A stretch of DNA of 64,000 nt from Caldilineales bacterium (GCA_019695115.1 JAIBAP010000009.1:1-64000); one strand, 5' to 3'; shown: positions 1 to 64,000, counted from the first letter of the stretch. The notes: generated by a model from the sequence alone, not told the origin. Program-made: numbers and translations.

Positions 1-1685
1 TCGGCGGCGGTGTAGTCATAATGTTGGCGCACCACGCCGTTGCTCCCCAGCCAGCGATCCGTCGTCTGTCCCAGGGCGTTGTACGTCGTGCTGGCAACAT
101 AGGTGCTGGTTCCCACCATCGTCTCCACCAGCCCCTGCGGGTTGTAGGTGAAGTTCACCACTTCGCCCGCCTGGCTGTTGTTGCCGCCAGGATAGGTCAT
201 CGTCTTCACCCGGTCGGCGGCGTCATACGTCCACTGCGTCACAAACGTCCCCCCGCCTGTGCCGCCGATCGCCTTCGTCTCGCTCGTCGCCCGCCCCCGC
301 ACATCATACGCCCACGTCGTCGTCCCCGAACCGTCGTTCAGCCGGTTGCGTCGACCGATGCCGTTGGCCACCGGCTGCCAGTTCAGGGTGTCGTACTCGT
401 GCGTCGTCCGCCACGCCAGCGTCCCCGTGCAATCCTTCGGCGCCGTCTGGTCTTCGCGCACATAGCGCAGCCGGTTGAGGGCGTCGTATTCATAGCACAA
501 CACCGTCCCCCGGGCGTCGGTCTGCCGGGTCAGGTTCCCCGCCCCATCATAGCCATAGCTCCACGCCCCCATGTCCGGGTCGCTCATCCCCGTCTTCTCG
601 CCCAGCAGGTTGTAGCTCGGGTCGATCACAGCCCCATCCGCCCCCACCACCCGTTCCAGCCGGTCCAGCACATCATACTCATAGCTCGTCGTGCTGTACG
701 CCCCCGGCAGGCTGTTCCAGTTCAGCGTCGGATACACCCCTTCGTACTCCCGCACCGCCTTCGTCCGCCCCAACCCATCCTCCTCGCTGATCACCAGGTG
801 GTCCAACGCATCGAAGCTCGCCGTCTGCAAATAGCGATACTCATAACGCCCATCCGCCCCGTCCGGCCCCACCACCCGCACCACCCGTCCCAGGCTGTCG
901 TACTCATTCCGGCTGTGCGCCACCCCATTCCAGTTCGTCACCGCCCGATACGTCCCCGGCGCTCCCCCATACTCATAGCCCACGCTCGTCCGCTCCAACC
1001 GCCCCTGCCCGTCATAGCTCTGGCTGACCAGGATGCTCTTGTTCGCATCCGACTCGTGCTCGCCCTGCCGCTGCACCTCCCGCCCCAACCCATCGTAGAA
1101 CGTCCACTCAGCCAGATAGCCGCTTTCGGGGTTGGCTGGCGTCGTCACCTCGTCATACAGCTTGTGCAGCACCCGCCGCGGGCTGGCCGCGCTGCTGTAG
1201 TCGGTGTAGACCCACTGTTCATCCACGCTGGCATGGCCCAACGGCCGGTTCACGGTCAGCGGCCGGCCAAAGCCGTCGTAGGTGTAGCTGGCCACCTGGT
1301 TGTTGGCGTCGGTCGTCTGGCTGGGCAGCCCCAACGCCCGCTGCACCACATCCGCCGGCGGATAGGTGGTCGTCGTCGTCTGGCTGAGGTCGTTGCTCTG
1401 CGTGCTCACGAAGACATGGAATTCGTTGTCGTAGACGGTCGTCAACCCGTGCCCCAGCCCATCCTGGCTGCGGGTCAGGTTGTGCCAGGTCGGATCATAG
1501 CTGTTCTGCACCTGGGTCACAAATCCGCCCCCGCAGGCGTCTTGGGCCGCCTCCACTTTCGTCAGCAGCCCCTTCGTCGGCGGCGTTTGCTCGCTGGCCT
1601 GGCCGTCGTAGTAGTTGCGCCTCTGGCTACGACAAGCGCCGCCAGCGTCGAAGACCTTTTCTTCTGCCAGGCGGTTGACGATCAT
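1..1685 (-). CDS. RHS/YD-repeat protein, 3' end beyond window, probably 5'-truncated
   Basis: The minus strand reads openly from about 1685 to the left edge and encodes many tyrosine-aspartate repeats such as YTYDGFGRP, YDLLGRKTG and YEYDALNRL. These are diagnostic of the RHS/YD family of large secreted or cell-surface shell proteins, which often carry a variable C-terminal toxin. The C-terminus lies outside the window, so any toxin domain cannot be seen. The reading frame begins after an in-frame TGA; the first usable start is ATG at 1685 (GTG at 1688). There is no signal peptide, and RHS proteins normally have a long N-terminal region before the repeats, so I infer a 5' truncation or decay. 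The family call is firm; the start is not. Confidence 0.8.
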   Translation of the reverse strand, partial: MIVNRLAEEKVFDAGGACRSQRRNYYDGQASEQTPPTKGLLTKVEAAQDACGGGFVTQVQNSYDPTWHNLTRSQDGLGHGLTTVYDNEFHVFVSTQSNDLSQTTTTTYPPADVVQRALGLPSQTTDANNQVASYTYDGFGRPLTVNRPLGHASVDEQWVYTDYSSAASPRRVLHKLYDEVTTPANPESGYLAEWTFYDGLGREVQRQGEHESDANKSILVSQSYDGQGRLERTSVGYEYGGAPGTYRAVTNWNGVAHSRNEYDSLGRVVRVVGPDGADGRYEYRYLQTASFDALDHLVISEEDGLGRTKAVREYEGVYPTLNWNSLPGAYSTTSYEYDVLDRLERVVGADGAVIDPSYNLLGEKTGMSDPDMGAWSYGYDGAGNLTRQTDARGTVLCYEYDALNRLRYVREDQTAPKDCTGTLAWRTTHEYDTLNWQPVANGIGRRNRLNDGSGTTTWAYDVRGRATSETKAIGGTGGGTFVTQWTYDAADRVKTMTYPGGNNSQAGEVVNFTYNPQGLVETMVGTSTYVASTTYNALGQTTDRWLGSNGVVRQHYDYTAA

Positions 1686-1840
1686 CACAGAATTGGTAGC
1701 GAGTCAGGACGCATTCACGCCCGCAAATTGTAGCCCAATCTGCTGACAACGAACCCTTTGTCATGCTAAATAGTGGTTCCTTGGCAGTTGTCCGCCCAAG
1801 CTGGCGTCTGGGGCGCTGTTTTTCATAGGAGAAGGCAACG

Positions 1841-3211
1841 ATGAGATTCCGAATCGTTTTTGTGACGATGGCCATCCTGATGGCCTTGAGCATCGGCGGC
1901 AGCGCCGCCGCCCAGGAAGCAAGCCCCACCGGCCCGACCGCTGCCGCTGCTCCCTGTCTGGTGGGCGATCCCTTCGACCTGGCCGAGTTGGCCGATGTCA
2001 TCGCCCGCACGGCGCCGCCCTCCATCCCGGTGGTCATCAACCAGCACCTGACCGTGGAGTTCGTGCGCTCGGGCCAGATGAGCAATGCCGACGAGACTTA
2101 CGGGCGCGGCCAGGCCCAGGGCGGGCCTGTCCAACCCACCGAGCCCCCCTTCCCTGGCGCCCGCATCGACGCCGTCCCCTGGCGCATCTTCAACACCCGC
2201 ACCGGTTTCGAGTTTCGTGTGCGCATGTCCGATACGATGCTGCGCACCATCCACAACTGCCACGAGCAAACCGGGCGCACCGAAGCCGGAGGGCCGGCCG
2301 ATTTCGGCCTCATCGAGGGGCGCACCCTGGTGCACCTGCCGGCGCTGCGGCGTGACGCCCGCCAACTGTTTGGCGGTCAGGTCGGGCCGATGGCCAGCGA
2401 GGGATGGAGCGATGGCAGCGACACCCGCATCCTGCGCACCCCCACCACCCTCTGGCCCTGGCGCGCCATCACCCAGTCCAGCTCCTGGCCCGACGGCGAG
2501 CAGTCGCGCTGCACGATGACGCTCATCGGCCCCCGCCACCTCATCACCGCCGCCCACTGCCTGGTCAACTTCGGCACCAATGACTGGAAGACCCGCAAGC
2601 TCACCCCGGCGCGCGATGGCGTGGGCGTGGCGCCCTATGGCTTCTCACAGATGACAACCTCGCCCCCCGCCGGAACCGAGGCCTGGTACCTGGTGCCCGA
2701 TCCCTGGCTGGATCCGGCCACCCCCGATGACAGCAACAAATATCAGTGGGACATCGGCCTGGTGCTGATGGTCGACCGCCTGGGCGAAAAAACCGGATGG
2801 ATGGGCTACGGCGCCTATCCTGCCGGCGACCTCAACCAGCGCAACCATCTCAACCGCGGCTATCCTGGCTGCCAATCCGACTACAGCGAGAAACCGGCCG
2901 GCTGCCAGATGGCGCGGCTCTATGGCGACGCCAACTACTGCGCCATCGGCTACTACCATAACCAGGGCTCGAATGGCTGGAATCGCGAGTTCGCCTTCTC
3001 GTGCGACATCAGCCGCGGCCACAGCGGCAGCGCCATCTACCACTATCGCTACAGCCAGAGCAAGGGAACCTATGTGCCGGTCGTCACCGCCGTCGTCAGT
3101 TGGCACGAATGCCTCACCTGCACGGCCGCGGATGATTTCCCCAACCATGCCCGCCGCATCACCCCCTGGGTGCTCAGCAGCATCAGCTGGCTCAAAGAAC
3201 AGTTCCCCTGA
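1841..3211 (+). CDS. Secreted trypsin-like serine protease
   Basis: 456 residues. The start ATG is preceded by an AGGAG ribosome-binding site. Residues 1-25 form a signal peptide with a hydrophobic core and an AAAQ cleavage region, so the product is exported. The chymotrypsin-fold triad is visible: LITAAHCLV (His), WDIGLVLM (Asp) and GHSGSAIYH (Ser, in place of the common GDSGGP). Several cysteine pairs in the C-terminal half suggest disulfides. Residues 25-190 before the protease domain are not recognised and may be a propeptide. The gene stands alone between the RHS gene and a repeat-rich region. Substrate unknown; a role in extracellular protein degradation is inferred from fold and export. 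Confidence 0.8.
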   Translation: MRFRIVFVTMAILMALSIGGSAAAQEASPTGPTAAAAPCLVGDPFDLAELADVIARTAPPSIPVVINQHLTVEFVRSGQMSNADETYGRGQAQGGPVQPTEPPFPGARIDAVPWRIFNTRTGFEFRVRMSDTMLRTIHNCHEQTGRTEAGGPADFGLIEGRTLVHLPALRRDARQLFGGQVGPMASEGWSDGSDTRILRTPTTLWPWRAITQSSSWPDGEQSRCTMTLIGPRHLITAAHCLVNFGTNDWKTRKLTPARDGVGVAPYGFSQMTTSPPAGTEAWYLVPDPWLDPATPDDSNKYQWDIGLVLMVDRLGEKTGWMGYGAYPAGDLNQRNHLNRGYPGCQSDYSEKPAGCQMARLYGDANYCAIGYYHNQGSNGWNREFAFSCDISRGHSGSAIYHYRYSQSKGTYVPVVTAVVSWHECLTCTAADDFPNHARRITPWVLSSISWLKEQFP

Positions 3212-3338
3212 CAAAGACCGGCATGAGCAGGCCGAGACCCCGGCGGCCCAGCGGGGCCTGCCATCACCGTCTGGATCGCTTCTCATCCGGCGTCACAATG
3301 GGGTAAGCAAGACCCACCCCGCCGCCTCTATTCTGTGC

Positions 3339-3344
3339 TATACT
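3339..3344 (+). promoter_or_regulatory. Candidate extended -10 promoter element for ftsH
   Basis: TATACT preceded by TGC (an extended -10) lies just before the repeat array upstream of ftsH, placing the whole array in the 5' leader. No good -35 was identified. Confidence 0.4.
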
Positions 3345-3363
3345 ACCCCAACCGCAGTCCTTC

Positions 3364-3546
3364 ACGTTTCACTCCTCACGTTTCACGTTTCACTCCTCAC
3401 GTTTCACGTTTCACTCCTCACGTTTCACGTTTCACTCCTCACGTTTCACGTTTCACTCCTCACGTTTCACGTTTCACTCCTCACGTTTCACGTTTCACTC
3501 CTCACGTTTCACTCCTCACGTTTCACTCCTTCACTCCTCACGCATC
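3364..3546 (+). repeat. 7-bp-periodic tandem repeat in the ftsH leader
   Basis: About 26 contiguous heptamers, mainly ACGTTTC and ACTCCTC in the order ACGTTTC-ACGTTTC-ACTCCTC, giving a 21-bp higher-order unit repeated about seven times before it decays near the end. It finishes only a few bases before the ftsH start codon and fills most of the 341-bp gap between the protease gene and ftsH. It resembles the short tandemly repeated heptanucleotide sequences described in cyanobacteria. There are no spacers, so it is not a CRISPR array. Confidence 0.9.
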
Positions 3547-3552
3547 CTCCCC

Positions 3553-5379
3553 ATGGGTCCCTCCTCCCTCCGCAACGGCCTCATCTACCTCATCGTCCTC
3601 GCCGCCATCGGCGTCTTCCTGCTTACTTCGATCTCGCGCAACAACCAGAGCGTCCAGCGCCTCGAAGTCGCCGACCTCAACCAGGTCGCCGAACAGATCA
3701 AGGAGAACAAGATCGAGGGCGTGATCGTGCGTGGGGACGAGTTGGAACTCACCTATCGCAACGACGAGCGCCTGGGCCAGAGCCGCAAAGAAGAAGGCAT
3801 CAGCCTCACCGACACCTTGCGCTGGCTGGGCGTCAGCAGCGAGCAGGCTCAGGCCATCGACATCAGCTTCAGCCAGCCCAGCCGCTGGGCCAATTGGGGC
3901 GTTTTGCTGGGCACCCTCCTGCCCATCTTGCTCATCGGCGCCTTTTTCTTCTTCGTCATGCGCCAGGCCCAGGGCGCCGGCAGCCAGGCCTTCAGCTTCG
4001 GCAAGAGCCGCGCCCGCATGTTCACCAGCGATAAGCCCACCGTCACCTTCGAGGATGTGGCCGGGGCCGAAGAAGCCAAGCTGGAGCTGGCCGAGGTGGT
4101 GGAATTCCTGAAAGAGCCGCAGAAGTTCGCCTCCTTGGGCGCCCGCATCCCCAAGGGTGTGCTGATGGTGGGGCACCCCGGCACCGGCAAGACGTTGATG
4201 GCCAAGGCCGTAGCCGGTGAAGCCGGCGTACCCTTCTTCTCCATTTCCGGCTCCGAGTTCGTGGAGATGTTCGTGGGTGTGGGCGCCAGCCGCGTGCGCG
4301 ACCTTTTCGAGCAGGCCAAGAAGAACAGCCCCTGCATCATCTTCATCGATGAGATCGACGCCGTGGGCCGGCACCGCGGGGCGGGTTTGGGCGGCAGCCA
4401 TGACGAGCGCGAGCAAACGCTGAATCAGATCCTGGTGGAGATGGATGGCTTCGACACCGATTCCGGCATCATCATCATCGCCGCCACCAACCGCCCGGAC
4501 ATCCTCGACCCCGCCCTGCTCCGCCCCGGCCGCTTCGACCGCCAGGTGGTGATGGATCGGCCCGATGTCAAAGGCCGCGAGGCGATCTTCCGCGTGCACA
4601 CGCGCGGCAAGCCGCTGGCGGGGGATGTCGATGTCACCACCCTGGCCAAGCTGACGCCCGGCTATGTGGGCGCCGATATCGAAAACGTCGTCAACGAGGC
4701 GGCCATCTTGGCGGCGCGGCGCAACCGCCGCGTCATCGGCATGGACGAGATGCAGGAAGCGATCGAGCGCGTGCGCATGGGGCCAGAACGCCGCAGCCGA
4801 TTGATGACGCCGGAGGAAAAGAAGACGGTCAGCTATCACGAGGCCGGGCACGCGGTGGTCGGGCACTATCTGGCCCACACCGACCCCATCCAGAAGGTGA
4901 CGATCGTGCCCCGCGGCATGGCCGGCGGCTATGTGATGCCCCTGCCCGACGAAAACGCCATCGAGACCCGCAGTCGCTTCCGCGACATGCTGGCCTTCTT
5001 CCTGGGCGGGCGCTCGGCCGAGGAGATCTTCCTGGGCAGGATTACCACCGGCGCCTCCAACGACCTGGAGCAGGTGACAGGGCTGGCGCGGATGATGGTC
5101 ACCAGCCTGGGGATGAGCGAGACGCTCGGCCCGCTCACCTTCGGCCAGCGCGAGGAATTGATCTTCCTGGGCCGTGAGATCAGCGAGCAGCGCAACTACA
5201 GCGAGGAAGTGGCCCGCAAGATCGACCACGAGGTGCGCCGGCTGATCCACGACGCCCACCAGCGCGCCCGCCAGATTCTGACCGACCATCGCGACAAGGT
5301 GGAGGCGCTGGCGCAGCGGCTGCTGGAAGTCGAGACGGTGAACGCCGATGAATTTGCCGTGATGATGGCGACGCCTTGA
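3553..5379 (+). CDS. ftsH: ATP-dependent zinc metalloprotease FtsH
   Basis: 608 residues, typical FtsH length. This membrane-anchored AAA+ protease degrades misfolded membrane proteins and regulators. Transmembrane segments lie near residues 8-25 and 115-138, bracketing the small periplasmic domain. The AAA module follows: Walker A GHPGTGKT, Walker [10 protein letters not shown], sensor and arginine-finger region RPGRFDRQV. The M41 peptidase domain has the zinc motif HEAGH and the later acidic ligand in [10 protein letters not shown]. Walker A is unusual in having His where nearly all FtsH proteins have Pro (GPPGTGKT). All other catalytic residues are intact, so activity is expected. The leader contains the heptamer array described above. 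Confidence 0.95.
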
Positions 5380-5386
5380 GGTTGGT

Positions 5387-5416
5387 ACGCGGATGCACGC
5401 GGATAAACGCGGATTT
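5387..5416. repeat. Short direct repeat, three ACGCGGAT units at 10-bp spacing
   Basis: ACGCGGAT occurs at 5387, 5397 and 5407 just after the ftsH stop. The short-period, near-intergenic style matches the other small repeat tracts in this window. Confidence 0.7.
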
Positions 5417-5425
5417 GTATTTGAC

Positions 5426-5527
5426 TCAGATCATGGGGTTGGGTTTGAGTTGGCTCAATAGGCCCCGCACCTGCATGATGAAGTCGCCCGGCCGCAGCAC
5501 TGACACCTGCGGGTGGCCGGGGCGATA
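5426..5527 (-). pseudogene. Possible C-terminal remnant of a PIN-type toxin
   Basis: Directly downstream of the AbrB-type antitoxin gene the minus strand encodes a start-less peptide containing VSVLRPGDFIMQV before a stop. It resembles the extreme C-terminus of PIN-family toxins, which often end with a V.TP.EFL-like strand and helix. Position and strand are right for the missing partner of the antitoxin. The match is short and by eye, so this is tentative. Confidence 0.4.
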
Positions 5528-5528
5528 A

Positions 5529-5786
5529 TCAGGCCTCAACATAGTACCGCTCCCGTTGTTCGCGTAGACCAACCAGCAGTTCCTCTACGCTCAGGCCGGC
5601 TTCAAGCCGGGCGCGTTCGATCTCGCGCGCCAATTCGGGAACCATGGGGGACATGGGCGTGAGCACAAGGATGCCATCGAGATCGAGCAGACGAAAGCTG
5701 TCGCCTGGCTGGATGCTGTATTTGGCCCGCAACTCGACCGGTAAAGTCATGGTTCCGCGTTGGCGGACCTGAATCGTCGCTTCCAT
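5529..5786 (-). CDS. AbrB/MazE-type (SpoVT-AbrB fold) antitoxin
   Basis: 85 residues. The N-terminal half (IQVRQRGTMTLPVELRAKY, then PGDSFRLLDLDG) is a swapped-hairpin AbrB DNA-binding domain as found in MazE/VapB antitoxins, which bind their own promoter. The C-terminal helix, rich in Glu and Arg, would contact a toxin. No intact toxin gene follows; only a short remnant is seen downstream (5426-5527). The gene is therefore an orphan antitoxin or an AbrB-like regulator. It is divergent from the 5913 gene. Confidence 0.8.
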   Translation of the reverse strand: MEATIQVRQRGTMTLPVELRAKYSIQPGDSFRLLDLDGILVLTPMSPMVPELAREIERARLEAGLSVEELLVGLREQRERYYVEA

Positions 5787-5912
5787 AGGGTGGGTTCTTC
5801 TGTCAGTATTTCTGCTGATGCAGATTTTCTGTACGGCAGTGTCATATCGCCATCCATTGGACAACGGCCACCGCCTTTTGCCACCGGGCGGCGATGCGTT
5901 TAACATCCCGCC

Positions 5913-6593
5913 ATGCACACCCTCCTCGGCGTCAGCCTGTACATCCTCCACGGTTTGGGGCGCCACCGGCTGTTGGGCGCCACCCTGAGCCGCTGGCTGC
6001 TGGTCGTCCTCTTTCTGGGCGCCGGGCTGGCCTGGATTGGCTGGATCCCCGGCGGCGTGGCCCTGGCCGGCCTGCTCGCGGCTGCGGCCATCCTTCTCAT
6101 CGCCGGCCAGAACCGGGCGCAGAAGCGATTTTATGTCTCCTTCTCGCCCGAAGCCGCGGCTGCGCCCACCCCCTCGCCCCTGCCGCCCGCCGACAAGCTC
6201 CCCACCCTGGCCACCGGTCTGTTCGCCGTCGATGAACGGACGGCGGCCTTCACCAACCTGGCTGCCTTCTACCGCACCTACCCCACGCGCGAACACGCCA
6301 TCCTCGCCCGCAAAACCCCCACCCGCTTCCTCGGCCTGGGCGAGGCCGACCCCACCCTGGTGGGGATGTGGTACATCTTCGTCGCCCCGGCCGCGCTTAC
6401 CGGCGTCCAGGCCGGGACAATCGGCTTTGGCCGCAGCCAACGGCCGGGGCTGCGCATCGACTATGTGCGCAAAAACAAGAAAGATCAGCCGGTGGTGGCG
6501 TCCGCCTATCTCGGCTTCGAGGACGCGTCCGAGCGTGAACGGGCGTGGGCCGATCTCTTGGTGGAATCAGGCCGTGGCGAAGCGGCGGAATAG
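5913..6593 (+). CDS. Hypothetical membrane protein
   Basis: 226 residues, family not recognised. Two hydrophobic segments near residues 27-45 and 48-65 form a probable membrane hairpin. A proline-rich linker (PTPSPLPP) follows, then a soluble domain of about 130 residues with mixed alpha/beta character that is probably cytoplasmic. The 3' end overlaps the convergent M20 peptidase gene by 27 bases. No neighbour suggests a function. Confidence 0.6.
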   Translation: MHTLLGVSLYILHGLGRHRLLGATLSRWLLVVLFLGAGLAWIGWIPGGVALAGLLAAAAILLIAGQNRAQKRFYVSFSPEAAAAPTPSPLPPADKLPTLATGLFAVDERTAAFTNLAAFYRTYPTREHAILARKTPTRFLGLGEADPTLVGMWYIFVAPAALTGVQAGTIGFGRSQRPGLRIDYVRKNKKDQPVVASAYLGFEDASERERAWADLLVESGRGEAAE

Positions 6594-7913
6594 CTCGACC
6601 AGGAAGAGGATGTGCTGGAAGTAGTCGTCCAGGCGGATGTTTTCGTTGGGGGCATGGATGTTGGCCCCGCTGTAGCCCACACCCACCGTCACGGCGTCCA
6701 CCCCCAGGCCCTGCGTGAGTGGATACATGGGGCCGCTGCCGCCGTGTGAGGGGTAGATCACCGGCTCGTGGCCGTAGACCTGGCGGGCCGCAGCCGCAAC
6801 GGCGCCGACGATGGCGGCGGCCGGGTTGGAGCGAGCGACGTCGGTGGCGCTGAGGGGGACGATCTCGATGTCGGTGTAGCCGCGGCGGTCGAGATGGCCC
6901 CGCAGCAGCTCGAGCAGCAGGGTGGGGGTCAAGTCGGGGACAAGGCGAAAATCGAGCTTGGCCAGGGCGGTCGCGGGCAGCACGGTCTTCGAGCCTTCGC
7001 CGATGAAGCCGGAAAGCAGCCCGCAGATGGTGCAGGTGGGGGCGTAGAGGAAACGGCGGAGCGCGGCGCGGTCGTCGGCGTCGCCGATGAAGGCCGGGAC
7101 GCCCCAGGTCGATTTGAGGCCATCGCCGTCGAAGGGGATGCGGTCGAGATAGGCTTCTTCCAGCTCGGTCAGCGGGCGGACATGCTCCATGAAGCCATCG
7201 AGGGTGATGCGGTCATCGGGCGTTTTCAGAGTGTTCAGGGCCTGCACCAACCGCCATGCCGGGTTGGGGACGATGGTGGCGTAGGCCGAATGGAGGTCGG
7301 TCTTGGCCCCGCGCAGCCGCAATTCTACGTATTGGATGCCTTTGACGCCCAGGTAGACGCGGTAGCGATCCTGGCTGTCGAACTCGCCCGATTCCCAAAG
7401 GCAGGCATCGGAGCGCAGATCATCGGCGTGGGCCGCGGCCACGGGCGTGAGATGCGGGCTGCCGGTCTCCTCCTCGCCCTCGATGAAGAACTTGAAGCGA
7501 AAGGGCAGCTCGCCGTAGACGCCGCGGTAGACCTCGATGGCGTGGATGCGGGCCATGAAATCGCCCTTGTCATCGCAAACCCCACGGGCGAAGATTTTGC
7601 CCTGGCGCAGGTCTGGCTCGAAGGGCGGGCTGAGCCAGAGGTCGAGCGGGTCGGCCGGCTGCACATCATAATGGCTATACGAAAGAAGACTCTGCTCCCC
7701 CTCCCCCACCTCGGCCCAGACGATGGGCGGGCCGCCGGCCACCGGCCAGGTCTCGACGCGACCGCCCAACCGCAACAGGCGTTCGTCGATCCACTCCTTC
7801 ATCGCTTCCAGGCCCTCGGCCTGGCCCGACACCGAGGGAATACGACAGGAAGCAATCAATTCGGCCAGAAAACGGTCGCGATGGGCAGCTAGAAACGCTG
7901 AGGCTGAGTGCAT
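6567..7913 (-). CDS. M20-family metallopeptidase (dipeptidase/deacylase-like)
   Basis: 448 residues, usual for M20 dipeptidases. The zinc-site motifs are in order: SHYDVQPADP (His and following Asp), GVCDDKGDF (bridging Asp), EGEEETGSP (catalytic Glu-Glu), a ligand in CLWESGEFD, and a C-terminal GGSGPMYP with a later His in GANIHAPNE. The lid domain sits between about residues 190 and 320. Members cleave dipeptides or N-acylated amino acids in the cytoplasm; the exact substrate cannot be read from sequence. Monocistronic; its 3' end converges on the 5913 gene. Confidence 0.9.
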   Translation of the reverse strand: MHSASAFLAAHRDRFLAELIASCRIPSVSGQAEGLEAMKEWIDERLLRLGGRVETWPVAGGPPIVWAEVGEGEQSLLSYSHYDVQPADPLDLWLSPPFEPDLRQGKIFARGVCDDKGDFMARIHAIEVYRGVYGELPFRFKFFIEGEEETGSPHLTPVAAAHADDLRSDACLWESGEFDSQDRYRVYLGVKGIQYVELRLRGAKTDLHSAYATIVPNPAWRLVQALNTLKTPDDRITLDGFMEHVRPLTELEEAYLDRIPFDGDGLKSTWGVPAFIGDADDRAALRRFLYAPTCTICGLLSGFIGEGSKTVLPATALAKLDFRLVPDLTPTLLLELLRGHLDRRGYTDIEIVPLSATDVARSNPAAAIVGAVAAAARQVYGHEPVIYPSHGGSGPMYPLTQGLGVDAVTVGVGYSGANIHAPNENIRLDDYFQHILFLVELFRRFATA

Positions 7914-8050
7914 GGGGGCGGCTCCGGGAACGAGATGAGGATGGTGGCAGGATTATAGCCGAGACCGGGGCAGCCCGCACAACCGCGAGCCGGATCACGG
8001 CGGCGGCCAGGGGCGGGGGCTTGGCAAGGGGGCGCTTTTGGCCTATCATG
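7914..8050. other. Intergenic region, no gene seen
   Basis: Between the divergent M20 gene and the 73-bp repeat array. A TATCAT hexamer at 8044-8049 directly before the array could be a -10 element for the radical-SAM gene. Nothing else recognised. Confidence 0.4.
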
Positions 8051-8269
8051 ATCCGCGAAGGGCGCGAAGGAACGCGAAGAACCTGGATCGACCTGCACTG
8101 CTGCCATCGACGACCCCTACCTCATCCGCGAAGGGCGCGAAGGAACGCGAAGAACCTGGATCGACCTGCACTGCTGCCATCGAAGACCCCTACCTCATCC
8201 GCGAAGGGCGCGAAGGAACGCGAAGAGTTTGGATCGACCTGCATTGCTGCCATCGACAACCTCCACCTC
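8051..8269 (+). repeat. 73-bp direct repeat, three copies, abutting a start codon
   Basis: Three near-identical 73-bp units start at 8051, 8124 and 8197. Each begins ATCCGCGAAGG and contains GCGAAGG-like sub-repeats and a GATCGACCTGC segment. The third copy ends exactly where the ATG of the radical-SAM gene begins. The period is not a multiple of three, so an extended N-terminus through it would read each copy in a different frame. This argues that it is non-coding leader DNA. A related ATCCGCGAAGG segment occurs at 40841. Confidence 0.9.
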
Positions 8270-9640
8270 ATGATGCCACTCATTCCGCCCGGCCTTCCAC
8301 CCGGCCCTCCGCCCGCTTTCCATCTGCTGGCCAAGCCGGCCGGCGCCACCTGCAACCTGGACTGCGCCTATTGCTTCTTCCTCTCGAAGGAGCTGCTCTA
8401 TCCCGGCAGCCGCTTCCGCATGGCCGATGAGCTGCTGGAAGCCTACATTCGGCAACTGATCGAGGCCCACCAGACGCCAGTGGCGACTATCGCCTGGCAG
8501 GGCGGCGAACCGACGCTGATGGGGCTGGACTTCTTCCGGCGCTCGCTGGCCTATGCCGACAAGCATCGCCGACCGGGGATGCAAATCCAGTACACGATCC
8601 AGACCAACGGCACGCTGATCGACGACGAATGGGCGGCTTTCTTCAAGGAAAACGAGTTTCTGGTCGGGATCAGCATCGACGGGCCGGAGGCGATGCACGA
8701 CGCTTACCGGGTGGACAAGGGCGGGCAGCCGACCTTTGCCAGGGTGATGCGGGGGCTGGGCTATTTGCAGAAGCACGGGGTCGAGTTCAACACCCTCACC
8801 ACCCTGCACCGGGCCAACGCCGACCATCCGCTGGCGGTCTACCGCTTCCTGCGCGACGAGTGCGGCTCCCGTTTCCACCAGTACATCCCGATCATCGAGC
8901 GACGGGAAGAAGGCAGGGGCGAGACGGCCGGGCAGACATGGGCCTCGTGGCGCGACCGGCCGCTCTACACCCAGCAGGGCGCCGCCGTGACCGGGCGTTC
9001 GCTGACGGCCGAGCAATACGGGCGCTTTCTGATCGGGGTGTTCGAAGAATGGGTGCGGCGTGACGTGGGCCAGGTGTTCGTGCAGATGTTCGATGTGGCG
9101 CTGGCGAACTGGTATGGCGAACCGCCCGCTTTGTGCATCCACTCCCCCACCTGCGGGCTGGCCCTGGCGCTGGAGCATAACGGCGACCTTTACTCGTGCG
9201 ACCATTTCGTGGAGCCGGACTACCGCCTGGGCAACATCCTGGCAACGCCGCTGATCGAGCTGGTGGCCTCGCCCCGGCAGCAGCAGTTCGGCCAGGACAA
9301 GGCCGACGCCCTCCCCGCCTATTGTCGCGCCTGCGATGTCCGCTTCGCCTGTCACGGCGGCTGCCCCAAAGATCGCTTCCTCGCCGCGCCCGATGGCGAA
9401 CCGGGGCTGAACTATCTGTGCGCGGGCTACAAGGCCTTCTTCCACCACATCGACCGGCCGCTGCGGACGATGTGCCAGTTGCTGCGCCAGCACCGCGCCC
9501 CGGCCGAGATTATGCAGGTCTACGCCCAGGCCGACGCCCGCCTGCAGGCGGCGCTGGCCGTGGCAGGACGAAACGATCCCTGTCCGTGTGGCAGCGGACG
9601 CAAGTTCAAGCATTGCCACGGCCAGGCGAACAGGCTCTGA
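8270..9640 (+). CDS. Radical SAM/SPASM protein, anaerobic sulfatase-maturase-like, with SEC-C tail
   Basis: 456 residues from the ATG directly after the repeat array. The radical-SAM cluster motif CNLDCAYC lies near residue 26, followed by WQGGEPTLMG. The C-terminal half has SPASM cysteines (CGLALEHNGDLYSC, CRACDVRFACHGGC). This arrangement is typical of anaerobic sulfatase-maturating enzymes, which oxidise a Cys or Ser of a sulfatase to formylglycine. The extreme C-terminus, NDPCPCGSGRKFKHCHG, is a SEC-C zinc motif, a fusion also seen in other members. No sulfatase gene is in the window, so the client could be a distant sulfatase or another peptide. An in-frame upstream extension through the repeats was rejected as the start. 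Confidence 0.9.
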   Translation: MMPLIPPGLPPGPPPAFHLLAKPAGATCNLDCAYCFFLSKELLYPGSRFRMADELLEAYIRQLIEAHQTPVATIAWQGGEPTLMGLDFFRRSLAYADKHRRPGMQIQYTIQTNGTLIDDEWAAFFKENEFLVGISIDGPEAMHDAYRVDKGGQPTFARVMRGLGYLQKHGVEFNTLTTLHRANADHPLAVYRFLRDECGSRFHQYIPIIERREEGRGETAGQTWASWRDRPLYTQQGAAVTGRSLTAEQYGRFLIGVFEEWVRRDVGQVFVQMFDVALANWYGEPPALCIHSPTCGLALALEHNGDLYSCDHFVEPDYRLGNILATPLIELVASPRQQQFGQDKADALPAYCRACDVRFACHGGCPKDRFLAAPDGEPGLNYLCAGYKAFFHHIDRPLRTMCQLLRQHRAPAEIMQVYAQADARLQAALAVAGRNDPCPCGSGRKFKHCHGQANRL

Positions 9641-9744
9641 CCACGGTCTCTGACCCTGGGTGTTGCCTGGGGCTGGTGTGGGCGGATGGCTGGGATGGGC
9701 GGATGGCCCTGACCACGGTCTCCGACCCTGGGGGTTGCTTGGGG
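9637..9744 (+). repeat. 36-bp direct repeat, two copies 72 bp apart
   Basis: The two copies start at 9637 and 9709 with only a few mismatches; both begin CTGACCACGGTCTC. The first copy overlaps the stop codon of the radical-SAM gene. Between them GGGCGGATGGC is itself duplicated. Function unknown. Confidence 0.75.
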
Positions 9745-9808
9745 TTTCGGTCGGGCATGGGGTAACATTGCCCATCCATCACCCCACACCCCGCAGCGAG
9801 GCGCACCC

Positions 9809-10726
9809 ATGTCACCCATCACCGTCATCGTCAATCCTTTCGCCAATCGCGGCGATAGCAGACACCACATCGACGCCGGTTTGCGGGCGTTGGCAAGCAG
9901 CGGGCTGGAAACGCAGATCGAGTTGACCGAATATCGCGGGCACGGCATCCAATTGGCCGAACAGGCCGCCAGGGCAGGGGCGACGATGGTGGTGGCGGCG
10001 GGCGGCGATGGCACCGTCCACGAGGTGGCGAACGGCATCCTGCGGGCGGCCGAAGGGCAGCCGGGTGTGGCCCCCGCCACCCTGGGCATCCTGCCGGTGG
10101 GCAGCGGCAACGACTTCGCCTGGGGGTTGGGGTTGGATCGGGGTCTGGATGACGCCATGAACAAGCTCCGGCGCGGCCAGGCGCGGGTGATCGATGTCGC
10201 TTATGTCGAGTGCGACAACGAGGCGCCGCAATACTGCGTCAACATCCTCGGCGGGGGCTTCGATTCCCGCGTCAACATCGAGGCCCACAAGATCAAACGG
10301 CTGCGCGGCTTCGCCATCTATCTCGTGGCCGTGCTCAAGACCCTGGCCATCTACTACCGCACCCCACCGGTCGCCATCCGCTTCGATGACAAGACCTACG
10401 AGTTCGAGATGTTGATGACGCTGGTGGCCAACGGCCCCCGGCTGGGCGGCGGCTTCCTGGCTGCGCCCGAGGCCAGCCACGAGGATGGGCTGTTGGATGT
10501 GTGCATGGTCTACAAAACCACCCGCCTCGATATGCTGCGCATGATCCCCAAGTTTATGCAGGGCAAGCACCTCACCCACCCCAAGGTGGTGATGGCCCGC
10601 ACGGCCCGACTGGAGATCGAAAGTCCAATCGGTTTCCCCTCGCAGGCCGATGGCGAGATCATCGGCAACGACGTCCACCACCTCAAGATCGAACTGATCC
10701 CGCAGCGGCTGCGCGTGATCGTTTGA
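9809..10726 (+). CDS. Diacylglycerol kinase-family lipid kinase
   Basis: 305 residues, the usual YegS/DgkB length. It starts with IVNPFANRGD, has the nucleotide-binding GGDGTVHEVANG motif near residue 70 and GILPVGSGNDFA near residue 98, which together define the DAGK catalytic domain. The C-terminal beta domain has GGGFLAAPEASHEDGLLD. Members phosphorylate diacylglycerol or related lipids at the membrane. It is 30 bases ahead of the FAD oxidoreductase gene on the same strand, so co-transcription is possible, but no functional link is evident. Confidence 0.9.
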   Translation: MSPITVIVNPFANRGDSRHHIDAGLRALASSGLETQIELTEYRGHGIQLAEQAARAGATMVVAAGGDGTVHEVANGILRAAEGQPGVAPATLGILPVGSGNDFAWGLGLDRGLDDAMNKLRRGQARVIDVAYVECDNEAPQYCVNILGGGFDSRVNIEAHKIKRLRGFAIYLVAVLKTLAIYYRTPPVAIRFDDKTYEFEMLMTLVANGPRLGGGFLAAPEASHEDGLLDVCMVYKTTRLDMLRMIPKFMQGKHLTHPKVVMARTARLEIESPIGFPSQADGEIIGNDVHHLKIELIPQRLRVIV

Positions 10727-10755
10727 ACCCAGACCGATCCGAAACCATCGACGCC

Positions 10756-11928
10756 ATGTCCGGCTCAGCAGATTACCTCATCATCGGCGGCGGTCTCTAC
10801 GGCTGCGCCACCGCCTACAACCTGGCCCGTCGCGGGGCCAAGAACATCGTCGTGCTGGAGCGCAAGCAGGTCTGCGCCGGCGGCACGGCCAAATCCTGCG
10901 CCATCATCCGCACTCACTACTCGGTCGCCACCAACCTGATGCACGCGGTCGCAAGCCTGCGGATTTTTGCCGACTTCGACCAGCGCGTGGGCGGCCAGGT
11001 GGGCTTCCACCGCACCGGCTATCTCATCGTCGGGCCGGAGGAGCACCGGGGGCCGATGCTGGAGGTCTTCCACACCCAGAACGAACACGGCATCGACACC
11101 GCCGTGCTCACTCCGGCCGAGGCGCAGAAGATCCACCCCCTGCTCAGCTTCCACGATGTCGATGTCATCGGCTACGACACCCAGACCGGTTTCGCCGACC
11201 CCTACCTGACCACGATGGCCTATGCCCAGCGCGCCCGCGACCTGGGCGTGACCATCGTCACCGATGCGCCCGTCACCGGCTTGCAGCTGGGAGGCGGCGT
11301 CAAGACCGTCTCCACGCCGGGCGGGGATTTCCAGGCGCCGGTGGTGCTGCTGGCGGCGGGGCCGTGGACGAACGCCATCGCCCAGCCGGCCGGCCTCCGC
11401 TTCGACTACGTCATCAGCCGCCACAAGGTCATCACCCTGCGCATCGGCCGCCCGTATGAGATGACCTGGCCGATCATCAAGGACCTGACCACGCCCGACA
11501 AGATTTACTTCCGGCCCGAAACCGGCGGCGTGGTGCTGGTGGGCACCGGCGACCACGGCGACCCCATCGACGACGCCGACATCCTGACCGACAACGTGGG
11601 CATGGATCACGTGGCCCGCATCGACCGGCTGATCTCGAACCGCATGCCCGCCTTCGCCGAGGCCGAGTTCACGGCCGGATGGACAGGGCCGTATGACATC
11701 ACGCCCGACTGGAATCCGCTGGTGGGGGCAGTGCCGGGCGCGGAGGGGGCCTTCGTGGCGGTGGGGTTCAGCGGCCACGGCTTCAAGCTGGCCCCCACCA
11801 TCAGCGACTCGCTGGCCCAGACCATGCTCGGCCAGGCGCCCGACCTGCCCATCGCCGATTATGCCGTCGACCGCTTCGCCCGCGGGCGCACGCTGCACGG
11901 GGCGTATGGGATTGGGTCGATTTCGTAG
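10756..11928 (+). CDS. FAD-dependent oxidoreductase (DAO / sarcosine oxidase beta-like)
   Basis: 390 residues. The N-terminus YLIIGGGLYGCATAYNLARRG is a Rossmann GxGxxG FAD site, with the acidic residue of VVLERK binding the ribose. GFSGHGFKLAP near the C-terminus is the conserved FAD-contact motif of the D-amino-acid-oxidase/glycine-oxidase superfamily. Members oxidise secondary or N-methylated amines such as sarcosine, dimethylglycine or proline. An MttB-type methylamine methyltransferase occurs 30 kb away, but no direct link can be claimed. The ATG at 10756 was chosen because it begins the Rossmann motif. Confidence 0.88.
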   Translation: MSGSADYLIIGGGLYGCATAYNLARRGAKNIVVLERKQVCAGGTAKSCAIIRTHYSVATNLMHAVASLRIFADFDQRVGGQVGFHRTGYLIVGPEEHRGPMLEVFHTQNEHGIDTAVLTPAEAQKIHPLLSFHDVDVIGYDTQTGFADPYLTTMAYAQRARDLGVTIVTDAPVTGLQLGGGVKTVSTPGGDFQAPVVLLAAGPWTNAIAQPAGLRFDYVISRHKVITLRIGRPYEMTWPIIKDLTTPDKIYFRPETGGVVLVGTGDHGDPIDDADILTDNVGMDHVARIDRLISNRMPAFAEAEFTAGWTGPYDITPDWNPLVGAVPGAEGAFVAVGFSGHGFKLAPTISDSLAQTMLGQAPDLPIADYAVDRFARGRTLHGAYGIGSIS

Positions 11929-11943
11929 ATCGTCTACTGTCGC

Positions 11944-14223
11944 TTAGAACCCGACCCCTTCATATACAGCCGCCCGGTCGCCGCCAGGCGCCAAGGTCGT
12001 GTAGATGAGATTGCCGATAGCGATCAGCGCCTGCGCGCCGTTTGTGGTCGAGACGATGGCGCTGCCATCGAAGGGTGTGGGAAAGCCAGAGAGCGTGTCG
12101 GTGTTGTAGCCGACGGCCTGGTTCGGCTGGAGGGTGGCGGTGACAGGGCCGTAAGCCAACCCACCGTTCGAATTGTAGTATCTCACCTCCATCGTCACAC
12201 TGCTCCCAGAAACGTTCATGACATTGATGGCCGAACGGCTGACGCCGGTGGTGTACATTTGCCGCGCCAGGGCGAGGTTGGCCGCCGCATCTTCTGGGCC
12301 TAACAGGGCATACGTACCGGCGCGATTGCCTCCCACCCACACTGTATTGACGACGCCGGCTACAGACTTAGCGCCATTCCCGACCGTCGCTGTCAATGTG
12401 CCGCTCCATTCGGTGCAGTTGTTGTTTCCCAACGGTGTGAAAAGGTTAGCGTCGAAGACGCCATTGCGGTAACCGCCGTCGCGCGTGTTGTAGCCATGTG
12501 AACTGTAGCTCGGAATGCTGTCCTGGAAGGACAAGAAGTTGCCCTGACAATTGGGCGGGGCGTCGGAACGCGGGGCGAAGCTGAGGCTGACGGTGATGGC
12601 GTTCGCCGTCAGGTTCTGCAGGCGCACACCGGAGATGATGTTCCAAGAGGCATCGGCAAACTTGGTGCGATAAATGGATGGGGCATAGAGTTTCGCCCTG
12701 CCGGTGGTCGCCCCCGTGTAGTGACTGGCGCGCGTGCGCAGGCCATTTGTGTACCACTCCACCCGGCTAGACGCAGCCGCCGGCTCTGGCGCGGTCAGCA
12801 CCGCGGCGCCATCGCTCAGGCCGCTGGGCGGAACCGCATCCTGCCAGTTGGCATGGAGCGCGACAGAGGAAGGAATAGACCCATAGCTGACGCCGGTTGT
12901 GCTGTAGTAGGTGGCCGCGGCCGTCATGCCATTGGGCGCGACGCCAACGTTATGGGCGATGAATACCGAGCGGTTACTGGCCGTGTTGTAGACCATCGGC
13001 AGGTAGGCGCTCGTCTCCGGCGTCTTCACGCCGGTGTAGGCGGCAGCCACGGTGTTGCCGGTATGAGTGCTTTCGACCACCACTGCCAGCGGCTCGCTGC
13101 CCACGGCCAGCGCCGAACCAAGGAATGCTCCTGGCGGCGTCACCAACAGGGTTTGGCGCGGGGCGAGAAAATCAGTGCGCTGCGCACGCACCAGGCCGGC
13201 GGACCATTCGAAGAAGGTGGTGACGACTTGGGCGGTGCGGTCGCTGCTGGGGTTCTGGATGGCAATCTTGGCCTCCCATCCACCCACCCCCTGCCTCACA
13301 TCGGGCAGATAGGAGGGATAAAGGCCAATATAGGTGGTCTTGCCGGCGGTGAAGGTGTAGTTGCCCAGATCCTTGTACAAAGTATTGTCAGGATTGTGAG
13401 CATAGAGGTGGTAAGTCCCCGACAGCACATCGGTGGTGCCGAAGTTCTCGCCGTAGATGTCATCAGGATTGGCCCATGTGTAGGCATAGGTGCGGGCGGT
13501 CAGGAAGTTGTTCCCGGCATCTCCTTCTGCAGCCAAGGGTTTTTCCATGCCCCAAATCAACTTGCCTGCCACCGGATTTCCACTGACATCGGTGAGTTTG
13601 CCGACCGCCTTTGCGGTCGTCACGCCGCCGTAGTCGAACATGGACAGCCATAGTTCCGGATTGCGAGAGCTATTGTTCGACCAAGCATAGTCTTCTGGAT
13701 CGGTGCGGGTCTGATCAGTGGATAGGTTGATCTGGATGTGAAGATGGGGAGCGCTGCTGTTGCCTGAATTGTTCGAACGGGCAATGACCGACCCGGCGCT
13801 AACCATGTCGTTAACATTTACATAGACGCTATCGTACTGCAGATGTGCGTAGATGGAATAGACATATGCCATTTGTCCAACGGTGCGATCGTAGTGCGTT
13901 TTGTCATGGCGAATCATAACGAAATTGCCGAAATTATTTTGAAAAATATCATCTGGTCTATTCTCTATTATTTTCACAACTTCGCCAGAGGCAATGACGC
14001 GAACATCGGTGCCTGTATTTGCCCTAAAATCAATCCCTTTATGTTGGTTACTTCCTGATTGTTCTCAATATAGATATTTTTGATTAATAATACCACCATT
14101 GAGAATGATAGGTCTTTGCGCGAGATAAATAGCATGTGCAGAAAAAGTTACGAAAGTTATCGCGATCACAAACATCAATATGCAAGAAATCTTTCCATAC
14201 TTCCGTAGAATGTGACTTTTCAT
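11944..14223 (-). pseudogene. Secreted M23 (LytM-type) peptidase gene interrupted by an in-frame TGA
   Basis: The start at 14223 has a GAGG ribosome-binding site and begins a signal peptide ending SAHA. At codon 53 (14067-14065) an in-frame TGA interrupts the gene; the same frame continues immediately with EQSGSNQHKGIDFRANTG. The M23 zinc residues lie after the stop and are intact: HKGID, then YAHLQ and APHLHIQI. A long beta-rich C-terminal region of about 550 residues with NPSSDRT-type repeats follows, common in surface proteins of this phylum. M23 enzymes cleave peptidoglycan cross-bridges. The stop could be a true nonsense mutation (CGA or GGA to TGA), an assembly error or readthrough. The first ~330 bases of the gene are AT-rich compared with the surroundings. 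Confidence 0.8.
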
Positions 14224-14289
14224 GGTAATAACCTCAATATTGATACTATTCACGATAATTGTTTTTATCTCATGATATTGTTAGTGAAT

Positions 14290-15648
14290 TCATTTTGCAT
14301 TATGTTTCATGACATAAAACGATGAATCAAGTCCAGATATCTGCTCAAACACACCGGTCTGCAGATCGACCTGCCAAATGCCATTATCGGTTCGTCGAAA
14401 TACGATGTGTTGATTGTCCGGCGCCCAAATAGGATTGATATCGATTACTGATTCATCGTTCAATCTTATGAGTTTTTGTCCGTCTGCGGCCAGCAACCAT
14501 AGATTGTATGGAGGGAGTTCATCCTCGAGTTGGTTAGGTGCTGCAAAGACAAGCCATTTCCCATCACGCGACCAGATTGGGACGACGCTATTGACATTCA
14601 TGTATTCAGTCAACTGTTGATAAACGCCGCTTTTTGCGTTAACAATCCATAAGTTGATTGGAGTATTTTGTCTTAGTCGCTCCTCAGCAAGTGAATGAAA
14701 AACTATGTCATCACTAGTTGGAGACCATTCAAGCGTATGGGCATACATCTCCATCGGCACAACTTGTCGCTGCTCGCCGTTCGGAATGGTCTCGATGATC
14801 CAAATGCCTCCTACGCCGGCATAACCATCGAAGCATTTAACCACGGCGATATGAGTGCTGTCCGGCGACCAGGTGTACCAGTTTGCCACGTGCTCGGTCT
14901 CAGGATAGCCTACCGAGAAAGCTTCGAATCGCTGTCCTGAACCAAGATCCAGAATCCACATCGCCTGAGACTTTTGATCGCGATAGGCCATTCGCTTGCC
15001 ATCGGGCGACCACACCGGTCGGACTGCATCTTCGATCAGCAGTTCCAGGCTCCCTTTGGCCATGTCGTACAGGTAGATGTCGAACTCGATCACGCGTCGC
15101 GTGAAGGCGGTCTCTTCAATCGGCTCCACATTCGTCAGCACCAGCGCCAACTGGCGGCCATCCGGCGAAGGACTTGCCCATTCCCACTCTCCCACCGTCC
15201 GATTCACCGGATAAAGTCCCACCCGGGCGAAAGTATCCAGGGAGCCGCGCTCTTGCTTGTCGAAGCCGTCGATGAAGCGGATGAGATGGCCGTCGCGCAA
15301 CACCAGGAGATAAGGCTCCGGTTCGCCATCGGGCAGCGGGATGAAGGGTGGCTTGGCCACGGGCACACGCGTCGCCACCGGGGTAGGAGGCCAGGTGGGA
15401 GCCAGCGCGATTGTGGGCGTGGGCGGCGGGGTGGGGGTTGGCTCTGGGGTCGGCCACACCTCCACCGGCGGCGTGGCGAACGGCGAATCGAAAACGGCTG
15501 CCGGCGGCGTCAACGGGCTCACCGACGGCGCTTCCGCCACATTGTTTTCCCACCTCCCTCCCAGCACAAAGATGAGCAGCCCCACGACAAGCGCGGCCCC
15601 AGCCAGCCACGAAAAGGCAATGAGCCAGGAGCGGATGCGAGCGTTCAT
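14290..15648 (-). CDS. Membrane-anchored TolB/PD40-type beta-propeller protein
   Basis: 452 residues. One N-terminal transmembrane helix near residues 9-30 is followed by a long Pro/Thr-rich linker (PTPEPTPTPPPTPT) and then repeated blades of the WSPDGKRMAY, WSPDSTHIAV, WSRDGKWLVF and WAPDNQHIVF type. These are PD40/TolB-like six-bladed propeller repeats. The propeller would face outside, acting as a binding or scaffold module; no catalytic residues are recognised. A strong candidate promoter lies at 15753-15781. It is on the same strand as the M23 gene 66 bases downstream, so the two may be co-transcribed and both encode surface proteins. Confidence 0.82.
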   Translation of the reverse strand: MNARIRSWLIAFSWLAGAALVVGLLIFVLGGRWENNVAEAPSVSPLTPPAAVFDSPFATPPVEVWPTPEPTPTPPPTPTIALAPTWPPTPVATRVPVAKPPFIPLPDGEPEPYLLVLRDGHLIRFIDGFDKQERGSLDTFARVGLYPVNRTVGEWEWASPSPDGRQLALVLTNVEPIEETAFTRRVIEFDIYLYDMAKGSLELLIEDAVRPVWSPDGKRMAYRDQKSQAMWILDLGSGQRFEAFSVGYPETEHVANWYTWSPDSTHIAVVKCFDGYAGVGGIWIIETIPNGEQRQVVPMEMYAHTLEWSPTSDDIVFHSLAEERLRQNTPINLWIVNAKSGVYQQLTEYMNVNSVVPIWSRDGKWLVFAAPNQLEDELPPYNLWLLAADGQKLIRLNDESVIDINPIWAPDNQHIVFRRTDNGIWQVDLQTGVFEQISGLDSSFYVMKHNAK

Positions 15649-15752
15649 CTATTCCTCCCGACGCCATAGGCGCCTGCGTCGAATGTCAGCAAGATTCTCA
15701 TTCAGCGTCACGGTTGGCGCTAACAAACGAACACCACGGCAACACTGAATAG

Positions 15753-15781
15753 AATATAGCATACAAATGTCGTAGCGTCAA
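15753..15781 (-). promoter_or_regulatory. Sigma70-type promoter for the propeller gene
   Basis: On the minus strand TTGACG (15781-15776), a 17-bp spacer and TATATT (15758-15753). It lies about 100 bases upstream of the propeller start codon. Confidence 0.65.
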
Positions 15782-15825
15782 TACCCCGCGTAAACCAGTA
15801 AAGTCAACCATTGCTTTCCACCACG

Positions 15826-15855
15826 TTGGCAGTTCCCGTCCCTCTACCGTAGAAT
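15826..15855 (+). promoter_or_regulatory. Candidate promoter for the decarboxylase operon
   Basis: TTGGCA at 15826, 18-bp spacer, TAGAAT at 15850, about 47 bases before the decarboxylase ATG and divergent from the promoter at 15753-15781. Confidence 0.5.
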
Positions 15856-15902
15856 CTCGGCTAACGGTTCCCGCCAAAACCTTCGTCACTATCGTCCACC
15901 CT

Positions 15903-17396
15903 ATGCTCGACCTCGCACTATTCCCCGAAGAAACCCTTGACCCCGCCGATTGGGACGGCTTCCGCGGCCTCGCCCATCGCATGCTCGATGACGCCCTCGA
16001 CTATCAGCAAACGCTGCGCCAACGCCCAGTCTGGCAGCCCGTCCCGGCGGCGGCGAAGGCCGCGCTCGATCAGCCCCTGCCGCAAGAGCCGCAGGACGCC
16101 GAAGCAGTCTATGAAGATTTTCGCAGCCATGTGCTGCCCTATCCCATGGGCAACATCCACCCCCGCTTCTGGGGCTGGGTGATGGGCGGGGGCACGCCCT
16201 TTGGCGCTATGGCCGAGCTGCTGGCGGCGACGATGAACCCCAACCTGGGCGGCGGCGACCACGGCGGCGTCTATGTCGAACGCCAGGTGCTGGACTGGTG
16301 CAAGCAGATGCTCGGCTTCCCGGCCACGGCCAGCGGGCTGCTGGTCAGCGGCGGCTCCATGGCCAATTTCGTCGCTCTGGCTGCCGCCCGCAACACCCAG
16401 GCCGAGTTCGACCTGCGCGCCTCCGGCCTGACGGCTGCGCCCCGCCGCATGGTGCTGTACGCCTCGTCCGAAGTCCACAACTCGGTGCTCAAGGCCGCCC
16501 AACTCCTCGGCCTGGGCGAAGAAGGCGTCCGGCGCATTCCGGTCGATGGCGAGTACCGCCTCGTCATCCCGGCCCTGGCAGCAGCGATTGCCGCCGACCG
16601 CGCCGCCGGCCGGCTGCCGTTCTGCGTGGTCGGCTGCGCCGGCACCGTCAACACCGGCGCTTTCGACGATTTAGAGGCCCTGGCCGCCCTCTGCCAACGC
16701 GAGAACTTGTGGTTCCATGTCGATGGCGCTTTCGGCGCCCTGGCCGCCATCGCCCCCGGCCTGGAGCACCTGACGGCGGGGATGGAGGCCGCTGATTCCG
16801 TTGCCTTCGACCTGCACAAATGGCTGTACATGCCCTTCGAGATCGGCTGCGTGCTGGTGCGCGATGCCGCCGCCCATCGCCAGACCTTCGCCCACACGCC
16901 TGCCTATCTGGCCCACCACGACCGCGGCGTGGCTGGCGGCGACCTCTGGTTCAGCGATTACGGCCTCCAACTCACGCGCGGGTTCCGGGCCTTGAAAGCC
17001 TGGATGTCGCTCAAAGAGCACGGCGTCGCCAAATACGGCCGCCTCATCCGCCAGAATGTCGACCAGGCCGGGTATCTGGCCGGGCTGGTGGATGCCGCGC
17101 CCGACCTCGAACGCCTGGCCCCGGCCCCGCTCAACATCGTCTGCTTCCGCTACAACCCCGGCGGGCTGGACGACGCCGAACTGAACGCCCTCAACCAGGA
17201 AATCCTATTCGAGCTGCACGAACGCGGCCTCGCCGTCCCCACCTACACCACCCTCGGCGGCAAATACGCCCTGCGCGTCGCCAACACCAACCATCGCAGC
17301 CGGCGGGAGGATTTCGATCTCCTCGTCGAGTCGGTGCGCCGCCTCGGCCCAGAACTGCGAGCAACCGGCCGGGGCCAGGAGCCAGCCCATGCCTGA
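15903..17396 (+). CDS. PLP-dependent decarboxylase (aromatic-L-amino-acid decarboxylase-like, group II)
   Basis: 497 residues. The group II decarboxylase core is clear: PMGNIHPRFWGWVMGGG, LVSGGSMANFVAL, VHNSVLKAA, the VDGAFGA aspartate contacting the PLP pyridine nitrogen, and the PLP-lysine motif DLHKWLYMP. A C-terminal arginine-rich segment (ALRVANTNHRSR) matches the family. Members decarboxylate tryptophan, tyrosine, DOPA or phenylalanine; the substrate is not predictable here. The stop overlaps the next gene by 8 bases, indicating translational coupling with the esterase. Confidence 0.9.
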   Translation: MLDLALFPEETLDPADWDGFRGLAHRMLDDALDYQQTLRQRPVWQPVPAAAKAALDQPLPQEPQDAEAVYEDFRSHVLPYPMGNIHPRFWGWVMGGGTPFGAMAELLAATMNPNLGGGDHGGVYVERQVLDWCKQMLGFPATASGLLVSGGSMANFVALAAARNTQAEFDLRASGLTAAPRRMVLYASSEVHNSVLKAAQLLGLGEEGVRRIPVDGEYRLVIPALAAAIAADRAAGRLPFCVVGCAGTVNTGAFDDLEALAALCQRENLWFHVDGAFGALAAIAPGLEHLTAGMEAADSVAFDLHKWLYMPFEIGCVLVRDAAAHRQTFAHTPAYLAHHDRGVAGGDLWFSDYGLQLTRGFRALKAWMSLKEHGVAKYGRLIRQNVDQAGYLAGLVDAAPDLERLAPAPLNIVCFRYNPGGLDDAELNALNQEILFELHERGLAVPTYTTLGGKYALRVANTNHRSRREDFDLLVESVRRLGPELRATGRGQEPAHA

Positions 17397-18222
17397 TCTA
17401 TCGCCCGACGCCAGCCACGGAATCCTCCATCGCCATGCCGACTTCCCCTCCCGCCATGTCGCGCCCCGGCCTGTCGATGTCTGGCTCCCGCCCGGCTATG
17501 ACGAGGCGACCGCCCGCCGCTACCCCGTCCTCTACCTGCACGACGGCCAGAACCTCTTCCTGCCCGAACTCGCCTACACCGGCGTCGACTGGGGCGTGGA
17601 CGAGGCCATCGTCGATCTCGTGCAGAGGGACAGCTTCGGCGGCGCCATCGTCGTCGGCGTCTGGAACACATCCGACCGCGTCCGCGAGTATATGCCGCAG
17701 AAGCCGGCCCTGCCATTCACCCTGGCCCGCTTCCGCAGATCGCCGGGCGGATCGCCCCGGTCCGATGCCTACCTCCACTTCCTCGTCGGCGAAGTCAAAC
17801 CCTTCATCGACGCCGCCTACCGCACCCTGCCCGGCCCCGACCACACCTTCGTCATGGGGTCCAGCATGGGCGGTCTGATCTCGATGTATGCCCTGATCGA
17901 ATACCCGCACATCTTCGGCGCCGCCGGCTGCCTTTCCACCCACTGGCCGATCTGCGGCCAGAAGATGGCGGCCGCCCTGGTGCGGATGCTGCCCCCGCCC
18001 GGCTCGCACCGCCTCTACTTCGACTATGGCACCGCCGAAGGCGACGCTCGGTACGAGCCCTATCAGCGCCGGGTGGACAAGCTGCTGGCCGCCGCCGGCT
18101 GGACGCAGGGCCAGGACTGGCTGACGATGAAGTTCGAGGGCGCCAAACACAACGAGGCTGCCTGGCGAGCGCGGCTGCGCATCCCTCTGCGCTTCCTCCT
18201 GCGCGATCACCTTCCCGCCTGA
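17389..18222 (+). CDS. Alpha/beta-hydrolase esterase (esterase D / enterochelin-esterase-like)
   Basis: 277 residues. The family signature is RPVDVWLPPGYDE, then YPVLYLHDGQNLF, the nucleophile elbow GSSMGG (serine) and a late acid/histidine region ending EGAKHNEAAW with the probable catalytic His. These are cytoplasmic serine esterases acting on short acyl or phosphate-containing esters. The start overlaps the decarboxylase stop, and the Fe-alcohol dehydrogenase follows after 35 bases, so the three form an operon. Confidence 0.85.
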   Translation: MPDLSPDASHGILHRHADFPSRHVAPRPVDVWLPPGYDEATARRYPVLYLHDGQNLFLPELAYTGVDWGVDEAIVDLVQRDSFGGAIVVGVWNTSDRVREYMPQKPALPFTLARFRRSPGGSPRSDAYLHFLVGEVKPFIDAAYRTLPGPDHTFVMGSSMGGLISMYALIEYPHIFGAAGCLSTHWPICGQKMAAALVRMLPPPGSHRLYFDYGTAEGDARYEPYQRRVDKLLAAAGWTQGQDWLTMKFEGAKHNEAAWRARLRIPLRFLLRDHLPA

Positions 18223-18257
18223 CGAACCCAAAATCGTTAAGAAAGACATCAAACCCC

Positions 18258-19436
18258 ATGAATCGTTACCTCTGGCCCAGCCAGACCTATCTGGGAGCGG
18301 GCGCCGTCAACCAGGCCGGCCCCTCGGCGCGGAGCCTAAACGCCGCCCATGCCTTCGTCCTCACCGATCCGGGCGTCATCGCCGCCGGCCTTGTCACCCC
18401 GCTGCTCGCCTCGTTGCAGGCGGCCGGCGTAGCCCACACCCTCTACGACCGCGTCGTGCCCAACCCCGACACCGCCTCGGTCGATGAGGCCGTGGCCGCG
18501 CTGCGCGGCAGCGGCGCCGACCTGATCATCGGCATCGGCGGCGGCAGCGCCCTCGATACCGCCAAAGGCGTGCGTCTAGCCGCCGGCGGCCCCGCCGATG
18601 CCAGCGCCTGGGACTATGCCTATGTGCGCAAAGACGAAGCCCGGCCCGCGCCCGCCCGCTGCGCCTGTCTCCCGCTCATCGTCCTCCCCACCACCGCCGG
18701 CACCGGCGCCGAAGCCACCCCCTGGGCCGTGCTGACCAACCTGGAGCGCAAACAGAAATACGGCGTCGGCGCCGACCACCTCTTCCCCGACATCGTCCTC
18801 TGCGACCCCGACCTGACGCTGGGCCTCCCGCCCGGCCTCACCGCCGCCACCGGCATCGACGCCCTCTCGCACCTGGTCGAAGCCTACGTCTCCACCAACG
18901 CCAACCCCATGCTCGACCCGCTCATCCTGCACGGCATCCGGCTGGTGGGCCGCAGCCTGCGCACAGCGGTCAGCCAGGGCAATGACGCCCGCGCCCGCCA
19001 CGATATGATCGAAGCAGCCTTTTTGGGCGGCGTTGCCATCAGTTCCAACTGGTTGGGCGCCTGCCACTCGCTGGCCCACCAGCTTTCCAGCTTTGCCAAC
19101 GTCCATCACGGCGTCGCCATCGGCCTCATGCTGCCGCACCAGATGGCCTTCAGCCTCCCCGCCGCGCTCGACCGCTACGCCGACATCGGCCAGGCTCTGG
19201 CCGCCGAGGCGCGCCCCGATCTCAAGCTATCTTCCCGCGCCGAACACGCCGTCGCCTCCGTGCGCCAGCTCGTGGCCGAAACCGGCCTGCCCACCCGCCT
19301 GCGCGACGCCGGCGTGAGCGAGGCCCTGATCCCGGCCATGTCCGAGGCCGCCTATCACAATGACCTCAACTGGACGACCAACCCCCGCCCCACCACCCAG
19401 CCCGACCTGGAGCGGATGTACCGGGAGACGTACTGA
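18258..19436 (+). CDS. Iron-containing alcohol dehydrogenase
   Basis: 392 residues, the standard length. The NAD-binding region has GIGGGSALDTAKG and LPTTAGTGAEATPWAV; the metal site is formed by the Asp/His set in GIDALSHLVEAYVS and GACHSLAHQL...VHHGVAIGLMLPH. These enzymes reduce aldehydes or oxidise alcohols with NAD(P)H. Its place behind a decarboxylase and an esterase suggests handling of an amine- or aldehyde-derived intermediate, which is inference only. Confidence 0.92.
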   Translation: MNRYLWPSQTYLGAGAVNQAGPSARSLNAAHAFVLTDPGVIAAGLVTPLLASLQAAGVAHTLYDRVVPNPDTASVDEAVAALRGSGADLIIGIGGGSALDTAKGVRLAAGGPADASAWDYAYVRKDEARPAPARCACLPLIVLPTTAGTGAEATPWAVLTNLERKQKYGVGADHLFPDIVLCDPDLTLGLPPGLTAATGIDALSHLVEAYVSTNANPMLDPLILHGIRLVGRSLRTAVSQGNDARARHDMIEAAFLGGVAISSNWLGACHSLAHQLSSFANVHHGVAIGLMLPHQMAFSLPAALDRYADIGQALAAEARPDLKLSSRAEHAVASVRQLVAETGLPTRLRDAGVSEALIPAMSEAAYHNDLNWTTNPRPTTQPDLERMYRETY

Positions 19437-19469
19437 GCGCGAAGTGCGTCGCACCTGCTGCAAGATCGA

Positions 19470-19498
19470 TTGACCCCAACCGATGTGTTTGGTATGAT
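19470..19498 (+). promoter_or_regulatory. Sigma70-type promoter for the Uma2 gene
   Basis: TTGACC at 19470, 17-bp spacer, TATGAT at 19493, about 46 bases before the start codon. Confidence 0.6.
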
Positions 19499-19543
19499 TC
19501 GGGCGTCAATCCGACGATGTGAGAGCCAATCAGGAGCCGGAAG

Positions 19544-20272
19544 ATGCCAGCCACTGTTATCACTCCTATCAGGCCAACCCCTCCCCTGGCGGACGAGTTC
19601 TGGGCGCCAGCCAAAGCCACGCTGATGGCGGGGGACCGGCTGTCGCGGGCCGAATTCGAGCGCCGTTACGAAGCCATGCCGCAGCTCAAGAAGGCGGAAT
19701 TGATCGAAGGAGTCGTTTACATGCCATCACCCATTCTCATGGCTCATGCCCAAGCGCAAGGACGCATCCTGGCGTGGCTGGCAAATTACCAGATAGCTAC
19801 ACCCGGTGTGGACTTCGGCGGCAATGCCTCCGTGCGGCTTGACCTCGATAACGAGGTGCAGCCTGATGCTTTGTTGCGCCTCCAGCCCCAGGTCGGTGGC
19901 AGCTCTCGCCTCAGTCGCAAGGGCTATGTCGACGGCGCCCCCGAACTGGTGGTCGAGATCGCCCTTTCCAGCGCCTCCTATGACTTGCACGACAAGCTCA
20001 AAGTCTACCGGCGCAACGGCGCCCAAGAATATCTGATCTGGCGGGTGCTCGATGGCGCCCTCGATTGGTTCTCGTTGGAGGAAGGCAATTACAGGCCCTT
20101 GCCAGCGACCGAGGATGGCGTCGTCTGCAGCCGCGTCTTCCCCGGCCTGTGGCTGGCGGATCCGGCGTTGTTGCAGGGCGACCTGGCGGCGGTGTTGGCG
20201 GTGTTGCAAGATGGACTGCGCTCACCCGAACACGCGGCTTTCGTCGAGAACCTGACGGCCATGGCAACGTGA
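19544..20272 (+). CDS. Uma2-family (DUF820) putative restriction-endonuclease-fold protein
   Basis: 242 residues. The core has AELIEGVVYMPSPIL, VQPDALLRL, APELVVEIAL (acidic residues of a PD-(D/E)XK-like site) and YDLHDKLKVYRRNGAQEYLIW, all hallmarks of Uma2/DUF820. The fold is nuclease-like, but the biological role is unknown; these genes are multicopy in cyanobacteria and Chloroflexota. It sits next to HigBA in a small accessory cluster with its own promoter. Confidence 0.88.
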   Translation: MPATVITPIRPTPPLADEFWAPAKATLMAGDRLSRAEFERRYEAMPQLKKAELIEGVVYMPSPILMAHAQAQGRILAWLANYQIATPGVDFGGNASVRLDLDNEVQPDALLRLQPQVGGSSRLSRKGYVDGAPELVVEIALSSASYDLHDKLKVYRRNGAQEYLIWRVLDGALDWFSLEEGNYRPLPATEDGVVCSRVFPGLWLADPALLQGDLAAVLAVLQDGLRSPEHAAFVENLTAMAT

Positions 20273-20339
20273 GCGACTGATCTTGTCCTCTATGCCCACT
20301 CGCCTCATCTTTGCTGCCCTTGCGCAATAGCCACACCAT

Positions 20340-20367
20340 TTGCACGGTATCGGTGAAGACGTATAAT
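20340..20367 (+). promoter_or_regulatory. Promoter of higBA, predicted leaderless transcript
   Basis: TTGCAC at 20340, 16-bp spacer, TATAAT at 20362. Transcription would begin at about 20374, and the higB ATG is at 20375, so the mRNA is predicted to be leaderless. Confidence 0.6.
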
Positions 20368-20374
20368 CCGTGCC

Positions 20375-20665
20375 ATGATCGTCTCCTTTGCCGATACCGC
20401 GACATCCGATCTGTACCACGGTCACCACACCAGCCGGTCTCGCCGATTTCCGCATGATATTCTGCACCGCGCATTGGTCAGATTGGACGTACTCAACACA
20501 GCTCACAGCTTGATGGACTTGAGTGCTCCACCCGGCAATCACCTTGAGGCCCTTGGTGGTGATTGGGCAGGCTTCCATAGCATACGCATCAACAAACAAT
20601 GGCGGATCGTTTTTCGCTGGGAAAACGGAAACGCCCATGAAGTTCAGGTGATAGACTATCACTGA
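20375..20665 (+). CDS. higB: HigB-type (RelE superfamily) mRNA-interferase toxin
   Basis: 96 residues. The short RelE-like fold is recognisable from LRALVRLDVLN-type helices, then PPGNHLEALGGDWAGFHSIRINKQWRIVFRW, which is the conserved HigB/killer-protein core whose basic residues cut ribosome-bound mRNA. The start is set by the promoter directly upstream. The antitoxin gene follows after 12 bases, in the toxin-first order typical of HigBA. Confidence 0.88.
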   Translation: MIVSFADTATSDLYHGHHTSRSRRFPHDILHRALVRLDVLNTAHSLMDLSAPPGNHLEALGGDWAGFHSIRINKQWRIVFRWENGNAHEVQVIDYH

Positions 20666-20677
20666 GGTGGAAACGAA

Positions 20678-20965
20678 ATGATTCCTGAAAACCGCATTCC
20701 CACTCATCCTGGCGTCGTATTGGAAGAAGAATTCTTGTTGCCAATGGGCCTTACACAAGTTGCTTTGGCAAGACACCTGGGGGTCTCCGCGCAAAGAATC
20801 AATGAGTTGATTCGTGGCAAGAGAGGCGTCACGCCTGAGACCGCCTGGCTGCTGGCCAGCGCTTTTAGGACGACGCCGCAGTTCTGGCTTGATTTGCAGG
20901 CCAATTATGATCTGGCGGTAAATCGGCCCAAACAAGAAATCTCACCGCTGGCTTTGGCTGCCTGA
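20678..20965 (+). CDS. higA: HigA-type antitoxin (XRE helix-turn-helix)
   Basis: 95 residues. IPTHPGVVLEEEFLLPMGLT leads into an HTH, LARHLGVSAQRINELIRGKRG, followed by TPETAWLLASAFRTTPQFWL. This is a textbook HigA/VapI antitoxin, which neutralises HigB and represses the operon promoter. Complete and intact. Confidence 0.93.
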   Translation: MIPENRIPTHPGVVLEEEFLLPMGLTQVALARHLGVSAQRINELIRGKRGVTPETAWLLASAFRTTPQFWLDLQANYDLAVNRPKQEISPLALAA

Positions 20966-20979
20966 GCTGGCGCGAATCC

Positions 20980-21900
20980 GTGGCGACATCACTTCAGCGC
21001 GCCGGCAAGCTGCGGCTGCACGGCGCCGGCTGGGGCTGGTTTCTGGCCCTCACCTCGGCCCTGGCCTTCAGCCTGGTCACGCCCATCGGCAAGGCGGTGA
21101 TCAGTGACGGCGCCCCGGCCCTGCTGGTGCTCTCCATCCGCTTCTGGACCGGGACCCTCCTCCTGGCCCTCACCCTGGCCCTGCTCGCGCCCACCAAACT
21201 GCGCATCGACCGTCGCGGCTTTGGCATCGCCGTCGGGGCCGGGCTGATCAACGGCTTCGGCGCCGCCTGCTTCTTCCTCTCCCTCACCCGCATCGACGCC
21301 TCGCTGGCGGTCATGCTCTTTGCCCTCAGTCCGCTCACCGTCTTGGGCGCGCTGGCCCTGCGGGGCGAGAAACTCAGCCGGCGCAACCTCGTCCGCCTGG
21401 GCCTGGGGCTGGCCGGCGTCTACTTCCTCATCGGCCCCGGCGGGCAAACCGATTGGATCGGCGTCCTCCTCGTCCTCATTGCCATCGTCGGCTACACCAT
21501 CGAACTGGTCGCCATCCAATGGTATCTCTCGGCCTACGACATCCGCACCGTCACGCTCTACGTGCTGGGCGGCATGGCCACCGCCATCACCCTGGCCTGG
21601 CTGGCGCTGGGCGCCGACCGGGACGGATTTGGCGCTCCCGCCCTGGCGGCCAGCCTGCTCTTGGGCGCCCTCTGCACCTATTTCGGCTGGTGGGCGATGT
21701 TCACCGCCATCCGCCAGCTGGGGACGGCGCAGGTGGCGCTGCTCTCGCCCTTCGAGGTGCTACTCAGCATCATCTGGTCGTTCCTGTGGCTGGGCGAGCG
21801 CTTCACCTCGTTCCAACTGGTGGGCGCGGGCCTCATCCTGGTCAGCGCCTCGCTGGCCATGCAGCGGCGGCGACGCCCTGCGCCCGACCCCTCGCCCTGA
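20980..21900 (+). CDS. EamA/DMT-family drug/metabolite transporter
   Basis: 306 residues with about ten predicted transmembrane helices in two EamA repeats (FSLVTPIGKAVISDGAP in the first; GALCTYFGWWAMFTAIR and EVLLSIIWSFLWLGE in the second). Members export amino acids or other small metabolites across the inner membrane. The likely start is GTG at 20980, 14 bases after higA. The ATP-grasp-like gene begins 7 bases after its stop, so the two are probably co-expressed. Confidence 0.88.
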   Translation: MATSLQRAGKLRLHGAGWGWFLALTSALAFSLVTPIGKAVISDGAPALLVLSIRFWTGTLLLALTLALLAPTKLRIDRRGFGIAVGAGLINGFGAACFFLSLTRIDASLAVMLFALSPLTVLGALALRGEKLSRRNLVRLGLGLAGVYFLIGPGGQTDWIGVLLVLIAIVGYTIELVAIQWYLSAYDIRTVTLYVLGGMATAITLAWLALGADRDGFGAPALAASLLLGALCTYFGWWAMFTAIRQLGTAQVALLSPFEVLLSIIWSFLWLGERFTSFQLVGAGLILVSASLAMQRRRRPAPDPSP

Positions 21901-21907
21901 CCCTGCC

Positions 21908-23272
21908 GTGTCCGTCGCCGTGTCTGGCCCCTCCCTCCGCCGCCGCCTGGACGCCACCGGCATCGGCTTCGCCGGCATCGACGGCGCCTGGTGGCTCCCC
22001 GCCTGCCAGCCCTTCCCCCTGCCCGCGCGGTTGGCAGCCGACCTCGGCGAGATCGGTCGCGCCATCTTCGCCCTGCTAGATGCCGTCTCCGACCTCTACG
22101 GCGCCGACCCCGCCCTGAGCGCCCTGCTCGACCACCGCGTCCCGGCTCCCCTCCGCCGCCAGACCTGTCCCGGCCGCCTCCTCTCCCTGCGCCCCGATTT
22201 CCAACTCCATCCCGCCGCCGATGGTCTGTGGCTGGTGGCCACCGAACTGGAAAGCTGCCCCTCTGCCCAGGGTTTCGCCCACGCCATGCAGGCCGGCTAC
22301 GGCCTGGCGCCCGACCTGGCCTCCGCCTTTGCCCATTTCCTGGCCGGGCGCACCTTGCTCTTCGTGGGCAGCAGCCAGTGGGGCGAGTTCCTGTTCGAGC
22401 AATTGGCCTTCTGCCGGGCGCTGTCCGAGGTGGGTGCGCGGGGCTTCGTGCTCTACGACGAGCCGATAGCCGAGATCGCCGCCAGTGTGCGCCGGGGCCA
22501 GCGATGGCAGCCGCCCATGTTCGGGGTGCGGACAAAACCGGCGGGGTGGGACGAGGATGTGTTGGGCCGCATCCGGCGGCGGGGGCTGGCCGATTTCCTC
22601 TGGCCGGGCGATGAACGCTGGCCGGACGAGGTAGGTGACGCCGTCATCTTCCGTTTCGGTTATGTCGATTGCTTCACGCCCGACCATCTCGCTATTTTCC
22701 GGCGCTGGCAGAAGGCCGGGGCGACCTTGCTCAACCCGCCTCATTTCCTCTTCGACAGCAAGGCGACGATGGCCGCCCTGGCCCTACCGTCCGTGCGCGA
22801 CCACATTGCCCGCCTGCACCCCGCCGCCCTGCCTGTGCTCGACCGCTGCCTGCCCGAAACCATCCTCCTGCGCCCGGCCGCCGTCGGCCGCCTGCGGGCC
22901 GAGCAGGACGCCTGGCTGCTGAAATACGCCGGTTTCGACGGCGGCCAGCAAGCCTGGGGCGGGCGCAGCCTGCGGATCGGGGCGCAGCACAGCGCTGGCG
23001 AGTGGGCCGATCTCCTCGATCGCAGCCTGGACTTGCCCTGGCCTATCATTGCCCAACGCCTGACGCCCTCGATGCCGGTGGACATCGCCTTCTACGACGC
23101 TGAAAACCGGGAGCAAGTGCTTCAGAATGGGATGACCCGCCTGCGCGTCTTCCTGCTGCGCGGCGGCGCGGGCGAAGTCACGGCTGCCGGCGCGCACCTC
23201 ACCGTCTCCGGCGGGACGATGCAGGTGTCGGAGGGGATGGAGGCGGTGCAGGGGGTGGTGGTGTTTGCTTGA
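21908..23272 (+). CDS. Uncharacterised protein, probably ATP-grasp-like
   Basis: 454 residues from a GTG at 21908. No confident family match. The C-terminal half resembles an ATP-grasp domain: LLNPPHFLFDSKATMAAL (entry helix), LLKYAGFDGGQQAWGGRSL (glycine-rich nucleotide loop after a Lys) and IIAQRLTPSMPVDIAFYD. This is reminiscent of circularly permuted ATP-grasp or glutathionylspermidine-synthase-like ligases. Such enzymes join carboxylates to amines using ATP. It follows the EamA transporter gene and converges, 15 bases apart, on the E1-like gene. Whether it joins a peptide with the ubiquitin-like pathway or makes a molecule exported by the transporter is unknown. Confidence 0.5.
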   Translation: MSVAVSGPSLRRRLDATGIGFAGIDGAWWLPACQPFPLPARLAADLGEIGRAIFALLDAVSDLYGADPALSALLDHRVPAPLRRQTCPGRLLSLRPDFQLHPAADGLWLVATELESCPSAQGFAHAMQAGYGLAPDLASAFAHFLAGRTLLFVGSSQWGEFLFEQLAFCRALSEVGARGFVLYDEPIAEIAASVRRGQRWQPPMFGVRTKPAGWDEDVLGRIRRRGLADFLWPGDERWPDEVGDAVIFRFGYVDCFTPDHLAIFRRWQKAGATLLNPPHFLFDSKATMAALALPSVRDHIARLHPAALPVLDRCLPETILLRPAAVGRLRAEQDAWLLKYAGFDGGQQAWGGRSLRIGAQHSAGEWADLLDRSLDLPWPIIAQRLTPSMPVDIAFYDAENREQVLQNGMTRLRVFLLRGGAGEVTAAGAHLTVSGGTMQVSEGMEAVQGVVVFA

Positions 23273-23287
23273 GCGCGCAAAACAGGA

Positions 23288-24082
23288 TCAGGCGCACAGG
23301 CTGCACGCGGGTCGCTGTCGAATCATGCGCTGCCCATCCTGGCCCTGGTCGAGATAGACGTCCTTGTAGTTCCAGGGACGGGGGCGAGCCATCAACAACG
23401 AGTCGATGGCATACAACGCCATACCGGCCACGATTTTGAGGATTTCGATCGAGGCGCCAGCGCAGCCATGGACGCGACGGTCTTCCCCGGCATCAGGAAA
23501 CAAGCACAAGAAGCAGGGGTCGCCAGGACGAGACGTCTGCACGAAGACATAGCCCTTAGCCGCGCGCTCATCCACTGCCAAAAAGACCACGGGCGTGCGC
23601 TGTTGCAGGTAGCGCCGGGCAACGGCGATGCGGGTCGCTTGATTGTCTACGCCAACGACAGCGACATGGCAACGGAGGTTCATCCCTCGTAACGCCGCCT
23701 CCTGGAAGGAGCAAGAATGGCCTTCGATCAGGGTTCGTCCGGTTGCCTGCCGGGCGAGATTGGCGGCCAAAGCCAACGCTTTGTTCTTGTCCAAATCCTC
23801 GGCGCCGAATTGTTGGCGGGCCAAATTGCTCAACTCCACGATGTCGTGATCGCACAACGTGAGACGGCCGATGCCCTTGCGCGCCAGGCCTTGACCGACC
23901 TCGCCGTTCAGTCCACCACAGCCGGCCAGAAGTACATGAGCGTTGCTGAGCGCGTTTTGGTCAGCGCCCGGAAGACGCTGGAAGCGATCGTAGACCGTCG
24001 CTTCGCCCAGATGGCGAGGCCGCAAAGGTTGGGTGAGATAGCGCACCGAATTGAACGATACGGTAGAGGTTTTTGTCTCCAT
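23288..24082 (-). CDS. E1-like (ThiF/MoeB superfamily) ubiquitin-like-protein activating enzyme
   Basis: 264 residues. The adenylation domain is clear: AGCGGLNGEV (residues 53-62, ATP loop), Asp78 in LCDHDIVELSNLARQQ with Asn87 and Arg89, Lys99/Lys101 in DLDKNKA, and Asp146 in VGVDNQATR. Two CxxC pairs (Cys190/193 and Cys260/263) should bind zinc. Cys207 in RRVHGCAGAS is a candidate catalytic cysteine. Such enzymes adenylate the C-terminal glycine of a ubiquitin-like protein. It is the last gene of the five-gene operon and its 5' end overlaps the JAMM gene by 122 bases. Confidence 0.85.
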   Translation of the reverse strand: METKTSTVSFNSVRYLTQPLRPRHLGEATVYDRFQRLPGADQNALSNAHVLLAGCGGLNGEVGQGLARKGIGRLTLCDHDIVELSNLARQQFGAEDLDKNKALALAANLARQATGRTLIEGHSCSFQEAALRGMNLRCHVAVVGVDNQATRIAVARRYLQQRTPVVFLAVDERAAKGYVFVQTSRPGDPCFLCLFPDAGEDRRVHGCAGASIEILKIVAGMALYAIDSLLMARPRPWNYKDVYLDQGQDGQRMIRQRPACSLCA

Positions 24083-24827
24083 CGACGGGTTTCACTCCTT
24101 TTCCTTGAACCTCGATGACAAACCGGCGATTGCGAGCAAAGAAGCGAACGTAGCCATCCTCGGAAAACACAGCCTGGATAGCGGGATAGCCTCCTTCTTC
24201 CAGGATTCGTTGCAGACGGTCGTCGGTGGCGGAGGGATGGGGCGGGCCAGCGAAGCGGTGGCTGTGGAAGATGGCATGAAGCGCCTGACCGTGTTCGTGC
24301 AGACAGACGGCGACGCGTGTGAAGTCTTGCATATCGAAGGATGCCTGCGCCGCCGATTGGCTTGCCAGCCGCACCTCGATCAGGTGTTCGAGGGTGCGGG
24401 CGCCATCATGGTTCAGGCCGCTGACCGCCAGCATCCATTCCGGCTCCTGGCTGCTGCCGGGCAGATGCTGCGTGAGGTAGCTATGCGCCTGGGCCAGGAT
24501 CAGGGAGCTGATCGAATAGGCGTGAACCGCTGCCTGGGGGCGGGGAGGGGCAACTCCGTCGCCGGCGGGCAAAGATGGCGGGTCGATCGCCCCCGCAATC
24601 TGGCCGGAGATGGCGACCGCCGCCTGGGACGCCTGAAGGAAGCGCTCCATCTCCTGGCGGCGTTGTTCGACGGCATCGGCATCGCCGCTCTTGAGGGCCT
24701 GGTTGAGCCAGGCCTGCTGTCGAGCCAGGCCCTGGGCGATGGCCAGATCGGATTTCGCCGCTTCTTCCTGCAGGCGCTGTCGCCAACGGACGAGTGGAGG
24801 CCGTGAGAAGCGCGAAAGAGTAGTCAT
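23961..24827 (-). CDS. JAB/JAMM-domain isopeptidase-like protein with N-terminal coiled coil
   Basis: 288 residues; the start is fixed by a strong AAGGAG site. Residues 10-70 are charged and helical, probably a coiled coil. The C-terminal domain carries the full JAMM zinc motif: Glu130, HSH at 188-190, then Ser199 and Asp202 with the expected spacing. JAMM proteins of this kind remove or process ubiquitin-like modifiers, or trim their precursors. Because the partner Ubl already ends in Gly, deconjugation is more likely than precursor processing. The reading frame extends 122 bases into the E1-like gene. Confidence 0.85.
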   Translation of the reverse strand: MTTLSRFSRPPLVRWRQRLQEEAAKSDLAIAQGLARQQAWLNQALKSGDADAVEQRRQEMERFLQASQAAVAISGQIAGAIDPPSLPAGDGVAPPRPQAAVHAYSISSLILAQAHSYLTQHLPGSSQEPEWMLAVSGLNHDGARTLEHLIEVRLASQSAAQASFDMQDFTRVAVCLHEHGQALHAIFHSHRFAGPPHPSATDDRLQRILEEGGYPAIQAVFSEDGYVRFFARNRRFVIEVQGKGVKPVDGDKNLYRIVQFGALSHPTFAASPSGRSDGLRSLPASSGR

Positions 24828-24878
24828 TTTCGATCTCCTTTGTGATCGGCAACCGGTCGGGCGACTCATCGCCCGTGT

Positions 24879-25466
24879 TCAAGCGCGCACGCCGAGGGCT
24901 TCGCCAAGCACTTTCTCCACCCCGGCGATGGCGTGATCGAGCGATGCAGGCATGGTGTGAAAGTGGACTTCATAGCGCCCATCCGTTCGGCCATTCTGGA
25001 AGCAAGGCCGATGGCCGGTGTTGCGGCCCAGCTCGACCAGGGGTGGGTTCCAGATGAAGGCGCGGAAACCGCCCGGATATGGTTCCTCGATCGCTCCTGA
25101 CCACTGGCGGCCACCGACGCGAAATGGGCCGCTGTAGCCGGCGCCGTTGCGCCGCCAGCCTTTTTCCTGCCAGTAAGGATCGCTGCGAGCGCGAACCAGC
25201 AAGGGAACGCCGCGGCGCATCAACTGGCCGCCGAAGACGTTTTGTCGATCGAGCGGGACGCGCTGCGCGGGGCCAAGGCGAACCGAGGGCAACGTGCGTT
25301 GCGACAGAGCGTTTCTTGGCGCTGTTGGGGCGACATGAGCGGGGCGTTGCCGATTTGCGGCCTTGTCTTGCTCACGCCTTTCTTCGTAGCCGGACATGGC
25401 CAGACATACCAGGCCGATCAGTACGGTGGCCCCGCAGAACCACGCTACGAATTGTTCCCAGTCCAT
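24879..25466 (-). CDS. Membrane-tethered protein with candidate E2-like domain
   Basis: 195 residues. One N-terminal transmembrane helix (about residues 7-26) is followed by a linker to residue ~80 and a domain of about 115 residues. That domain contains YSGPFRVGG, WSGAIEEPYPGGF, FIWNPP and HRPCF, then DGRYEVHFHT and a C-terminal amphipathic helix. The order (strands, a Pro-rich turn, a His-x-x-Cys, a terminal helix) and the position between Ubl and JAMM/E1 genes match the bacterial E2-like conjugating enzymes described by Iyer, Burroughs and Aravind. Cys155 would be the catalytic cysteine. I saw no standard HPN motif, so the E2 assignment is inference. Confidence 0.5.
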   Translation of the reverse strand: MDWEQFVAWFCGATVLIGLVCLAMSGYEERREQDKAANRQRPAHVAPTAPRNALSQRTLPSVRLGPAQRVPLDRQNVFGGQLMRRGVPLLVRARSDPYWQEKGWRRNGAGYSGPFRVGGRQWSGAIEEPYPGGFRAFIWNPPLVELGRNTGHRPCFQNGRTDGRYEVHFHTMPASLDHAIAGVEKVLGEALGVRA

Positions 25467-25531
25467 TGCTGACCTCGCGACAAAGAGTGTGGGGCTGGCG
25501 GCGTTTTACGCCGCCAGCAAGACCAGAGGTG

Positions 25532-25780
25532 CTAGCCGACGACCATGTTACTGGGCACAGCAAAGACCTTTTCGCCTTCCTGCGCCTGCTTGTAGACATC
25601 GTCCTGGCCGCCGAGGGAAACGAAACCGTCCCCACGCTTCAGTTGCAGTTGCCATTGGCCAGGATCCTTGCCAGCCGCGTTCAGCACTTCGGCGGCCTTC
25701 GCGCCCGGCTGGATGGTGGCGTTCCGGGCTTCGGCTTCGTCGCCGGCGCCGGGGATGATGAGATTGATGGTTTTGTCCAT
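25532..25780 (-). CDS. Small ubiquitin-like protein (beta-grasp) ending in glycine
   Basis: 82 residues; the start has a GGAGG site. The pattern TINLIIPG, then EARNATIQPGAKAAEVLN (helix), WQLQLKRGDGFVSLGG and EKVFAVPSNMVVG fits a compact beta-grasp fold like bacterial ubiquitin-like proteins. The chain ends exactly in Val-Val-Gly before the stop, so a C-terminal glycine is already exposed, as needed for adenylation by the E1-like enzyme. The genes for the E2-like, JAMM and E1-like proteins follow on the same strand. The fold is inferred from sequence pattern and neighbours. Confidence 0.75.
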   Translation of the reverse strand: MDKTINLIIPGAGDEAEARNATIQPGAKAAEVLNAAGKDPGQWQLQLKRGDGFVSLGGQDDVYKQAQEGEKVFAVPSNMVVG

Positions 25781-25848
25781 GGGAGCCTCCAAAGAGCCAG
25801 AAAGTGAGGGTGACGGGGAACGAGTGACAGAGATGCGGTGATGTACCA

Positions 25849-26283
25849 TCAGTTCTCGAAGATGCGGCGAATTGCGGCGAAGTCAGCCAGACCGTCGATG
25901 CGAGTGACCGAACTGCTATGGGGTGCTCGCACAACCAGGTCGCCCATGTCAATCCGAACGGCGATCACGCTCTGCCTGCAATCGACGACGGCGCTGGCCA
26001 GGTCGTGGCTACAAGAGTGGCGGAAGATGACGCCCTGCCTCACGACAATGCGCTGGCGCGTGACAATGACGACGAAGAATTGCCAGGCGATGTAGTCGTG
26101 GATGAACGTAGCGCCGGCCAGCAAGGCGACCAGATTGCTGGCGAGCTGGAGGACAACGGCATCCGGCGCAATCCACACATACAGAAGCAGCGAGGCGATG
26201 AGGAAGGCCACGAAGACAATGATGCAGACCAAGAAGCCCGGCAGCACTGCCAGCAGGTGGCGACGGGTTTCGACACGATTCAT
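25849..26283 (-). CDS. PH-domain (bPH2/DUF304-type) membrane protein
   Basis: 144 residues from an ATG with a GGAGG site. Two transmembrane helices (about residues 14-34 and 40-62) precede a soluble domain, FFVVIVTRQRIVVRQGVIFRHS...VDCRQSVIAVRIDMGDLVV, that matches the bacterial PH-like domain 2. It is the first gene of the minus-strand operon, 68 bases ahead of the Ubl gene. With the tethered E2-like protein it suggests that conjugation takes place at the membrane. Its role is unknown; it could be a substrate, anchor or regulator. Confidence 0.75.
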   Translation of the reverse strand: MNRVETRRHLLAVLPGFLVCIIVFVAFLIASLLLYVWIAPDAVVLQLASNLVALLAGATFIHDYIAWQFFVVIVTRQRIVVRQGVIFRHSCSHDLASAVVDCRQSVIAVRIDMGDLVVRAPHSSSVTRIDGLADFAAIRRIFEN

Positions 26284-26735
26284 TGTGGTGCCTCCTGGTG
26301 ATGTGAGTATCAGAAGACGTTCGACTACCTCCAAGAGCTATTATCGCGAAAACCTGAGATTCTGCCTGACAGCGATCATTCCGCACCCTATTAACCATCT
26401 CACAGGACGCTAACAATGTCGGCGCCGACGCAAGTAGCGTAGTAGGCAGGGCGAGAAGCAGTTGTTGCTCCCTTCAGACAGTGAGCAATCGTTAGTCATC
26501 TGTTAGGGAACTGTTAGACGATGTTCAAGCATTGATTTCGTCATCGTGCGACACTGCATGTACATGGTTTCCTCGCGCTCGATCCCTGGTCTATGGCCTC
26601 GAATCGAGATATACTTATTCTGCTGTCGAATGACCGAAACAATCCCGTTGAAATGCGCGCAGTGCGAGGGATGGATGCCATCTCCTTGATCTGATTTGCG
26701 CATCGACTCTCATGCCCAGCAGCTGAGACATAACC
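26284..26735. other. Divergent intergenic region between the Ubl operon and the ATPase/winged-helix gene
   Basis: 452 bases without a credible gene. It holds the three-heptamer direct repeat at 26489-26517 and an oppositely oriented GCTAACA at 26409-26415. On the minus strand TTGTTA, 16 bases, TTAATA is a weak promoter for the PH-domain gene; on the plus strand TATACT at 26610-26615 could be a -10 for the ATPase gene. Confidence 0.5.
26489..26517 (+). promoter_or_regulatory. Candidate operator: three heptamers at 11-bp spacing
   Basis: TCGTTAG at 26489, CTGTTAG at 26500 and CTGTTAG at 26511, each separated by four bases. Heptamers with 4-bp spacers, one helical turn apart, are the classic binding pattern of OmpR/PhoB/SARP-type winged-helix activators. 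The adjacent gene at 26736 encodes such a C-terminal domain. Confidence 0.6.
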
Positions 26736-28211
26736 ATGATCGAACTCAACTTCCCCGATGCGGTTCGTCACGAAAAGGACTTCTTCGGCCGTCGCAAAGA
26801 GCGCGGACGGATCGAGGGCGCGTTGCTTTCGGAATCGAGTCGCCTGGCGTTTGTCACCGGCGAACGAAGAATCGGCAAGACATCCTTCCAGAATGTCACG
26901 ACAAGTGTAGTAATCGCTCGCAAAATGGACAGAAAATACATAGCGATGGATATGCCCTCGCCTCCGGCGATCCGGTCGTTTGAAGACTATGCTCGCGAAC
27001 TGCTCGTGGGTCTGAGCAGTCTGGTAGGCAGAAGCCGCCACGAAACCGGGCTTTATGATGGCCAGGGCCGCTTTTCGGCCACCTCGGTGGGTGAGACCAT
27101 CGAGGCAACTCGGCGCGTCCTCACTGGCCTCACCAACGTGAACATCGTCGTGGTCATCGATGAATTCGACGACCACTTGCGCAGTTGCCGCGCATTGCAC
27201 GAAAGGGATGACATCCTGGGCTTCAACAAATACCTGGTGGAGAAGCGTCCGACTGAACCGAATGTCTCTATCGCACTCTACCCAAGCCTGACGCGCCTGC
27301 CTGAGAAAGACGAAGACCTTTTCGGTTCGCTCTTGATCTCCAAGGGCGAAGTTGCCGAACTGACGCCACTTTCTGATAGCGAAACCGAGGAGATGATCGG
27401 CGGGTTGCTCAAGGACGAGGCAGGGATGACCACGGAAGCGATGGAGCTTTTCTATCGTCTTTCCGGCGGGCATCCCTACGTTGCCAAGTTGCTACTCACC
27501 CACCTGTTGCCAGGCTACCCCCGACTGAAAGCGCACGTTCAAATCACACGTACGCTGGTGGAAGATGCGATCCAGCCGGCGGCATCTGATCTGAATCCGC
27601 GCACCGCCCTGGCAGATATTTGGAAAAAGCATTTCAACCGGGCAGAAAAGCAAATCATGCTGCTCCTGGCCGAACGTGATGCCGGCCTCACCAGCTCGGA
27701 ATCGCTGAGGCTATCTCCGGAACAACGCAAGGGCGTGAGAGTGCTGGCCCAACGCGGCTATTTGAACCGCGAGCGCGACGAGTCGTGCAACCTGCGCATC
27801 GAATTCTGGAGATATTGGCTACGCGAGTGGGAAGATTTCGAGATAGAACGCAAAGATCTCGATCTTGACAGCATAATTGAGCGCTTGTCCCCACCTTATA
27901 CGGAGTCCCAACCGGATATCGTCGTCGACCAACGTAAAGGCATTGTTTTCATAAAGGAACAGGCGGTTCATACGACGGCGCAACAATTCCGCGCTCTTGT
28001 CTGTCTTTCGCGTCGTTGCGGCGACTTGGTCTCGTATGACGAGTTGATCGAGGAAGTCTGGATAGAGGATGACGCCGACGGCGTTGCACTTGGCGCAGTG
28101 AACATGCTCATCAGCCGGTTGCGTGTGCTGTTGGAGGACAGCGATAAAACACTCCTCGTGACCATCAGAGAACGCGGCGTTATTTTGCACAAGGCACTGC
28201 TGAAGCTATGA
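26736..28211 (+). CDS. P-loop ATPase with C-terminal OmpR-type winged-helix domain
   Basis: 491 residues. The N-terminal AAA/STAND-like ATPase has Walker A GERRIGKTS (42-50) and Walker B IVVVIDEFDD (Asp142, Glu143), followed by sensor-type helices. The last ~95 residues are a Trans_reg_C winged helix (AQQFRALVCLSRRCGDLVSYDELIEEVW, then MLISRLRVLL) like OmpR, PhoB and SARPs. There is no receiver domain, so ATP binding rather than phosphorylation would control DNA binding. It is divergent from the Ubl operon, with an 11-bp-spaced heptamer array between them, and 79 bases ahead of the large ATPase gene. I infer it is the local regulator. Confidence 0.78.
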   Translation: MIELNFPDAVRHEKDFFGRRKERGRIEGALLSESSRLAFVTGERRIGKTSFQNVTTSVVIARKMDRKYIAMDMPSPPAIRSFEDYARELLVGLSSLVGRSRHETGLYDGQGRFSATSVGETIEATRRVLTGLTNVNIVVVIDEFDDHLRSCRALHERDDILGFNKYLVEKRPTEPNVSIALYPSLTRLPEKDEDLFGSLLISKGEVAELTPLSDSETEEMIGGLLKDEAGMTTEAMELFYRLSGGHPYVAKLLLTHLLPGYPRLKAHVQITRTLVEDAIQPAASDLNPRTALADIWKKHFNRAEKQIMLLLAERDAGLTSSESLRLSPEQRKGVRVLAQRGYLNRERDESCNLRIEFWRYWLREWEDFEIERKDLDLDSIIERLSPPYTESQPDIVVDQRKGIVFIKEQAVHTTAQQFRALVCLSRRCGDLVSYDELIEEVWIEDDADGVALGAVNMLISRLRVLLEDSDKTLLVTIRERGVILHKALLKL

Positions 28212-28290
28212 GACAATCCCCACACTGTTATGCACTTCATCGGCGTGGCTGAAATGCCAAATCAGACTTGGATTGATCGGTGTTGCACCC

Positions 28291-31200
28291 ATGGACCAAC
28301 TTGATTTTGCAGCTCTACAACGCATCCGCGAAGCAGTTGCACAGATCGATATGACAGACCTGGTGGGTGTTTGGGGCGCCGCCGCGAGCGAACAGTTGCT
28401 ATTCATCTACAACGCCGAACGGACGCCCGATGTGGCAGCGTTGCCGGGCCAGCCCATCACCCTGAAGGCGCTGGCAGATCACGACCCATCCCGGTTCGAC
28501 GGCCTGCTGGTGGGAATCCCTGCCATCGAGTTGGTGCGACCCAACCCCCTTACCAAAGGGCCTCGCTTCTACCCTTTGGAGCGATTGATGGCTGATTTGG
28601 GGCAACAATCCCTCCTGCATCGCAATCTATATCGGCTGGCTCAGACGCTCCTTGCTTGGGCCCCTGGATTGTCCGAAGATAGCGTCCGTCACAATCGGTT
28701 TCAGAGGAAGGCCCTGCAACTGGCGTTGCCATACCTGGTAGAGGAGCACGGCGCCGACGAGCTGGTCGCGATTGCACCGGGCAAGGCTCTCGAGGCATTC
28801 ATCGACGGCCAGCAGGGTTGCTGGCTACGCGCGGGCGATGATCTTCGTCTTCTGTCGACGTTAGGCCCCGAAGATTGGATTGTCGCCTTGGAGGAACTCG
28901 ACTGGCTGAGCGCGGCCATTACCCTGGAGAGCGGGCGCTTTGTTCCCCTTCGCCGGGCTTTTCTTCCGACCAGCCAGAACACAGTTCTGAAAAGGACGCG
29001 CGCGGCGCTGGCAAAGCGGTTCAGCACCCTCGCTGCCGCATCGTCCCAGGCCCATCTTGCGGCCTATCAGCTCATGGTAGAGTACTGGTTGGACGACGAG
29101 GATGCAGAAGATCTGGTCGCGATCTTCCCTCACATCGATTTCACCCGCTTTGCCGAAAGCGGCGACGCTTTGCGGGTCTATCGCTCGTTGAAGGGATTCG
29201 CCAACGACACGACAGCGGGACCCAATTGGGATTTCGCGGCGTTATCGAACACTACCCTGCCAGACGTCTACCAAAGCTATGGTTTTGCTCTCATTCCTTT
29301 GCACAGAATCCCTGGGCTGAGCATAAATCGAGCGCAAGCAGCTGATTTGGGGCCGCTCCTGCGGCAAGCCAACCATGACACCGCCCTTGCTCAGACGATG
29401 CTCATGCTCGCTCATGACATGGTGGAATCTCGAAGCGCCGAGACTATCGGGGCGCCGGCTGAGATCGTGTCGGATCTGGCCCAGCGCGCCTGGATTTTCA
29501 TCAGCCTGGGCGACCCCTGGCTCTGGCGACACGGGCGCTATGGGCAACTTCTCGACAGCGCCGCCGCCATCCTCAAAAACGCGCTGCTCTATCAAGCCAA
29601 GACGACTGACGAAGTCGAGCGCGACTACCATCTGGCCTTGATCGATTGGTATTGCTCCGGAGAGGGAGAAAACATCGAGGATCGACTCCGGCGCATGGGC
29701 GAGAAACTGCGCGCTTTTCAGCATAAGGCCCGCGAGTCGAGCCGTTCTACTCAGGCGCGTATCGAGACGGCGCAGAGGCTACTCGAGATCGAACGAGTAG
29801 TTCTCTATCCAGACGCCGGCTCCCAACTGGATCAGGGCAGTGCAGCCGGTACTCAGCCGGCTCTGACCCCTGACACACGCGGCTACTTGCGGAATCGGGC
29901 AGCGAGTTGGACCCACTCGATTCTATCCCCTTCTCCGGTTTTCCAACGACACTGGCGCGAACTGATGCACACACGCCAGAAGCGCCAGGACGAGCAGATG
30001 TTCGAACCGCATGTCGATACCCTGGAAGGCAAATTCCATGAGATCAAGGCCGCTTTGGAGGCTCTGCGTCGTCGCTTTTATGCTCCCCCCCAGGAACTGG
30101 CCATCTTGCGCTTCGTGGCCGAGCGCGAGATCAAGGAGGTGTCGCTGTACTTGGAGAAAGTCGCCAGGCCGAAACTGAGGATCGTGGCCCTCAATCCCTA
30201 CCTGGAACGAGATCAAGAGATTGCGCTGGAGTGCGAACTGACCAATCAGAGCCGATCCAAAGTTTCTGACGTGGAGCTTGTCCTGCTCAATCCTGGCGCT
30301 GACTTCGAACTACTCAGCGATCGTGCCTTTTCATTTGTGGAGTTATCTCCTAATGTGCCCCAGCGATTCACTTATCGCCTGCGGGTGCTCAAATCCGATG
30401 AGATCAGCTTCCATTTTCAGTATGGCTACGCCGGATTACAAGGCCATGAAGACATCGAGATTCGAGCGACTGTGCGCACGCCGGAGAACATTCCCTTTCG
30501 ACTTCTGCGGAATCCCTTCATCACCGGCGACATCATCACCGACCCTGAGCAGTTCTATGGCCGCGAAGCCGAAATGGAGCGGCTGTTGCGACATCTGGCC
30601 AGCAGCGGTCGCACCAACTTTCTATTGCAGGGGGCGCGACGCATGGGCAAGAGCTCCATGCTGGAGATGGTCGAGCAAGCGGTCAAACAACCCAAGCTGA
30701 GACGCCGATTCAATATCCCGGCCGACTGGGATGAATCTTTCGACCCCTACATCACCGTCAAACTCAGTTTCCAGGGCTTCAATCCCCAGGAAGATGCTTC
30801 TCATATCAGCAACTTCTTCCGCGAGCTGGTCGAGAGGACCACAAAGGTTTTGGCGCCCTCACGGTGTGAGCAAATTCTGAACGATTTTAGCGCTCAGTTG
30901 CAGACGAGCGATGCTCAACGCGCCGCTGAAAAGGCCCTCAACCACTTGTTGACGGAACAGCCACATAGGCGCGCACTCGTTCTGCTGGACGAGTATGACG
31001 AATTACTCAAACCCAAGATGGCTGATTTGGACGCGCCTCTGCGCTATGTCGTGCAGCATGTGCCGTCCCTGACGTGGATCATCGCCACCACGCGCCTGCT
31101 GGTCGAGCGCAGCAAATACTATGGTTCTCCCTGGTATAACGTCCTGAATCAAGTGCGTCTTGGCTGCTTATCACGAGAGGCTGCCAGAGATCTGATCATC

Positions 31201-31782
31201 GAGTCCAGCAAGCGCGTGGGTGTGGAATGGCGGGGCGACGCTATCGTTCACCTTCTGGACGAGACCGGACGTCATCCCTACCTCCTCCAGCTCTTTTGTT
31301 CGCAGGTGATCGATTATCTCAGCGCGAAGGGACAAAATTATGTCTATCCCGAATTGATCGCTGACTTGATCGACGAAATCATCACCGAGAGTACAACCCT
31401 CCATGTCTATCTGGAGCCGTCTTGGGGTGGGGATATATCCGGTGTTGGTCAACTGATCATGCTGATCTCAGAGTGGAATGAGACGCCTCTGACAAAAGAC
31501 AGACTGCGAGAGGAGGTGGAAAAATATCTTCATAAGCATTTTGGTCCGCAGGTGGATGCTACAGCGCTTGGCATCGAGCAAGAGCCACGTGTATGGTGGG
31601 AATTGGCGTGGGAAAACGGGCTAGCCGAGGTGGTTGAAATCCGCAACACCTTGCAACTCGATCCTGACTCGCGAACCTATGGTTTCACCGTGCCCATCTT
31701 CCGCCGGTGGCTACAACATAAGGATCATACCGAAGATATCTGGATGGCTGTGCGTCACAAGATTATGGCGGAGTTGCCCTGA
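28291..31782 (+). CDS. Large STAND-like P-loop ATPase with central beta-sandwich domain
   Basis: 1163 residues from the ATG at 28291 (an in-frame TTG lies at 28273). The first ~600 residues are helical and unrecognised. Residues ~625-735 look like an Ig-like beta-sandwich (LRIVALNPYLERDQEIALECELTN). The C-terminal ATPase begins at FYGREAEMERLLRHL with P-loop GARRMGKSS near residue 780 and Walker B ALVLLDEYDEL near 895, followed by a helical/winged-helix tail. STAND ATPases are signalling switches that oligomerise on binding a ligand. Its stop is only one base before the start of the membrane-complex operon, so it is almost certainly co-transcribed with it. Confidence 0.75.
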   Translation: MDQLDFAALQRIREAVAQIDMTDLVGVWGAAASEQLLFIYNAERTPDVAALPGQPITLKALADHDPSRFDGLLVGIPAIELVRPNPLTKGPRFYPLERLMADLGQQSLLHRNLYRLAQTLLAWAPGLSEDSVRHNRFQRKALQLALPYLVEEHGADELVAIAPGKALEAFIDGQQGCWLRAGDDLRLLSTLGPEDWIVALEELDWLSAAITLESGRFVPLRRAFLPTSQNTVLKRTRAALAKRFSTLAAASSQAHLAAYQLMVEYWLDDEDAEDLVAIFPHIDFTRFAESGDALRVYRSLKGFANDTTAGPNWDFAALSNTTLPDVYQSYGFALIPLHRIPGLSINRAQAADLGPLLRQANHDTALAQTMLMLAHDMVESRSAETIGAPAEIVSDLAQRAWIFISLGDPWLWRHGRYGQLLDSAAAILKNALLYQAKTTDEVERDYHLALIDWYCSGEGENIEDRLRRMGEKLRAFQHKARESSRSTQARIETAQRLLEIERVVLYPDAGSQLDQGSAAGTQPALTPDTRGYLRNRAASWTHSILSPSPVFQRHWRELMHTRQKRQDEQMFEPHVDTLEGKFHEIKAALEALRRRFYAPPQELAILRFVAEREIKEVSLYLEKVARPKLRIVALNPYLERDQEIALECELTNQSRSKVSDVELVLLNPGADFELLSDRAFSFVELSPNVPQRFTYRLRVLKSDEISFHFQYGYAGLQGHEDIEIRATVRTPENIPFRLLRNPFITGDIITDPEQFYGREAEMERLLRHLASSGRTNFLLQGARRMGKSSMLEMVEQAVKQPKLRRRFNIPADWDESFDPYITVKLSFQGFNPQEDASHISNFFRELVERTTKVLAPSRCEQILNDFSAQLQTSDAQRAAEKALNHLLTEQPHRRALVLLDEYDELLKPKMADLDAPLRYVVQHVPSLTWIIATTRLLVERSKYYGSPWYNVLNQVRLGCLSREAARDLIIESSKRVGVEWRGDAIVHLLDETGRHPYLLQLFCSQVIDYLSAKGQNYVYPELIADLIDEIITESTTLHVYLEPSWGGDISGVGQLIMLISEWNETPLTKDRLREEVEKYLHKHFGPQVDATALGIEQEPRVWWELAWENGLAEVVEIRNTLQLDPDSRTYGFTVPIFRRWLQHKDHTEDIWMAVRHKIMAELP

Positions 31783-31783
31783 A

Positions 31784-33952
31784 ATGGTTGCAACACATAG
31801 CCTTAGCGTCCTCGCCTTGCTCGTGCTCGCGCTCTGTCTGGGCGGCGCTTTTGCCGGCATCGTGGTCGGGCACTTACGCAGCCGTTTGGGCACGCGGCTG
31901 GCCCTCCTCTCTGCGCTGGCTGCAAGTATGGTCACTATCGTGAGCGCCCTGGCGTTCTGGCAGCAGCCTATGTCAGCGGGCCTGCCTATCGCCACCTTGG
32001 TGACAGGCGCACCCGGCGCCTTTCCGCCCATTGTCGTCGAACTCTTCATCGATCGCCTGGCCATCTTCTTTCTGCTTGTAACCAATCTGCTGGCCATTGC
32101 CGTTACGATCTATTCGTTGGCCTGGCTGGAAGGGGCATGGAAACCTCATCGCATCGCCGGAATCTACAATGTTTTCCTTCTAGCCGTCATCACGCTGCTG
32201 GTGGTCAACAGCGTCTACCTCTTTCTGCTCGCCCTCGAATCGGTGACTCTCAGTTTCGGTTATCTTGTCCTGTATCGACACAACCGCCTGGTCGAGAAAC
32301 CAACGGTAGAGATCGATGCCAGAGAAATGGTAGACGCCGGCCTCGCTTACAAAACCTATTTGATCTTCAGTCACACCGGCGCCATCCTTAGCATGGCGGC
32401 GCTGCTGGCATTGGCGCTCTTGGCCGGGAAAGACGGATTCGATTTCGACACCCTGCGCGCTTCTGGCTTCGAGCAGTCTTCGCAGATGGCGAGTCTGATC
32501 TTCCTGTTGGCTGTGGCTGGCTTCGGTATCAAAGGTGGTTTTGTGGGCGCTCACCCATGGGTGCCCATGGTGCACCCCTATTCGCCAACGACGACCCATG
32601 CCCTGACTCTCGGCTTTGTGATCAAAACCGTCTCTTTCTACATGTTGATCCGCGTCTGTTTCCAATTCCTGGCGCCGATTCAAATGTGGTGGGGCTGGCT
32701 ACTCTTGATCGTGGCCGGCGCCACTGGGTTGATCGGTGTGTTCTATGCCCTCTGCAGCCGCGACTTGAAGGTGGCCCTGGCCAACCATAGCGTCGAGAAC
32801 ATCGGCATCATGCTTGCCGGCATCGGCATTGCCCTGGTGATGGTAGCATCTGCGTTCCAAAGAGATGGCAAAACACCGGCTTTGGCCTTAGCTGTGGCGC
32901 AGGTGGGTCTTGTCGCCAGCTTCTACCACATGCTCAACCACGGCGTCTTCAAGGGATTGCTCTATCTCTGCACGGGCGCAATCGAACACCGCACCGGCAC
33001 GGTGAGTATGGAGCGTTTAGGAGGGCTCATCACCGCCATGCCGTGGACAGCCACAGCTTTCCTGGTCGGAGCCATTGCAATCAGTGGTTTCCCGCCCTTC
33101 AATGGTTTCATCAGTGAGTGGCTGACGCTACAAGCGTTACTGGCCGGCCTGGATTATAGTCCTGCCAATATCATTCCCCCCTTGCTGCCGCTGGCGATCG
33201 TGGCAACTTTGCTGGCGCTGGGCCTGGCCTTTGCCTTGACGGCCTTCGCTTTCGTGAAAATCGCCGGCGAGACCGTGCTCGGCGCGCCGCGCGATCCAAC
33301 CACCGCGGCCAGAGCCAGCCAAGGCGACGGATCCTGGCTCATGCGCGGTGTGGCGCTGTCGCTGGCCATTTGCTGTTTGATGCTGGGCATAGTGCCGGGC
33401 CTGATCATCCAGCCGCTTGCCCTCCTCGCCCAAGATCTGCTACCACCAGGCCAACAGGTCTTCGAGAAAGGATGGACGACCATCACGCTGCAAATGCCAC
33501 AGCCAAGAGACCATGTGATCGGGCTGAACCTGGGGCCGGTGATGTTGCTGGCCATCGGGCCGCTGGCGCTGGCCATCCTGCTGGCGAGACGCAACCGACG
33601 AGCATCCCGTACGAGTGTCTGGACTGGCGGCACAATCTATCAGCCCGAACGGATGCAGATCACAGGCGGCGCCTTCTCTTTTCTGGTCTGGAGCAGGCTC
33701 GGCCGTCGCCAGACGCCGGACGAGACATTCCAGTCAGTCCAGGAAAGCAACGTCCCTTGGCGAATCGTTTTGTCGGCCGGCTACTATATCCCCGATCATT
33801 TCCGGCGCTTCTTTGCCGCCGGGGTTGCAGCCCTGCTAGCCAACGCGGGTCGTTTGGGCGATCGCGTCCAGGGCGGCGATATTCGCTGGTATCTGGTTTA
33901 TCTCTTCCTTGCCTTTCTGACCATGCTTGCGCTTTCGGGCGCCAGCAGGTGA
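31784..33952 (+). CDS. Proton-antiporter-like membrane subunit, HyfB/NuoL-type
   Basis: 722 residues with about 16 transmembrane helices. The Proton_antipo_M core is evident (GIKGGFVGAHPWVPMVHPYSPT, LKVALANHSVENIGIML, FYHMLNHGVFKGLLYLCTGAI), with the conserved Lys and Glu of ion-translocating subunits. Closest to hydrogenase-4 component B. It is the first subunit of a six-gene energy-converting-hydrogenase-related (Ehr) complex. The start is one base after the STAND-like gene; the stop overlaps the next start in a TGATG arrangement, showing coupling. Confidence 0.88.
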   Translation: MVATHSLSVLALLVLALCLGGAFAGIVVGHLRSRLGTRLALLSALAASMVTIVSALAFWQQPMSAGLPIATLVTGAPGAFPPIVVELFIDRLAIFFLLVTNLLAIAVTIYSLAWLEGAWKPHRIAGIYNVFLLAVITLLVVNSVYLFLLALESVTLSFGYLVLYRHNRLVEKPTVEIDAREMVDAGLAYKTYLIFSHTGAILSMAALLALALLAGKDGFDFDTLRASGFEQSSQMASLIFLLAVAGFGIKGGFVGAHPWVPMVHPYSPTTTHALTLGFVIKTVSFYMLIRVCFQFLAPIQMWWGWLLLIVAGATGLIGVFYALCSRDLKVALANHSVENIGIMLAGIGIALVMVASAFQRDGKTPALALAVAQVGLVASFYHMLNHGVFKGLLYLCTGAIEHRTGTVSMERLGGLITAMPWTATAFLVGAIAISGFPPFNGFISEWLTLQALLAGLDYSPANIIPPLLPLAIVATLLALGLAFALTAFAFVKIAGETVLGAPRDPTTAARASQGDGSWLMRGVALSLAICCLMLGIVPGLIIQPLALLAQDLLPPGQQVFEKGWTTITLQMPQPRDHVIGLNLGPVMLLAIGPLALAILLARRNRRASRTSVWTGGTIYQPERMQITGGAFSFLVWSRLGRRQTPDETFQSVQESNVPWRIVLSAGYYIPDHFRRFFAAGVAALLANAGRLGDRVQGGDIRWYLVYLFLAFLTMLALSGASR

Positions 33953-34923
33953 TGGACATGACATTAGACAGCCTGCTGTTCGCCTCGTTGCAAGGGATCA
34001 TCCTGCTGGCCCTGGCGCCATTCACGGTTGGCGTGTTGTACTGGGTCAAAGCCCGTTTGCAACGACGGCAAGGCCCTTCGATCTGGCAGCCGTACCGTGA
34101 CTTGCGCAAATTGCTCCGCCAACGGCCGACAGCGCCGATCGGCAGCTCTTGGGTCTTCGAGGCGGCGCCGGTTGTAGCCTTCGCCTGTTATGGGACATTG
34201 GGCTTCTTGGCGCCGCTGTTTCTCTTGTCAAACGTCGAAGGCGCCCCGCGCACTGACGACCTCCTTCTCATCATCGCCCTGCTCGGCCTGGCCCGCTTGG
34301 CAGTGGGCTTGGGCGGCATGGCAGCCGGCGCACCTTTCGGCAATTTGGGCAGTGCGCGCGAGATGTTCCTCCACGTCCTGGCAGAACCAATACTGGTCTT
34401 GGTGACAATCACCCTTGTGCTAACCTGGCACACGACCAATCTCGCATTATTACTGGGTCGAGAATCGCAGTCTCTGGCCGCAGTCTACCGCAATCCCGCC
34501 CTGTTGCTCCTATTCCCGACGCTTGCTCTGACCATCGTCATCGAAGCTGGACGACTGCCGTTCGACAATCCTGGCGCCCATCTGGAACTGACTATGTTCG
34601 GCAAAGCCATCCACCTGGAATACGCCGGGGCACAACTGGCCTTGCTGGAATGGGCGGAATGGGCACGGTTGGCGTTTCTGTTCACGCTTCTGATCAATCT
34701 CCTGGCGCCCTGGTCACTGGCCACGACGCAGCAAAGTGGGTGGCTTATCGTTCTCGCTGCCGTTACTTATCCTGTCAAGCTATGCCTACTGGCCGGAGCT
34801 ATCGCAGTCTGGGAATCCGTGCAAATCAAGATTCGCCTCTGGGCCTTGATTCCTTCTGCTTTTGTGGCTTTGGCGATGGCGCTGCTTGCGGTCCTGCTTG
34901 TCGTCATTCAGCAACACATCTGA
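33952..34923 (+). CDS. HyfC/NuoH-like membrane subunit
   Basis: 323 residues, about 8 transmembrane helices. Signature features of the NuoH/HyfC family: RRQGPSIWQPYRDLRKLLR on the cytoplasmic side, and EAGRLPFDNPGAHLELTM, whose glutamates line the quinone/ion channel region. This subunit joins the peripheral arm to the membrane arm. The start overlaps the previous stop (TGATG). Confidence 0.9.
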   Translation: MDMTLDSLLFASLQGIILLALAPFTVGVLYWVKARLQRRQGPSIWQPYRDLRKLLRQRPTAPIGSSWVFEAAPVVAFACYGTLGFLAPLFLLSNVEGAPRTDDLLLIIALLGLARLAVGLGGMAAGAPFGNLGSAREMFLHVLAEPILVLVTITLVLTWHTTNLALLLGRESQSLAAVYRNPALLLLFPTLALTIVIEAGRLPFDNPGAHLELTMFGKAIHLEYAGAQLALLEWAEWARLAFLFTLLINLLAPWSLATTQQSGWLIVLAAVTYPVKLCLLAGAIAVWESVQIKIRLWALIPSAFVALAMALLAVLLVVIQQHI

Positions 34924-34933
34924 GAGAAGAACG

Positions 34934-35701
34934 ATGCAAGGCATCATCGACATCCTAGCCGTTGTCATGGCGGTGTGCGCGATAGGCATTGTCTCAGTAG
35001 GAGCCATCCGGCGTATGATCTGGTTCTATCAGGTGCAGTCGGTGATTCTAGCTTTTTTGACCGTGCTGGCTGGCTTGCCGCTGGGCCAATCGGATGGTAG
35101 AACGCTCACTGGCTTGATCTGGCGACTTGCTTTCGCTATCTCGATCCCAGGCTTTCTCGCTTACACCATCGAGCCACTCCTTGTTCAAGCCACCGTGCAG
35201 CCTGAAATGCATTGGGGAGCGCGCATTATCAGCATCTTGCGTATAAGCCGCAAGCACCGCTTCGAGACAACGCAGCGGCGGGAGGAGGCCTTGGTCGTAT
35301 GGCTGGAGCAGGGGCTATCCTCTACACGACAAGTTGCTTCTGCCATCTTCAGCCTGCTTTTGACAGCCATGGCCTCATGGGCAGCCCTCAAGCTGATCCC
35401 AAATGAGCAGAAACACATGGCGCCTTTAGCGATCTCCCTGGCCTTATTGATGCTTGGCATTCTTGCCATGATCAGTCGAGAGGATCTCATTTCACAGATA
35501 ATCGGTCTTTTGGTCATGGACCACGGTCTTTTCTTGGGAACAGTAGTTGTCTTGAGTCATTCCAATTTGATACCATTCTTTGTTTTTAGTCTCTTTCTAT
35601 ACATATTGATCACACTTATCATCATAATAGTGATATTGCCGGAATTGCATAACGAATCAGAATCAATAAAAGTCGAAGAACAGAGTGTTTTGAAGGGATA
35701 A
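34934..35701 (+). CDS. HyfE-like membrane subunit (NuoK-related)
   Basis: 255 residues with six or seven transmembrane helices. The N-terminal part (VGAIRRMIWFYQVQSVILAFL) and the later NuoK-like helices (MISREDLISQIIGLLVMDHGLFLG) match hydrogenase-4 component E. The cytoplasmic loop KHRFETTQRREEALVVWLEQG is longer than in typical NuoK. The ATG at 34934 was chosen at the start of the first helix. Confidence 0.8.
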   Translation: MQGIIDILAVVMAVCAIGIVSVGAIRRMIWFYQVQSVILAFLTVLAGLPLGQSDGRTLTGLIWRLAFAISIPGFLAYTIEPLLVQATVQPEMHWGARIISILRISRKHRFETTQRREEALVVWLEQGLSSTRQVASAIFSLLLTAMASWAALKLIPNEQKHMAPLAISLALLMLGILAMISREDLISQIIGLLVMDHGLFLGTVVVLSHSNLIPFFVFSLFLYILITLIIIIVILPELHNESESIKVEEQSVLKG

Positions 35702-35708
35702 ATATGCC

Positions 35709-37397
35709 ATGTTACAAGAACAAACATTACAGCGCTTACTGGTGATCATGATATTAGTGCCGCCGCTGATTGCCATGCTCGTGGCGCTGGTATTCAGGTT
35801 TGGCATCAAGACAAGAATTGATCGTCGCGTCGAAGAGGGTTTTCTGACCTGGAGTACACGTACTCTTTCTGGAATCTCACTATTGTCTTCGTTCTTTTTG
35901 GGATGGTACGCAAATACGGAAATAAGTCTTCATTTCAGCGTGTCTATCATTGATATTTACATTGATGCACTCAGTATCTATTTTGTTCTCTTAGTCAATC
36001 TGGTTGCCTTTTTCGCCTCCTGGTATGTGGCGCAGTTTCTCGCGCAAGAAGGCAAATACGCCTCCCACTGGAAGCATCACAACCCCGCCACCTTCCACCT
36101 CCTCTTCAATGCCTTCCACCTCACGATGCTGGTTGTGCCGGTGGTGGACAACCTGGTAATACTTTGGATGGCAGTCGAGCTAACCACCGTGGCCTCGGTG
36201 CTCCTCGTCCGTTACCGGGAACAGCGGCGTATGGTCGAGGCTGCCTGGAAATACATCATGATCACATCGGCCGGTATCGTCTTTGCGCTTTTCGGCACGA
36301 TCATGTTGGCCGATGCTATACAACCCCAGACATGCAGCGCGATAGCCCAAACACAGGCCGAAATCGCCTGCAACGCCCTGTCGCCATCTCTGCTTATGCG
36401 GTGGTCCAACCTTGCCCAGCCAGATATCGCCAAAACCTTGAACGAGCAACTCGTTCGCCTTGCTTTCCTACTCGCTCTGGTTGGGTACGGCGCCAAAGCC
36501 GGGTTGGCGCCGCTGCATACCTGGCTGCCTGATAGCCATGGCGAGGCGCCGCCGCCGGTAAGCGCCCTTCTCTCAGGTGTACTCCTCAAATCGGGCCTCT
36601 ATGTCATTCTGCGGTTCTATACCATTACCAACCTCGCCCTTGCCAAACCCGACTCTACGAGAAGCTTCACATCAGGCATGTTGCTCCTGTTTGGCCTCTT
36701 CTCTCTGCTTCTGGCCACGCCTTTCATTCTCAAACAACCTAGTCGCTTCAAGCGCGTCCTGGCTTACCACAGCCTTGAACACATGGGAATCATCTTGTTC
36801 GGGCTGGGCATCGGCACCGGCGCGGCTTTGTTCGGCGCGCTTCTGCATGCGCTCAACCATGCGCTCACCAAGGCGTTCATGTTCCTTGGCTTTGCCACGA
36901 TTCGGCGCCAATATGAAGACCAGGCAGAAGACCCTGATCTCCAAGATACAGACATCACCGGGGTGCTCCATGGTATGCCGATCAATGGCGCCATGTTGAT
37001 GGCGGGTGGCCTGGGGCTTGTTGGCTCCCCTCCTTTCAGCATATTCCTTAGCACCTTCATCATTCTCTGGGCCGCCCTTGCCAGCATCTTACCCGGCGTC
37101 CATGCCGAACGTGGGCCGCTGCAACCTATCATCTACTTGATTGCCACCGTGCTTTTCCTGCTGGCTCTTGCTCTCATCTTCGGTGGACTGGTCGGACATT
37201 TGGGCCGCCTGCTCTTGGGGCGCCCTCGCTTCAGCGGACTTTCGGATCCTCGCTTCGGGGAGTATGCCCCTCTCATCATCCTGCTGGCGATCATCTTTCT
37301 CTTTGGTGTCTGGATTCCAACTACGCCCGTGAATTTCCCCGCCCTGCTGGATCAGAGCGTCCACATTCTGCTGGCCGGGGCGCCAGGTTCGCCATGA
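35709..37397 (+). CDS. HyfF-like proton-antiporter subunit
   Basis: 562 residues with about 14 transmembrane helices. The antiporter core contains LVILWMAVELTTVASVLLV, GYGAKAGLAPLHTWLPDSHGEAP, FKRVLAYHSLEHMGIIL and LLHALNHALTKAFMFLG, with the canonical Lys and Glu of NuoM/HyfF. This is the second antiporter-like subunit, after the HyfB-like one. The stop overlaps the next start by four bases (ATGA). Confidence 0.9.
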   Translation: MLQEQTLQRLLVIMILVPPLIAMLVALVFRFGIKTRIDRRVEEGFLTWSTRTLSGISLLSSFFLGWYANTEISLHFSVSIIDIYIDALSIYFVLLVNLVAFFASWYVAQFLAQEGKYASHWKHHNPATFHLLFNAFHLTMLVVPVVDNLVILWMAVELTTVASVLLVRYREQRRMVEAAWKYIMITSAGIVFALFGTIMLADAIQPQTCSAIAQTQAEIACNALSPSLLMRWSNLAQPDIAKTLNEQLVRLAFLLALVGYGAKAGLAPLHTWLPDSHGEAPPPVSALLSGVLLKSGLYVILRFYTITNLALAKPDSTRSFTSGMLLLFGLFSLLLATPFILKQPSRFKRVLAYHSLEHMGIILFGLGIGTGAALFGALLHALNHALTKAFMFLGFATIRRQYEDQAEDPDLQDTDITGVLHGMPINGAMLMAGGLGLVGSPPFSIFLSTFIILWAALASILPGVHAERGPLQPIIYLIATVLFLLALALIFGGLVGHLGRLLLGRPRFSGLSDPRFGEYAPLIILLAIIFLFGVWIPTTPVNFPALLDQSVHILLAGAPGSP

Positions 37398-39139
37398 CAA
37401 CCCACACCGCCGTACGTGAGCTTTGCCGGCAGCACGGCCATTTGCTGCATTTGACAGCACCCAACCAACTATTCGTGCGGGTGGACGATGAAGGCCGGCT
37501 TCGCTCTCTGGCGACCCGGCTGAGCGAACAGGGTTTCTATCTCGTCACGTTGGTCGCCACCGACGAGCGCGAGCTTATCGACGGTTCCTTCAAGCTTACC
37601 TATCTGTTCTCTCCTCCCAACGAAGACATCTTCCTTTTCGTCGAACACCCTCTGCGGCCAGAGCGAAGCGAACCGCCGTGCTATGCCAGCCTCTTGTCCT
37701 GGTTTCCTTCTGTCGACCCCTTCGAGCGGGAGATGGCCGATATGATGGGATTGTTTCCGGGTGAAAACGGTCCCGGTCGACTAGGCGATCACGCGCCTCG
37801 CATCCACAACGGTGATTGGCTGCACCCCGAATGCTATCCGCCGGCGTTGACGCCTCTCCGCCGCGATCGCAAAACGAACGAGATCCTGACGGACATCCAG
37901 CAGTACGGCCGGCGCCCTGAGTTGGATCACCTCCCGGAGCCGAAGGGTGGAGAATGGTTACTGCCCGTTGGTCCCGTCCATGCCTCCATCATCGCACCGG
38001 GCCGCTTCCTGTTCCGCTTGGCCGGCGAAGTGGTGGAGGAAGTGACGGTCCGACTGGGCTATACCCACAAAGGGATCGAGTGGATTTTTCAGACCGACTA
38101 CAAGTTGGCTGAAGGCTGGCAATTGGCCGAATACGTGGCAGGCGATTCAGCTTTCGCCCACTCGCTGGCCTATTGCCTGGCAGCCGAGGCCCTGGCCGAT
38201 AGTCGACCTCCTCGCCAGGCATCATGGCTACGGGCATTGTTCCTGGAATTGGAGCGCATCGCCAACCACATCGGCGACTGCGCTGCGCTTGCCCATGATG
38301 TAGCTTCTGATCTGGCTGCAACAGAACTCGCGGCACTGCGCGAGGAGATTCTGTGTCTACACGAGCGAATGACGGGGCATCGTCTTTTGCGCGGCATCAA
38401 TCGCCCTGGCGGCGTCATCCTTCCATCGACGATCGATGTCGAGGATTGCCGACGCACTGTACAGGACGCGGTAGAATCCTTTGCGGCTGTGGCAACGAGC
38501 TTGGAGCAAATGCCTGCTTTCCGCGAGCGCCTCCAATGGCAAGGCATCCTCACCCATCGACAAGCATCAAGCCTTGGCGTCACCGGCCTCGTCGCCCGAG
38601 CGTCAGGCGTGATGCGCGATGTGCGACGGCAACATCCTGATAGCGTCTATCAAGCCCCGGCCATTCGCGATCTCCTCATTCCTCCGCCGCAAAACCCCAT
38701 TGCCGAGCGCGAAGCGACGGCAGGAGATGCCTTTGCGCGTTTTCTTGTCCGCGTGCACGAGGTCGCGAGTTCGGGGCGTATCATCAACGAAATCTTGGGG
38801 CAGGATGAGATACGCAATCACGATCGTGAGAACGTGACACCCACGGCTTTCCCTCCCTCTCACAACTACGAGTTCGGGCTGGGCTGTGTGGAGGGTTGGC
38901 GTGGGGACATTATCTACTGGCTGATGCAGGATCGCTTTGGGCGTATCTTCCGCTGCAAGGTCCGCGACCCATCCTACCTGAACTGGCCCAGTTTGAAAGC
39001 AGCGATCGAGCCACACGATTTGGATAAGGAGTATATTGACAAACATCACCCGCCTGAGAGACGCGCCCAAACGCTGCTCGCTGACTTTCCGATCATCAAC
39101 AAATCCTTCAACCTTTCCTACTCAGGCAACGATCTTTGA
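37394..39139 (+). CDS. Hydrogenase-like large subunit (HyfG/NuoCD-type) lacking all nickel ligands
   Basis: 581 residues. The N-terminal ~150 residues are NuoC-like (SFKLTYLF, DPFEREMADMMGLF); the rest is the NuoD/HyfG fold (RLGYTHKGIEWIF, LFLELERIANHIGD). In real group 4 NiFe hydrogenases the first ligand motif is RxCGxC; here the aligned segment is YVAGDS with Ala249 and Ser252. The C-terminal DPCxSC is replaced by NLSYSGND, with Ser575 and Gly578. All four metal cysteines are therefore absent. This defines an Ehr-type (energy-converting hydrogenase related) subunit and not a hydrogenase. The subunit should still mediate contact with the membrane arm. Confidence 0.88.
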   Translation: MTTHTAVRELCRQHGHLLHLTAPNQLFVRVDDEGRLRSLATRLSEQGFYLVTLVATDERELIDGSFKLTYLFSPPNEDIFLFVEHPLRPERSEPPCYASLLSWFPSVDPFEREMADMMGLFPGENGPGRLGDHAPRIHNGDWLHPECYPPALTPLRRDRKTNEILTDIQQYGRRPELDHLPEPKGGEWLLPVGPVHASIIAPGRFLFRLAGEVVEEVTVRLGYTHKGIEWIFQTDYKLAEGWQLAEYVAGDSAFAHSLAYCLAAEALADSRPPRQASWLRALFLELERIANHIGDCAALAHDVASDLAATELAALREEILCLHERMTGHRLLRGINRPGGVILPSTIDVEDCRRTVQDAVESFAAVATSLEQMPAFRERLQWQGILTHRQASSLGVTGLVARASGVMRDVRRQHPDSVYQAPAIRDLLIPPPQNPIAEREATAGDAFARFLVRVHEVASSGRIINEILGQDEIRNHDRENVTPTAFPPSHNYEFGLGCVEGWRGDIIYWLMQDRFGRIFRCKVRDPSYLNWPSLKAAIEPHDLDKEYIDKHHPPERRAQTLLADFPIINKSFNLSYSGNDL

Positions 39140-39150
39140 ACCAAACGCCT

Positions 39151-39648
39151 ATGTCCGCCTCATCCCTTGGCTTCTGGGGTGTGCTGGGACGTCTGCGACA
39201 CTTGTTTTCGAGTCGCGACTGGCTTACCACACCCGACCATCGCCCCCGGCCACGGGCTTCAGTCTTCATCCGGCATGTGGACGCTGGCTCCTGCAACGAT
39301 GGCAATGTCGAACTTGCCGCTCTATGGAATCCGCAATACGACGCCGAGCGCTATGGTCTCAAGCTTGTCGCCTCGCCCCGCCATGCCGATGTGCTTGTTG
39401 TCACGGGACCGCTTGTTCGCAGCATGGAGCAAGCCCTCCTGTCGGCGCTACGGGCTATGCCAGAACCGCGCTGCGTCGTCACCATCGGCGATGACTGCGA
39501 TGAGCCACATGCCATCTACCGCAATTCCTATGCCATAGTGGGTTTGCCTGAGGAGATACTTCAAGCCCGCGGCGACGATCACATCCCCGGAAATCCTCCC
39601 ACACCCCAGGCGATCCTGGAACATTTGCTCACCATGCCCACCGTGTGA
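39151..39648 (+). CDS. HyfI/NuoB-like small subunit with a degenerate iron-sulfur site
   Basis: 165 residues from the ATG at 39151 (a TTG at 39136 is the alternative). The fold matches NuoB/HyfI (DVLVVTGPL, YAIVG, IPGNPPTPQAILEHL). The four cysteines that bind the N2-type cluster are mostly missing: SCNGC becomes SCNDGN, keeping Cys48 and losing the second; PGCPP becomes PGNPP (Asn148); the GDC motif is GDDC, with Cys116 shifted by one residue. A normal [4Fe-4S] cluster is unlikely. It is the last gene of the complex; no NuoI/HyfH-type ferredoxin subunit was found in the operon. Confidence 0.8.
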   Translation: MSASSLGFWGVLGRLRHLFSSRDWLTTPDHRPRPRASVFIRHVDAGSCNDGNVELAALWNPQYDAERYGLKLVASPRHADVLVVTGPLVRSMEQALLSALRAMPEPRCVVTIGDDCDEPHAIYRNSYAIVGLPEEILQARGDDHIPGNPPTPQAILEHLLTMPTV

Positions 39649-39777
39649 GGGGTGAACCGCGCGTGCAGCATCGCCTCGAAAAGCAAACTTCGAGCCAGGA
39701 TGCAAGGTCGGGTATACTGCCAATCTCTGATGCAGATGCAGGCATCCATCTCTCTCGAAAGCTTCACAGGCTGACCC

Positions 39778-40836
39778 ATGAGCACAATCAAAGTCGAAGT
39801 CACCCGCATCACCGACATCCGCCCGCACAACAACGCCGACGCCCTCGAACTGGCCACCATCGGCGGCTGGCAGGTGTGCGTCAAGAAAGGCGTCTATCAC
39901 GATGGCGACCCCGTGGTCTATTTCGAGCAGGATACCGTCCTGCCACGCGAGGTCGCCGACCGCATGGAGGTGACGCAGTACTTGTCGGAAAAGACCGATA
40001 TGGCCGGGAACCGCGTGCTCGTCATCCGCCGCGTGCGGCTGCGCGGGGAGCCTTCGTTCGGGCTGGTGGCGACGCCCGAAGCGGGGATGGAGGTCGGGCA
40101 GGATGTGGCCGACTACTATGGCGCCGTCAAGTTCTTCCCGCCGGTCAAGCTGCTGGCCGGCGACAGCGACACCAATGACCCGCGCTTCCCCACCTACACC
40201 GAGATGGAGAACATGCGCAGCTACCCGAAGGTCATTGCCGAAGGCGAGGAGGTGGTCGCGACCGAGAAAATCCACGGCACCAACGCTCGCGTGGGCTTCG
40301 TAGCCGACGACGGCCAGCGCGTGCTCATGGCCGGCTCGCGGACGTTGCGGCGCAAGCGGCCGCTGACCGAAGAAGACTTGGCCCGGAGCACCTACTGGTA
40401 TCCACACCGGCTGCCGGCCGTCACCGCCCTGCTGGATGACCTGTGGGCGCGCGGCTACACACAGGCCATCCTCTTCGGTGAGGTCTATGGCCGGGGCATC
40501 CAGGCTTTCACCTACGGCCAGAATATGCTGGCTTTCCGCGCCTTCGATGTCATGGTGGAGGGCGCCTATTGGGATTATGACAAGTTCGAGCAGCTTTGCC
40601 GGCAACATGGGGTCGAGACCGTCCCCGTCGTCTACCGCGGGCCGTTCTCGCTGCCGGTGATCAAGAGGCTTTCTGAGGGGCCGTCGTTGGTGGGGGGCAG
40701 CCACGGGCGCGAGGGCGTGGTGGTGAAGCCGGTCAGCGAGCGCACCGACCCCACCATCGGCCGCGTGATCCTGAAATATATCGGCGATGCCTATCTCTTT
40801 GGCAAGGTCGCCGAGCAAGATACGACGGATGTTTGA
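39778..40836 (+). CDS. RNA ligase, Deinococcus Rnl (DRB0094)-like
   Basis: 352 residues. An N-terminal OB-like region (VTRITDIRPHNNADALELATIGG) precedes the nucleotidyltransferase core: motif I EKIHGTNARVGF (Lys is the adenylation site), motif III-like ILFGEVYG, motif IV REGVVVKP and motif V ILKYIGDAYLF. This order, with an N-terminal OB domain, matches the DraRnl family, which seals RNA nicks with ATP. It lies 129 bases after the Ehr operon with its own TATACT -10 at 39713, so it is probably a separate unit. A hairpin follows at 40856-40892. Confidence 0.85.
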   Translation: MSTIKVEVTRITDIRPHNNADALELATIGGWQVCVKKGVYHDGDPVVYFEQDTVLPREVADRMEVTQYLSEKTDMAGNRVLVIRRVRLRGEPSFGLVATPEAGMEVGQDVADYYGAVKFFPPVKLLAGDSDTNDPRFPTYTEMENMRSYPKVIAEGEEVVATEKIHGTNARVGFVADDGQRVLMAGSRTLRRKRPLTEEDLARSTYWYPHRLPAVTALLDDLWARGYTQAILFGEVYGRGIQAFTYGQNMLAFRAFDVMVEGAYWDYDKFEQLCRQHGVETVPVVYRGPFSLPVIKRLSEGPSLVGGSHGREGVVVKPVSERTDPTIGRVILKYIGDAYLFGKVAEQDTTDV

Positions 40837-40855
40837 TGTGATCCGCGAAGGACGC

Positions 40856-40892
40856 GAAGGGGCGCGAAGAGTGTGACTTTTCGCGCCCCTTC
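40856..40892 (+). terminator. Hairpin after the RNA ligase gene
   Basis: A perfect 13-bp stem (GAAGGGGCGCGAA paired with TTCGCGCCCCTTC) with an 11-base loop, 20 bases after the RNA ligase stop. There is no downstream T-run, so it may be a weak terminator or an mRNA-stabilising structure. Its left arm lies inside a GCGAAGG-type repeat. Confidence 0.5.
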
Positions 40893-40914
40893 ACGCTAAT
40901 AGCGAACTACTTTT

Positions 40915-40963
40915 ACGCAACACGCAACACGCAATACGCAACACGCAACACGCAACACGCAAC
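40915..40963 (+). repeat. 7-bp tandem repeat upstream of the MttB-like gene
   Basis: Seven contiguous heptamers, six ACGCAAC and one ACGCAAT, ending 27 bases before the start codon. Same 7-bp periodicity as the arrays at 3364, 47178 and 51676, but a different unit. Confidence 0.92.
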
Positions 40964-40990
40964 ACATTTCCCTCTCCCACGGAGACCCCC

Positions 40991-42532
40991 ATGCCCCGCG
41001 AACGCCGCCGCCAACGTGATCACAGCCAGCCCGCCGCCCTGCCGCCCGGACTCGAAGGCGGCCAGTACAAGCCGCTAAAAGACGAGGAAGTGCAGCGCAT
41101 CCACGAAGCCGCCCTGCAAGTGTTGGAGCGCACGGGCGTGCAGATCGTCGAATCCGAGTGCCGCAGCATCATGGAAAAGGGCGGCGCTAGAGTGGACAGC
41201 GCCAGAGATCGGGTGTATCTCCCCCGCGATATGGTCGCAGCGGCGCTGAAGCAGGTCAATCGGGATGTGGTGCTGTATAGCCGGGATGGGCGCTTCGATT
41301 TGCATCTGCGCGGGAAGCGCGTCCATTTGGGCACGGGCGGGGCGGCGATCACCATCCTCGATCTCGAGACCGGCCAGGCCCGGCACACCCGCCTGCGCGA
41401 TTTGTATGACATCGGCCGGCTGGTGGAGACGCTGGACAATATCCATTTCTATTTGCGGCCGGTGGTGGCGCGCGATGTCAGCAGCGACGACATCGACATC
41501 AACACTTTCTATGCCTGTCTGTCGGCGACGAACAAGCATGTGATGGGCGGCTGCTATTTCGCCAGCAAAATCCCGGAGATCAAGAAGCTGGTGACGCTGG
41601 TGGCGGGGAGCGAGGAAGACTACCTGGCCCGGCCGTTCCTCTCGCTCAACCTGGGCTGGATGGTCAGCCCGCTGCGTTTTGCGCCGGAGACGACCGAGAC
41701 GCTGACCGAGGCCGTGCGGGCGGGCATCCCGGTTTCGTTGGTGTCGGCGCCGCAGTCGGGGGCCACGTCGCCGGCCTCGTTGGTGGGGACGCTGGTGCAG
41801 GTGGTGGCCGAGGAGCTGGCGGGGATCACGTATGTGCAGTTGTTGCGGCCCGGCCATCCCATCCTCTACGGCGGCATGCCGCTGGTGTCGGATTTGCGCA
41901 CGGGCAATATGAGCGGCGGCGGGGCGGAGTTGGCGCTGATGAACGCCGGTTCGGCGCAGATGGCGCAGTTCTACGGCATGGCCATCTACAGTTCTTCGGC
42001 CCTGACCGACAGCAAGGTTCCCGACATCCAGGCCGGCTACGAGAAGGGCCTGACCACGGCGGCGGTGGCGCTGGCGGGCGCGCAGTACAATCATCACTCC
42101 GCCGGGATGCTGGAATCGATGCTGGCGGTGGCCTACGAGCAGTATGTGATCGACGATGACATCAACGCCCAGGCGATGCGGCTCGTGAAAGGTCTGGAGG
42201 TGAATGAGGAGGCGCTATCGCTGTCTGTGATCGAGGAGGTGTGCAACGGGCGCGCGGGCGAGGCCCCGGCCGGGCACTATCTCGGCCATCCGCAAACGCT
42301 GGCGATGATGCAGAGCGAATATCTTTATCCGCACACGGCCGAGCGCGCCACCCGCCAGGATTGGGAGCAGGCAGGCGGGCTGGATATGCGCGAGCGGGCG
42401 CGACGGCGGGCGCGGGCGGTGCTGAGCGCCTCCTTCGCCGAGGTCATCCCCGACGCCATCGACCGCCAGATTCGTGACGAGTTCAATATCCTCCTCCCGC
42501 GCCAGGTCATGCTCCCCGGCGCCTATCCTTGA
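40991..42532 (+). CDS. MttB-family (non-pyrrolysine) trimethylamine/quaternary-amine methyltransferase-like protein
   Basis: 513 residues. It aligns along its length with the MttB superfamily: RIHEAALQVLERTGVQIVE at the N-terminus, YLPRDMVAAAL, LGTGGAAITILDLETG, RPGHPILYGGMPLVSD and a C-terminal DEFNILLP segment. The frame is open throughout with no in-frame TAG, so it is a non-Pyl homologue like MtgB-type glycine-betaine or related methyltransferases, which pass a methyl group to a corrinoid protein. No corrinoid protein gene is adjacent. Its stop codon lies in the terminus of the inverted-repeat element that follows. Confidence 0.88.
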   Translation: MPRERRRQRDHSQPAALPPGLEGGQYKPLKDEEVQRIHEAALQVLERTGVQIVESECRSIMEKGGARVDSARDRVYLPRDMVAAALKQVNRDVVLYSRDGRFDLHLRGKRVHLGTGGAAITILDLETGQARHTRLRDLYDIGRLVETLDNIHFYLRPVVARDVSSDDIDINTFYACLSATNKHVMGGCYFASKIPEIKKLVTLVAGSEEDYLARPFLSLNLGWMVSPLRFAPETTETLTEAVRAGIPVSLVSAPQSGATSPASLVGTLVQVVAEELAGITYVQLLRPGHPILYGGMPLVSDLRTGNMSGGGAELALMNAGSAQMAQFYGMAIYSSSALTDSKVPDIQAGYEKGLTTAAVALAGAQYNHHSAGMLESMLAVAYEQYVIDDDINAQAMRLVKGLEVNEEALSLSVIEEVCNGRAGEAPAGHYLGHPQTLAMMQSEYLYPHTAERATRQDWEQAGGLDMRERARRRARAVLSASFAEVIPDAIDRQIRDEFNILLPRQVMLPGAYP

Positions 42533-43016
42533 TCTCTCACGAATTGCACGAATGGACGAATGTTGACGAATATTTCTTGAAAAAGGAGACGTATCAATGA
42601 AGAAGGAGATTATTTACCCAGAGCTGTCCTATGATGTGATGGGGGCAGTTTTTGAGGTGCACAACACTTTGGGGCCAGGTTTTCTCGAAAGCTTGTATGA
42701 AGAGGCGCTCGCCTATGAATTCGAGCTGCGCGGGATCCCGTTCGAAAAACAGAAGGAGATAACCGTGTTCTACAAAGGGCGTGAAGTTGGCAAGCATCGG
42801 CTCGATTTCCTCGTCGACGGGAAGCTCATCCTGGAGTTGAAAGCGGTTTCCGAGCTTACGGATGCCTTTCGCAAACAGACGACATCCTACCTCAAGGCAA
42901 CCAAGCACAGGCTTGGCATCTTGGTCAACTTCAGCGCCCCCAGCGTCGAATACGAACGCATCGCCAACTAAAAACCATTCGTGTCATTCGTTCATTCGTG
43001 CAATTCGTGAGAGATC
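42531..43016. mobile_element. Candidate miniature mobile element: GxxExxY gene between inverted repeats
   Basis: The left end (42531-42562) and the reverse complement of the right end (42985-43016) match at 31 of 32 bases. Each begins GATCTCTCACGAATTGCACG. The flanking GATC at both ends could be a 4-bp target duplication; removing the unit gives a simple junction in which the mttB-like stop is followed directly by the AGGAG site of the oxidoreductase gene. The only gene inside is GxxExxY (42597-42971). ACGAAT sub-repeats lie inside the arms. Mobility is inferred from structure. Confidence 0.6.
42597..42971 (+). CDS. GxxExxY-family protein (PD-(D/E)XK-like)
   Basis: 124 residues with an AGGAG site upstream. 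The defining motif GPGFLESLYEEAL is at residues 26-38. A nuclease-like core follows, with HRLDFLVDGKLILELKAV giving the Asp and Glu-x-Lys of a PD-(D/E)XK-like fold. Function is unproven; the family is widespread and often multicopy. Here it is the sole gene between inverted repeats inserted between two metabolic genes. Confidence 0.9.
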   Translation: MKKEIIYPELSYDVMGAVFEVHNTLGPGFLESLYEEALAYEFELRGIPFEKQKEITVFYKGREVGKHRLDFLVDGKLILELKAVSELTDAFRKQTTSYLKATKHRLGILVNFSAPSVEYERIAN

Positions 43017-43027
43017 AGGAGTTTCCC

Positions 43028-44914
43028 ATGCTCGGCGGTACATACGGCAAGATCCTTCATATCGACTTATCCAATGGTGATATTCGCATCGAGAATCCAC
43101 CCGACGAGCTCTACCGGCTGCTGGTGGGCGGGCGGGCGCTGGTCGCCTATCTGTTGCTGCGCGACCTGGCCCCCGGAACCGACCCGCTCAGCCCGGACAA
43201 CCTGCTCATCTTTGCGCCGGGCATCATGCAGGGCAGCAACTTGCCGGGGGCGGGGCGGCATGGCGTGGGCGGCAAGTCGCCACTGACGGGCGCCATCGCC
43301 AGCGCGGAGGCAGGCGGGTGGTGGGGGCACGAGTTCAAGCGGGCGGGCTTCGACGCGCTGGTGATCCGAGGCCGGGCGGAGAAACCGGTGTATCTCTGGA
43401 TCAAGAACGGCGAGGTTGAAATCCGGCCGGCTGACCATGTTTGGGGCCAACAAACCCTGCCCACGCAGATCGCCATCCAGCAAGAACTGGGCGATGAGCG
43501 CCTGCGCGTGGCCCAGATCGGCCCCGCGGGCGAGAATCTGGTCAAATACGCGGCCATCATGCACGATGTGAACCGGGCGGCGGGGCGCAACGGGCTGGGC
43601 GCTTTGATGGGATCGAAGAATCTGAAGGCCGTGGCCGTGCGCGGGACGATGAACCTGCCCGTGGTCGATCGCAAACAGGTGTCGGGCGTGAGCAAATGGC
43701 TGGGCGCCAACTACAAGGAATTGTCGTCCTGGGCCACGTCGCCGGGGCGAGCCACGCAGAATTCGCTCATGAACTGGGGCGGGGTGGGCGCACTGCCGAC
43801 GCGCAACTTCGGCCAGGCGATGTTCGAGGAACGCGACTTGCTGAGCGGTGAGCGCAACTACGCCATGTTCAGCGCCGAGCGCGACACCTGCCAGGCCTGC
43901 CCGATCGAGTGCAAACAGGTTTTTACCTATGACGACCCCGACCCCTACCGCAAACTGAACCCGGCCTATGGCGGCCCCGAATACGAGGCGATGGCGGCCT
44001 TTGGCCCCACCTGCGGCGTCAGCGACAACGTGGCCGTGGCCAAGGCCAACGAACTGGCCAATGCCTATGGGCTGGATGCCATCTCGACCGGCGCCAGCAT
44101 CGGTTTTGCCATCGAAGCCTTCGAGGCCGGTCTCATCGATGAGTCCGACACCGGCGGGCTGGCCTATCGCTGGGGCGATGGCGACCTGGTGGTGCGAGCG
44201 GTGGAGATGATCGGCCGGCGGCAGGGTTTTGGCGCTGTCCTGGCCGAGGGCGTGGCCCGGATGTCCCGACGCTTCGGCCCGGCCAGCGAGGAATTCAACC
44301 TCACGGTCAAAGGTCAGGAGTTGCCCATGCACGAGCCGCGGCTCAAGCACGTCCTGGGCGTGGGCTATGCCATTGCCCCGGTCGGCGCCGACCACATGAT
44401 GAATGTGCACGACACCGATTTCTCTTATCCGGGCGACAACATCCGCCGGGTGAACTCGGTCTTGGCGAAGCCGCTGGAGGGGCCGCTCTCGCCCACCAGC
44501 CTGGACGAGGACAAGCTGCAAGTCTTCTACCACGAGTTGAATTGGATGCACTTCCAGGATTGCGCCATCAACTGCCATTTCTATCCCTACTCCTACGAAC
44601 ACCTGGCCCAGGCCATCTCCGGCGTCACCGGCGTCGAGTTTACGGTGCGCGACATCCTGACCGTGGGCGAACGCGCGCAGACGCTGGCGAGGCTGTTCAA
44701 CCTGCGCGAGGGCTTTACGGCTGACGACGATAAGTTGCCCAAGCGGGTGATGCGGGCCTTCGCGACCGGGCCGCTGGCCGGGATCGAGGTGACGCAGGAG
44801 GCGTTCGACTGGGCGAAGCGCCGCTATTACGAGCTGATGGCGTGGGACCCGGACACGGGCGCACCGACGCCGGCCAGTCTGGAGCGGCTGGGGCTTACGG
44901 CCCTGGTTGGATAA
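43028..44914 (+). CDS. Aldehyde:ferredoxin oxidoreductase (tungsten enzyme) family
   Basis: 628 residues, the standard AOR length. The N-terminal domain (YGKILHIDLS, GGRALVAYLLL) is followed by a pterin-binding region (GRHGVGGKSPLTGAIASAEAGG). The 4Fe-4S motif is CQACPIEC plus a later cysteine in DCAINC. Members oxidise aldehydes to acids with ferredoxin, or run the reverse reaction, using a tungstopterin cofactor. The ATG at 43028 has an AGGAG site just outside the inverted-repeat element. The preceding MttB-like gene was probably directly upstream before insertion. Confidence 0.92.
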   Translation: MLGGTYGKILHIDLSNGDIRIENPPDELYRLLVGGRALVAYLLLRDLAPGTDPLSPDNLLIFAPGIMQGSNLPGAGRHGVGGKSPLTGAIASAEAGGWWGHEFKRAGFDALVIRGRAEKPVYLWIKNGEVEIRPADHVWGQQTLPTQIAIQQELGDERLRVAQIGPAGENLVKYAAIMHDVNRAAGRNGLGALMGSKNLKAVAVRGTMNLPVVDRKQVSGVSKWLGANYKELSSWATSPGRATQNSLMNWGGVGALPTRNFGQAMFEERDLLSGERNYAMFSAERDTCQACPIECKQVFTYDDPDPYRKLNPAYGGPEYEAMAAFGPTCGVSDNVAVAKANELANAYGLDAISTGASIGFAIEAFEAGLIDESDTGGLAYRWGDGDLVVRAVEMIGRRQGFGAVLAEGVARMSRRFGPASEEFNLTVKGQELPMHEPRLKHVLGVGYAIAPVGADHMMNVHDTDFSYPGDNIRRVNSVLAKPLEGPLSPTSLDEDKLQVFYHELNWMHFQDCAINCHFYPYSYEHLAQAISGVTGVEFTVRDILTVGERAQTLARLFNLREGFTADDDKLPKRVMRAFATGPLAGIEVTQEAFDWAKRRYYELMAWDPDTGAPTPASLERLGLTALVG

Positions 44915-44942
44915 AGGTTGGCAGTGCGAGCCTGATAGGGCG

Positions 44943-44948
44943 TATAAT
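44943..44948 (+). promoter_or_regulatory. -10 element of the DUF433 gene
   Basis: TATAAT, 34 bases before the ATG at 44983; TTGGCA lies 19 bases upstream, a longer spacer than optimal. Confidence 0.45.
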
Positions 44949-44982
44949 GGCCTTGATCACGCAGCTTTGCTGAGGTATTCCC

Positions 44983-45195
44983 ATGAACACCAGCTATCTC
45001 GGACGTTATGTTGTCTCTGACCCCAGGATTTGCCACGGCAAGCCCACGTTTCGCGGCACGCGTATCATGGTCTGGCAGGTCTTGGAAATGGTGGCCGAGG
45101 GCAAACCCTGGGAAACCATTGTCGATGAATGGGGCGGTAGTGTTTCCAAAGAGGCGATCGCCGAGGCGGTTCATCTGGCCGTGGGGTTCGCTTGA
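44983..45195 (+). CDS. DUF433-family antitoxin-like protein
   Basis: 70 residues. It begins YLGRYVVSDPRICHGKPTFRGTRIMVWQVLEMVAEG, the strongly conserved DUF433 core, a homeodomain-like HTH used as antitoxin in VapBC-like pairs. The usual partner (a DUF5615/PIN-type toxin) would follow immediately, but the next gene is a YitT membrane protein, so this copy is an orphan. Confidence 0.9.
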   Translation: MNTSYLGRYVVSDPRICHGKPTFRGTRIMVWQVLEMVAEGKPWETIVDEWGGSVSKEAIAEAVHLAVGFA

Positions 45196-45233
45196 TTCAT
45201 GTTCATCGTCCGTGGTGAGGGGCTAAACTGGCA

Positions 45234-46154
45234 ATGAAAGCCCGCTTCGTCGCCGCCTTCCGGCAGATCGATTGGCGACTGACCCGCCGCAGCTTCCTGC
45301 TGCTGACGCTGGCTGCCGTCATCCAGGCGTTCAACTTCCGGCTGTTTCTGGCGCCGTCCAACATCGCGCCCGGCGGCGTCTCGGGCCTGACCCTGATCAT
45401 CCACCATTACACCGGCTGGGCGGAAGGGAGGACGATCCTGCTCCTGAGCCTGCCGCTGTTGCTGCTAGGCTTCCTCTATCTGGGTCGCTGGCGATTCTTG
45501 TTCTCCAGCTTCTACGTGACCTTCCTGTACACGATGGGGGTGGATTTCCTGGCGCCCTGGCTGGCTCCGGGCGGCATCACGGATGAGCGGTTGTTGCAGG
45601 CGATCTTCGGCGGCGTGGTGGGGGGGATTGCCGCCGGGCTGGCCTTGCGGGGGAATGGCCTTTTCGTGGGCACGACGATCATCAGCCGGGTGTTGCAACT
45701 GCGCACGGGCATCCCCATCACCCAGATGTTCATCCTGATCGACGGCGGTATCATCTTCGCCATGGGGCTGGTCTTTGGCTGGGAGAACGCGCTCTATTCG
45801 CTGGTCATGTTGTTCATCTGGGGCGTGGCCACGGACTATGTGCTGGAAGGACCGAGCGTGGTGCGGACGGTGGTGATCGTAACCAACTCGCCGGAGGTGG
45901 TGGCGCATGCGATCTTCGAACGATTGGGGGTGGGCGTCACCTCGTGGCCGGGGCAGGGCATGTTCACGCACGAACGGCACACGGTGATGTATTGCACGAT
46001 CAACCGCCCGGACGTAAGCCGCCTTCGCCAGGCCATCCTGGAGGTGGACCCGCATGCGTTCGTGGTCATCGGCCAGGGACACCAGGCGAGCGGAGGGGTG
46101 TTGAGGAGGGGGGCGAGGGTGAGGACGAATGGCGAGGGCGGGGCGGCGGGGTGA
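45234..46154 (+). CDS. YitT-family membrane protein (DUF161 with DUF2179 tail)
   Basis: 306 residues. Five or six transmembrane helices in the N-terminal part include FLAPSNIAPGGVSGLTLI, a YitT hallmark, and LRGNGLFVGTTIISRVLQL. The C-terminal DUF2179 domain starts near residue 215 and contains GVTSWPGQGMFTHERHTVMYC. The family is conserved in bacteria, with a proposed transport or regulatory role not settled. The last ~20 residues are of low complexity. Confidence 0.88.
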   Translation: MKARFVAAFRQIDWRLTRRSFLLLTLAAVIQAFNFRLFLAPSNIAPGGVSGLTLIIHHYTGWAEGRTILLLSLPLLLLGFLYLGRWRFLFSSFYVTFLYTMGVDFLAPWLAPGGITDERLLQAIFGGVVGGIAAGLALRGNGLFVGTTIISRVLQLRTGIPITQMFILIDGGIIFAMGLVFGWENALYSLVMLFIWGVATDYVLEGPSVVRTVVIVTNSPEVVAHAIFERLGVGVTSWPGQGMFTHERHTVMYCTINRPDVSRLRQAILEVDPHAFVVIGQGHQASGGVLRRGARVRTNGEGGAAG

Positions 46155-46171
46155 GGGGGGGGCGGGCAGGC

Positions 46172-46200
46172 TTGGGCGGCGGCTCTGAATTTGATAGAAT
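46172..46200 (+). promoter_or_regulatory. Candidate promoter for the antitoxin/HNH pair
   Basis: TTGGGC at 46172, 17-bp spacer, TAGAAT at 46195, about 75 bases before the ATG at 46276. Confidence 0.45.
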
Positions 46201-46275
46201 TGCCAGGTGAGTCGCACTTGCAGAGTGCAGCCCACTCCCGAACGAACAGGCTCTTGATATGGAGGGAATAGCACC

Positions 46276-46617
46276 ATGACTACGCTCACCATCGACATTC
46301 CCGACGACCTGGCGCTGCGCCTTACGCCGATGAGAGAACGCATTGGCGAAATACTAGAAGCGGGCTTGCGCGAGACGGCATCCCGCCATCATGGATACGA
46401 CGCTGCGGTGATCGATTTCTTAGCCAGTGGGCCTTCTCCAGCCGAAATCGTTGCCTTACAGGCGTCACCTGATCTAGAGGCTCGCGTCGCGCTGCTTCTG
46501 GACAGGAATCGCGAAGGCACATTGACCGAAGGAGAGGAGCGGGAACTTGATCGCTACGAGCAGCTTGATTATTTCGTCGCCCGCGTCAAGGCGCAAGCGC
46601 GGCGCCGCCTATCCTGA
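46276..46617 (+). CDS. Small protein, antitoxin-like
   Basis: 113 residues. The N-terminus TLTIDIPDDLALRLTPMRERI is a ribbon-helix-helix-like opening; the C-terminal half is helical and acidic (DRNREGTLTEGEERELDRYEQLDYF). Homologues occur in cyanobacteria and Chloroflexota beside HNH nucleases, but no function is assigned. The stop overlaps the start of the HNH gene (TGATG), so the two are translationally coupled. Confidence 0.6.
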   Translation: MTTLTIDIPDDLALRLTPMRERIGEILEAGLRETASRHHGYDAAVIDFLASGPSPAEIVALQASPDLEARVALLLDRNREGTLTEGEERELDRYEQLDYFVARVKAQARRRLS

Positions 46618-47036
46618 TGATCATGCGCCAAAGCCGCGTCCCTGATGCATTGCGCCGCTTTATTGCCGAACGCGCCGGCTATCGGTGCGAATACTGCCTT
46701 GTTCCCCAACACAGCGTCTTGATCCCACACCAGCCTGATCACATCATAGCCCTTCAACACGGTGGAACGACGACGAGCGATAATCTTGCGCTGGCCTGTT
46801 TGCACTGCAACCGCCGCAAGGGTCCGAATATCGCCTCAATTGACTCGATATCAGGGCAACTGACGGCGCTATTCAACCCGAGAACGCAGAACTGGCATGA
46901 TCACTTTTTCCTCGAAGGCGTCACGATCCTGGCTCGCTCGGCAGTCGGGCGGGTGACGATTCAGCTTCTGGATCTCAACGCAACCGATCGCGTCGAACTG
47001 CGCGCATCGCTTTTCGTTGGAGGCAGGTACGAATGA
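46617..47036 (+). CDS. HNH endonuclease
   Basis: 139 residues. The motif CEYCLVPQ, then PHQPDHIIALQHGGTTTSDNLALACLHCN, is a complete HNH zinc nuclease (paired CxxC cysteines, catalytic DHI and the later Asn). Coupled to the small upstream gene, which may be its control partner. Targets unknown: McrA-like defence, homing or housekeeping are all possible. Confidence 0.88.
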   Translation: MIMRQSRVPDALRRFIAERAGYRCEYCLVPQHSVLIPHQPDHIIALQHGGTTTSDNLALACLHCNRRKGPNIASIDSISGQLTALFNPRTQNWHDHFFLEGVTILARSAVGRVTIQLLDLNATDRVELRASLFVGGRYE

Positions 47037-47177
47037 TGAGACAACATACTTTCTGAAAACCGCATCCCCAACACGGTCCCGTGCTACTGGCGAAGCGCAG
47101 CTTCGCAATCACACACCTCCCCATTTTCGCCCTCCCTCCCCCTCCAATGCTAAAATAGCTCCCGCCCGTCGTCCCCC

Positions 47178-47226
47178 GTTGACTGTTGATTGTTGATTGT
47201 TGACTGTTGATTGTTGACTATTGACT
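47178..47226 (+). repeat. 7-bp tandem repeat in the leader of the defence-type module
   Basis: Seven contiguous heptamers: GTTGACT, GTTGATT twice, GTTGACT, GTTGATT, GTTGACT and ATTGACT. A possible -10, TAAAAT, lies at 47151. Confidence 0.92.
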
Positions 47227-47297
47227 GTTTCCCACCTCCCCCTCCCTGCGTCTCCCCCTCCCTGCGTCCCTCCCTCTCCCCCTCCCCCCTCCCACCC
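47227..47297 (+). repeat. Polypyrimidine tract just before the start codon
   Basis: About 70 bases composed almost only of C and T, with CTCCCCCTCCCTGCGT repeated. It runs to the ATG at 47298. Such tracts may form unusual DNA structures; no function can be assigned. Confidence 0.7.
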
Positions 47298-48332
47298 ATG
47301 CCCTCCCCCACCCTCCTCGCCCAACTCGACGCCCTCCGCGACGCCTTCACCCAGCGCGACAAGACTGCCCTCGCCCTGCTGGCCGCGCTCAAAGCGACCA
47401 CGAACGCTCACGGCAAAACGCTCAAGGCTTTGCGCGACTACGGCGAACAGGATACGACGGTGGATGTCGGTGGGGCGCAAGGGGCATTCGGCGGGCTACG
47501 GCTCAAGGAAGAGACCATCGACCCCCTGGCCGCCGAACTGCGGCGTGAGACCAAGACGCTGGCCGGGCTGACGGCGGCGCTGAAGGAAGCGGCGATGGCC
47601 TTGCGCAGCGAACCGGTGGATGTCGTCCGCCTGGACAAGGCCCTGGCTGCGCTGCAAGGATCGAGTGAGCAGAAGATCCAGGATATCCTGCCGGAGTTGA
47701 GCGAGGAATTGGGCGTAGCCCAGCGCGTGTTAGGCGACGAATTCGGGCAGAAGCTGCGGGAGGCGCTGGCTGGGCAGGGCGTCAGCCTGGGCGGGCGGGC
47801 GCCGAAGTTCGAGATCGGGCGCTTCGAGATGGAGGCCAACTTCGCCAAACGCTTCCTCGTCCTCCGCTACGGCAAGGACATCGTGGCCCCGCACATCCCC
47901 ATCACCGCCGAAGCCGCCGTCAAGGCCTATCAGTCCGCGGCCAGGCTGGTGGGCGGGCGCAGCCAGGACGGCGCCGCCTGGATGAACCAGTTCCACGACG
48001 CTTACCAGATCGTCCGCCGCAAGCGCGGGACGCCGGGCGCCCGCGTCAACATCGTCGATGTCTATATCGAACTGGTGCTCTTGCGCCAGGGCCGGGCCTT
48101 CGCCAGCGAGCCGAGCAAACGCACGTTCAGCGATTATAGCCGGGCGCAGTTCGCCCACGACTTCTACGAATTCAGCCATCGCCGCCGCCTGGTCTATGAG
48201 GGCCATGTGGTCAAAGCCCACAGCGCCACCAAATCGCAGACCGACAGCCCGACCAAGAGCATGTGGATCGTCGAAGGCGACTCGCCCTATGATGGGCGCT
48301 ACATCGCCGACGTCGAATTCGTCAAGGAGTGA
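47298..48332 (+). CDS. Uncharacterised coiled-coil protein, first gene of a BrxD/helicase module
   Basis: 344 residues, family not recognised. Residues 1-140 are strongly helical with heptad-like leucines (LLAQLDALRDAFTQRDKTAL, LRRETKTLAGLTAALKEAA), probably a coiled coil. The C-terminal half is mixed alpha/beta (FEMEANFAKRFLVLRYGKD, SYDGRYIADVEF). The ATG at 47298 was chosen because upstream in-frame sequence is the polypyrimidine tract. The first ATPase gene starts four bases after its stop. It may be a scaffold or a target-recognition subunit. Confidence 0.65.
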   Translation: MPSPTLLAQLDALRDAFTQRDKTALALLAALKATTNAHGKTLKALRDYGEQDTTVDVGGAQGAFGGLRLKEETIDPLAAELRRETKTLAGLTAALKEAAMALRSEPVDVVRLDKALAALQGSSEQKIQDILPELSEELGVAQRVLGDEFGQKLREALAGQGVSLGGRAPKFEIGRFEMEANFAKRFLVLRYGKDIVAPHIPITAEAAVKAYQSAARLVGGRSQDGAAWMNQFHDAYQIVRRKRGTPGARVNIVDVYIELVLLRQGRAFASEPSKRTFSDYSRAQFAHDFYEFSHRRRLVYEGHVVKAHSATKSQTDSPTKSMWIVEGDSPYDGRYIADVEFVKE

Positions 48333-48336
48333 GAAC

Positions 48337-49635
48337 ATGCTGCCCGAACCCCGTCTGGCTCGCCAGATCATCGAGACGCTCGGACAGTCGGGCACGCCGC
48401 TGTCGAAGGGGGTCAGCTACTACAACGCCGGCAACGAATCCCTGCTGGCGGCCATCGACGCCCACTATCTCGGCTCCTACCTGGCCGATGGCGGCGCCGT
48501 CTTCAAGCTGGTGGTGGGGGATTATGGCAGCGGCAAATCGCACTTCCTCTATTGTGTGCGCGACCGCGCCTGGCAGCGCAATTTTGCCGTCAGCAAAGTC
48601 GATCTCAGCCCCAAAGAAAGCCCGTATGACGACCAACGCCGGGTCTATGCCGCCGTCGCTTCGGCCCTGATCTGGCACGAGCTGGGCGGCCTGGGCGAGG
48701 ACGAACATGGCCTCTCCCGCTTTTTGGAAGGGACATTGCGGCGGGTGGTCAACCCGTATGGCCTCGATTTGGTGGACGAGGGGGCGGCGGAACTGCCGGA
48801 GGTGCGGGCGCTGCTGCAAACCCTGGCCACGACGCCCATCGACAGCCTCAGCTTCCACAAAGCCATCCAGGGCTTTTTGAACGCCCTGCTGCGGGGCCAG
48901 GAACGCCGCCAGGAATCGCTCGAACGCTGGTTGCACGGCGAAGAGGTCAGCCCCGAAGACATGCGCGACCTGCGCAGCATCGGCGTCACCGAGAAAATCA
49001 ACCGCAACAATGCCTTCAAGATGCTGCGCTCGCTGTGCCAGGCCGTGCGCGCTCTGGGTTACACCGGGTTGGCGCTCCTCTTCGACGAGGGCGACCGTAT
49101 GCTCAGCATCGGCGGCCGGGCCGAGAAGACCGCCACCGACAACCTGCGCGAGGTCATCGACCGCTGCCGCGAGGAATTGCCCGGCGCCCTGTTCATGTAC
49201 GCCGTCCCGCCTGATTTCCTGCACACGGTCGTGCCCAAATATCCCGCCCTGCAACAGCGCGTCCAGGCGGCCAACTATTTCTCGCGCAGCAATCCCTTCA
49301 GCCCGCAGATCAACCTGGAACGGCTCGACGTCCCCGACGAGACCCTGTTGGAGCAGATCGGCTATCGCCTGCTCCCGATCTTCGAACTGGCCTACGACTT
49401 CAAGCTCGACCCCGACCTGCAGGCGCAGAACATCCGCACGCTTTCGGAGGCGGCGCGGGCCTCGTATCTGGCCATCAGCCACCGGCGGCTGTTCATCAAG
49501 GCCCTGATCACCGAATGGTATCGGCAGAAGGAGGCCGGGCAGAGTGCGATGACGGCGGAGTACGCCACCGCCCTCATCCGCGGGCAGAGCGACGCCCTGA
49601 ACACGCTGGCCGACCAGCAGCAGAGTCCGTATTAG
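48337..49635 (+). CDS. BrxC/BrxD-type (PF10923, formerly DUF2791) ATPase, copy 1
   Basis: 432 residues. The P-loop VVGDYGSGKSHFLYCV (residues 60-75) is followed by VDLSPKESPYDD and a Walker B ALLFDEGDRM near residue 247, then a helical lid and the C-terminal PF10923 region (SHRRLFIKALITEWY). In BREX type 2 systems such an ATPase (BrxD) works with a helicase (BrxHI). Here it is followed 8 bases later by a second, divergent homologue. The family call is firm; the biological process is inferred. Confidence 0.8.
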   Translation: MLPEPRLARQIIETLGQSGTPLSKGVSYYNAGNESLLAAIDAHYLGSYLADGGAVFKLVVGDYGSGKSHFLYCVRDRAWQRNFAVSKVDLSPKESPYDDQRRVYAAVASALIWHELGGLGEDEHGLSRFLEGTLRRVVNPYGLDLVDEGAAELPEVRALLQTLATTPIDSLSFHKAIQGFLNALLRGQERRQESLERWLHGEEVSPEDMRDLRSIGVTEKINRNNAFKMLRSLCQAVRALGYTGLALLFDEGDRMLSIGGRAEKTATDNLREVIDRCREELPGALFMYAVPPDFLHTVVPKYPALQQRVQAANYFSRSNPFSPQINLERLDVPDETLLEQIGYRLLPIFELAYDFKLDPDLQAQNIRTLSEAARASYLAISHRRLFIKALITEWYRQKEAGQSAMTAEYATALIRGQSDALNTLADQQQSPY

Positions 49636-49643
49636 GGGCGGCG

Positions 49644-51035
49644 ATGGACGCACAGACTGTCTATCATCCACATTTTGGGGCGGGCACGCTGCTGAGAAGC
49701 TATATGGGCGGCTATGAGTGGGAGGTGCAGTTCGATTCCGGCCGGCGGTTCCGGCTCCCGGCGCGCGAGTTCAGCCCCAGCGCCGTCCCCGCCCTGGCCG
49801 TGGCCGAGCCGCCGCCCGTATTGCTCCGGCCGGCGTTGGAAACCGAGCAGTTTCGCGCCCGCCAGACGCTGGAGGCGCTGCGATTGGGCATCGTGCCGGT
49901 GCAGGATGCCGAAACCCTGACCATCGGTCTGGAAGCCGAGCGCGTCACCCTCGACCGGGCCTTCGACCGCAGCCGTGAGCGCAGCGGCGATGTCCTGGCC
50001 GTGATCGGCGACTACGGCTTCGGCAAGAGCCATTTCATCGAGCTGGCGGCGCGGCGGGGGCTGCGCGAGAACTTCATCATCGCCAGCGCCAGCCTCGACC
50101 TGGTGGAGACGCCACCCGGCAAGGCGCACAAGATCTACGAGGCGCTGATGGCCTCGCTGCGCTATCCCGACCGCGATGCCCGCGGCCTGACGCCCTTGCT
50201 CCAGCAGGCGTTGGAGCGCCCGGCGGTGCTGGGCGAGTTCATCCAACGCAGCCCGCGCGAGGCCAACCAGTGCCCGTTGGCGGCGGCGCTGCTGGCCCTG
50301 CAAGATTGCCCCAGCCAATCGGCCTTCGAGCAGACGGTGGCCTGGCTGGGCGGCCAGGCCCGGCCCCAGGCCGAGATGAAGACCTGTCTGAAGCGGCCCC
50401 CGCGCCTGTATCTCAACGGCCCCAATGCCCGCCAATACAGCTATATGCTCACCGGGATCGGCCTGCTGGCCACGATGCTGGGCTACAACGGCCTGGCCAT
50501 CCTGATCGACGAATCCGAGCACTATTCGCTGCTGCCGGCCATGCAGCGCGAGCGGGCCGACGCCTTCTTCAAGGCCATGATCGTCAGCGCCCTGGGCATG
50601 AACAATGGCCGCATCCAGCCGCGCGAGGTGGCTGAGGACCTGCGCGCCGAGTATCCGATCAGCTTCACCTCCGAGCCGCACCTGTTGTTCCTCTTTGCCC
50701 TGACCGAGAGCGCCGACCGCATGCCGGTGGGGTCGTGGCTGGCGGCCTCGCACCTGGTGCGGCTGGACGACCGCTTCATCGAGCGCGACATTCGCGAATT
50801 CACCGCCGCCCTGCTGCGCTACCACGCCCTGGCCTATGATTACCGGCCCGACCGCCGCCACGACGAGATCATGGGTTCGGCGCCCGGCCTGCTCTCGCGC
50901 TCGCTGTCGCAGCACCGCATCAACCTGCGCGAGCTGATCCGCACCGCCGTCACCGTCTGCGACCTGCTCTTCCTCTACCCCGACTACGCGCCGGGCGAGA
51001 TGGTGGAGGAGTTGCGGCGGGGGTTGAAAGTGTAA
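49644..51035 (+). CDS. BrxC/BrxD-type (PF10923-like) ATPase, copy 2, with UvrD-tail-like N-terminus
   Basis: 463 residues. Residues 1-45 (VYHPHFGAGTLLRSYMGGYE) resemble the small SH3/Tudor-like C-terminal domain of UvrD/PcrA, which contacts RNA polymerase. The ATPase follows: P-loop VIGDYGFGKSHFIEL near residue 122, Walker B LAILIDESEH near residue 285. It is a paralogue of the preceding gene. Two such ATPases side by side suggest a hetero-oligomer. The HicB-like gene separates it from the helicase gene. Confidence 0.78.
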   Translation: MDAQTVYHPHFGAGTLLRSYMGGYEWEVQFDSGRRFRLPAREFSPSAVPALAVAEPPPVLLRPALETEQFRARQTLEALRLGIVPVQDAETLTIGLEAERVTLDRAFDRSRERSGDVLAVIGDYGFGKSHFIELAARRGLRENFIIASASLDLVETPPGKAHKIYEALMASLRYPDRDARGLTPLLQQALERPAVLGEFIQRSPREANQCPLAAALLALQDCPSQSAFEQTVAWLGGQARPQAEMKTCLKRPPRLYLNGPNARQYSYMLTGIGLLATMLGYNGLAILIDESEHYSLLPAMQRERADAFFKAMIVSALGMNNGRIQPREVAEDLRAEYPISFTSEPHLLFLFALTESADRMPVGSWLAASHLVRLDDRFIERDIREFTAALLRYHALAYDYRPDRRHDEIMGSAPGLLSRSLSQHRINLRELIRTAVTVCDLLFLYPDYAPGEMVEELRRGLKV

Positions 51036-51083
51036 ACCTCGCCTTCCCTTCGCAGCAGCGACAGGGTTGCCATAAAACGCCAC

Positions 51084-51111
51084 TTGACTAGATGTGCAGC
51101 ATGTATACAAT
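51084..51111 (+). promoter_or_regulatory. Promoter of the HicA-HicB fusion gene, predicted leaderless
   Basis: TTGACT at 51084, 16-bp spacer, TACAAT at 51106-51111. Transcription should start at about 51118, which is the ATG itself. Confidence 0.6.
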
Positions 51112-51117
51112 TTGAGC

Positions 51118-51570
51118 ATGAATAGTCGTGAACTTATCGCCAGACTGAAAGAGGATGGTTGGGAATCGATGTATCCTGTTGTTATTCATAAAGACCCAGA
51201 CAGTGATTACGGTGTGACGGCGCCGGATGTACCGGGCTGTTTTAGCGCCGGGGAAACGATGGACGAGGCCTTGACCAATATCATCGAAGCCATCGAGTGC
51301 CACCTCGAAGGACTCATGCTGGATGGAGAAGCTCTGCTGACGCCGACAAGCGTAGAGCGCCACCAGGGCGATCCAGCGTTTGCTGGGGGAGTGTGGGCGT
51401 TGGTGGATGTCGATGTCGCCAGGCTTTCCGGCAAGACAAAAAGGGTCAACATTACCATACCAGAACGTGTGCTAAGCCTGATCGATGACTATGCTTTGCG
51501 GCAGGGAGAAACACGGTCTAACTTGCTCACACAGGCAGCGATTGAGTATATCGCCACGCAGCCTGCATGA
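51118..51570 (+). CDS. hicB: HicB-type antitoxin with the first residues of HicA fused to its N-terminus
   Basis: 150 residues. It opens MNSRELIARLKEDGWESM, the conserved N-terminus of the HicA toxin, then passes directly into YPVVIHKDPDSDYGVTAPDVPGCFSAG, the start of HicB, and ends with a ribbon-helix-helix (RVNITIPERVLSLIDDYA). HicA's catalytic GSHH histidine region is absent. A deletion that removed most of hicA and fused it in frame to hicB explains this. The protein should keep antitoxin/DNA-binding function without toxin. It is inserted in the BrxD/helicase module and has its own promoter. Confidence 0.85.
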   Translation: MNSRELIARLKEDGWESMYPVVIHKDPDSDYGVTAPDVPGCFSAGETMDEALTNIIEAIECHLEGLMLDGEALLTPTSVERHQGDPAFAGGVWALVDVDVARLSGKTKRVNITIPERVLSLIDDYALRQGETRSNLLTQAAIEYIATQPA

Positions 51571-51624
51571 GCCGCTCCCAACTCACCGTCGACCTACTCG
51601 CACGAAGCGGTGTGGGCTGAACTT

Positions 51625-51703
51625 GAAACGCAACGAGTGAAACGTGAAATGCGCGCGCACAGCCGGTTGCGTTTCACGCCTCACGCATCACGCCTCACGT
51701 TTT
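51625..51703. repeat. Inverted repeat and 7-bp repeats before the helicase gene
   Basis: GAAACGCAAC (51625-51634) pairs with GTTGCGTTTC (51666-51675). Four heptamers follow (ACGCCTC, ACGCATC, ACGCCTC, ACGTTTT). GAGTGAAACGTGAAA at 51635-51649 is the reverse complement of the repeat unit found before ftsH, so the two loci share one repeat family. The array ends 10 bases before the helicase ATG. Confidence 0.8.
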
Positions 51704-51713
51704 CGCTGGGGAT

Positions 51714-53768
51714 ATGAACGCCCACACGCTCAAAGACAACCTCCCCCGCACCTGGGGGCCGTTCTTTGGCCGGCACGGCAACTTCACGGCGGCGCAACTG
51801 GCGGCGATGCCGCTGCTGTTGGAGGGGCACAACATCATCCTTTGCGCGGCCACAGCCGGCGGCAAGACCGAGGCGGCGCTGGCCCCGCTGATCGAGCGTC
51901 ACCTGCCCGTCTCGCGCCCTGGCCCGCGGCTGGCCATCCTCTACTTGCTCCCCACCCGCGCCCTGATCAACGACCTCTGGCGGCGGCTGGCGGCGCCGTG
52001 CGAGGCTTTGCGCATTTCCATCGCCGTCAAGACGCGCGACCTCAACACCTTCGACCCCAAGCGCCCCGCCGACCTGCTGCTTACCACGCCCGAATCGCTC
52101 GATTCCCTGCTGGCCTCGCAGCCCCGCGCCCTCATCGATGTCCGGGCGGTGGTCATCGACGAGCTGCACATCTTCGATGGCGGCGTGCGCGGCGACCAAT
52201 TGCGGCTGCTGCTCAACCGGCTGCGGCAAGTGCGGGGCTATGCGGCCCAATCCGGCGACGCTGCCGATGCCCAGGTGCAGTACGCCGCCCTCTCCGCCAC
52301 GCTCGCCCGGCCGGAGGCCGTCGCCGCCCGCTATTTTCCCGATGGCCGGGTGGTGGATGCGGGCGGGGGCCGCGAGGTCGCCATCGAGACCCTGCCGCTG
52401 GAGGCGGAGTCACCGGCGGCGCTGTTCGAGTATCTGGCTTCGTTCCGGGGACGGGGCTGGCGCAAGGCCCTGGCCTTCTGCAACACCCGCGCCGAGGTCG
52501 AAGCCTACGCCACTGCCGCCCGCCAGTCGGGGTCGCCCTTTGGCGAGGCGGTGTTCGTCCACTACTCCAACCTGGAACGGGGCCGGCGGCGCGAGATCGA
52601 GCAGCAGTTCGCCCAGGCCGAGGCCGCCATCTGTTTTGCCAGCAGCACGCTGGAACTGGGCATCGACATCGGCGACATCGATGTGGCGCTGCTGATCGGG
52701 GCGCCCGGCAGCCGCTCGGGTTTCGTCCAGCGGCTGGGCCGGGCCGGACGCCGCGCCCAAATCGCCCGCGCCGCCTGTTTCTACCGCACGCCGCTGGAAC
52801 GCCTGCTCTTTCAGGCCCTGGCCGAAGGCGAAGGAGACGAGACGCCCCCGCCCTTCCGCCCCTCCGTCGCCATCCAGCAGATTTTCAGCCTGCTCAAGCA
52901 AAGCCCGACCGCCGCCCTGCGCCCGAAGCCTTTGCACGAACTCTGCGCGGGGATGCTGGCCCCCGCCGACGTGCAAGCCATCCTCGACCATCTGCGCGGG
53001 TCGGGCTATCTTACCCGCAAAGACATCGGCGAGTGGCGAGCAGGCGCTCGCCTCCATCGTCTTGTGGACATGCAGGCCGTGGACGAAACCGCCTTGAGCC
53101 TGCACAGCAACATCCAGAACGGCGCCGGCCGGGTGGAGATCCGCGAGCAGCAGAGCCAGCGCCTGGTGGCCAGCGTCGACCGGCAGTGGTTCGACCGCGA
53201 CGTGCTGACGCTGGAAGGCCGGCCGCTGGACGTGCAATGGTTCGATGGCGAGGCCATGTGGGTGACGAGCCATCGCGGGGACGACCTCGCCCCGCCCTTA
53301 CAGTACCTCTCGTCCCGCCAGCTCCTCAGCTTCGAGCTGGCGCAGCAGCTTCCGGCTACGCTGGGATTGGCGCCGGGGGCAGCGCCGCTGGTCGCAGCGG
53401 AGGACGGCTGGCTGCTGTTCCACTGGCTGGGCGATGTCTACGGCCAGGCTCTGCTCGACCTGCTCGGCTTCACCCTGGCCGTACGCCCGACCGCCCAACC
53501 GGGGCTGGCCGTGCTGCTGGCCGAGCCGCTGCGCGCCCTCCCGCCCCTGGCCCCGCACCAACTGACGCGCTACCTGCACGACGCCTACAAGCAGTACGAA
53601 TCCCTGCTGGCGCTCGGCGCCTACCAGCCCCTGCTCCCGCCCGAGCTGCGCCTACGCAGCGTGGTCGAGCAGTTCGACGCGCCCCGTTTCCTGGCGGCGG
53701 TGGGAAAGCTACGGGTCGAGGCCGCGGCGGAGGGGGTGGGAGAGGAGTTAGTGGGGTTGTTGGCGTAG
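51714..53768 (+). CDS. SF2 DEAD/DEAH helicase, Lhr/BrxHI-like
   Basis: 684 residues. Motif I ATAGGKTEA (residues 45-53), Ia LLPTRALINDL, Ib TTPESLD, DExH box VVIDELHIF near residue 148, motif III SATLA, and motif VI QRLGRAGRR near residue 338 are all present. The C-terminal ~300 residues form a winged-helix/Lhr-like region. BrxHI of BREX type 2 is of this family and pairs with BrxD. The start is set by the end of the repeat array and the conserved N-terminal TLKDNLPRTWG. It probably acts with the two ATPases and the coiled-coil protein. Confidence 0.85.
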   Translation: MNAHTLKDNLPRTWGPFFGRHGNFTAAQLAAMPLLLEGHNIILCAATAGGKTEAALAPLIERHLPVSRPGPRLAILYLLPTRALINDLWRRLAAPCEALRISIAVKTRDLNTFDPKRPADLLLTTPESLDSLLASQPRALIDVRAVVIDELHIFDGGVRGDQLRLLLNRLRQVRGYAAQSGDAADAQVQYAALSATLARPEAVAARYFPDGRVVDAGGGREVAIETLPLEAESPAALFEYLASFRGRGWRKALAFCNTRAEVEAYATAARQSGSPFGEAVFVHYSNLERGRRREIEQQFAQAEAAICFASSTLELGIDIGDIDVALLIGAPGSRSGFVQRLGRAGRRAQIARAACFYRTPLERLLFQALAEGEGDETPPPFRPSVAIQQIFSLLKQSPTAALRPKPLHELCAGMLAPADVQAILDHLRGSGYLTRKDIGEWRAGARLHRLVDMQAVDETALSLHSNIQNGAGRVEIREQQSQRLVASVDRQWFDRDVLTLEGRPLDVQWFDGEAMWVTSHRGDDLAPPLQYLSSRQLLSFELAQQLPATLGLAPGAAPLVAAEDGWLLFHWLGDVYGQALLDLLGFTLAVRPTAQPGLAVLLAEPLRALPPLAPHQLTRYLHDAYKQYESLLALGAYQPLLPPELRLRSVVEQFDAPRFLAAVGKLRVEAAAEGVGEELVGLLA

Positions 53769-53900
53769 TTCAGGCAGCGAACGCGAATATCGGCGTCTCG
53801 ACCATCCGCGCCGGCTGCTTCTGCCCGCGGAGGATGCTCTGCATCGGGCGCCAATGCTTCAAGACCACAGACAAAGTGCGAGTGTGCTTCGCTCTCAGGC

Positions 53901-56900
53901 TTACGGGATGAGCTTCAGTTGCCGGGCGCGACTCACAGCTTCTCCGCGGCTGTGGACATCGAGCTTGCTGTAGATGCTGCCCAAATGCGTCTTGACGGTG
54001 CTCTCGGAGATCGACAGTCGGGCGGCGATTTCGCGGCTGCTATGCCAGGCGCTCAACAACTGCAGAATCTCCTGCTCCCTGGCCGAGATGGATGCGGATG
54101 TCGCCAACGCCTCGAACTCTGCTTTGGCGAGGCGGGGTTGCTCGCCGATCCACGGCATGAGCCGCATGAGTTCCTTGACAAAGCCTTCTGCTTCACCCGA
54201 AAGGTTGCCTGACTCGAGCGCCAGCCTGAGGAGTGGCGCACAGGCGGCCCCCCCGTTCAGGAACGGCCGCAGAAAACGCTCGGGCGCAGCCAGCCGGATC
54301 GCTTCGGTCATCACCTGCAGCGCGGCCTTGATCTTGTGCTGGCCGAAGCGCGCCAGGGCCAGAAAAATGCGCGTCTCCAGCAACGGCTCGATCACGATCA
54401 GTTGCGCGTAGCGCTCGATTGTGTCGGCCAACAACGCCTCGGCTTCGCCATAGCGCGCCTGGCTCAGGTAGACTTCCGCCTGAACCTGGCGCAGCAGGTG
54501 ATGCTGCGTCACGTCGCCGGCCTCCAGCAGCAGTTGTTCGGCCAGAGCACTCTTCCCCACCCGTACACTGATCAGGGCTTCGTAAGCGAGCAGATCCTCG
54601 CTTTCCAACAGGCCGCCCGGATGCCGCATCTGGATCGCACGCGCCGACTGGATGGCGGCGAGCGCCTCCTCCCCCTGGTCGAGCGCCAGATGGATTTTCG
54701 CCTGCAACAAGGCAAAGTGGATCGGCATGTTGGTGCTGGTCGGGTTCGGATCCACCTCTCGGGCCTGAGCCAGCGCGCGTTGCGCCAGGCCGGTCTCATT
54801 GCGTTCGAGATGCAGCAGCCCCTGCACCTCGAACGCAAGGCTGGCGGTTTCCGGCAGGCTGCCGCGTTGGCGCACCGCCTGGTCGAGCACCTGCCGGCAG
54901 ATTCTCTCGCTGCGCCGGAGCTCCCCGCCGAAGTAGACCCGCTTGGCTAAAACGCCGCCGGCCATGAGGGCCACGAATAGATTGCGACTCTGCATTGCCT
55001 CGCGCAACAATCCGGCCACAGGCTCCTCGGGGAAGTTGTGCGACTGCCGATAGGCCGGCCGGAGCAGATACAAGCGGTCGAGCAAATCCCACCGGGCCTC
55101 GTATTCATTCCCCGAGCGGGCAGGGGGGACAAAGGTCTGGCCGGCCCTCCACATCTGCCGGATTTGTGCGATTTCGGCCAGAACCTCACGCTCGTCCAGC
55201 GTCAATTGGTGCGCCGGCCTGGTCGCAAGACTCCTTTCGATATCGCTGATGAACCGCGCGATCTTCTCCTGCGGCAGGGCGATGTTCGCCAGACGCATGT
55301 AGACAAAAAGCAGGTTCTTGTGCTTCTGCACCACCCCGGGCGGCAGCTCTTGCAGCCAGCGCAAGAGACGCGAGTCCTCACCAAACTGCTCCAGCTCGCG
55401 CAGCGCCATTTCCTCGGTCAGGGTCGCGGCGTCCTCCCAGGCTTCGATAGACAGCAGATGGTGGATGGCGTCCGCCAACGCATACTGCTGGCGGTACCAT
55501 TGCGCCGCGGCCTGGTGCAGCAGGGGCGCTTCTTCGGGGAAGCGTAGCTTGAGCTGGCTGCGCAGCATTTCGGCAAACAGATCGTGATACCGATACCACC
55601 CCTCTCTCGCCAGGCGGATGATGAACAGATTCTCTTGCCACAGGCGCGCGAGCGTCTCATCACCATCGCTTTGACCCGTAACAGCATTGCAGAGGTCGCC
55701 GGTCAGGTCCTTCAGAATTGCGGTGCGCAGCAGAAAAGCCTGCGTCTCCGGTGTGCAGCGCTTCAGGACTGTCTCCATGAAGTACTCGCGCATATAGATG
55801 TGCGCGCCGCTGAAGGTATCGATGAACTGGCGACGATCCTCCTCTTTGGCCACGGCCAACGCTGAGAGCGCCAACCCGGCCGCCCAACCCTCACTGTGCC
55901 TCACCAGTTTCTCCAGGTCCTGCTGAGCCAGCGGCGCCTCCTGAAGATAGCGCTTCAGATAATCCACCCCCTCCGCTGTGCTGAACCGCAGATCGCTCGT
56001 GTCCAGTTCTGTGACCATCCTGCGCGCACGCAGATCGCCCAACGCCAGCGGGGGCCGGGTATGTCCGGCGATGACCAGCTGCAGATTGGCCGGGAAATGT
56101 CTCAGCCAGATGTGGATGGCATCGTAGATCTCGGAATGGTTGATGAAGTGAAAATCATCGAGGACGATCCCCAATCTGGGGAACTGCCTTTGCGCCACAA
56201 TTGCGTTCGTCAGGTGGAGGACGGCTTCGGCCGGCGCGATGGTGGATGTGGATCGGATATAGGCCAGCAGCTCGCTGCCAAACTGCGCCTCGATTGCCTG
56301 CAACGCCGTTACCACCGAATACCAGAAGCGGACCGGATTGTTGTCGCGCTCATCGAGCGTGAGCCATGCCACAGGGAAGCCACAGGTTTGTTTCCAGTCG
56401 TTGAGAAGCGTGCTCTTGCCGAATCCGCTGGCGGCGCAGATGAGCGTGAGTGGCGTATTGATCCGCCGGATCAGGCGCGTCCGGGAGACAAGCTCGCGCG
56501 GGAGCAGCGGCGCGGTGACCTTCGTCAGCGGCAGAAATGAGGCGTCGCTGCCTTGCTCAGTTGCCGCTTTGTCAGCGCGCTCGATCTCGCCACTCGTGCG
56601 ACTTGTAGGCGGATTCCCGGCCAATGTGCGGCTGGCTGCCTGCAATTTCGCAAGGGTCAGCTCTTCCGACCGGCCGAGATAGGTCTTGGCGAGCTGGCCG
56701 AAAAGCCGTCGCTCGGCATACCAGTACGTCTTGTTCCGGCGCATTTGCGAGCGGGCGACGAACCGCCCGCTGTCATCCCGGAACGCGAACTTCCGCGCCG
56801 TGGACAGCCATTCATACCACGCTACCGTTCCTACGCGGACTGAATCGGCGCCTGTCTTCAGGACGCCCTCGACCACAACCGGCTTGGCAGGATTCGACAT
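53901..56900 (-). CDS. MalT-like LuxR-family transcriptional regulator (STAND ATPase)
   Basis: 999 residues from an ATG with an AGGAG site. Residues 1-95 form a small domain (GTVAWYEWLSTARKFAFRDD, YWYAERRLFGQLAKTYLGRS) common at the start of such regulators in Chloroflexota. The STAND ATPase has P-loop CAASGFGKST and Walker B RLGIVLDDFHFI. A long TPR-like helical region leads to a C-terminal LuxR HTH (REQEILQLLSAWHSSREIA, ISESTVKTHLGSIY). MalT-type proteins activate sugar operons on binding an inducer. It is divergent from the carbohydrate operon, so it is the likely activator; a large palindrome lies in its leader. Confidence 0.9.
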   Translation of the reverse strand: MSNPAKPVVVEGVLKTGADSVRVGTVAWYEWLSTARKFAFRDDSGRFVARSQMRRNKTYWYAERRLFGQLAKTYLGRSEELTLAKLQAASRTLAGNPPTSRTSGEIERADKAATEQGSDASFLPLTKVTAPLLPRELVSRTRLIRRINTPLTLICAASGFGKSTLLNDWKQTCGFPVAWLTLDERDNNPVRFWYSVVTALQAIEAQFGSELLAYIRSTSTIAPAEAVLHLTNAIVAQRQFPRLGIVLDDFHFINHSEIYDAIHIWLRHFPANLQLVIAGHTRPPLALGDLRARRMVTELDTSDLRFSTAEGVDYLKRYLQEAPLAQQDLEKLVRHSEGWAAGLALSALAVAKEEDRRQFIDTFSGAHIYMREYFMETVLKRCTPETQAFLLRTAILKDLTGDLCNAVTGQSDGDETLARLWQENLFIIRLAREGWYRYHDLFAEMLRSQLKLRFPEEAPLLHQAAAQWYRQQYALADAIHHLLSIEAWEDAATLTEEMALRELEQFGEDSRLLRWLQELPPGVVQKHKNLLFVYMRLANIALPQEKIARFISDIERSLATRPAHQLTLDEREVLAEIAQIRQMWRAGQTFVPPARSGNEYEARWDLLDRLYLLRPAYRQSHNFPEEPVAGLLREAMQSRNLFVALMAGGVLAKRVYFGGELRRSERICRQVLDQAVRQRGSLPETASLAFEVQGLLHLERNETGLAQRALAQAREVDPNPTSTNMPIHFALLQAKIHLALDQGEEALAAIQSARAIQMRHPGGLLESEDLLAYEALISVRVGKSALAEQLLLEAGDVTQHHLLRQVQAEVYLSQARYGEAEALLADTIERYAQLIVIEPLLETRIFLALARFGQHKIKAALQVMTEAIRLAAPERFLRPFLNGGAACAPLLRLALESGNLSGEAEGFVKELMRLMPWIGEQPRLAKAEFEALATSASISAREQEILQLLSAWHSSREIAARLSISESTVKTHLGSIYSKLDVHSRGEAVSRARQLKLIP

Positions 56901-56918
56901 GGGTTTGCTCCTGGGAGG

Positions 56919-56963
56919 AAAAGTTGCCCAACACTTCTCATGATAGGGTGTTGGGCAACTTTT
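56919..56963. promoter_or_regulatory. Perfect palindrome with 16-bp arms, candidate operator or attenuator
   Basis: Arms AAAAGTTGCCCAACAC (56919-56934) and GTGTTGGGCAACTTTT (56948-56963) match perfectly around a 13-base loop. It lies just upstream of the regulator's ribosome-binding site, 167 bases from the ABC operon start. Read on either strand it is a GC-rich hairpin followed by TTTT, so it may act as an operator, a transcription attenuator or both. Confidence 0.7.
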
Positions 56964-57129
56964 GTCCAGTACGGCTGGCCCAATCAGCATTTTTGGCGCC
57001 TTGTTCGCTGTTCCGGCGTCTCGAATTCATCCGATCTCCTGATTCACGCCGCGCCCAGAATCTACTATCCTTTCGATAACAAAGGGCGCTTCGGTCCCTA
57101 TACCCAACCATTCCACAAGGAGGAAAGTC

Positions 57130-58485
57130 ATGAAGAACAAACTTCTGTCCATTATTGTCTTGCTTGTCATCGCGTCGATGATACTGACGGCATGCGGGGG
57201 TAGCCCCGCTGCACCGGCGGCGACAACGGCGCCCGAACAGGCGCAAGCGCCGGCTGCGACTGAGGCCCCGGCTTCAGCCGCGCCCGTCACCCTAAGCATC
57301 CTCACCTCGCCGAACCCAAACGATTCCGTGCTGACGGACGCGCTCATGGCGGCCTACACAGCCGAGCACCCGAACGTCACCTTCGAAGTGGAGACGCTGG
57401 CCGCCACCTCGGACACGGACAATCTCATCCGCACGCGCCTCGCTTCGGGCGAGATGAACGACATCTTCTACTACAACTCCGGTTCGCTGCTGAAAGCCAT
57501 GAACCCGGCCAACACCCTGGTGGACCTTTCCCAAGAGCCGTTCATGGCCGACATCGCCGACTCCTTCAAGCCGACGGTCAGCCAGGGCGATGGCATCTTC
57601 GGTGTGCCGGCCGGCTTCGTGAGTGCAATGGGCATACTCTACAACAAGAGGGTCTATGAGAATCTGGGACTGAGCGTGCCCATGACGTGGGCGGAGTTCG
57701 AGGCCAACAACGAGAAGATCAAGGCGGCTGGCCTTGTTCCCGTGGCCCAGACATACGGCGACCCGTGGAGCTCGCAGATCCTGATGCTCGGCGACTACTG
57801 CAATATCGAGCAGGCCAACCCGAACTTCGCGGACGACTATACCAACAACAAGGCGAAATTCGCCACGACCCCTGCTGCCCTGGCCGGCTTCACCTACCTG
57901 CAGGAGGGCTTCGAGAAGGGCTGGTGGCCGGCAGATTTCACCACGCTGAAGTTCGACGCCGGGCTGAAGATGCTGGTCGACGGCCAGGCGGCCCACTTCC
58001 CGATGGTCACGCAGATCCTGCCGGTCATCGCCGGCAACTGGCCTGACAAGCTGAACGATATCGGCTTCTTCGCCCAACCCGGTACTGACGCCGCCAAGAA
58101 CATCCTCACCGTCGGCATGCCCCTGGCCTTCTATATCCCGAAGACGAGCAAGAACATCGAGGAGGCCAAGAAGTTCCTGGCTTTCGTTGCTTCGACAGCC
58201 GGCGCCGACGCCATCACGGCGAAAACTCAACCCGCAGGGCCTTATCTCATCAAGGGCGCGACCCTGCCGGCGACCGTTCCCCCGGTCGTGCAGGACATGA
58301 ACGCCTATATCAACGCCGGCAAGGCGTGTCCGGCGCTCGAGTTCCTGTCACCGGTCAAGGGACCTACCCTGCCGCAGATCACCGTCTCGGTGGGTTCGGG
58401 ACAGATGACGGCAGAAGAGGGCGCGGCCGCCTATGACAAGGATGTAGAGAAACAGGCGCAGCAGCTCGGTCTGCCCGGCTGGTAA
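57130..58485 (+). CDS. Sugar ABC transporter solute-binding lipoprotein
   Basis: 451 residues with an AAGGAGG site. Lipoprotein signal ending LTACGG (lipid-anchored Cys at 21), then an Ala/Pro/Thr linker and a family 1 solute-binding domain (LVDLSQEPFMADIADSFKP, AGFVSAMGILYNKRVYE, WAEFEANNEKIKAAGLVPV). It captures a sugar or oligosaccharide outside the membrane for the two permeases encoded downstream. A hairpin after the gene may favour its higher expression. Confidence 0.92.
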   Translation: MKNKLLSIIVLLVIASMILTACGGSPAAPAATTAPEQAQAPAATEAPASAAPVTLSILTSPNPNDSVLTDALMAAYTAEHPNVTFEVETLAATSDTDNLIRTRLASGEMNDIFYYNSGSLLKAMNPANTLVDLSQEPFMADIADSFKPTVSQGDGIFGVPAGFVSAMGILYNKRVYENLGLSVPMTWAEFEANNEKIKAAGLVPVAQTYGDPWSSQILMLGDYCNIEQANPNFADDYTNNKAKFATTPAALAGFTYLQEGFEKGWWPADFTTLKFDAGLKMLVDGQAAHFPMVTQILPVIAGNWPDKLNDIGFFAQPGTDAAKNILTVGMPLAFYIPKTSKNIEEAKKFLAFVASTAGADAITAKTQPAGPYLIKGATLPATVPPVVQDMNAYINAGKACPALEFLSPVKGPTLPQITVSVGSGQMTAEEGAAAYDKDVEKQAQQLGLPGW

Positions 58486-58517
58486 TCGTCTGTAGAGATT
58501 CTTCTGGATGGTCAATC

Positions 58518-58554
58518 CCTGAGGACCGGGAGCGCCCTGCTTGCGGTCCTCAGG
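58518..58554 (+). terminator. Intercistronic hairpin after the binding-protein gene
   Basis: CCTGAGGACC pairs perfectly with GGTCCTCAGG, 17-base loop, 32 bases after the stop. Such hairpins between binding-protein and permease genes commonly stabilise the upstream message or cause partial termination. Confidence 0.6.
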
Positions 58555-58587
58555 CCCCTCTTTCACGATCAGGACAAAGAGGTTTCC

Positions 58588-59517
58588 ATGAAAAACACGT
58601 CACCGGCCAGGACCTTAGCGGTGAGGCAACGCAGTCGGGTTGAGAATACCTCACAGCCGGCCACTGTGATGTCGATGTACCCGTACTGGTTCTACCTGCC
58701 CGCCCTGCTGATCTTTGGGTTGTTCTTTCTCGTGCCATCCCTGATGGCCTTCTACTACAGCTTGACGCGCTGGACCCTGTTCGAATCCCAGTTCATCGGT
58801 CTGAAGAATTACTCCACATTCCTGCAAGACCCGCAACTCAAGCTGGCGCTGCGCAACACCGTCATCTACGCCCTGCTGACGAGTGGGTTCAAGACCATCA
58901 TCGCCCTGCCCGTTGCTGCCCTGCTGACATCCCGGATCAAATTCAAGGGTTTCTTTCGCAGCGTCGTTTTCTTCCCCGTGTTGGTGAGCACCGTCGCAGT
59001 CGGGGCCACCTTCTCCACACTGATGCAGCCCTCCACCGGGCTGATCAACCAGTTCCTGAGCCTATTCGGCGTCCCCAAGATCGAGTGGTTGGGCAACCCG
59101 CAGCTCGCGATCTACTCGGTCGCCCTCGTCGATATCTGGAAAGGGATCGGCATCGCCATCGTGATCCTGATGGCCGGGATTCAGTCGATCCCGACCGAGT
59201 ATTTCGATGCGGCCAAACTCGAAGGGGGCGCATGGGTGGCGTTTCGCCACGTGATCCTGCCGCTGAGTCGCAACGCCGCCTTCACTGTGATTCTGCTCTC
59301 GCTTATTTCCGGGCTGCGCTCGTTCGACCTGATCTGGACGCTAACCCAGGGCGGTCCCGGCTTCGCCTCAGATGTGCTCACGTCAGTCGTCCTCAAGCAG
59401 TACCAGGCCGGCTTCTACGGGCTGTCGGCAGCCGGGAATGTGCTGATCTTCCTGTTCGTCACGATCATCGCCTTTCCGCTGATGCGGTTCTTCACTCGTT
59501 TGGAGATCGAAACATGA
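58588..59517 (+). CDS. Sugar ABC transporter permease (MalF/UgpA-type)
   Basis: 309 residues with six transmembrane helices after an extended N-terminus. The EAA loop contains STEYFDAAKLEGGAWVAFRHVILP, with the conserved Gly for contact with the ATPase. FLVPSLMAFYYSLTRW and LTQGGPGFASDVLT are usual for the MalF branch. The stop overlaps the next permease start by four bases. Confidence 0.92.
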   Translation: MKNTSPARTLAVRQRSRVENTSQPATVMSMYPYWFYLPALLIFGLFFLVPSLMAFYYSLTRWTLFESQFIGLKNYSTFLQDPQLKLALRNTVIYALLTSGFKTIIALPVAALLTSRIKFKGFFRSVVFFPVLVSTVAVGATFSTLMQPSTGLINQFLSLFGVPKIEWLGNPQLAIYSVALVDIWKGIGIAIVILMAGIQSIPTEYFDAAKLEGGAWVAFRHVILPLSRNAAFTVILLSLISGLRSFDLIWTLTQGGPGFASDVLTSVVLKQYQAGFYGLSAAGNVLIFLFVTIIAFPLMRFFTRLEIET

Positions 59518-60350
59518 AAACCCGGCGACTTTTCAATGACTATTGGCTTGACCTTGTGGGCCTGCTGATCGTTGGCTTGATCTTCATCGTCCCGTTCGTG
59601 TTCATCCTCTTGACCGCCTCCAAAACGTCCGGCGAGGCCGCGCTCCTGGAATTCAGCCTGCCCACCAGGTTCCAGCTAGTCGAGAACATCACCCAGGTCA
59701 TGACCTTTGCCAACAACCGTATGCTCCTGGCGCTGGCGAACAGCGCCCTGCTGACGGTGAGTTCGGTCACGGGCATTGTGCTCGTCGCTGCGCTCGTGGC
59801 TTACGTGATGCAGCGGCGCAATGACCGGATCGCAGCAGGCGTCACCCTGATCCTGTTCATGGGGCTGGTGCTGCCGCCGGCCGTGGCAACGACGGTCTTC
59901 TTTCTGCAGAAGATCGGCGTGTATAAGACGATATTCAGCCTGGTCATGATTGAGATAGCGTTGGCCATGCCCTTTGCGGTCGTGATCTTGCGCGCTTTCA
60001 TCGGCTCGATCCCCAGGGAAATCGATGAAGCCGCCATCATGGACGGCGCTTCGCCGCTGCGTTTGTTCTTCTCGATCATCCTGCCGCTCCTGCGTCCGGC
60101 GCTCGTGACGATCATCGTCACTTCTTCGATCGCGGTCTACAATGACTTCGCCAATCCGCTTTACTTCCTCCCCGGCGCTCGCAACGTGACCGCGCAGTTG
60201 ACGATGTTCAGTTACATGGGCCAGTTTGGCACCCAGTGGAACCTGGTCTTTGCTAACGTTGCCGTGCTCACGATCCTGCCGTTCATCATGTTCATGATCT
60301 TCCAACGGCAGATCGTCTCTGGCATGACCTCTGGCGCAGTGAAAGGCTAA
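59514..60350 (+). CDS. Sugar ABC transporter permease (MalG/UgpE-type)
   Basis: 278 residues with six transmembrane helices. The EAA loop is IPREIDEAAIMDGASPLRLFF. It pairs with the upstream permease to form the channel. No ABC ATPase gene follows; the pump must use a shared ATPase (MsmK/UgpC type) from elsewhere in the genome. Confidence 0.92.
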   Translation: MKTRRLFNDYWLDLVGLLIVGLIFIVPFVFILLTASKTSGEAALLEFSLPTRFQLVENITQVMTFANNRMLLALANSALLTVSSVTGIVLVAALVAYVMQRRNDRIAAGVTLILFMGLVLPPAVATTVFFLQKIGVYKTIFSLVMIEIALAMPFAVVILRAFIGSIPREIDEAAIMDGASPLRLFFSIILPLLRPALVTIIVTSSIAVYNDFANPLYFLPGARNVTAQLTMFSYMGQFGTQWNLVFANVAVLTILPFIMFMIFQRQIVSGMTSGAVKG

Positions 60351-60354
60351 CCCC

Positions 60355-61320
60355 GTGATTACGCAGACGATCGAACTGTACGAGCAACGCCCCGATGTCA
60401 CCCTGACCACCTACGTCTGGTCAGACTCACCCATACTTCTCGATGGCCGGAAGCGCCCGGCCATCCTGATCTGTCCTGGCGGCGCCTATCTGGCCTGTTC
60501 CGACCGCGAGGCCGAGCCGGTGGCGCTGCGCTTTGCCGCCATGGGCTACCACGCCTTCGTCCTCCGCTATTCCACGTATAGCGCCGGTGCACCGGGGTTT
60601 CTACCCCTGACGCGGGCTGTGCGTGACCTGCCCGTAAACCCCCACAGCGTGCATCCAGCGCCGGTTCGCGATATCGCCAAAGCATTCCTGACCATCCGCG
60701 CCCACGCGGACGAGTGGCGGGTGGACATGGACAAAGTCGCCCTCTGTGGCTTTTCGGCGGGGGCCCACAACTGCGCCATGTACGCGACCCACTGGCATGA
60801 CCCACTCATCTATCGGCACTTTGGCCTGGAGCCTGCTGCCTTCAAACCCGCCGCTGCCATCTTGGGCTATGGTATCTTCGACTACCATCTGATGTTTGGC
60901 GAGATCACGGATCCCTTCGCTCAGGCGATGTCAGAGGCCGCGAGCATCTCGTTCTTCGGCACGAAGTCGCCGACGAACGAGATGCTGGATGCGGCCAGTC
61001 CGGCGCTCCTCGTGACCCAAAACACGCCCCCCACCTTCCTCTGGACCACCTCGGCGGATGAGCTGGTGCCAGCGGAGAACACCACCCGGATGGCGCTGGC
61101 GCTGGCGCACAACGGGGTGCCGTTCGAAGTCCATATCTTCGAGCAGGGACAGCATGGACTGGGCCTGGCCGACCAGGCATCCAGCGGCTCGCTGCTGGAG
61201 ATCAACGCCGACGCCGAGAAGTGGATCGGCCTCGCCGATGCCTGGCTCAAGAAACGTTTTGCCTTGCCGCTGCCCCCCAAACCGACCTTTTTACTGGAGA
61301 GCGAAGCCCATGACTCTTGA
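60355..61320 (+). CDS. Alpha/beta-hydrolase, carbohydrate-esterase-like
   Basis: 321 residues from a GTG start four bases after the permease stop. It has ICPGGAYLACSDREAEPVA (oxyanion region), the nucleophile elbow GFSAGAHNC (Ser), an Asp in TTSADELVP and a His in EQGQHGLGL. It resembles acetyl-xylan-esterase-like or BD-FAE enzymes that deacylate plant polysaccharides. There is no signal peptide, so it would act on imported oligosaccharides. The stop overlaps the GH3 start by 11 bases. Confidence 0.85.
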   Translation: MITQTIELYEQRPDVTLTTYVWSDSPILLDGRKRPAILICPGGAYLACSDREAEPVALRFAAMGYHAFVLRYSTYSAGAPGFLPLTRAVRDLPVNPHSVHPAPVRDIAKAFLTIRAHADEWRVDMDKVALCGFSAGAHNCAMYATHWHDPLIYRHFGLEPAAFKPAAAILGYGIFDYHLMFGEITDPFAQAMSEAASISFFGTKSPTNEMLDAASPALLVTQNTPPTFLWTTSADELVPAENTTRMALALAHNGVPFEVHIFEQGQHGLGLADQASSGSLLEINADAEKWIGLADAWLKKRFALPLPPKPTFLLESEAHDS

Positions 61321-63616
61321 CATTCCATTCCTGATCGACGAGATGACCCTCGAAGAAAAGGCAACCCTCTGCACCGGCGCCAGCGCCTGGTCAACCACGG
61401 CGGTGGAACGCCTGGGTATGCCCGCAATGATCGTATCGGACGGACCGCACGGCGTGCGCCGCATGGCCGACCTGCATTCGATCGCGGGGGCGCCAAGTTT
61501 GCCTGCGACCTGCTTTCCGAGCGGGGCTGCCTCGGCTTCCACCTGGGATGCGGAACTCATCTGCCGCATGGGGGTGGCGCTGGGCCAAGAAGGCCGCGCC
61601 TTGAATGTGGATGTGCTACTTGGGCCTGGCGTCAACATCAAGCGTTCCCCGCTGGGCGGCCGCAACTTCGAATTCTTCTCCGAAGATCCCTATCTGGCGG
61701 GTGAACTGGCCGCCAGCCTCATCGATGGGATTCAGTCCACCGGTGTCGGCGCCGCGCTCAAGCATTTCGCTGTCAACAGCCAGGAGTACCAGCGTTTCAG
61801 CATCAGCGCCGAACTCGACGAGCGGACGCTACGGGAAATCTATCTGTCCGCCTTCGAGAAGGCCGTCAAACAGGCCCAACCCTGGATAGTTATGTGCTCG
61901 TACAACAAGGTGAACGGCGTCTATGCCTCCGAACACCACCGGCTCCTGACCGAGATCCTGCGGGATGAATGGGGCTTCGCCGGCGCCGTCGTCTCAGACT
62001 GGGGCGCGGTTCGGAACCGCGTCGCCGCACTGAAGGCCGGGCTGGACTTGGAGATGCCCGGCCCACAGGATCGCCGTGTCAAAGCCGTTGCCGAAGCCGT
62101 GCGGTCGGGCGACCTGGATTCAACGCTTCTCGACGCCTCCGTGCGCCGCATCTTGCAGACCGTTGCCAAAGCGCAGGCCACCCCAAAGGGCGGGGACTTC
62201 GATGCGGATGCCCATCATGAGCTGGCGCGCCGCGTGGCTGCCGAGGGCATGGTGCTGCTGAAGAACGACGGCATCCTGCCGCTCAAAGGGCAGCAGCAGA
62301 TCGCGGTGATTGGGCGTTCGGCAGTGGATGCCCATTATCAAGGCGGCGGCAGTTCCCATGTCAACCCGACCAGGGTGGTGGCGCCTTTCGATGAACTACC
62401 GGCGCGTGCGCCAACGGCCCGCTTCACCTATGCCGAGGGCTATCCGGTCGATGACTCATTCCGGCAGGAATTGATCGATCAGGCGGTGGCTGCCGCGCAG
62501 GCTGCGGATGTGGCGTTGCTGTTTGTGGCTCTGCCCGCCTTCAAGGAGTCCGAGGGTTACGACCGCCAGGATCTCGACCTGACCGACCACCAGGTGGCGT
62601 TGATCCAGGCGGTGAGCCGCGCCCAGCCGCACACGGTGGTCATCCTGAACAACGGTGCGCCCATCGCCATGAACGATTGGATCGATGGCGTGGCTGCGGT
62701 TCTGGAAGCCTGGATGATGGGGCAGGCCGGCGGCGCCGCCGTGGCAGACATAGTGTTCGGCCTCGCCAACCCCTGTGGCAAGCTGGCAGAGACCTTCCCC
62801 CTCCGGCTCAGCGACACGCCGGCCTTCATCAACTGGCCGGGAGAGAACGGCGCCGTGCGCTACGGAGAAGGGTTGTTCGTGGGGTACCGCTACTACGACG
62901 TCAGAAAACTCCCCGTCCTGTTCCCCTTCGGCTTTGGGTTGAGCTATACCACCTTCGCGTACAGCAACCCCAGGGTGTCGGCGCCAAGATTCCAAGACCG
63001 TGATGGGCTGACGTTAACGGTGGATGTCACCAACACCGGCGCCTGCGCGGGAAAAGAAGTCGTCCAGGTCTACGTCCATGACCAGAAGTGCACGCTAGCG
63101 CGGCCCGAAAAGGAGTTGAAAGCGTTCGCCAAGGTGGAACTTCAGCCTGGTGAGACAAAGTCGGTCGTCCTCAAACTGGATTTCCGCGCCTTCGCCTTCT
63201 ACCATCCAGAGCACCGGCAGTGGGTCACGGAGGATGGCGAGTTCGATCTGCTGATCGGCGCCTCTGCCGCGGACATCCGCTGCCGCGTGCCTGTGACGCT
63301 CGTATCCACCCTGGCTTTGCCCTGTATCCTGGACACGGAATCGACCCTGCGCGAATGGCTGGCCGACCCGCGCGGCCGCCAGGTGCTCAGCCCGCTTTAC
63401 GGCCAGATCGAGACGCAAGCGCGCAGAGCATTTGGTGGGGGCAATGGCAGATCAGAGGCGACAAACCACAGTGTGATTGGCCTGGACATCATGGAATCGA
63501 TGCTTGACATCCCCCTGACCAGTGTGCTGATGTTCCAGCAAAGCGCACTGACGCTGCCGGCGGAGGAGATTGTCGCCGGGCTGCTGCGTCAGGTTCATAG
63601 TATGGAGTCACAATGA
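61310..63616 (+). CDS. Glycoside hydrolase family 3 (beta-glucosidase-like)
   Basis: 768 residues with the usual GH3 layout. The barrel domain has VDVLLGPGVNIKRSPLGGRNFEF, LKHFAVNSQEYQR and the nucleophile region GFAGAVVSDWGAV (Asp). The C-terminal sandwich domain and a fibronectin-III-like end (LTVDVTNTGACAGKEVVQVYV) follow. No signal peptide: a cytoplasmic enzyme acting on imported beta-glycosides. The stop overlaps the next start by four bases. Confidence 0.93.
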   Translation: MTLDIPFLIDEMTLEEKATLCTGASAWSTTAVERLGMPAMIVSDGPHGVRRMADLHSIAGAPSLPATCFPSGAASASTWDAELICRMGVALGQEGRALNVDVLLGPGVNIKRSPLGGRNFEFFSEDPYLAGELAASLIDGIQSTGVGAALKHFAVNSQEYQRFSISAELDERTLREIYLSAFEKAVKQAQPWIVMCSYNKVNGVYASEHHRLLTEILRDEWGFAGAVVSDWGAVRNRVAALKAGLDLEMPGPQDRRVKAVAEAVRSGDLDSTLLDASVRRILQTVAKAQATPKGGDFDADAHHELARRVAAEGMVLLKNDGILPLKGQQQIAVIGRSAVDAHYQGGGSSHVNPTRVVAPFDELPARAPTARFTYAEGYPVDDSFRQELIDQAVAAAQAADVALLFVALPAFKESEGYDRQDLDLTDHQVALIQAVSRAQPHTVVILNNGAPIAMNDWIDGVAAVLEAWMMGQAGGAAVADIVFGLANPCGKLAETFPLRLSDTPAFINWPGENGAVRYGEGLFVGYRYYDVRKLPVLFPFGFGLSYTTFAYSNPRVSAPRFQDRDGLTLTVDVTNTGACAGKEVVQVYVHDQKCTLARPEKELKAFAKVELQPGETKSVVLKLDFRAFAFYHPEHRQWVTEDGEFDLLIGASAADIRCRVPVTLVSTLALPCILDTESTLREWLADPRGRQVLSPLYGQIETQARRAFGGGNGRSEATNHSVIGLDIMESMLDIPLTSVLMFQQSALTLPAEEIVAGLLRQVHSMESQ

Positions 63617-64000
63617 CCACTCCCCTTGCCGACGATCGCACAGCTGTGAGCGCCGCCGACTTTCCCGGCATTCGGTGGCACGGAAACTGGATCTGGTGCG
63701 ATCCACCGCCTTCGCCCAACGCCGAGATGATCATCAGCGCCCCGGCCGGGGCGCTCCCCGAAGCGCACGCCCTGTTTCGCAAGCAGTTCACGCTGGCAGA
63801 GGCGCCCGAACGCGCCCCTGCACGTGTCACGGCTGATTCGCGCTATCTGCTCTACTGCAACGGGCAGGAGGTCTATCGCGGCCCAATCCGCAGCCAACCC
63901 CGACGCATGGTCTATGATCTGTTCGATCTGGCGCCGTATCTGAAGGCCGGCGAGAATATCCTCGCCATCTATGTGAAATACTACGGCAGCGCCAACGCGT
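63613..64000 (+). CDS. Alpha-L-rhamnosidase-like (GH78-type) protein, truncated by window edge
   Basis: The first 129 residues are visible. The N-terminal carbohydrate-binding region (WHGNWIWCDPP, HALFRKQFTLAE, RVTADSRYLLYCNGQEVYRGP, YDLFDLAPYLKAGENILAIYV) is typical of GH78 alpha-L-rhamnosidases, with GH2-type enzymes as the alternative. ATGA overlap with the GH3 stop places it in the same operon. Confidence 0.7.
   Translation, partial: MTTPLADDRTAVSAADFPGIRWHGNWIWCDPPPSPNAEMIISAPAGALPEAHALFRKQFTLAEAPERAPARVTADSRYLLYCNGQEVYRGPIRSQPRRMVYDLFDLAPYLKAGENILAIYVKYYGSANA

Follow-up and report, generated by a model that had tools for sequence, protein, structure and literature searches.

A cassette of four genes, found in two genomes of one bacterial class, appears to encode a complete ubiquitin-like conjugation pathway in which the E2-like enzyme is tethered to the membrane. 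It lies in a 64,000-nucleotide stretch of DNA from a Caldilineales bacterium (the window; GCA_019695115.1, JAIBAP010000009.1:1-64000), whose source genome comprises 6.0 Mb in 135 contigs. Its genes and their relatives point to a member of Chloroflexota. Judged from sequence, the conserved unit is the gene set ubiquitin-like modifier (Ubl)-E2-JAMM-E1, and the predicted tether of the E2-like protein is the trait that both cassettes share. We think it probable that, with the activities that we infer for its members, this set attaches the Ubl reversibly to targets near the membrane through a membrane-anchored E2.

Gene organization of the locus

Reading of the ORFs bore out the earlier note's description of five genes on one strand, ordered bPH2-like protein, Ubl, E2-like protein, JAMM enzyme and E1, over positions 23288-26283 of the minus strand (Table 1). 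Each of the five is preceded by a Shine-Dalgarno-like sequence. The intergenic gaps are short (68 nt for bPH2-Ubl, 65 nt for Ubl-E2 and 51 nt for E2-JAMM), and the JAMM and E1 genes overlap by 122 nt.

Table 1. Features of the cassette and of the block that contains it, in window coordinates
Feature	Position	Strand	Evidence
bPH2-like membrane protein, 144 aa	25849..26283	-	Pfam bPH_2, hydropathy
Ubl of 82 aa with Gly as last residue	25532..25780	-	AF2, Foldseek, VIA, G041 homologue
E2-like protein, 195 aa	24879..25466	-	AF2, VIA second look, hydropathy, G041 homologue
JAMM/MPN-type isopeptidase (predicted), 288 aa	23961..24827	-	Pfam Prok-JAB below cut-off, G041 homologue
E1-like activating enzyme, 264 aa	23288..24082	-	Pfam ThiF, MoeB/ThiF alignment, G041 homologue
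JAMM 3' end / E1 5' end dual-coding overlap, 122 nt, +1 frame	23961..24082	-	Third-position divergence, G041 overlap
Variable block, ~17.7 kb, contains cassette	23273..40979	.	Absent in same-genus G002; lower GC3

A second cassette defines the conserved unit

The search of class genomes recovered one homologous locus, on contig 25 of a genome from a different family of the same class (G041), where the order Ubl-E2-JAMM-E1 is that of the window, with all genes on the same strand. The Ubl and E2 homologues of G041 thus adjoin JAMM and E1 genes, as the association proposed in the earlier note would predict. Identity between the two cassettes is 51% for Ubl, 41-47% for E2, 55% for JAMM and 71% for E1, and divergence in these four genes is biased to third codon positions. 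Their conservation in G041 with this bias backs Ubl, E2, JAMM and E1 as real genes. "Conserved" refers throughout to two sequences, those of the window and G041, the sole cassettes found.

In both cassettes the E1 gene starts inside the JAMM gene, in the +1 frame, and the two share about 120 nt. Third-position divergence drops from 0.47/0.56 outside the overlap to 0.31/0.34 inside it, so both reading frames look constrained there. The N-terminal membrane helix and the candidate cysteine of the E2-like protein are also kept in G041. The genes upstream of that cassette encode a 116-aa protein and one with a weak resemblance to YbjN, and the neighbourhood read contains no bPH2 gene.

The modifier is modelled with a ubiquitin fold

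The 82-residue protein had been described as beta-grasp-like and ending in Val-Val-Gly, and both points hold, the first by modelling. The AF2 model, built on a two-sequence alignment, reached a pLDDT of 88.3 with the order beta-beta-alpha-beta-beta-beta. Its top Foldseek match was a ubiquitin variant (E 4.4e-4), with Caldiarchaeum ubiquitin ranked third, and VIA aligned it with ubiquitin-fold proteins over 74 residues at Z 10.8. The protein is thus confidently modelled as a beta-grasp (ubiquitin) fold. No family match was obtained in the Pfam, PADLOC, NCBIfam or PHROGs profiles, the Prok-Ub families of Pfam included.

The C-terminus reads N-M-V-V-G in the window and DVG in G041, and an exposed terminal glycine is present. 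Since this glycine is the last residue, maturation cleavage would be unneeded, and the role of the JAMM enzyme would therefore be deconjugation.

The predicted E1 and JAMM enzymes

The E1-like protein consists of a single ThiF/MoeB-type adenylation domain that matches Pfam ThiF above the curated cut-off (E 5.7e-28), and its nearest solved structures are MoeB and ThiF. Two CxxC pairs, C190/C193 and C260/C263, align with the zinc cysteines of MoeB, in agreement with the adenylation residues and paired cysteines reported earlier from the sequence. Cys207, near the active-site cysteine region of MoeB/ThiF, is a candidate thioester cysteine. The PADLOC E1-E2 models match the E1 part.

The JAMM protein was likewise said to carry all zinc residues, and the motif is present as H188-x-H190-x8-S199-x2-D202, with x8 where x7 is usual; G041 has this longer spacing too. 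Residues H188, H190, S199, D202 and E147/E151 are conserved in both cassettes. The match to Pfam Prok-JAB (E 0.0011) falls under the curated cut-off, and the first 100 residues form an N-terminal extension that looks helical by sequence.

A short, single-domain E1 of ThiF/MoeB type with a MoeB-type zinc site, together with a Ubl that ends in glycine without a tail, like ThiS and MoaD, could also belong to a sulfur-carrier or small-molecule pathway (ThiS/MoaD/CysO-like), in which the Ubl would be thiocarboxylated and the JAMM enzyme would cleave the product, with no protein conjugation. We regard this as improbable: in both cassettes the Ubl and JAMM genes are separated by one for a dedicated protein of E2-like fold with a conserved cysteine, and none of the adjoining genes was recognisable as a rhodanese, a sulfurtransferase or a cofactor-synthesis gene.

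An E2-like protein with a predicted membrane tether

The transmembrane-anchored domain with a His-x-x-Cys noted earlier was recovered: the protein has a transmembrane helix at about residues 6-24, a linker and an E2/UEV/RWD-type domain at about 88-192, and the helix recurs in G041. The top 19-residue hydropathy windows score 2.3 and 2.6 in the window and G041 proteins, respectively. Inspection of the charges flanking the helix, read with the positive-inside rule, points to a cytoplasmic catalytic domain, and in G041 it does so clearly.

The AF2 model has a pLDDT of 68 overall and of 82-89 in the main sheet. Plain Foldseek gave a best match of only E 0.44. In a second look with VIA, the domain matched the FANCL RWD/ELF domain (Z 7.1), the TSG101 UEV domain (Z 6.8) and bacterial CdnG-E2 (Z 6.2), with the Cap2 E2 domain (Z 5.8), Ubc9 (Z 5.3) and UFC1 (Z 5.1) at lower ranks; type III secretion chaperones score near these, at Z 6.1 and below. 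According to the tool's own note, Z values below 8 can reflect a common structural arrangement. Because all the values lie below 8, we rank an E2/UEV/RWD fold as likely and not as proved, the operon context raising its ranking. The earlier assignment of the 195-residue protein as E2-like therefore gains fold matches of E2, UEV and RWD type, at moderate strength (best Z 7.1). Neither cassette's protein matched the Prok-E2 families, and no match was found in the Pfam, PADLOC, NCBIfam or PHROGs profiles.

The candidate active-site motif is H152-R-P-C155 in the window and takes the forms H-R-P-C and H-H-P-C across the two cassettes; Cys155 and the histidines 152, 168, 170 and 178 are conserved in both homologues. 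In the AF2 model, Cys155 sits between strand 133-139, followed by Pro-Pro, and the last helix, 176-190. Placed after the last meander strand and before the last helix, it should occupy the position expected for an E2 cysteine.

ATG3 and ATG10 carry an HPC motif, which the motif of the two cassettes recalls, as a lead only. Together with the membrane helix on the E2-like protein in both cassettes and the bPH2-type protein adjoining the cassette in the window, it raises the idea of ATG8-like lipid conjugation, in which the E2 would join the Ubl to an amino-lipid (e.g. phosphatidylethanolamine) and the JAMM enzyme would delipidate it. We judge this very unlikely, the bPH2 gene not being conserved; ATG3 is not among the E2-like fold matches seen. 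JAMM enzymes are not, to our knowledge, known as delipidases.

The bPH2-like protein is probably not part of the unit

Hydropathy analysis places two transmembrane helices at about residues 18-36 and 43-61 of the bPH2-like protein, followed by a PH-like domain (67-140) predicted to be cytoplasmic, and Pfam bPH_2 matches it short of the curated cut-off (E 0.0014). This is the two-helix membrane protein with a PH-like domain of the initial description. A search of 150 class genomes found homologues in 11 genomes, the window's own included. The nearest (G113, 40% identity) has sensory and regulatory genes as neighbours, two further homologues are flanked by housekeeping genes, and no E1 gene was found near the homologues in these three neighbourhoods.

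Because G041 has no bPH2 gene and the homologues read elsewhere have no E1 gene nearby, the association of bPH2 with the cassette is confined to one of two cassettes. The earlier note had taken the protein to be part of a five-gene system; as an integral component it might serve as receptor, anchor or substrate. Its gene shares the strand of the others, ends 68 nt before the Ubl gene and has a ribosome-binding site of its own, which is consistent with this; its absence from G041 and the unrelated genes beside its class homologues in the three neighbourhoods make the proposal rather unlikely. From its occurrence, the bPH2-like protein is a putative accessory.

Distribution and genomic setting

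The cassette is rare. Of 396 class genomes, the E1 profile matches 2; within the order it matches no further member, and no third cassette was found in the phylum and order searches. In phylum samples of 400, the JAMM and E2 profiles retrieved the window genome alone, G041 evidently not having been drawn. Scans of genome contigs with the JAMM and E1 profiles gave two loci, L029 (CBASS Cap2) and L030 (PRTRC-like), both distant. Viral contigs searched with the E2, JAMM and Ubl profiles yielded none; among plasmids, JAMM was unmatched and the E2 and E1 matches were only weak; phages gave nothing beyond distant E1 homologues. A sequence search of solved structures with the Ubl, E2 and JAMM profiles returned nothing meaningful.

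In the same-genus genome G002, the counterparts of two window genes, the one left of the cassette (21908-23272) and the one at 40991, lie no more than about 140 bp apart. As these flanks are adjacent there, the segment from 23.27 to 40.98 kb is a gain in the window genome or a loss in G002. Over most of its length the block has a GC3 below that of its flanks. Besides the cassette, it contains hydrogenase-4-like genes and genes for a STAND/winged-helix protein, an AAA protein and an RNA ligase; an integrase could not be recognised, nor did a tRNA gene turn up.

Such a sporadic distribution, the lack of the block in a same-genus genome and the divergent STAND/winged-helix gene adjoining the cassette would fit an anti-phage, Bil-like purpose, in which phage or host envelope proteins would be tagged at the membrane during infection, and two toolkit relatives, Bil and Cap2, have defensive roles (PMC11354881, PMC10097602). 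The proposal concerns purpose and is compatible with the conjugation model; we hold it as a tentative possibility. Against it, a PADLOC scan of five neighbouring genes matched the STAND gene alone, and marginally (E 0.00094), most other genes of the block look metabolic, the hydrogenase-4-like ones among them, and the genes read beside the G041 cassette are not recognisable as defence genes.

Comparison with known systems

The closest composition is that of the type 6d bacterial operons, which encode a standalone Ubl with a C-terminal glycine, an E2, a JAB with an N-terminal extension and an E1 (PMC1779556), the E2 having a cysteine and a downstream histidine (Iyer, Burroughs, Aravind 2006; PMC1779556). 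The window cassette resembles them in its separate Ubl, E2, JAB and E1 genes, the terminal glycine of the Ubl, the Cys and downstream His of the E2 and the N-terminal extension of the JAB. By analogy of gene composition, it would work like 6d operons. It differs in the membrane helix of the E2, in lacking the helical partner protein of 6d and in the JAMM extension, which looks helical by sequence here but is alpha+beta in 6d. Furthermore, neither cassette's E2 matches Prok-E2_D, whereas the E2 of the PRTRC-like control locus L030 does (3.4e-5); hhalign of the window E2 and Ubl against those of L030 found nothing.

Bil shares with the cassette the organization of Ubl, E2, JAB and E1 as four genes and the logic of reversible protein tagging. 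Its Ubl, BilA, is two-domain and ISG15-like, and BilD combines inactive and active adenylation domains (IAD+AAD) with a Cys domain (PMC11354881), whereas the window Ubl is a single domain of 82 aa and the E1 (264 aa) a single ThiF domain. The CEHH motif of BilB places Glu at +6 and His at +8 and +13 from the Cys (PMC11354881); counted from C155, the window E2 has Glu at +11 and His at +13, +15 and +23, the Glu being Arg in G041, and does not conform to it. The E2 of the window cassette is, in addition, membrane-anchored. Identity with Bil is ruled out by the single-domain Ubl, the single-domain E1 and the other Cys/Glu/His spacing.

With CBASS Cap2/Cap3 the cassette has in common E1 homology, a moderate E2-fold match (Cap2, CdnG-E2) and a JAB partner. 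E1 and E2 are separate proteins here and the Ubl is a dedicated one. Identity with CBASS Cap2 is ruled out, as E1 and E2 lie on separate genes and no CD-NTase is found among the neighbouring genes of the window cassette. Bub (bacterial ubiquitination-like) operons, cited in PMC13373217, are bacterial Ubl-conjugation operons under separate study.

Proposed mechanism

In the proposed cycle, the E1 (MoeB/ThiF-like and probably a homodimer) would adenylate the C-terminal glycine of the Ubl with ATP, and the Ubl would probably be held on Cys207 of the E1. It would then be transferred to Cys155 of the tethered E2, which a single N-terminal helix would keep on the cytoplasmic side of the membrane. 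As the cassette encodes no E3, the E2 would itself attach the Ubl to an amine on a membrane-near protein or, less likely, on a lipid, and the JAMM enzyme would remove it. The bPH2-like protein could be an anchor or a target that arrived separately. The tether would limit the targets to the membrane surface, and the purpose might be defence or membrane regulation. From the earlier proposal of a five-gene system modifying membrane-proximal targets, the complete Ubl-E2-JAMM-E1 set with a tethered E2 is retained, whereas bPH2 as an integral part is not supported; targeting near the membrane, like the activities, topology, targets and purpose in general, is what we infer.

Implications

Membrane-anchored E2 enzymes are known from eukaryotes, e.g. 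the ER-resident E2s. We found no report of an E2 with a membrane helix in the bacterial Ubl literature accessible to us, and priority is uncertain. The cassette might, as a tentative suggestion, represent a membrane-dedicated bacterial Ubl system in which an integral-membrane E2 tags membrane proteins or amino-lipids, a counterpart of ATG8-style conjugation or of ER-tethered E2s. With four genes and a tethered E2, so compact a cassette would offer a tractable way to ask whether bacteria tag membrane targets, and whether tagging directed by topology is older than eukaryotes or had a separate origin.

Gene neighborhood of the Ubl cassette

Beside the cassette lie genes for a STAND-type ATPase and an AAA_16 protein, which could possibly provide a regulator or constitute a separate conflict gene. 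No homologue of the AAA_16 protein was found in either same-genus genome or in G041, a genome from another family of the class. The hydrogenase-4/complex-I-like set comprises HyfB, a HyfC-like ORF, HyfE, HyfF, a fused NuoC/D-like large subunit and a NuoB-like protein. The NiFe-binding cysteine motifs are apparently missing from the large subunit, where LGYTHKG and DPSYLNW are read instead, suggesting that the complex may be energy-converting without hydrogenase activity.

A short tandem repeat (ACGCAACACGCAACAC...) occupies window positions 40900-40970, just within the right border of the variable block; the empty site of the same-genus genome G002 also carries a short repeat tract, differing from this one.

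Coordinates of the features
Feature	Location	Strand	Basis
HigBA-like toxin-antitoxin pair (putative), 96 and 95 aa	window 20375-20965	+	sequence appearance
STAND-type ATPase with OmpR-type winged helix, divergently transcribed	window 26736-28211	+	
Large AAA_16 protein, after STAND-type ATPase	window 28291-31782	+	
Hydrogenase-4/complex-I-like gene set	window 31679-39648	+	
DRB0094-type RNA ligase, right end of variable block	window 39778-40836	+	TIGR02306, E 2.3e-57
Weakly YbjN-like protein and 116-aa protein	L024 (G041 locus) 4827-5800	-	
PRTRC/6d-like trio: E2 of the Prok-E2_D type, small putative Ubl and E1	L030 2003-3677	+	

Comparison with other loci

Immediately upstream of the second Ubl cassette, in G041, genes for the weakly YbjN-like and 116-aa proteins share its strand; both proteins are possible cassette partners there. 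The PRTRC/6d-like trio of L030, carried on a Clostridiales contig, offers a useful set for comparison.
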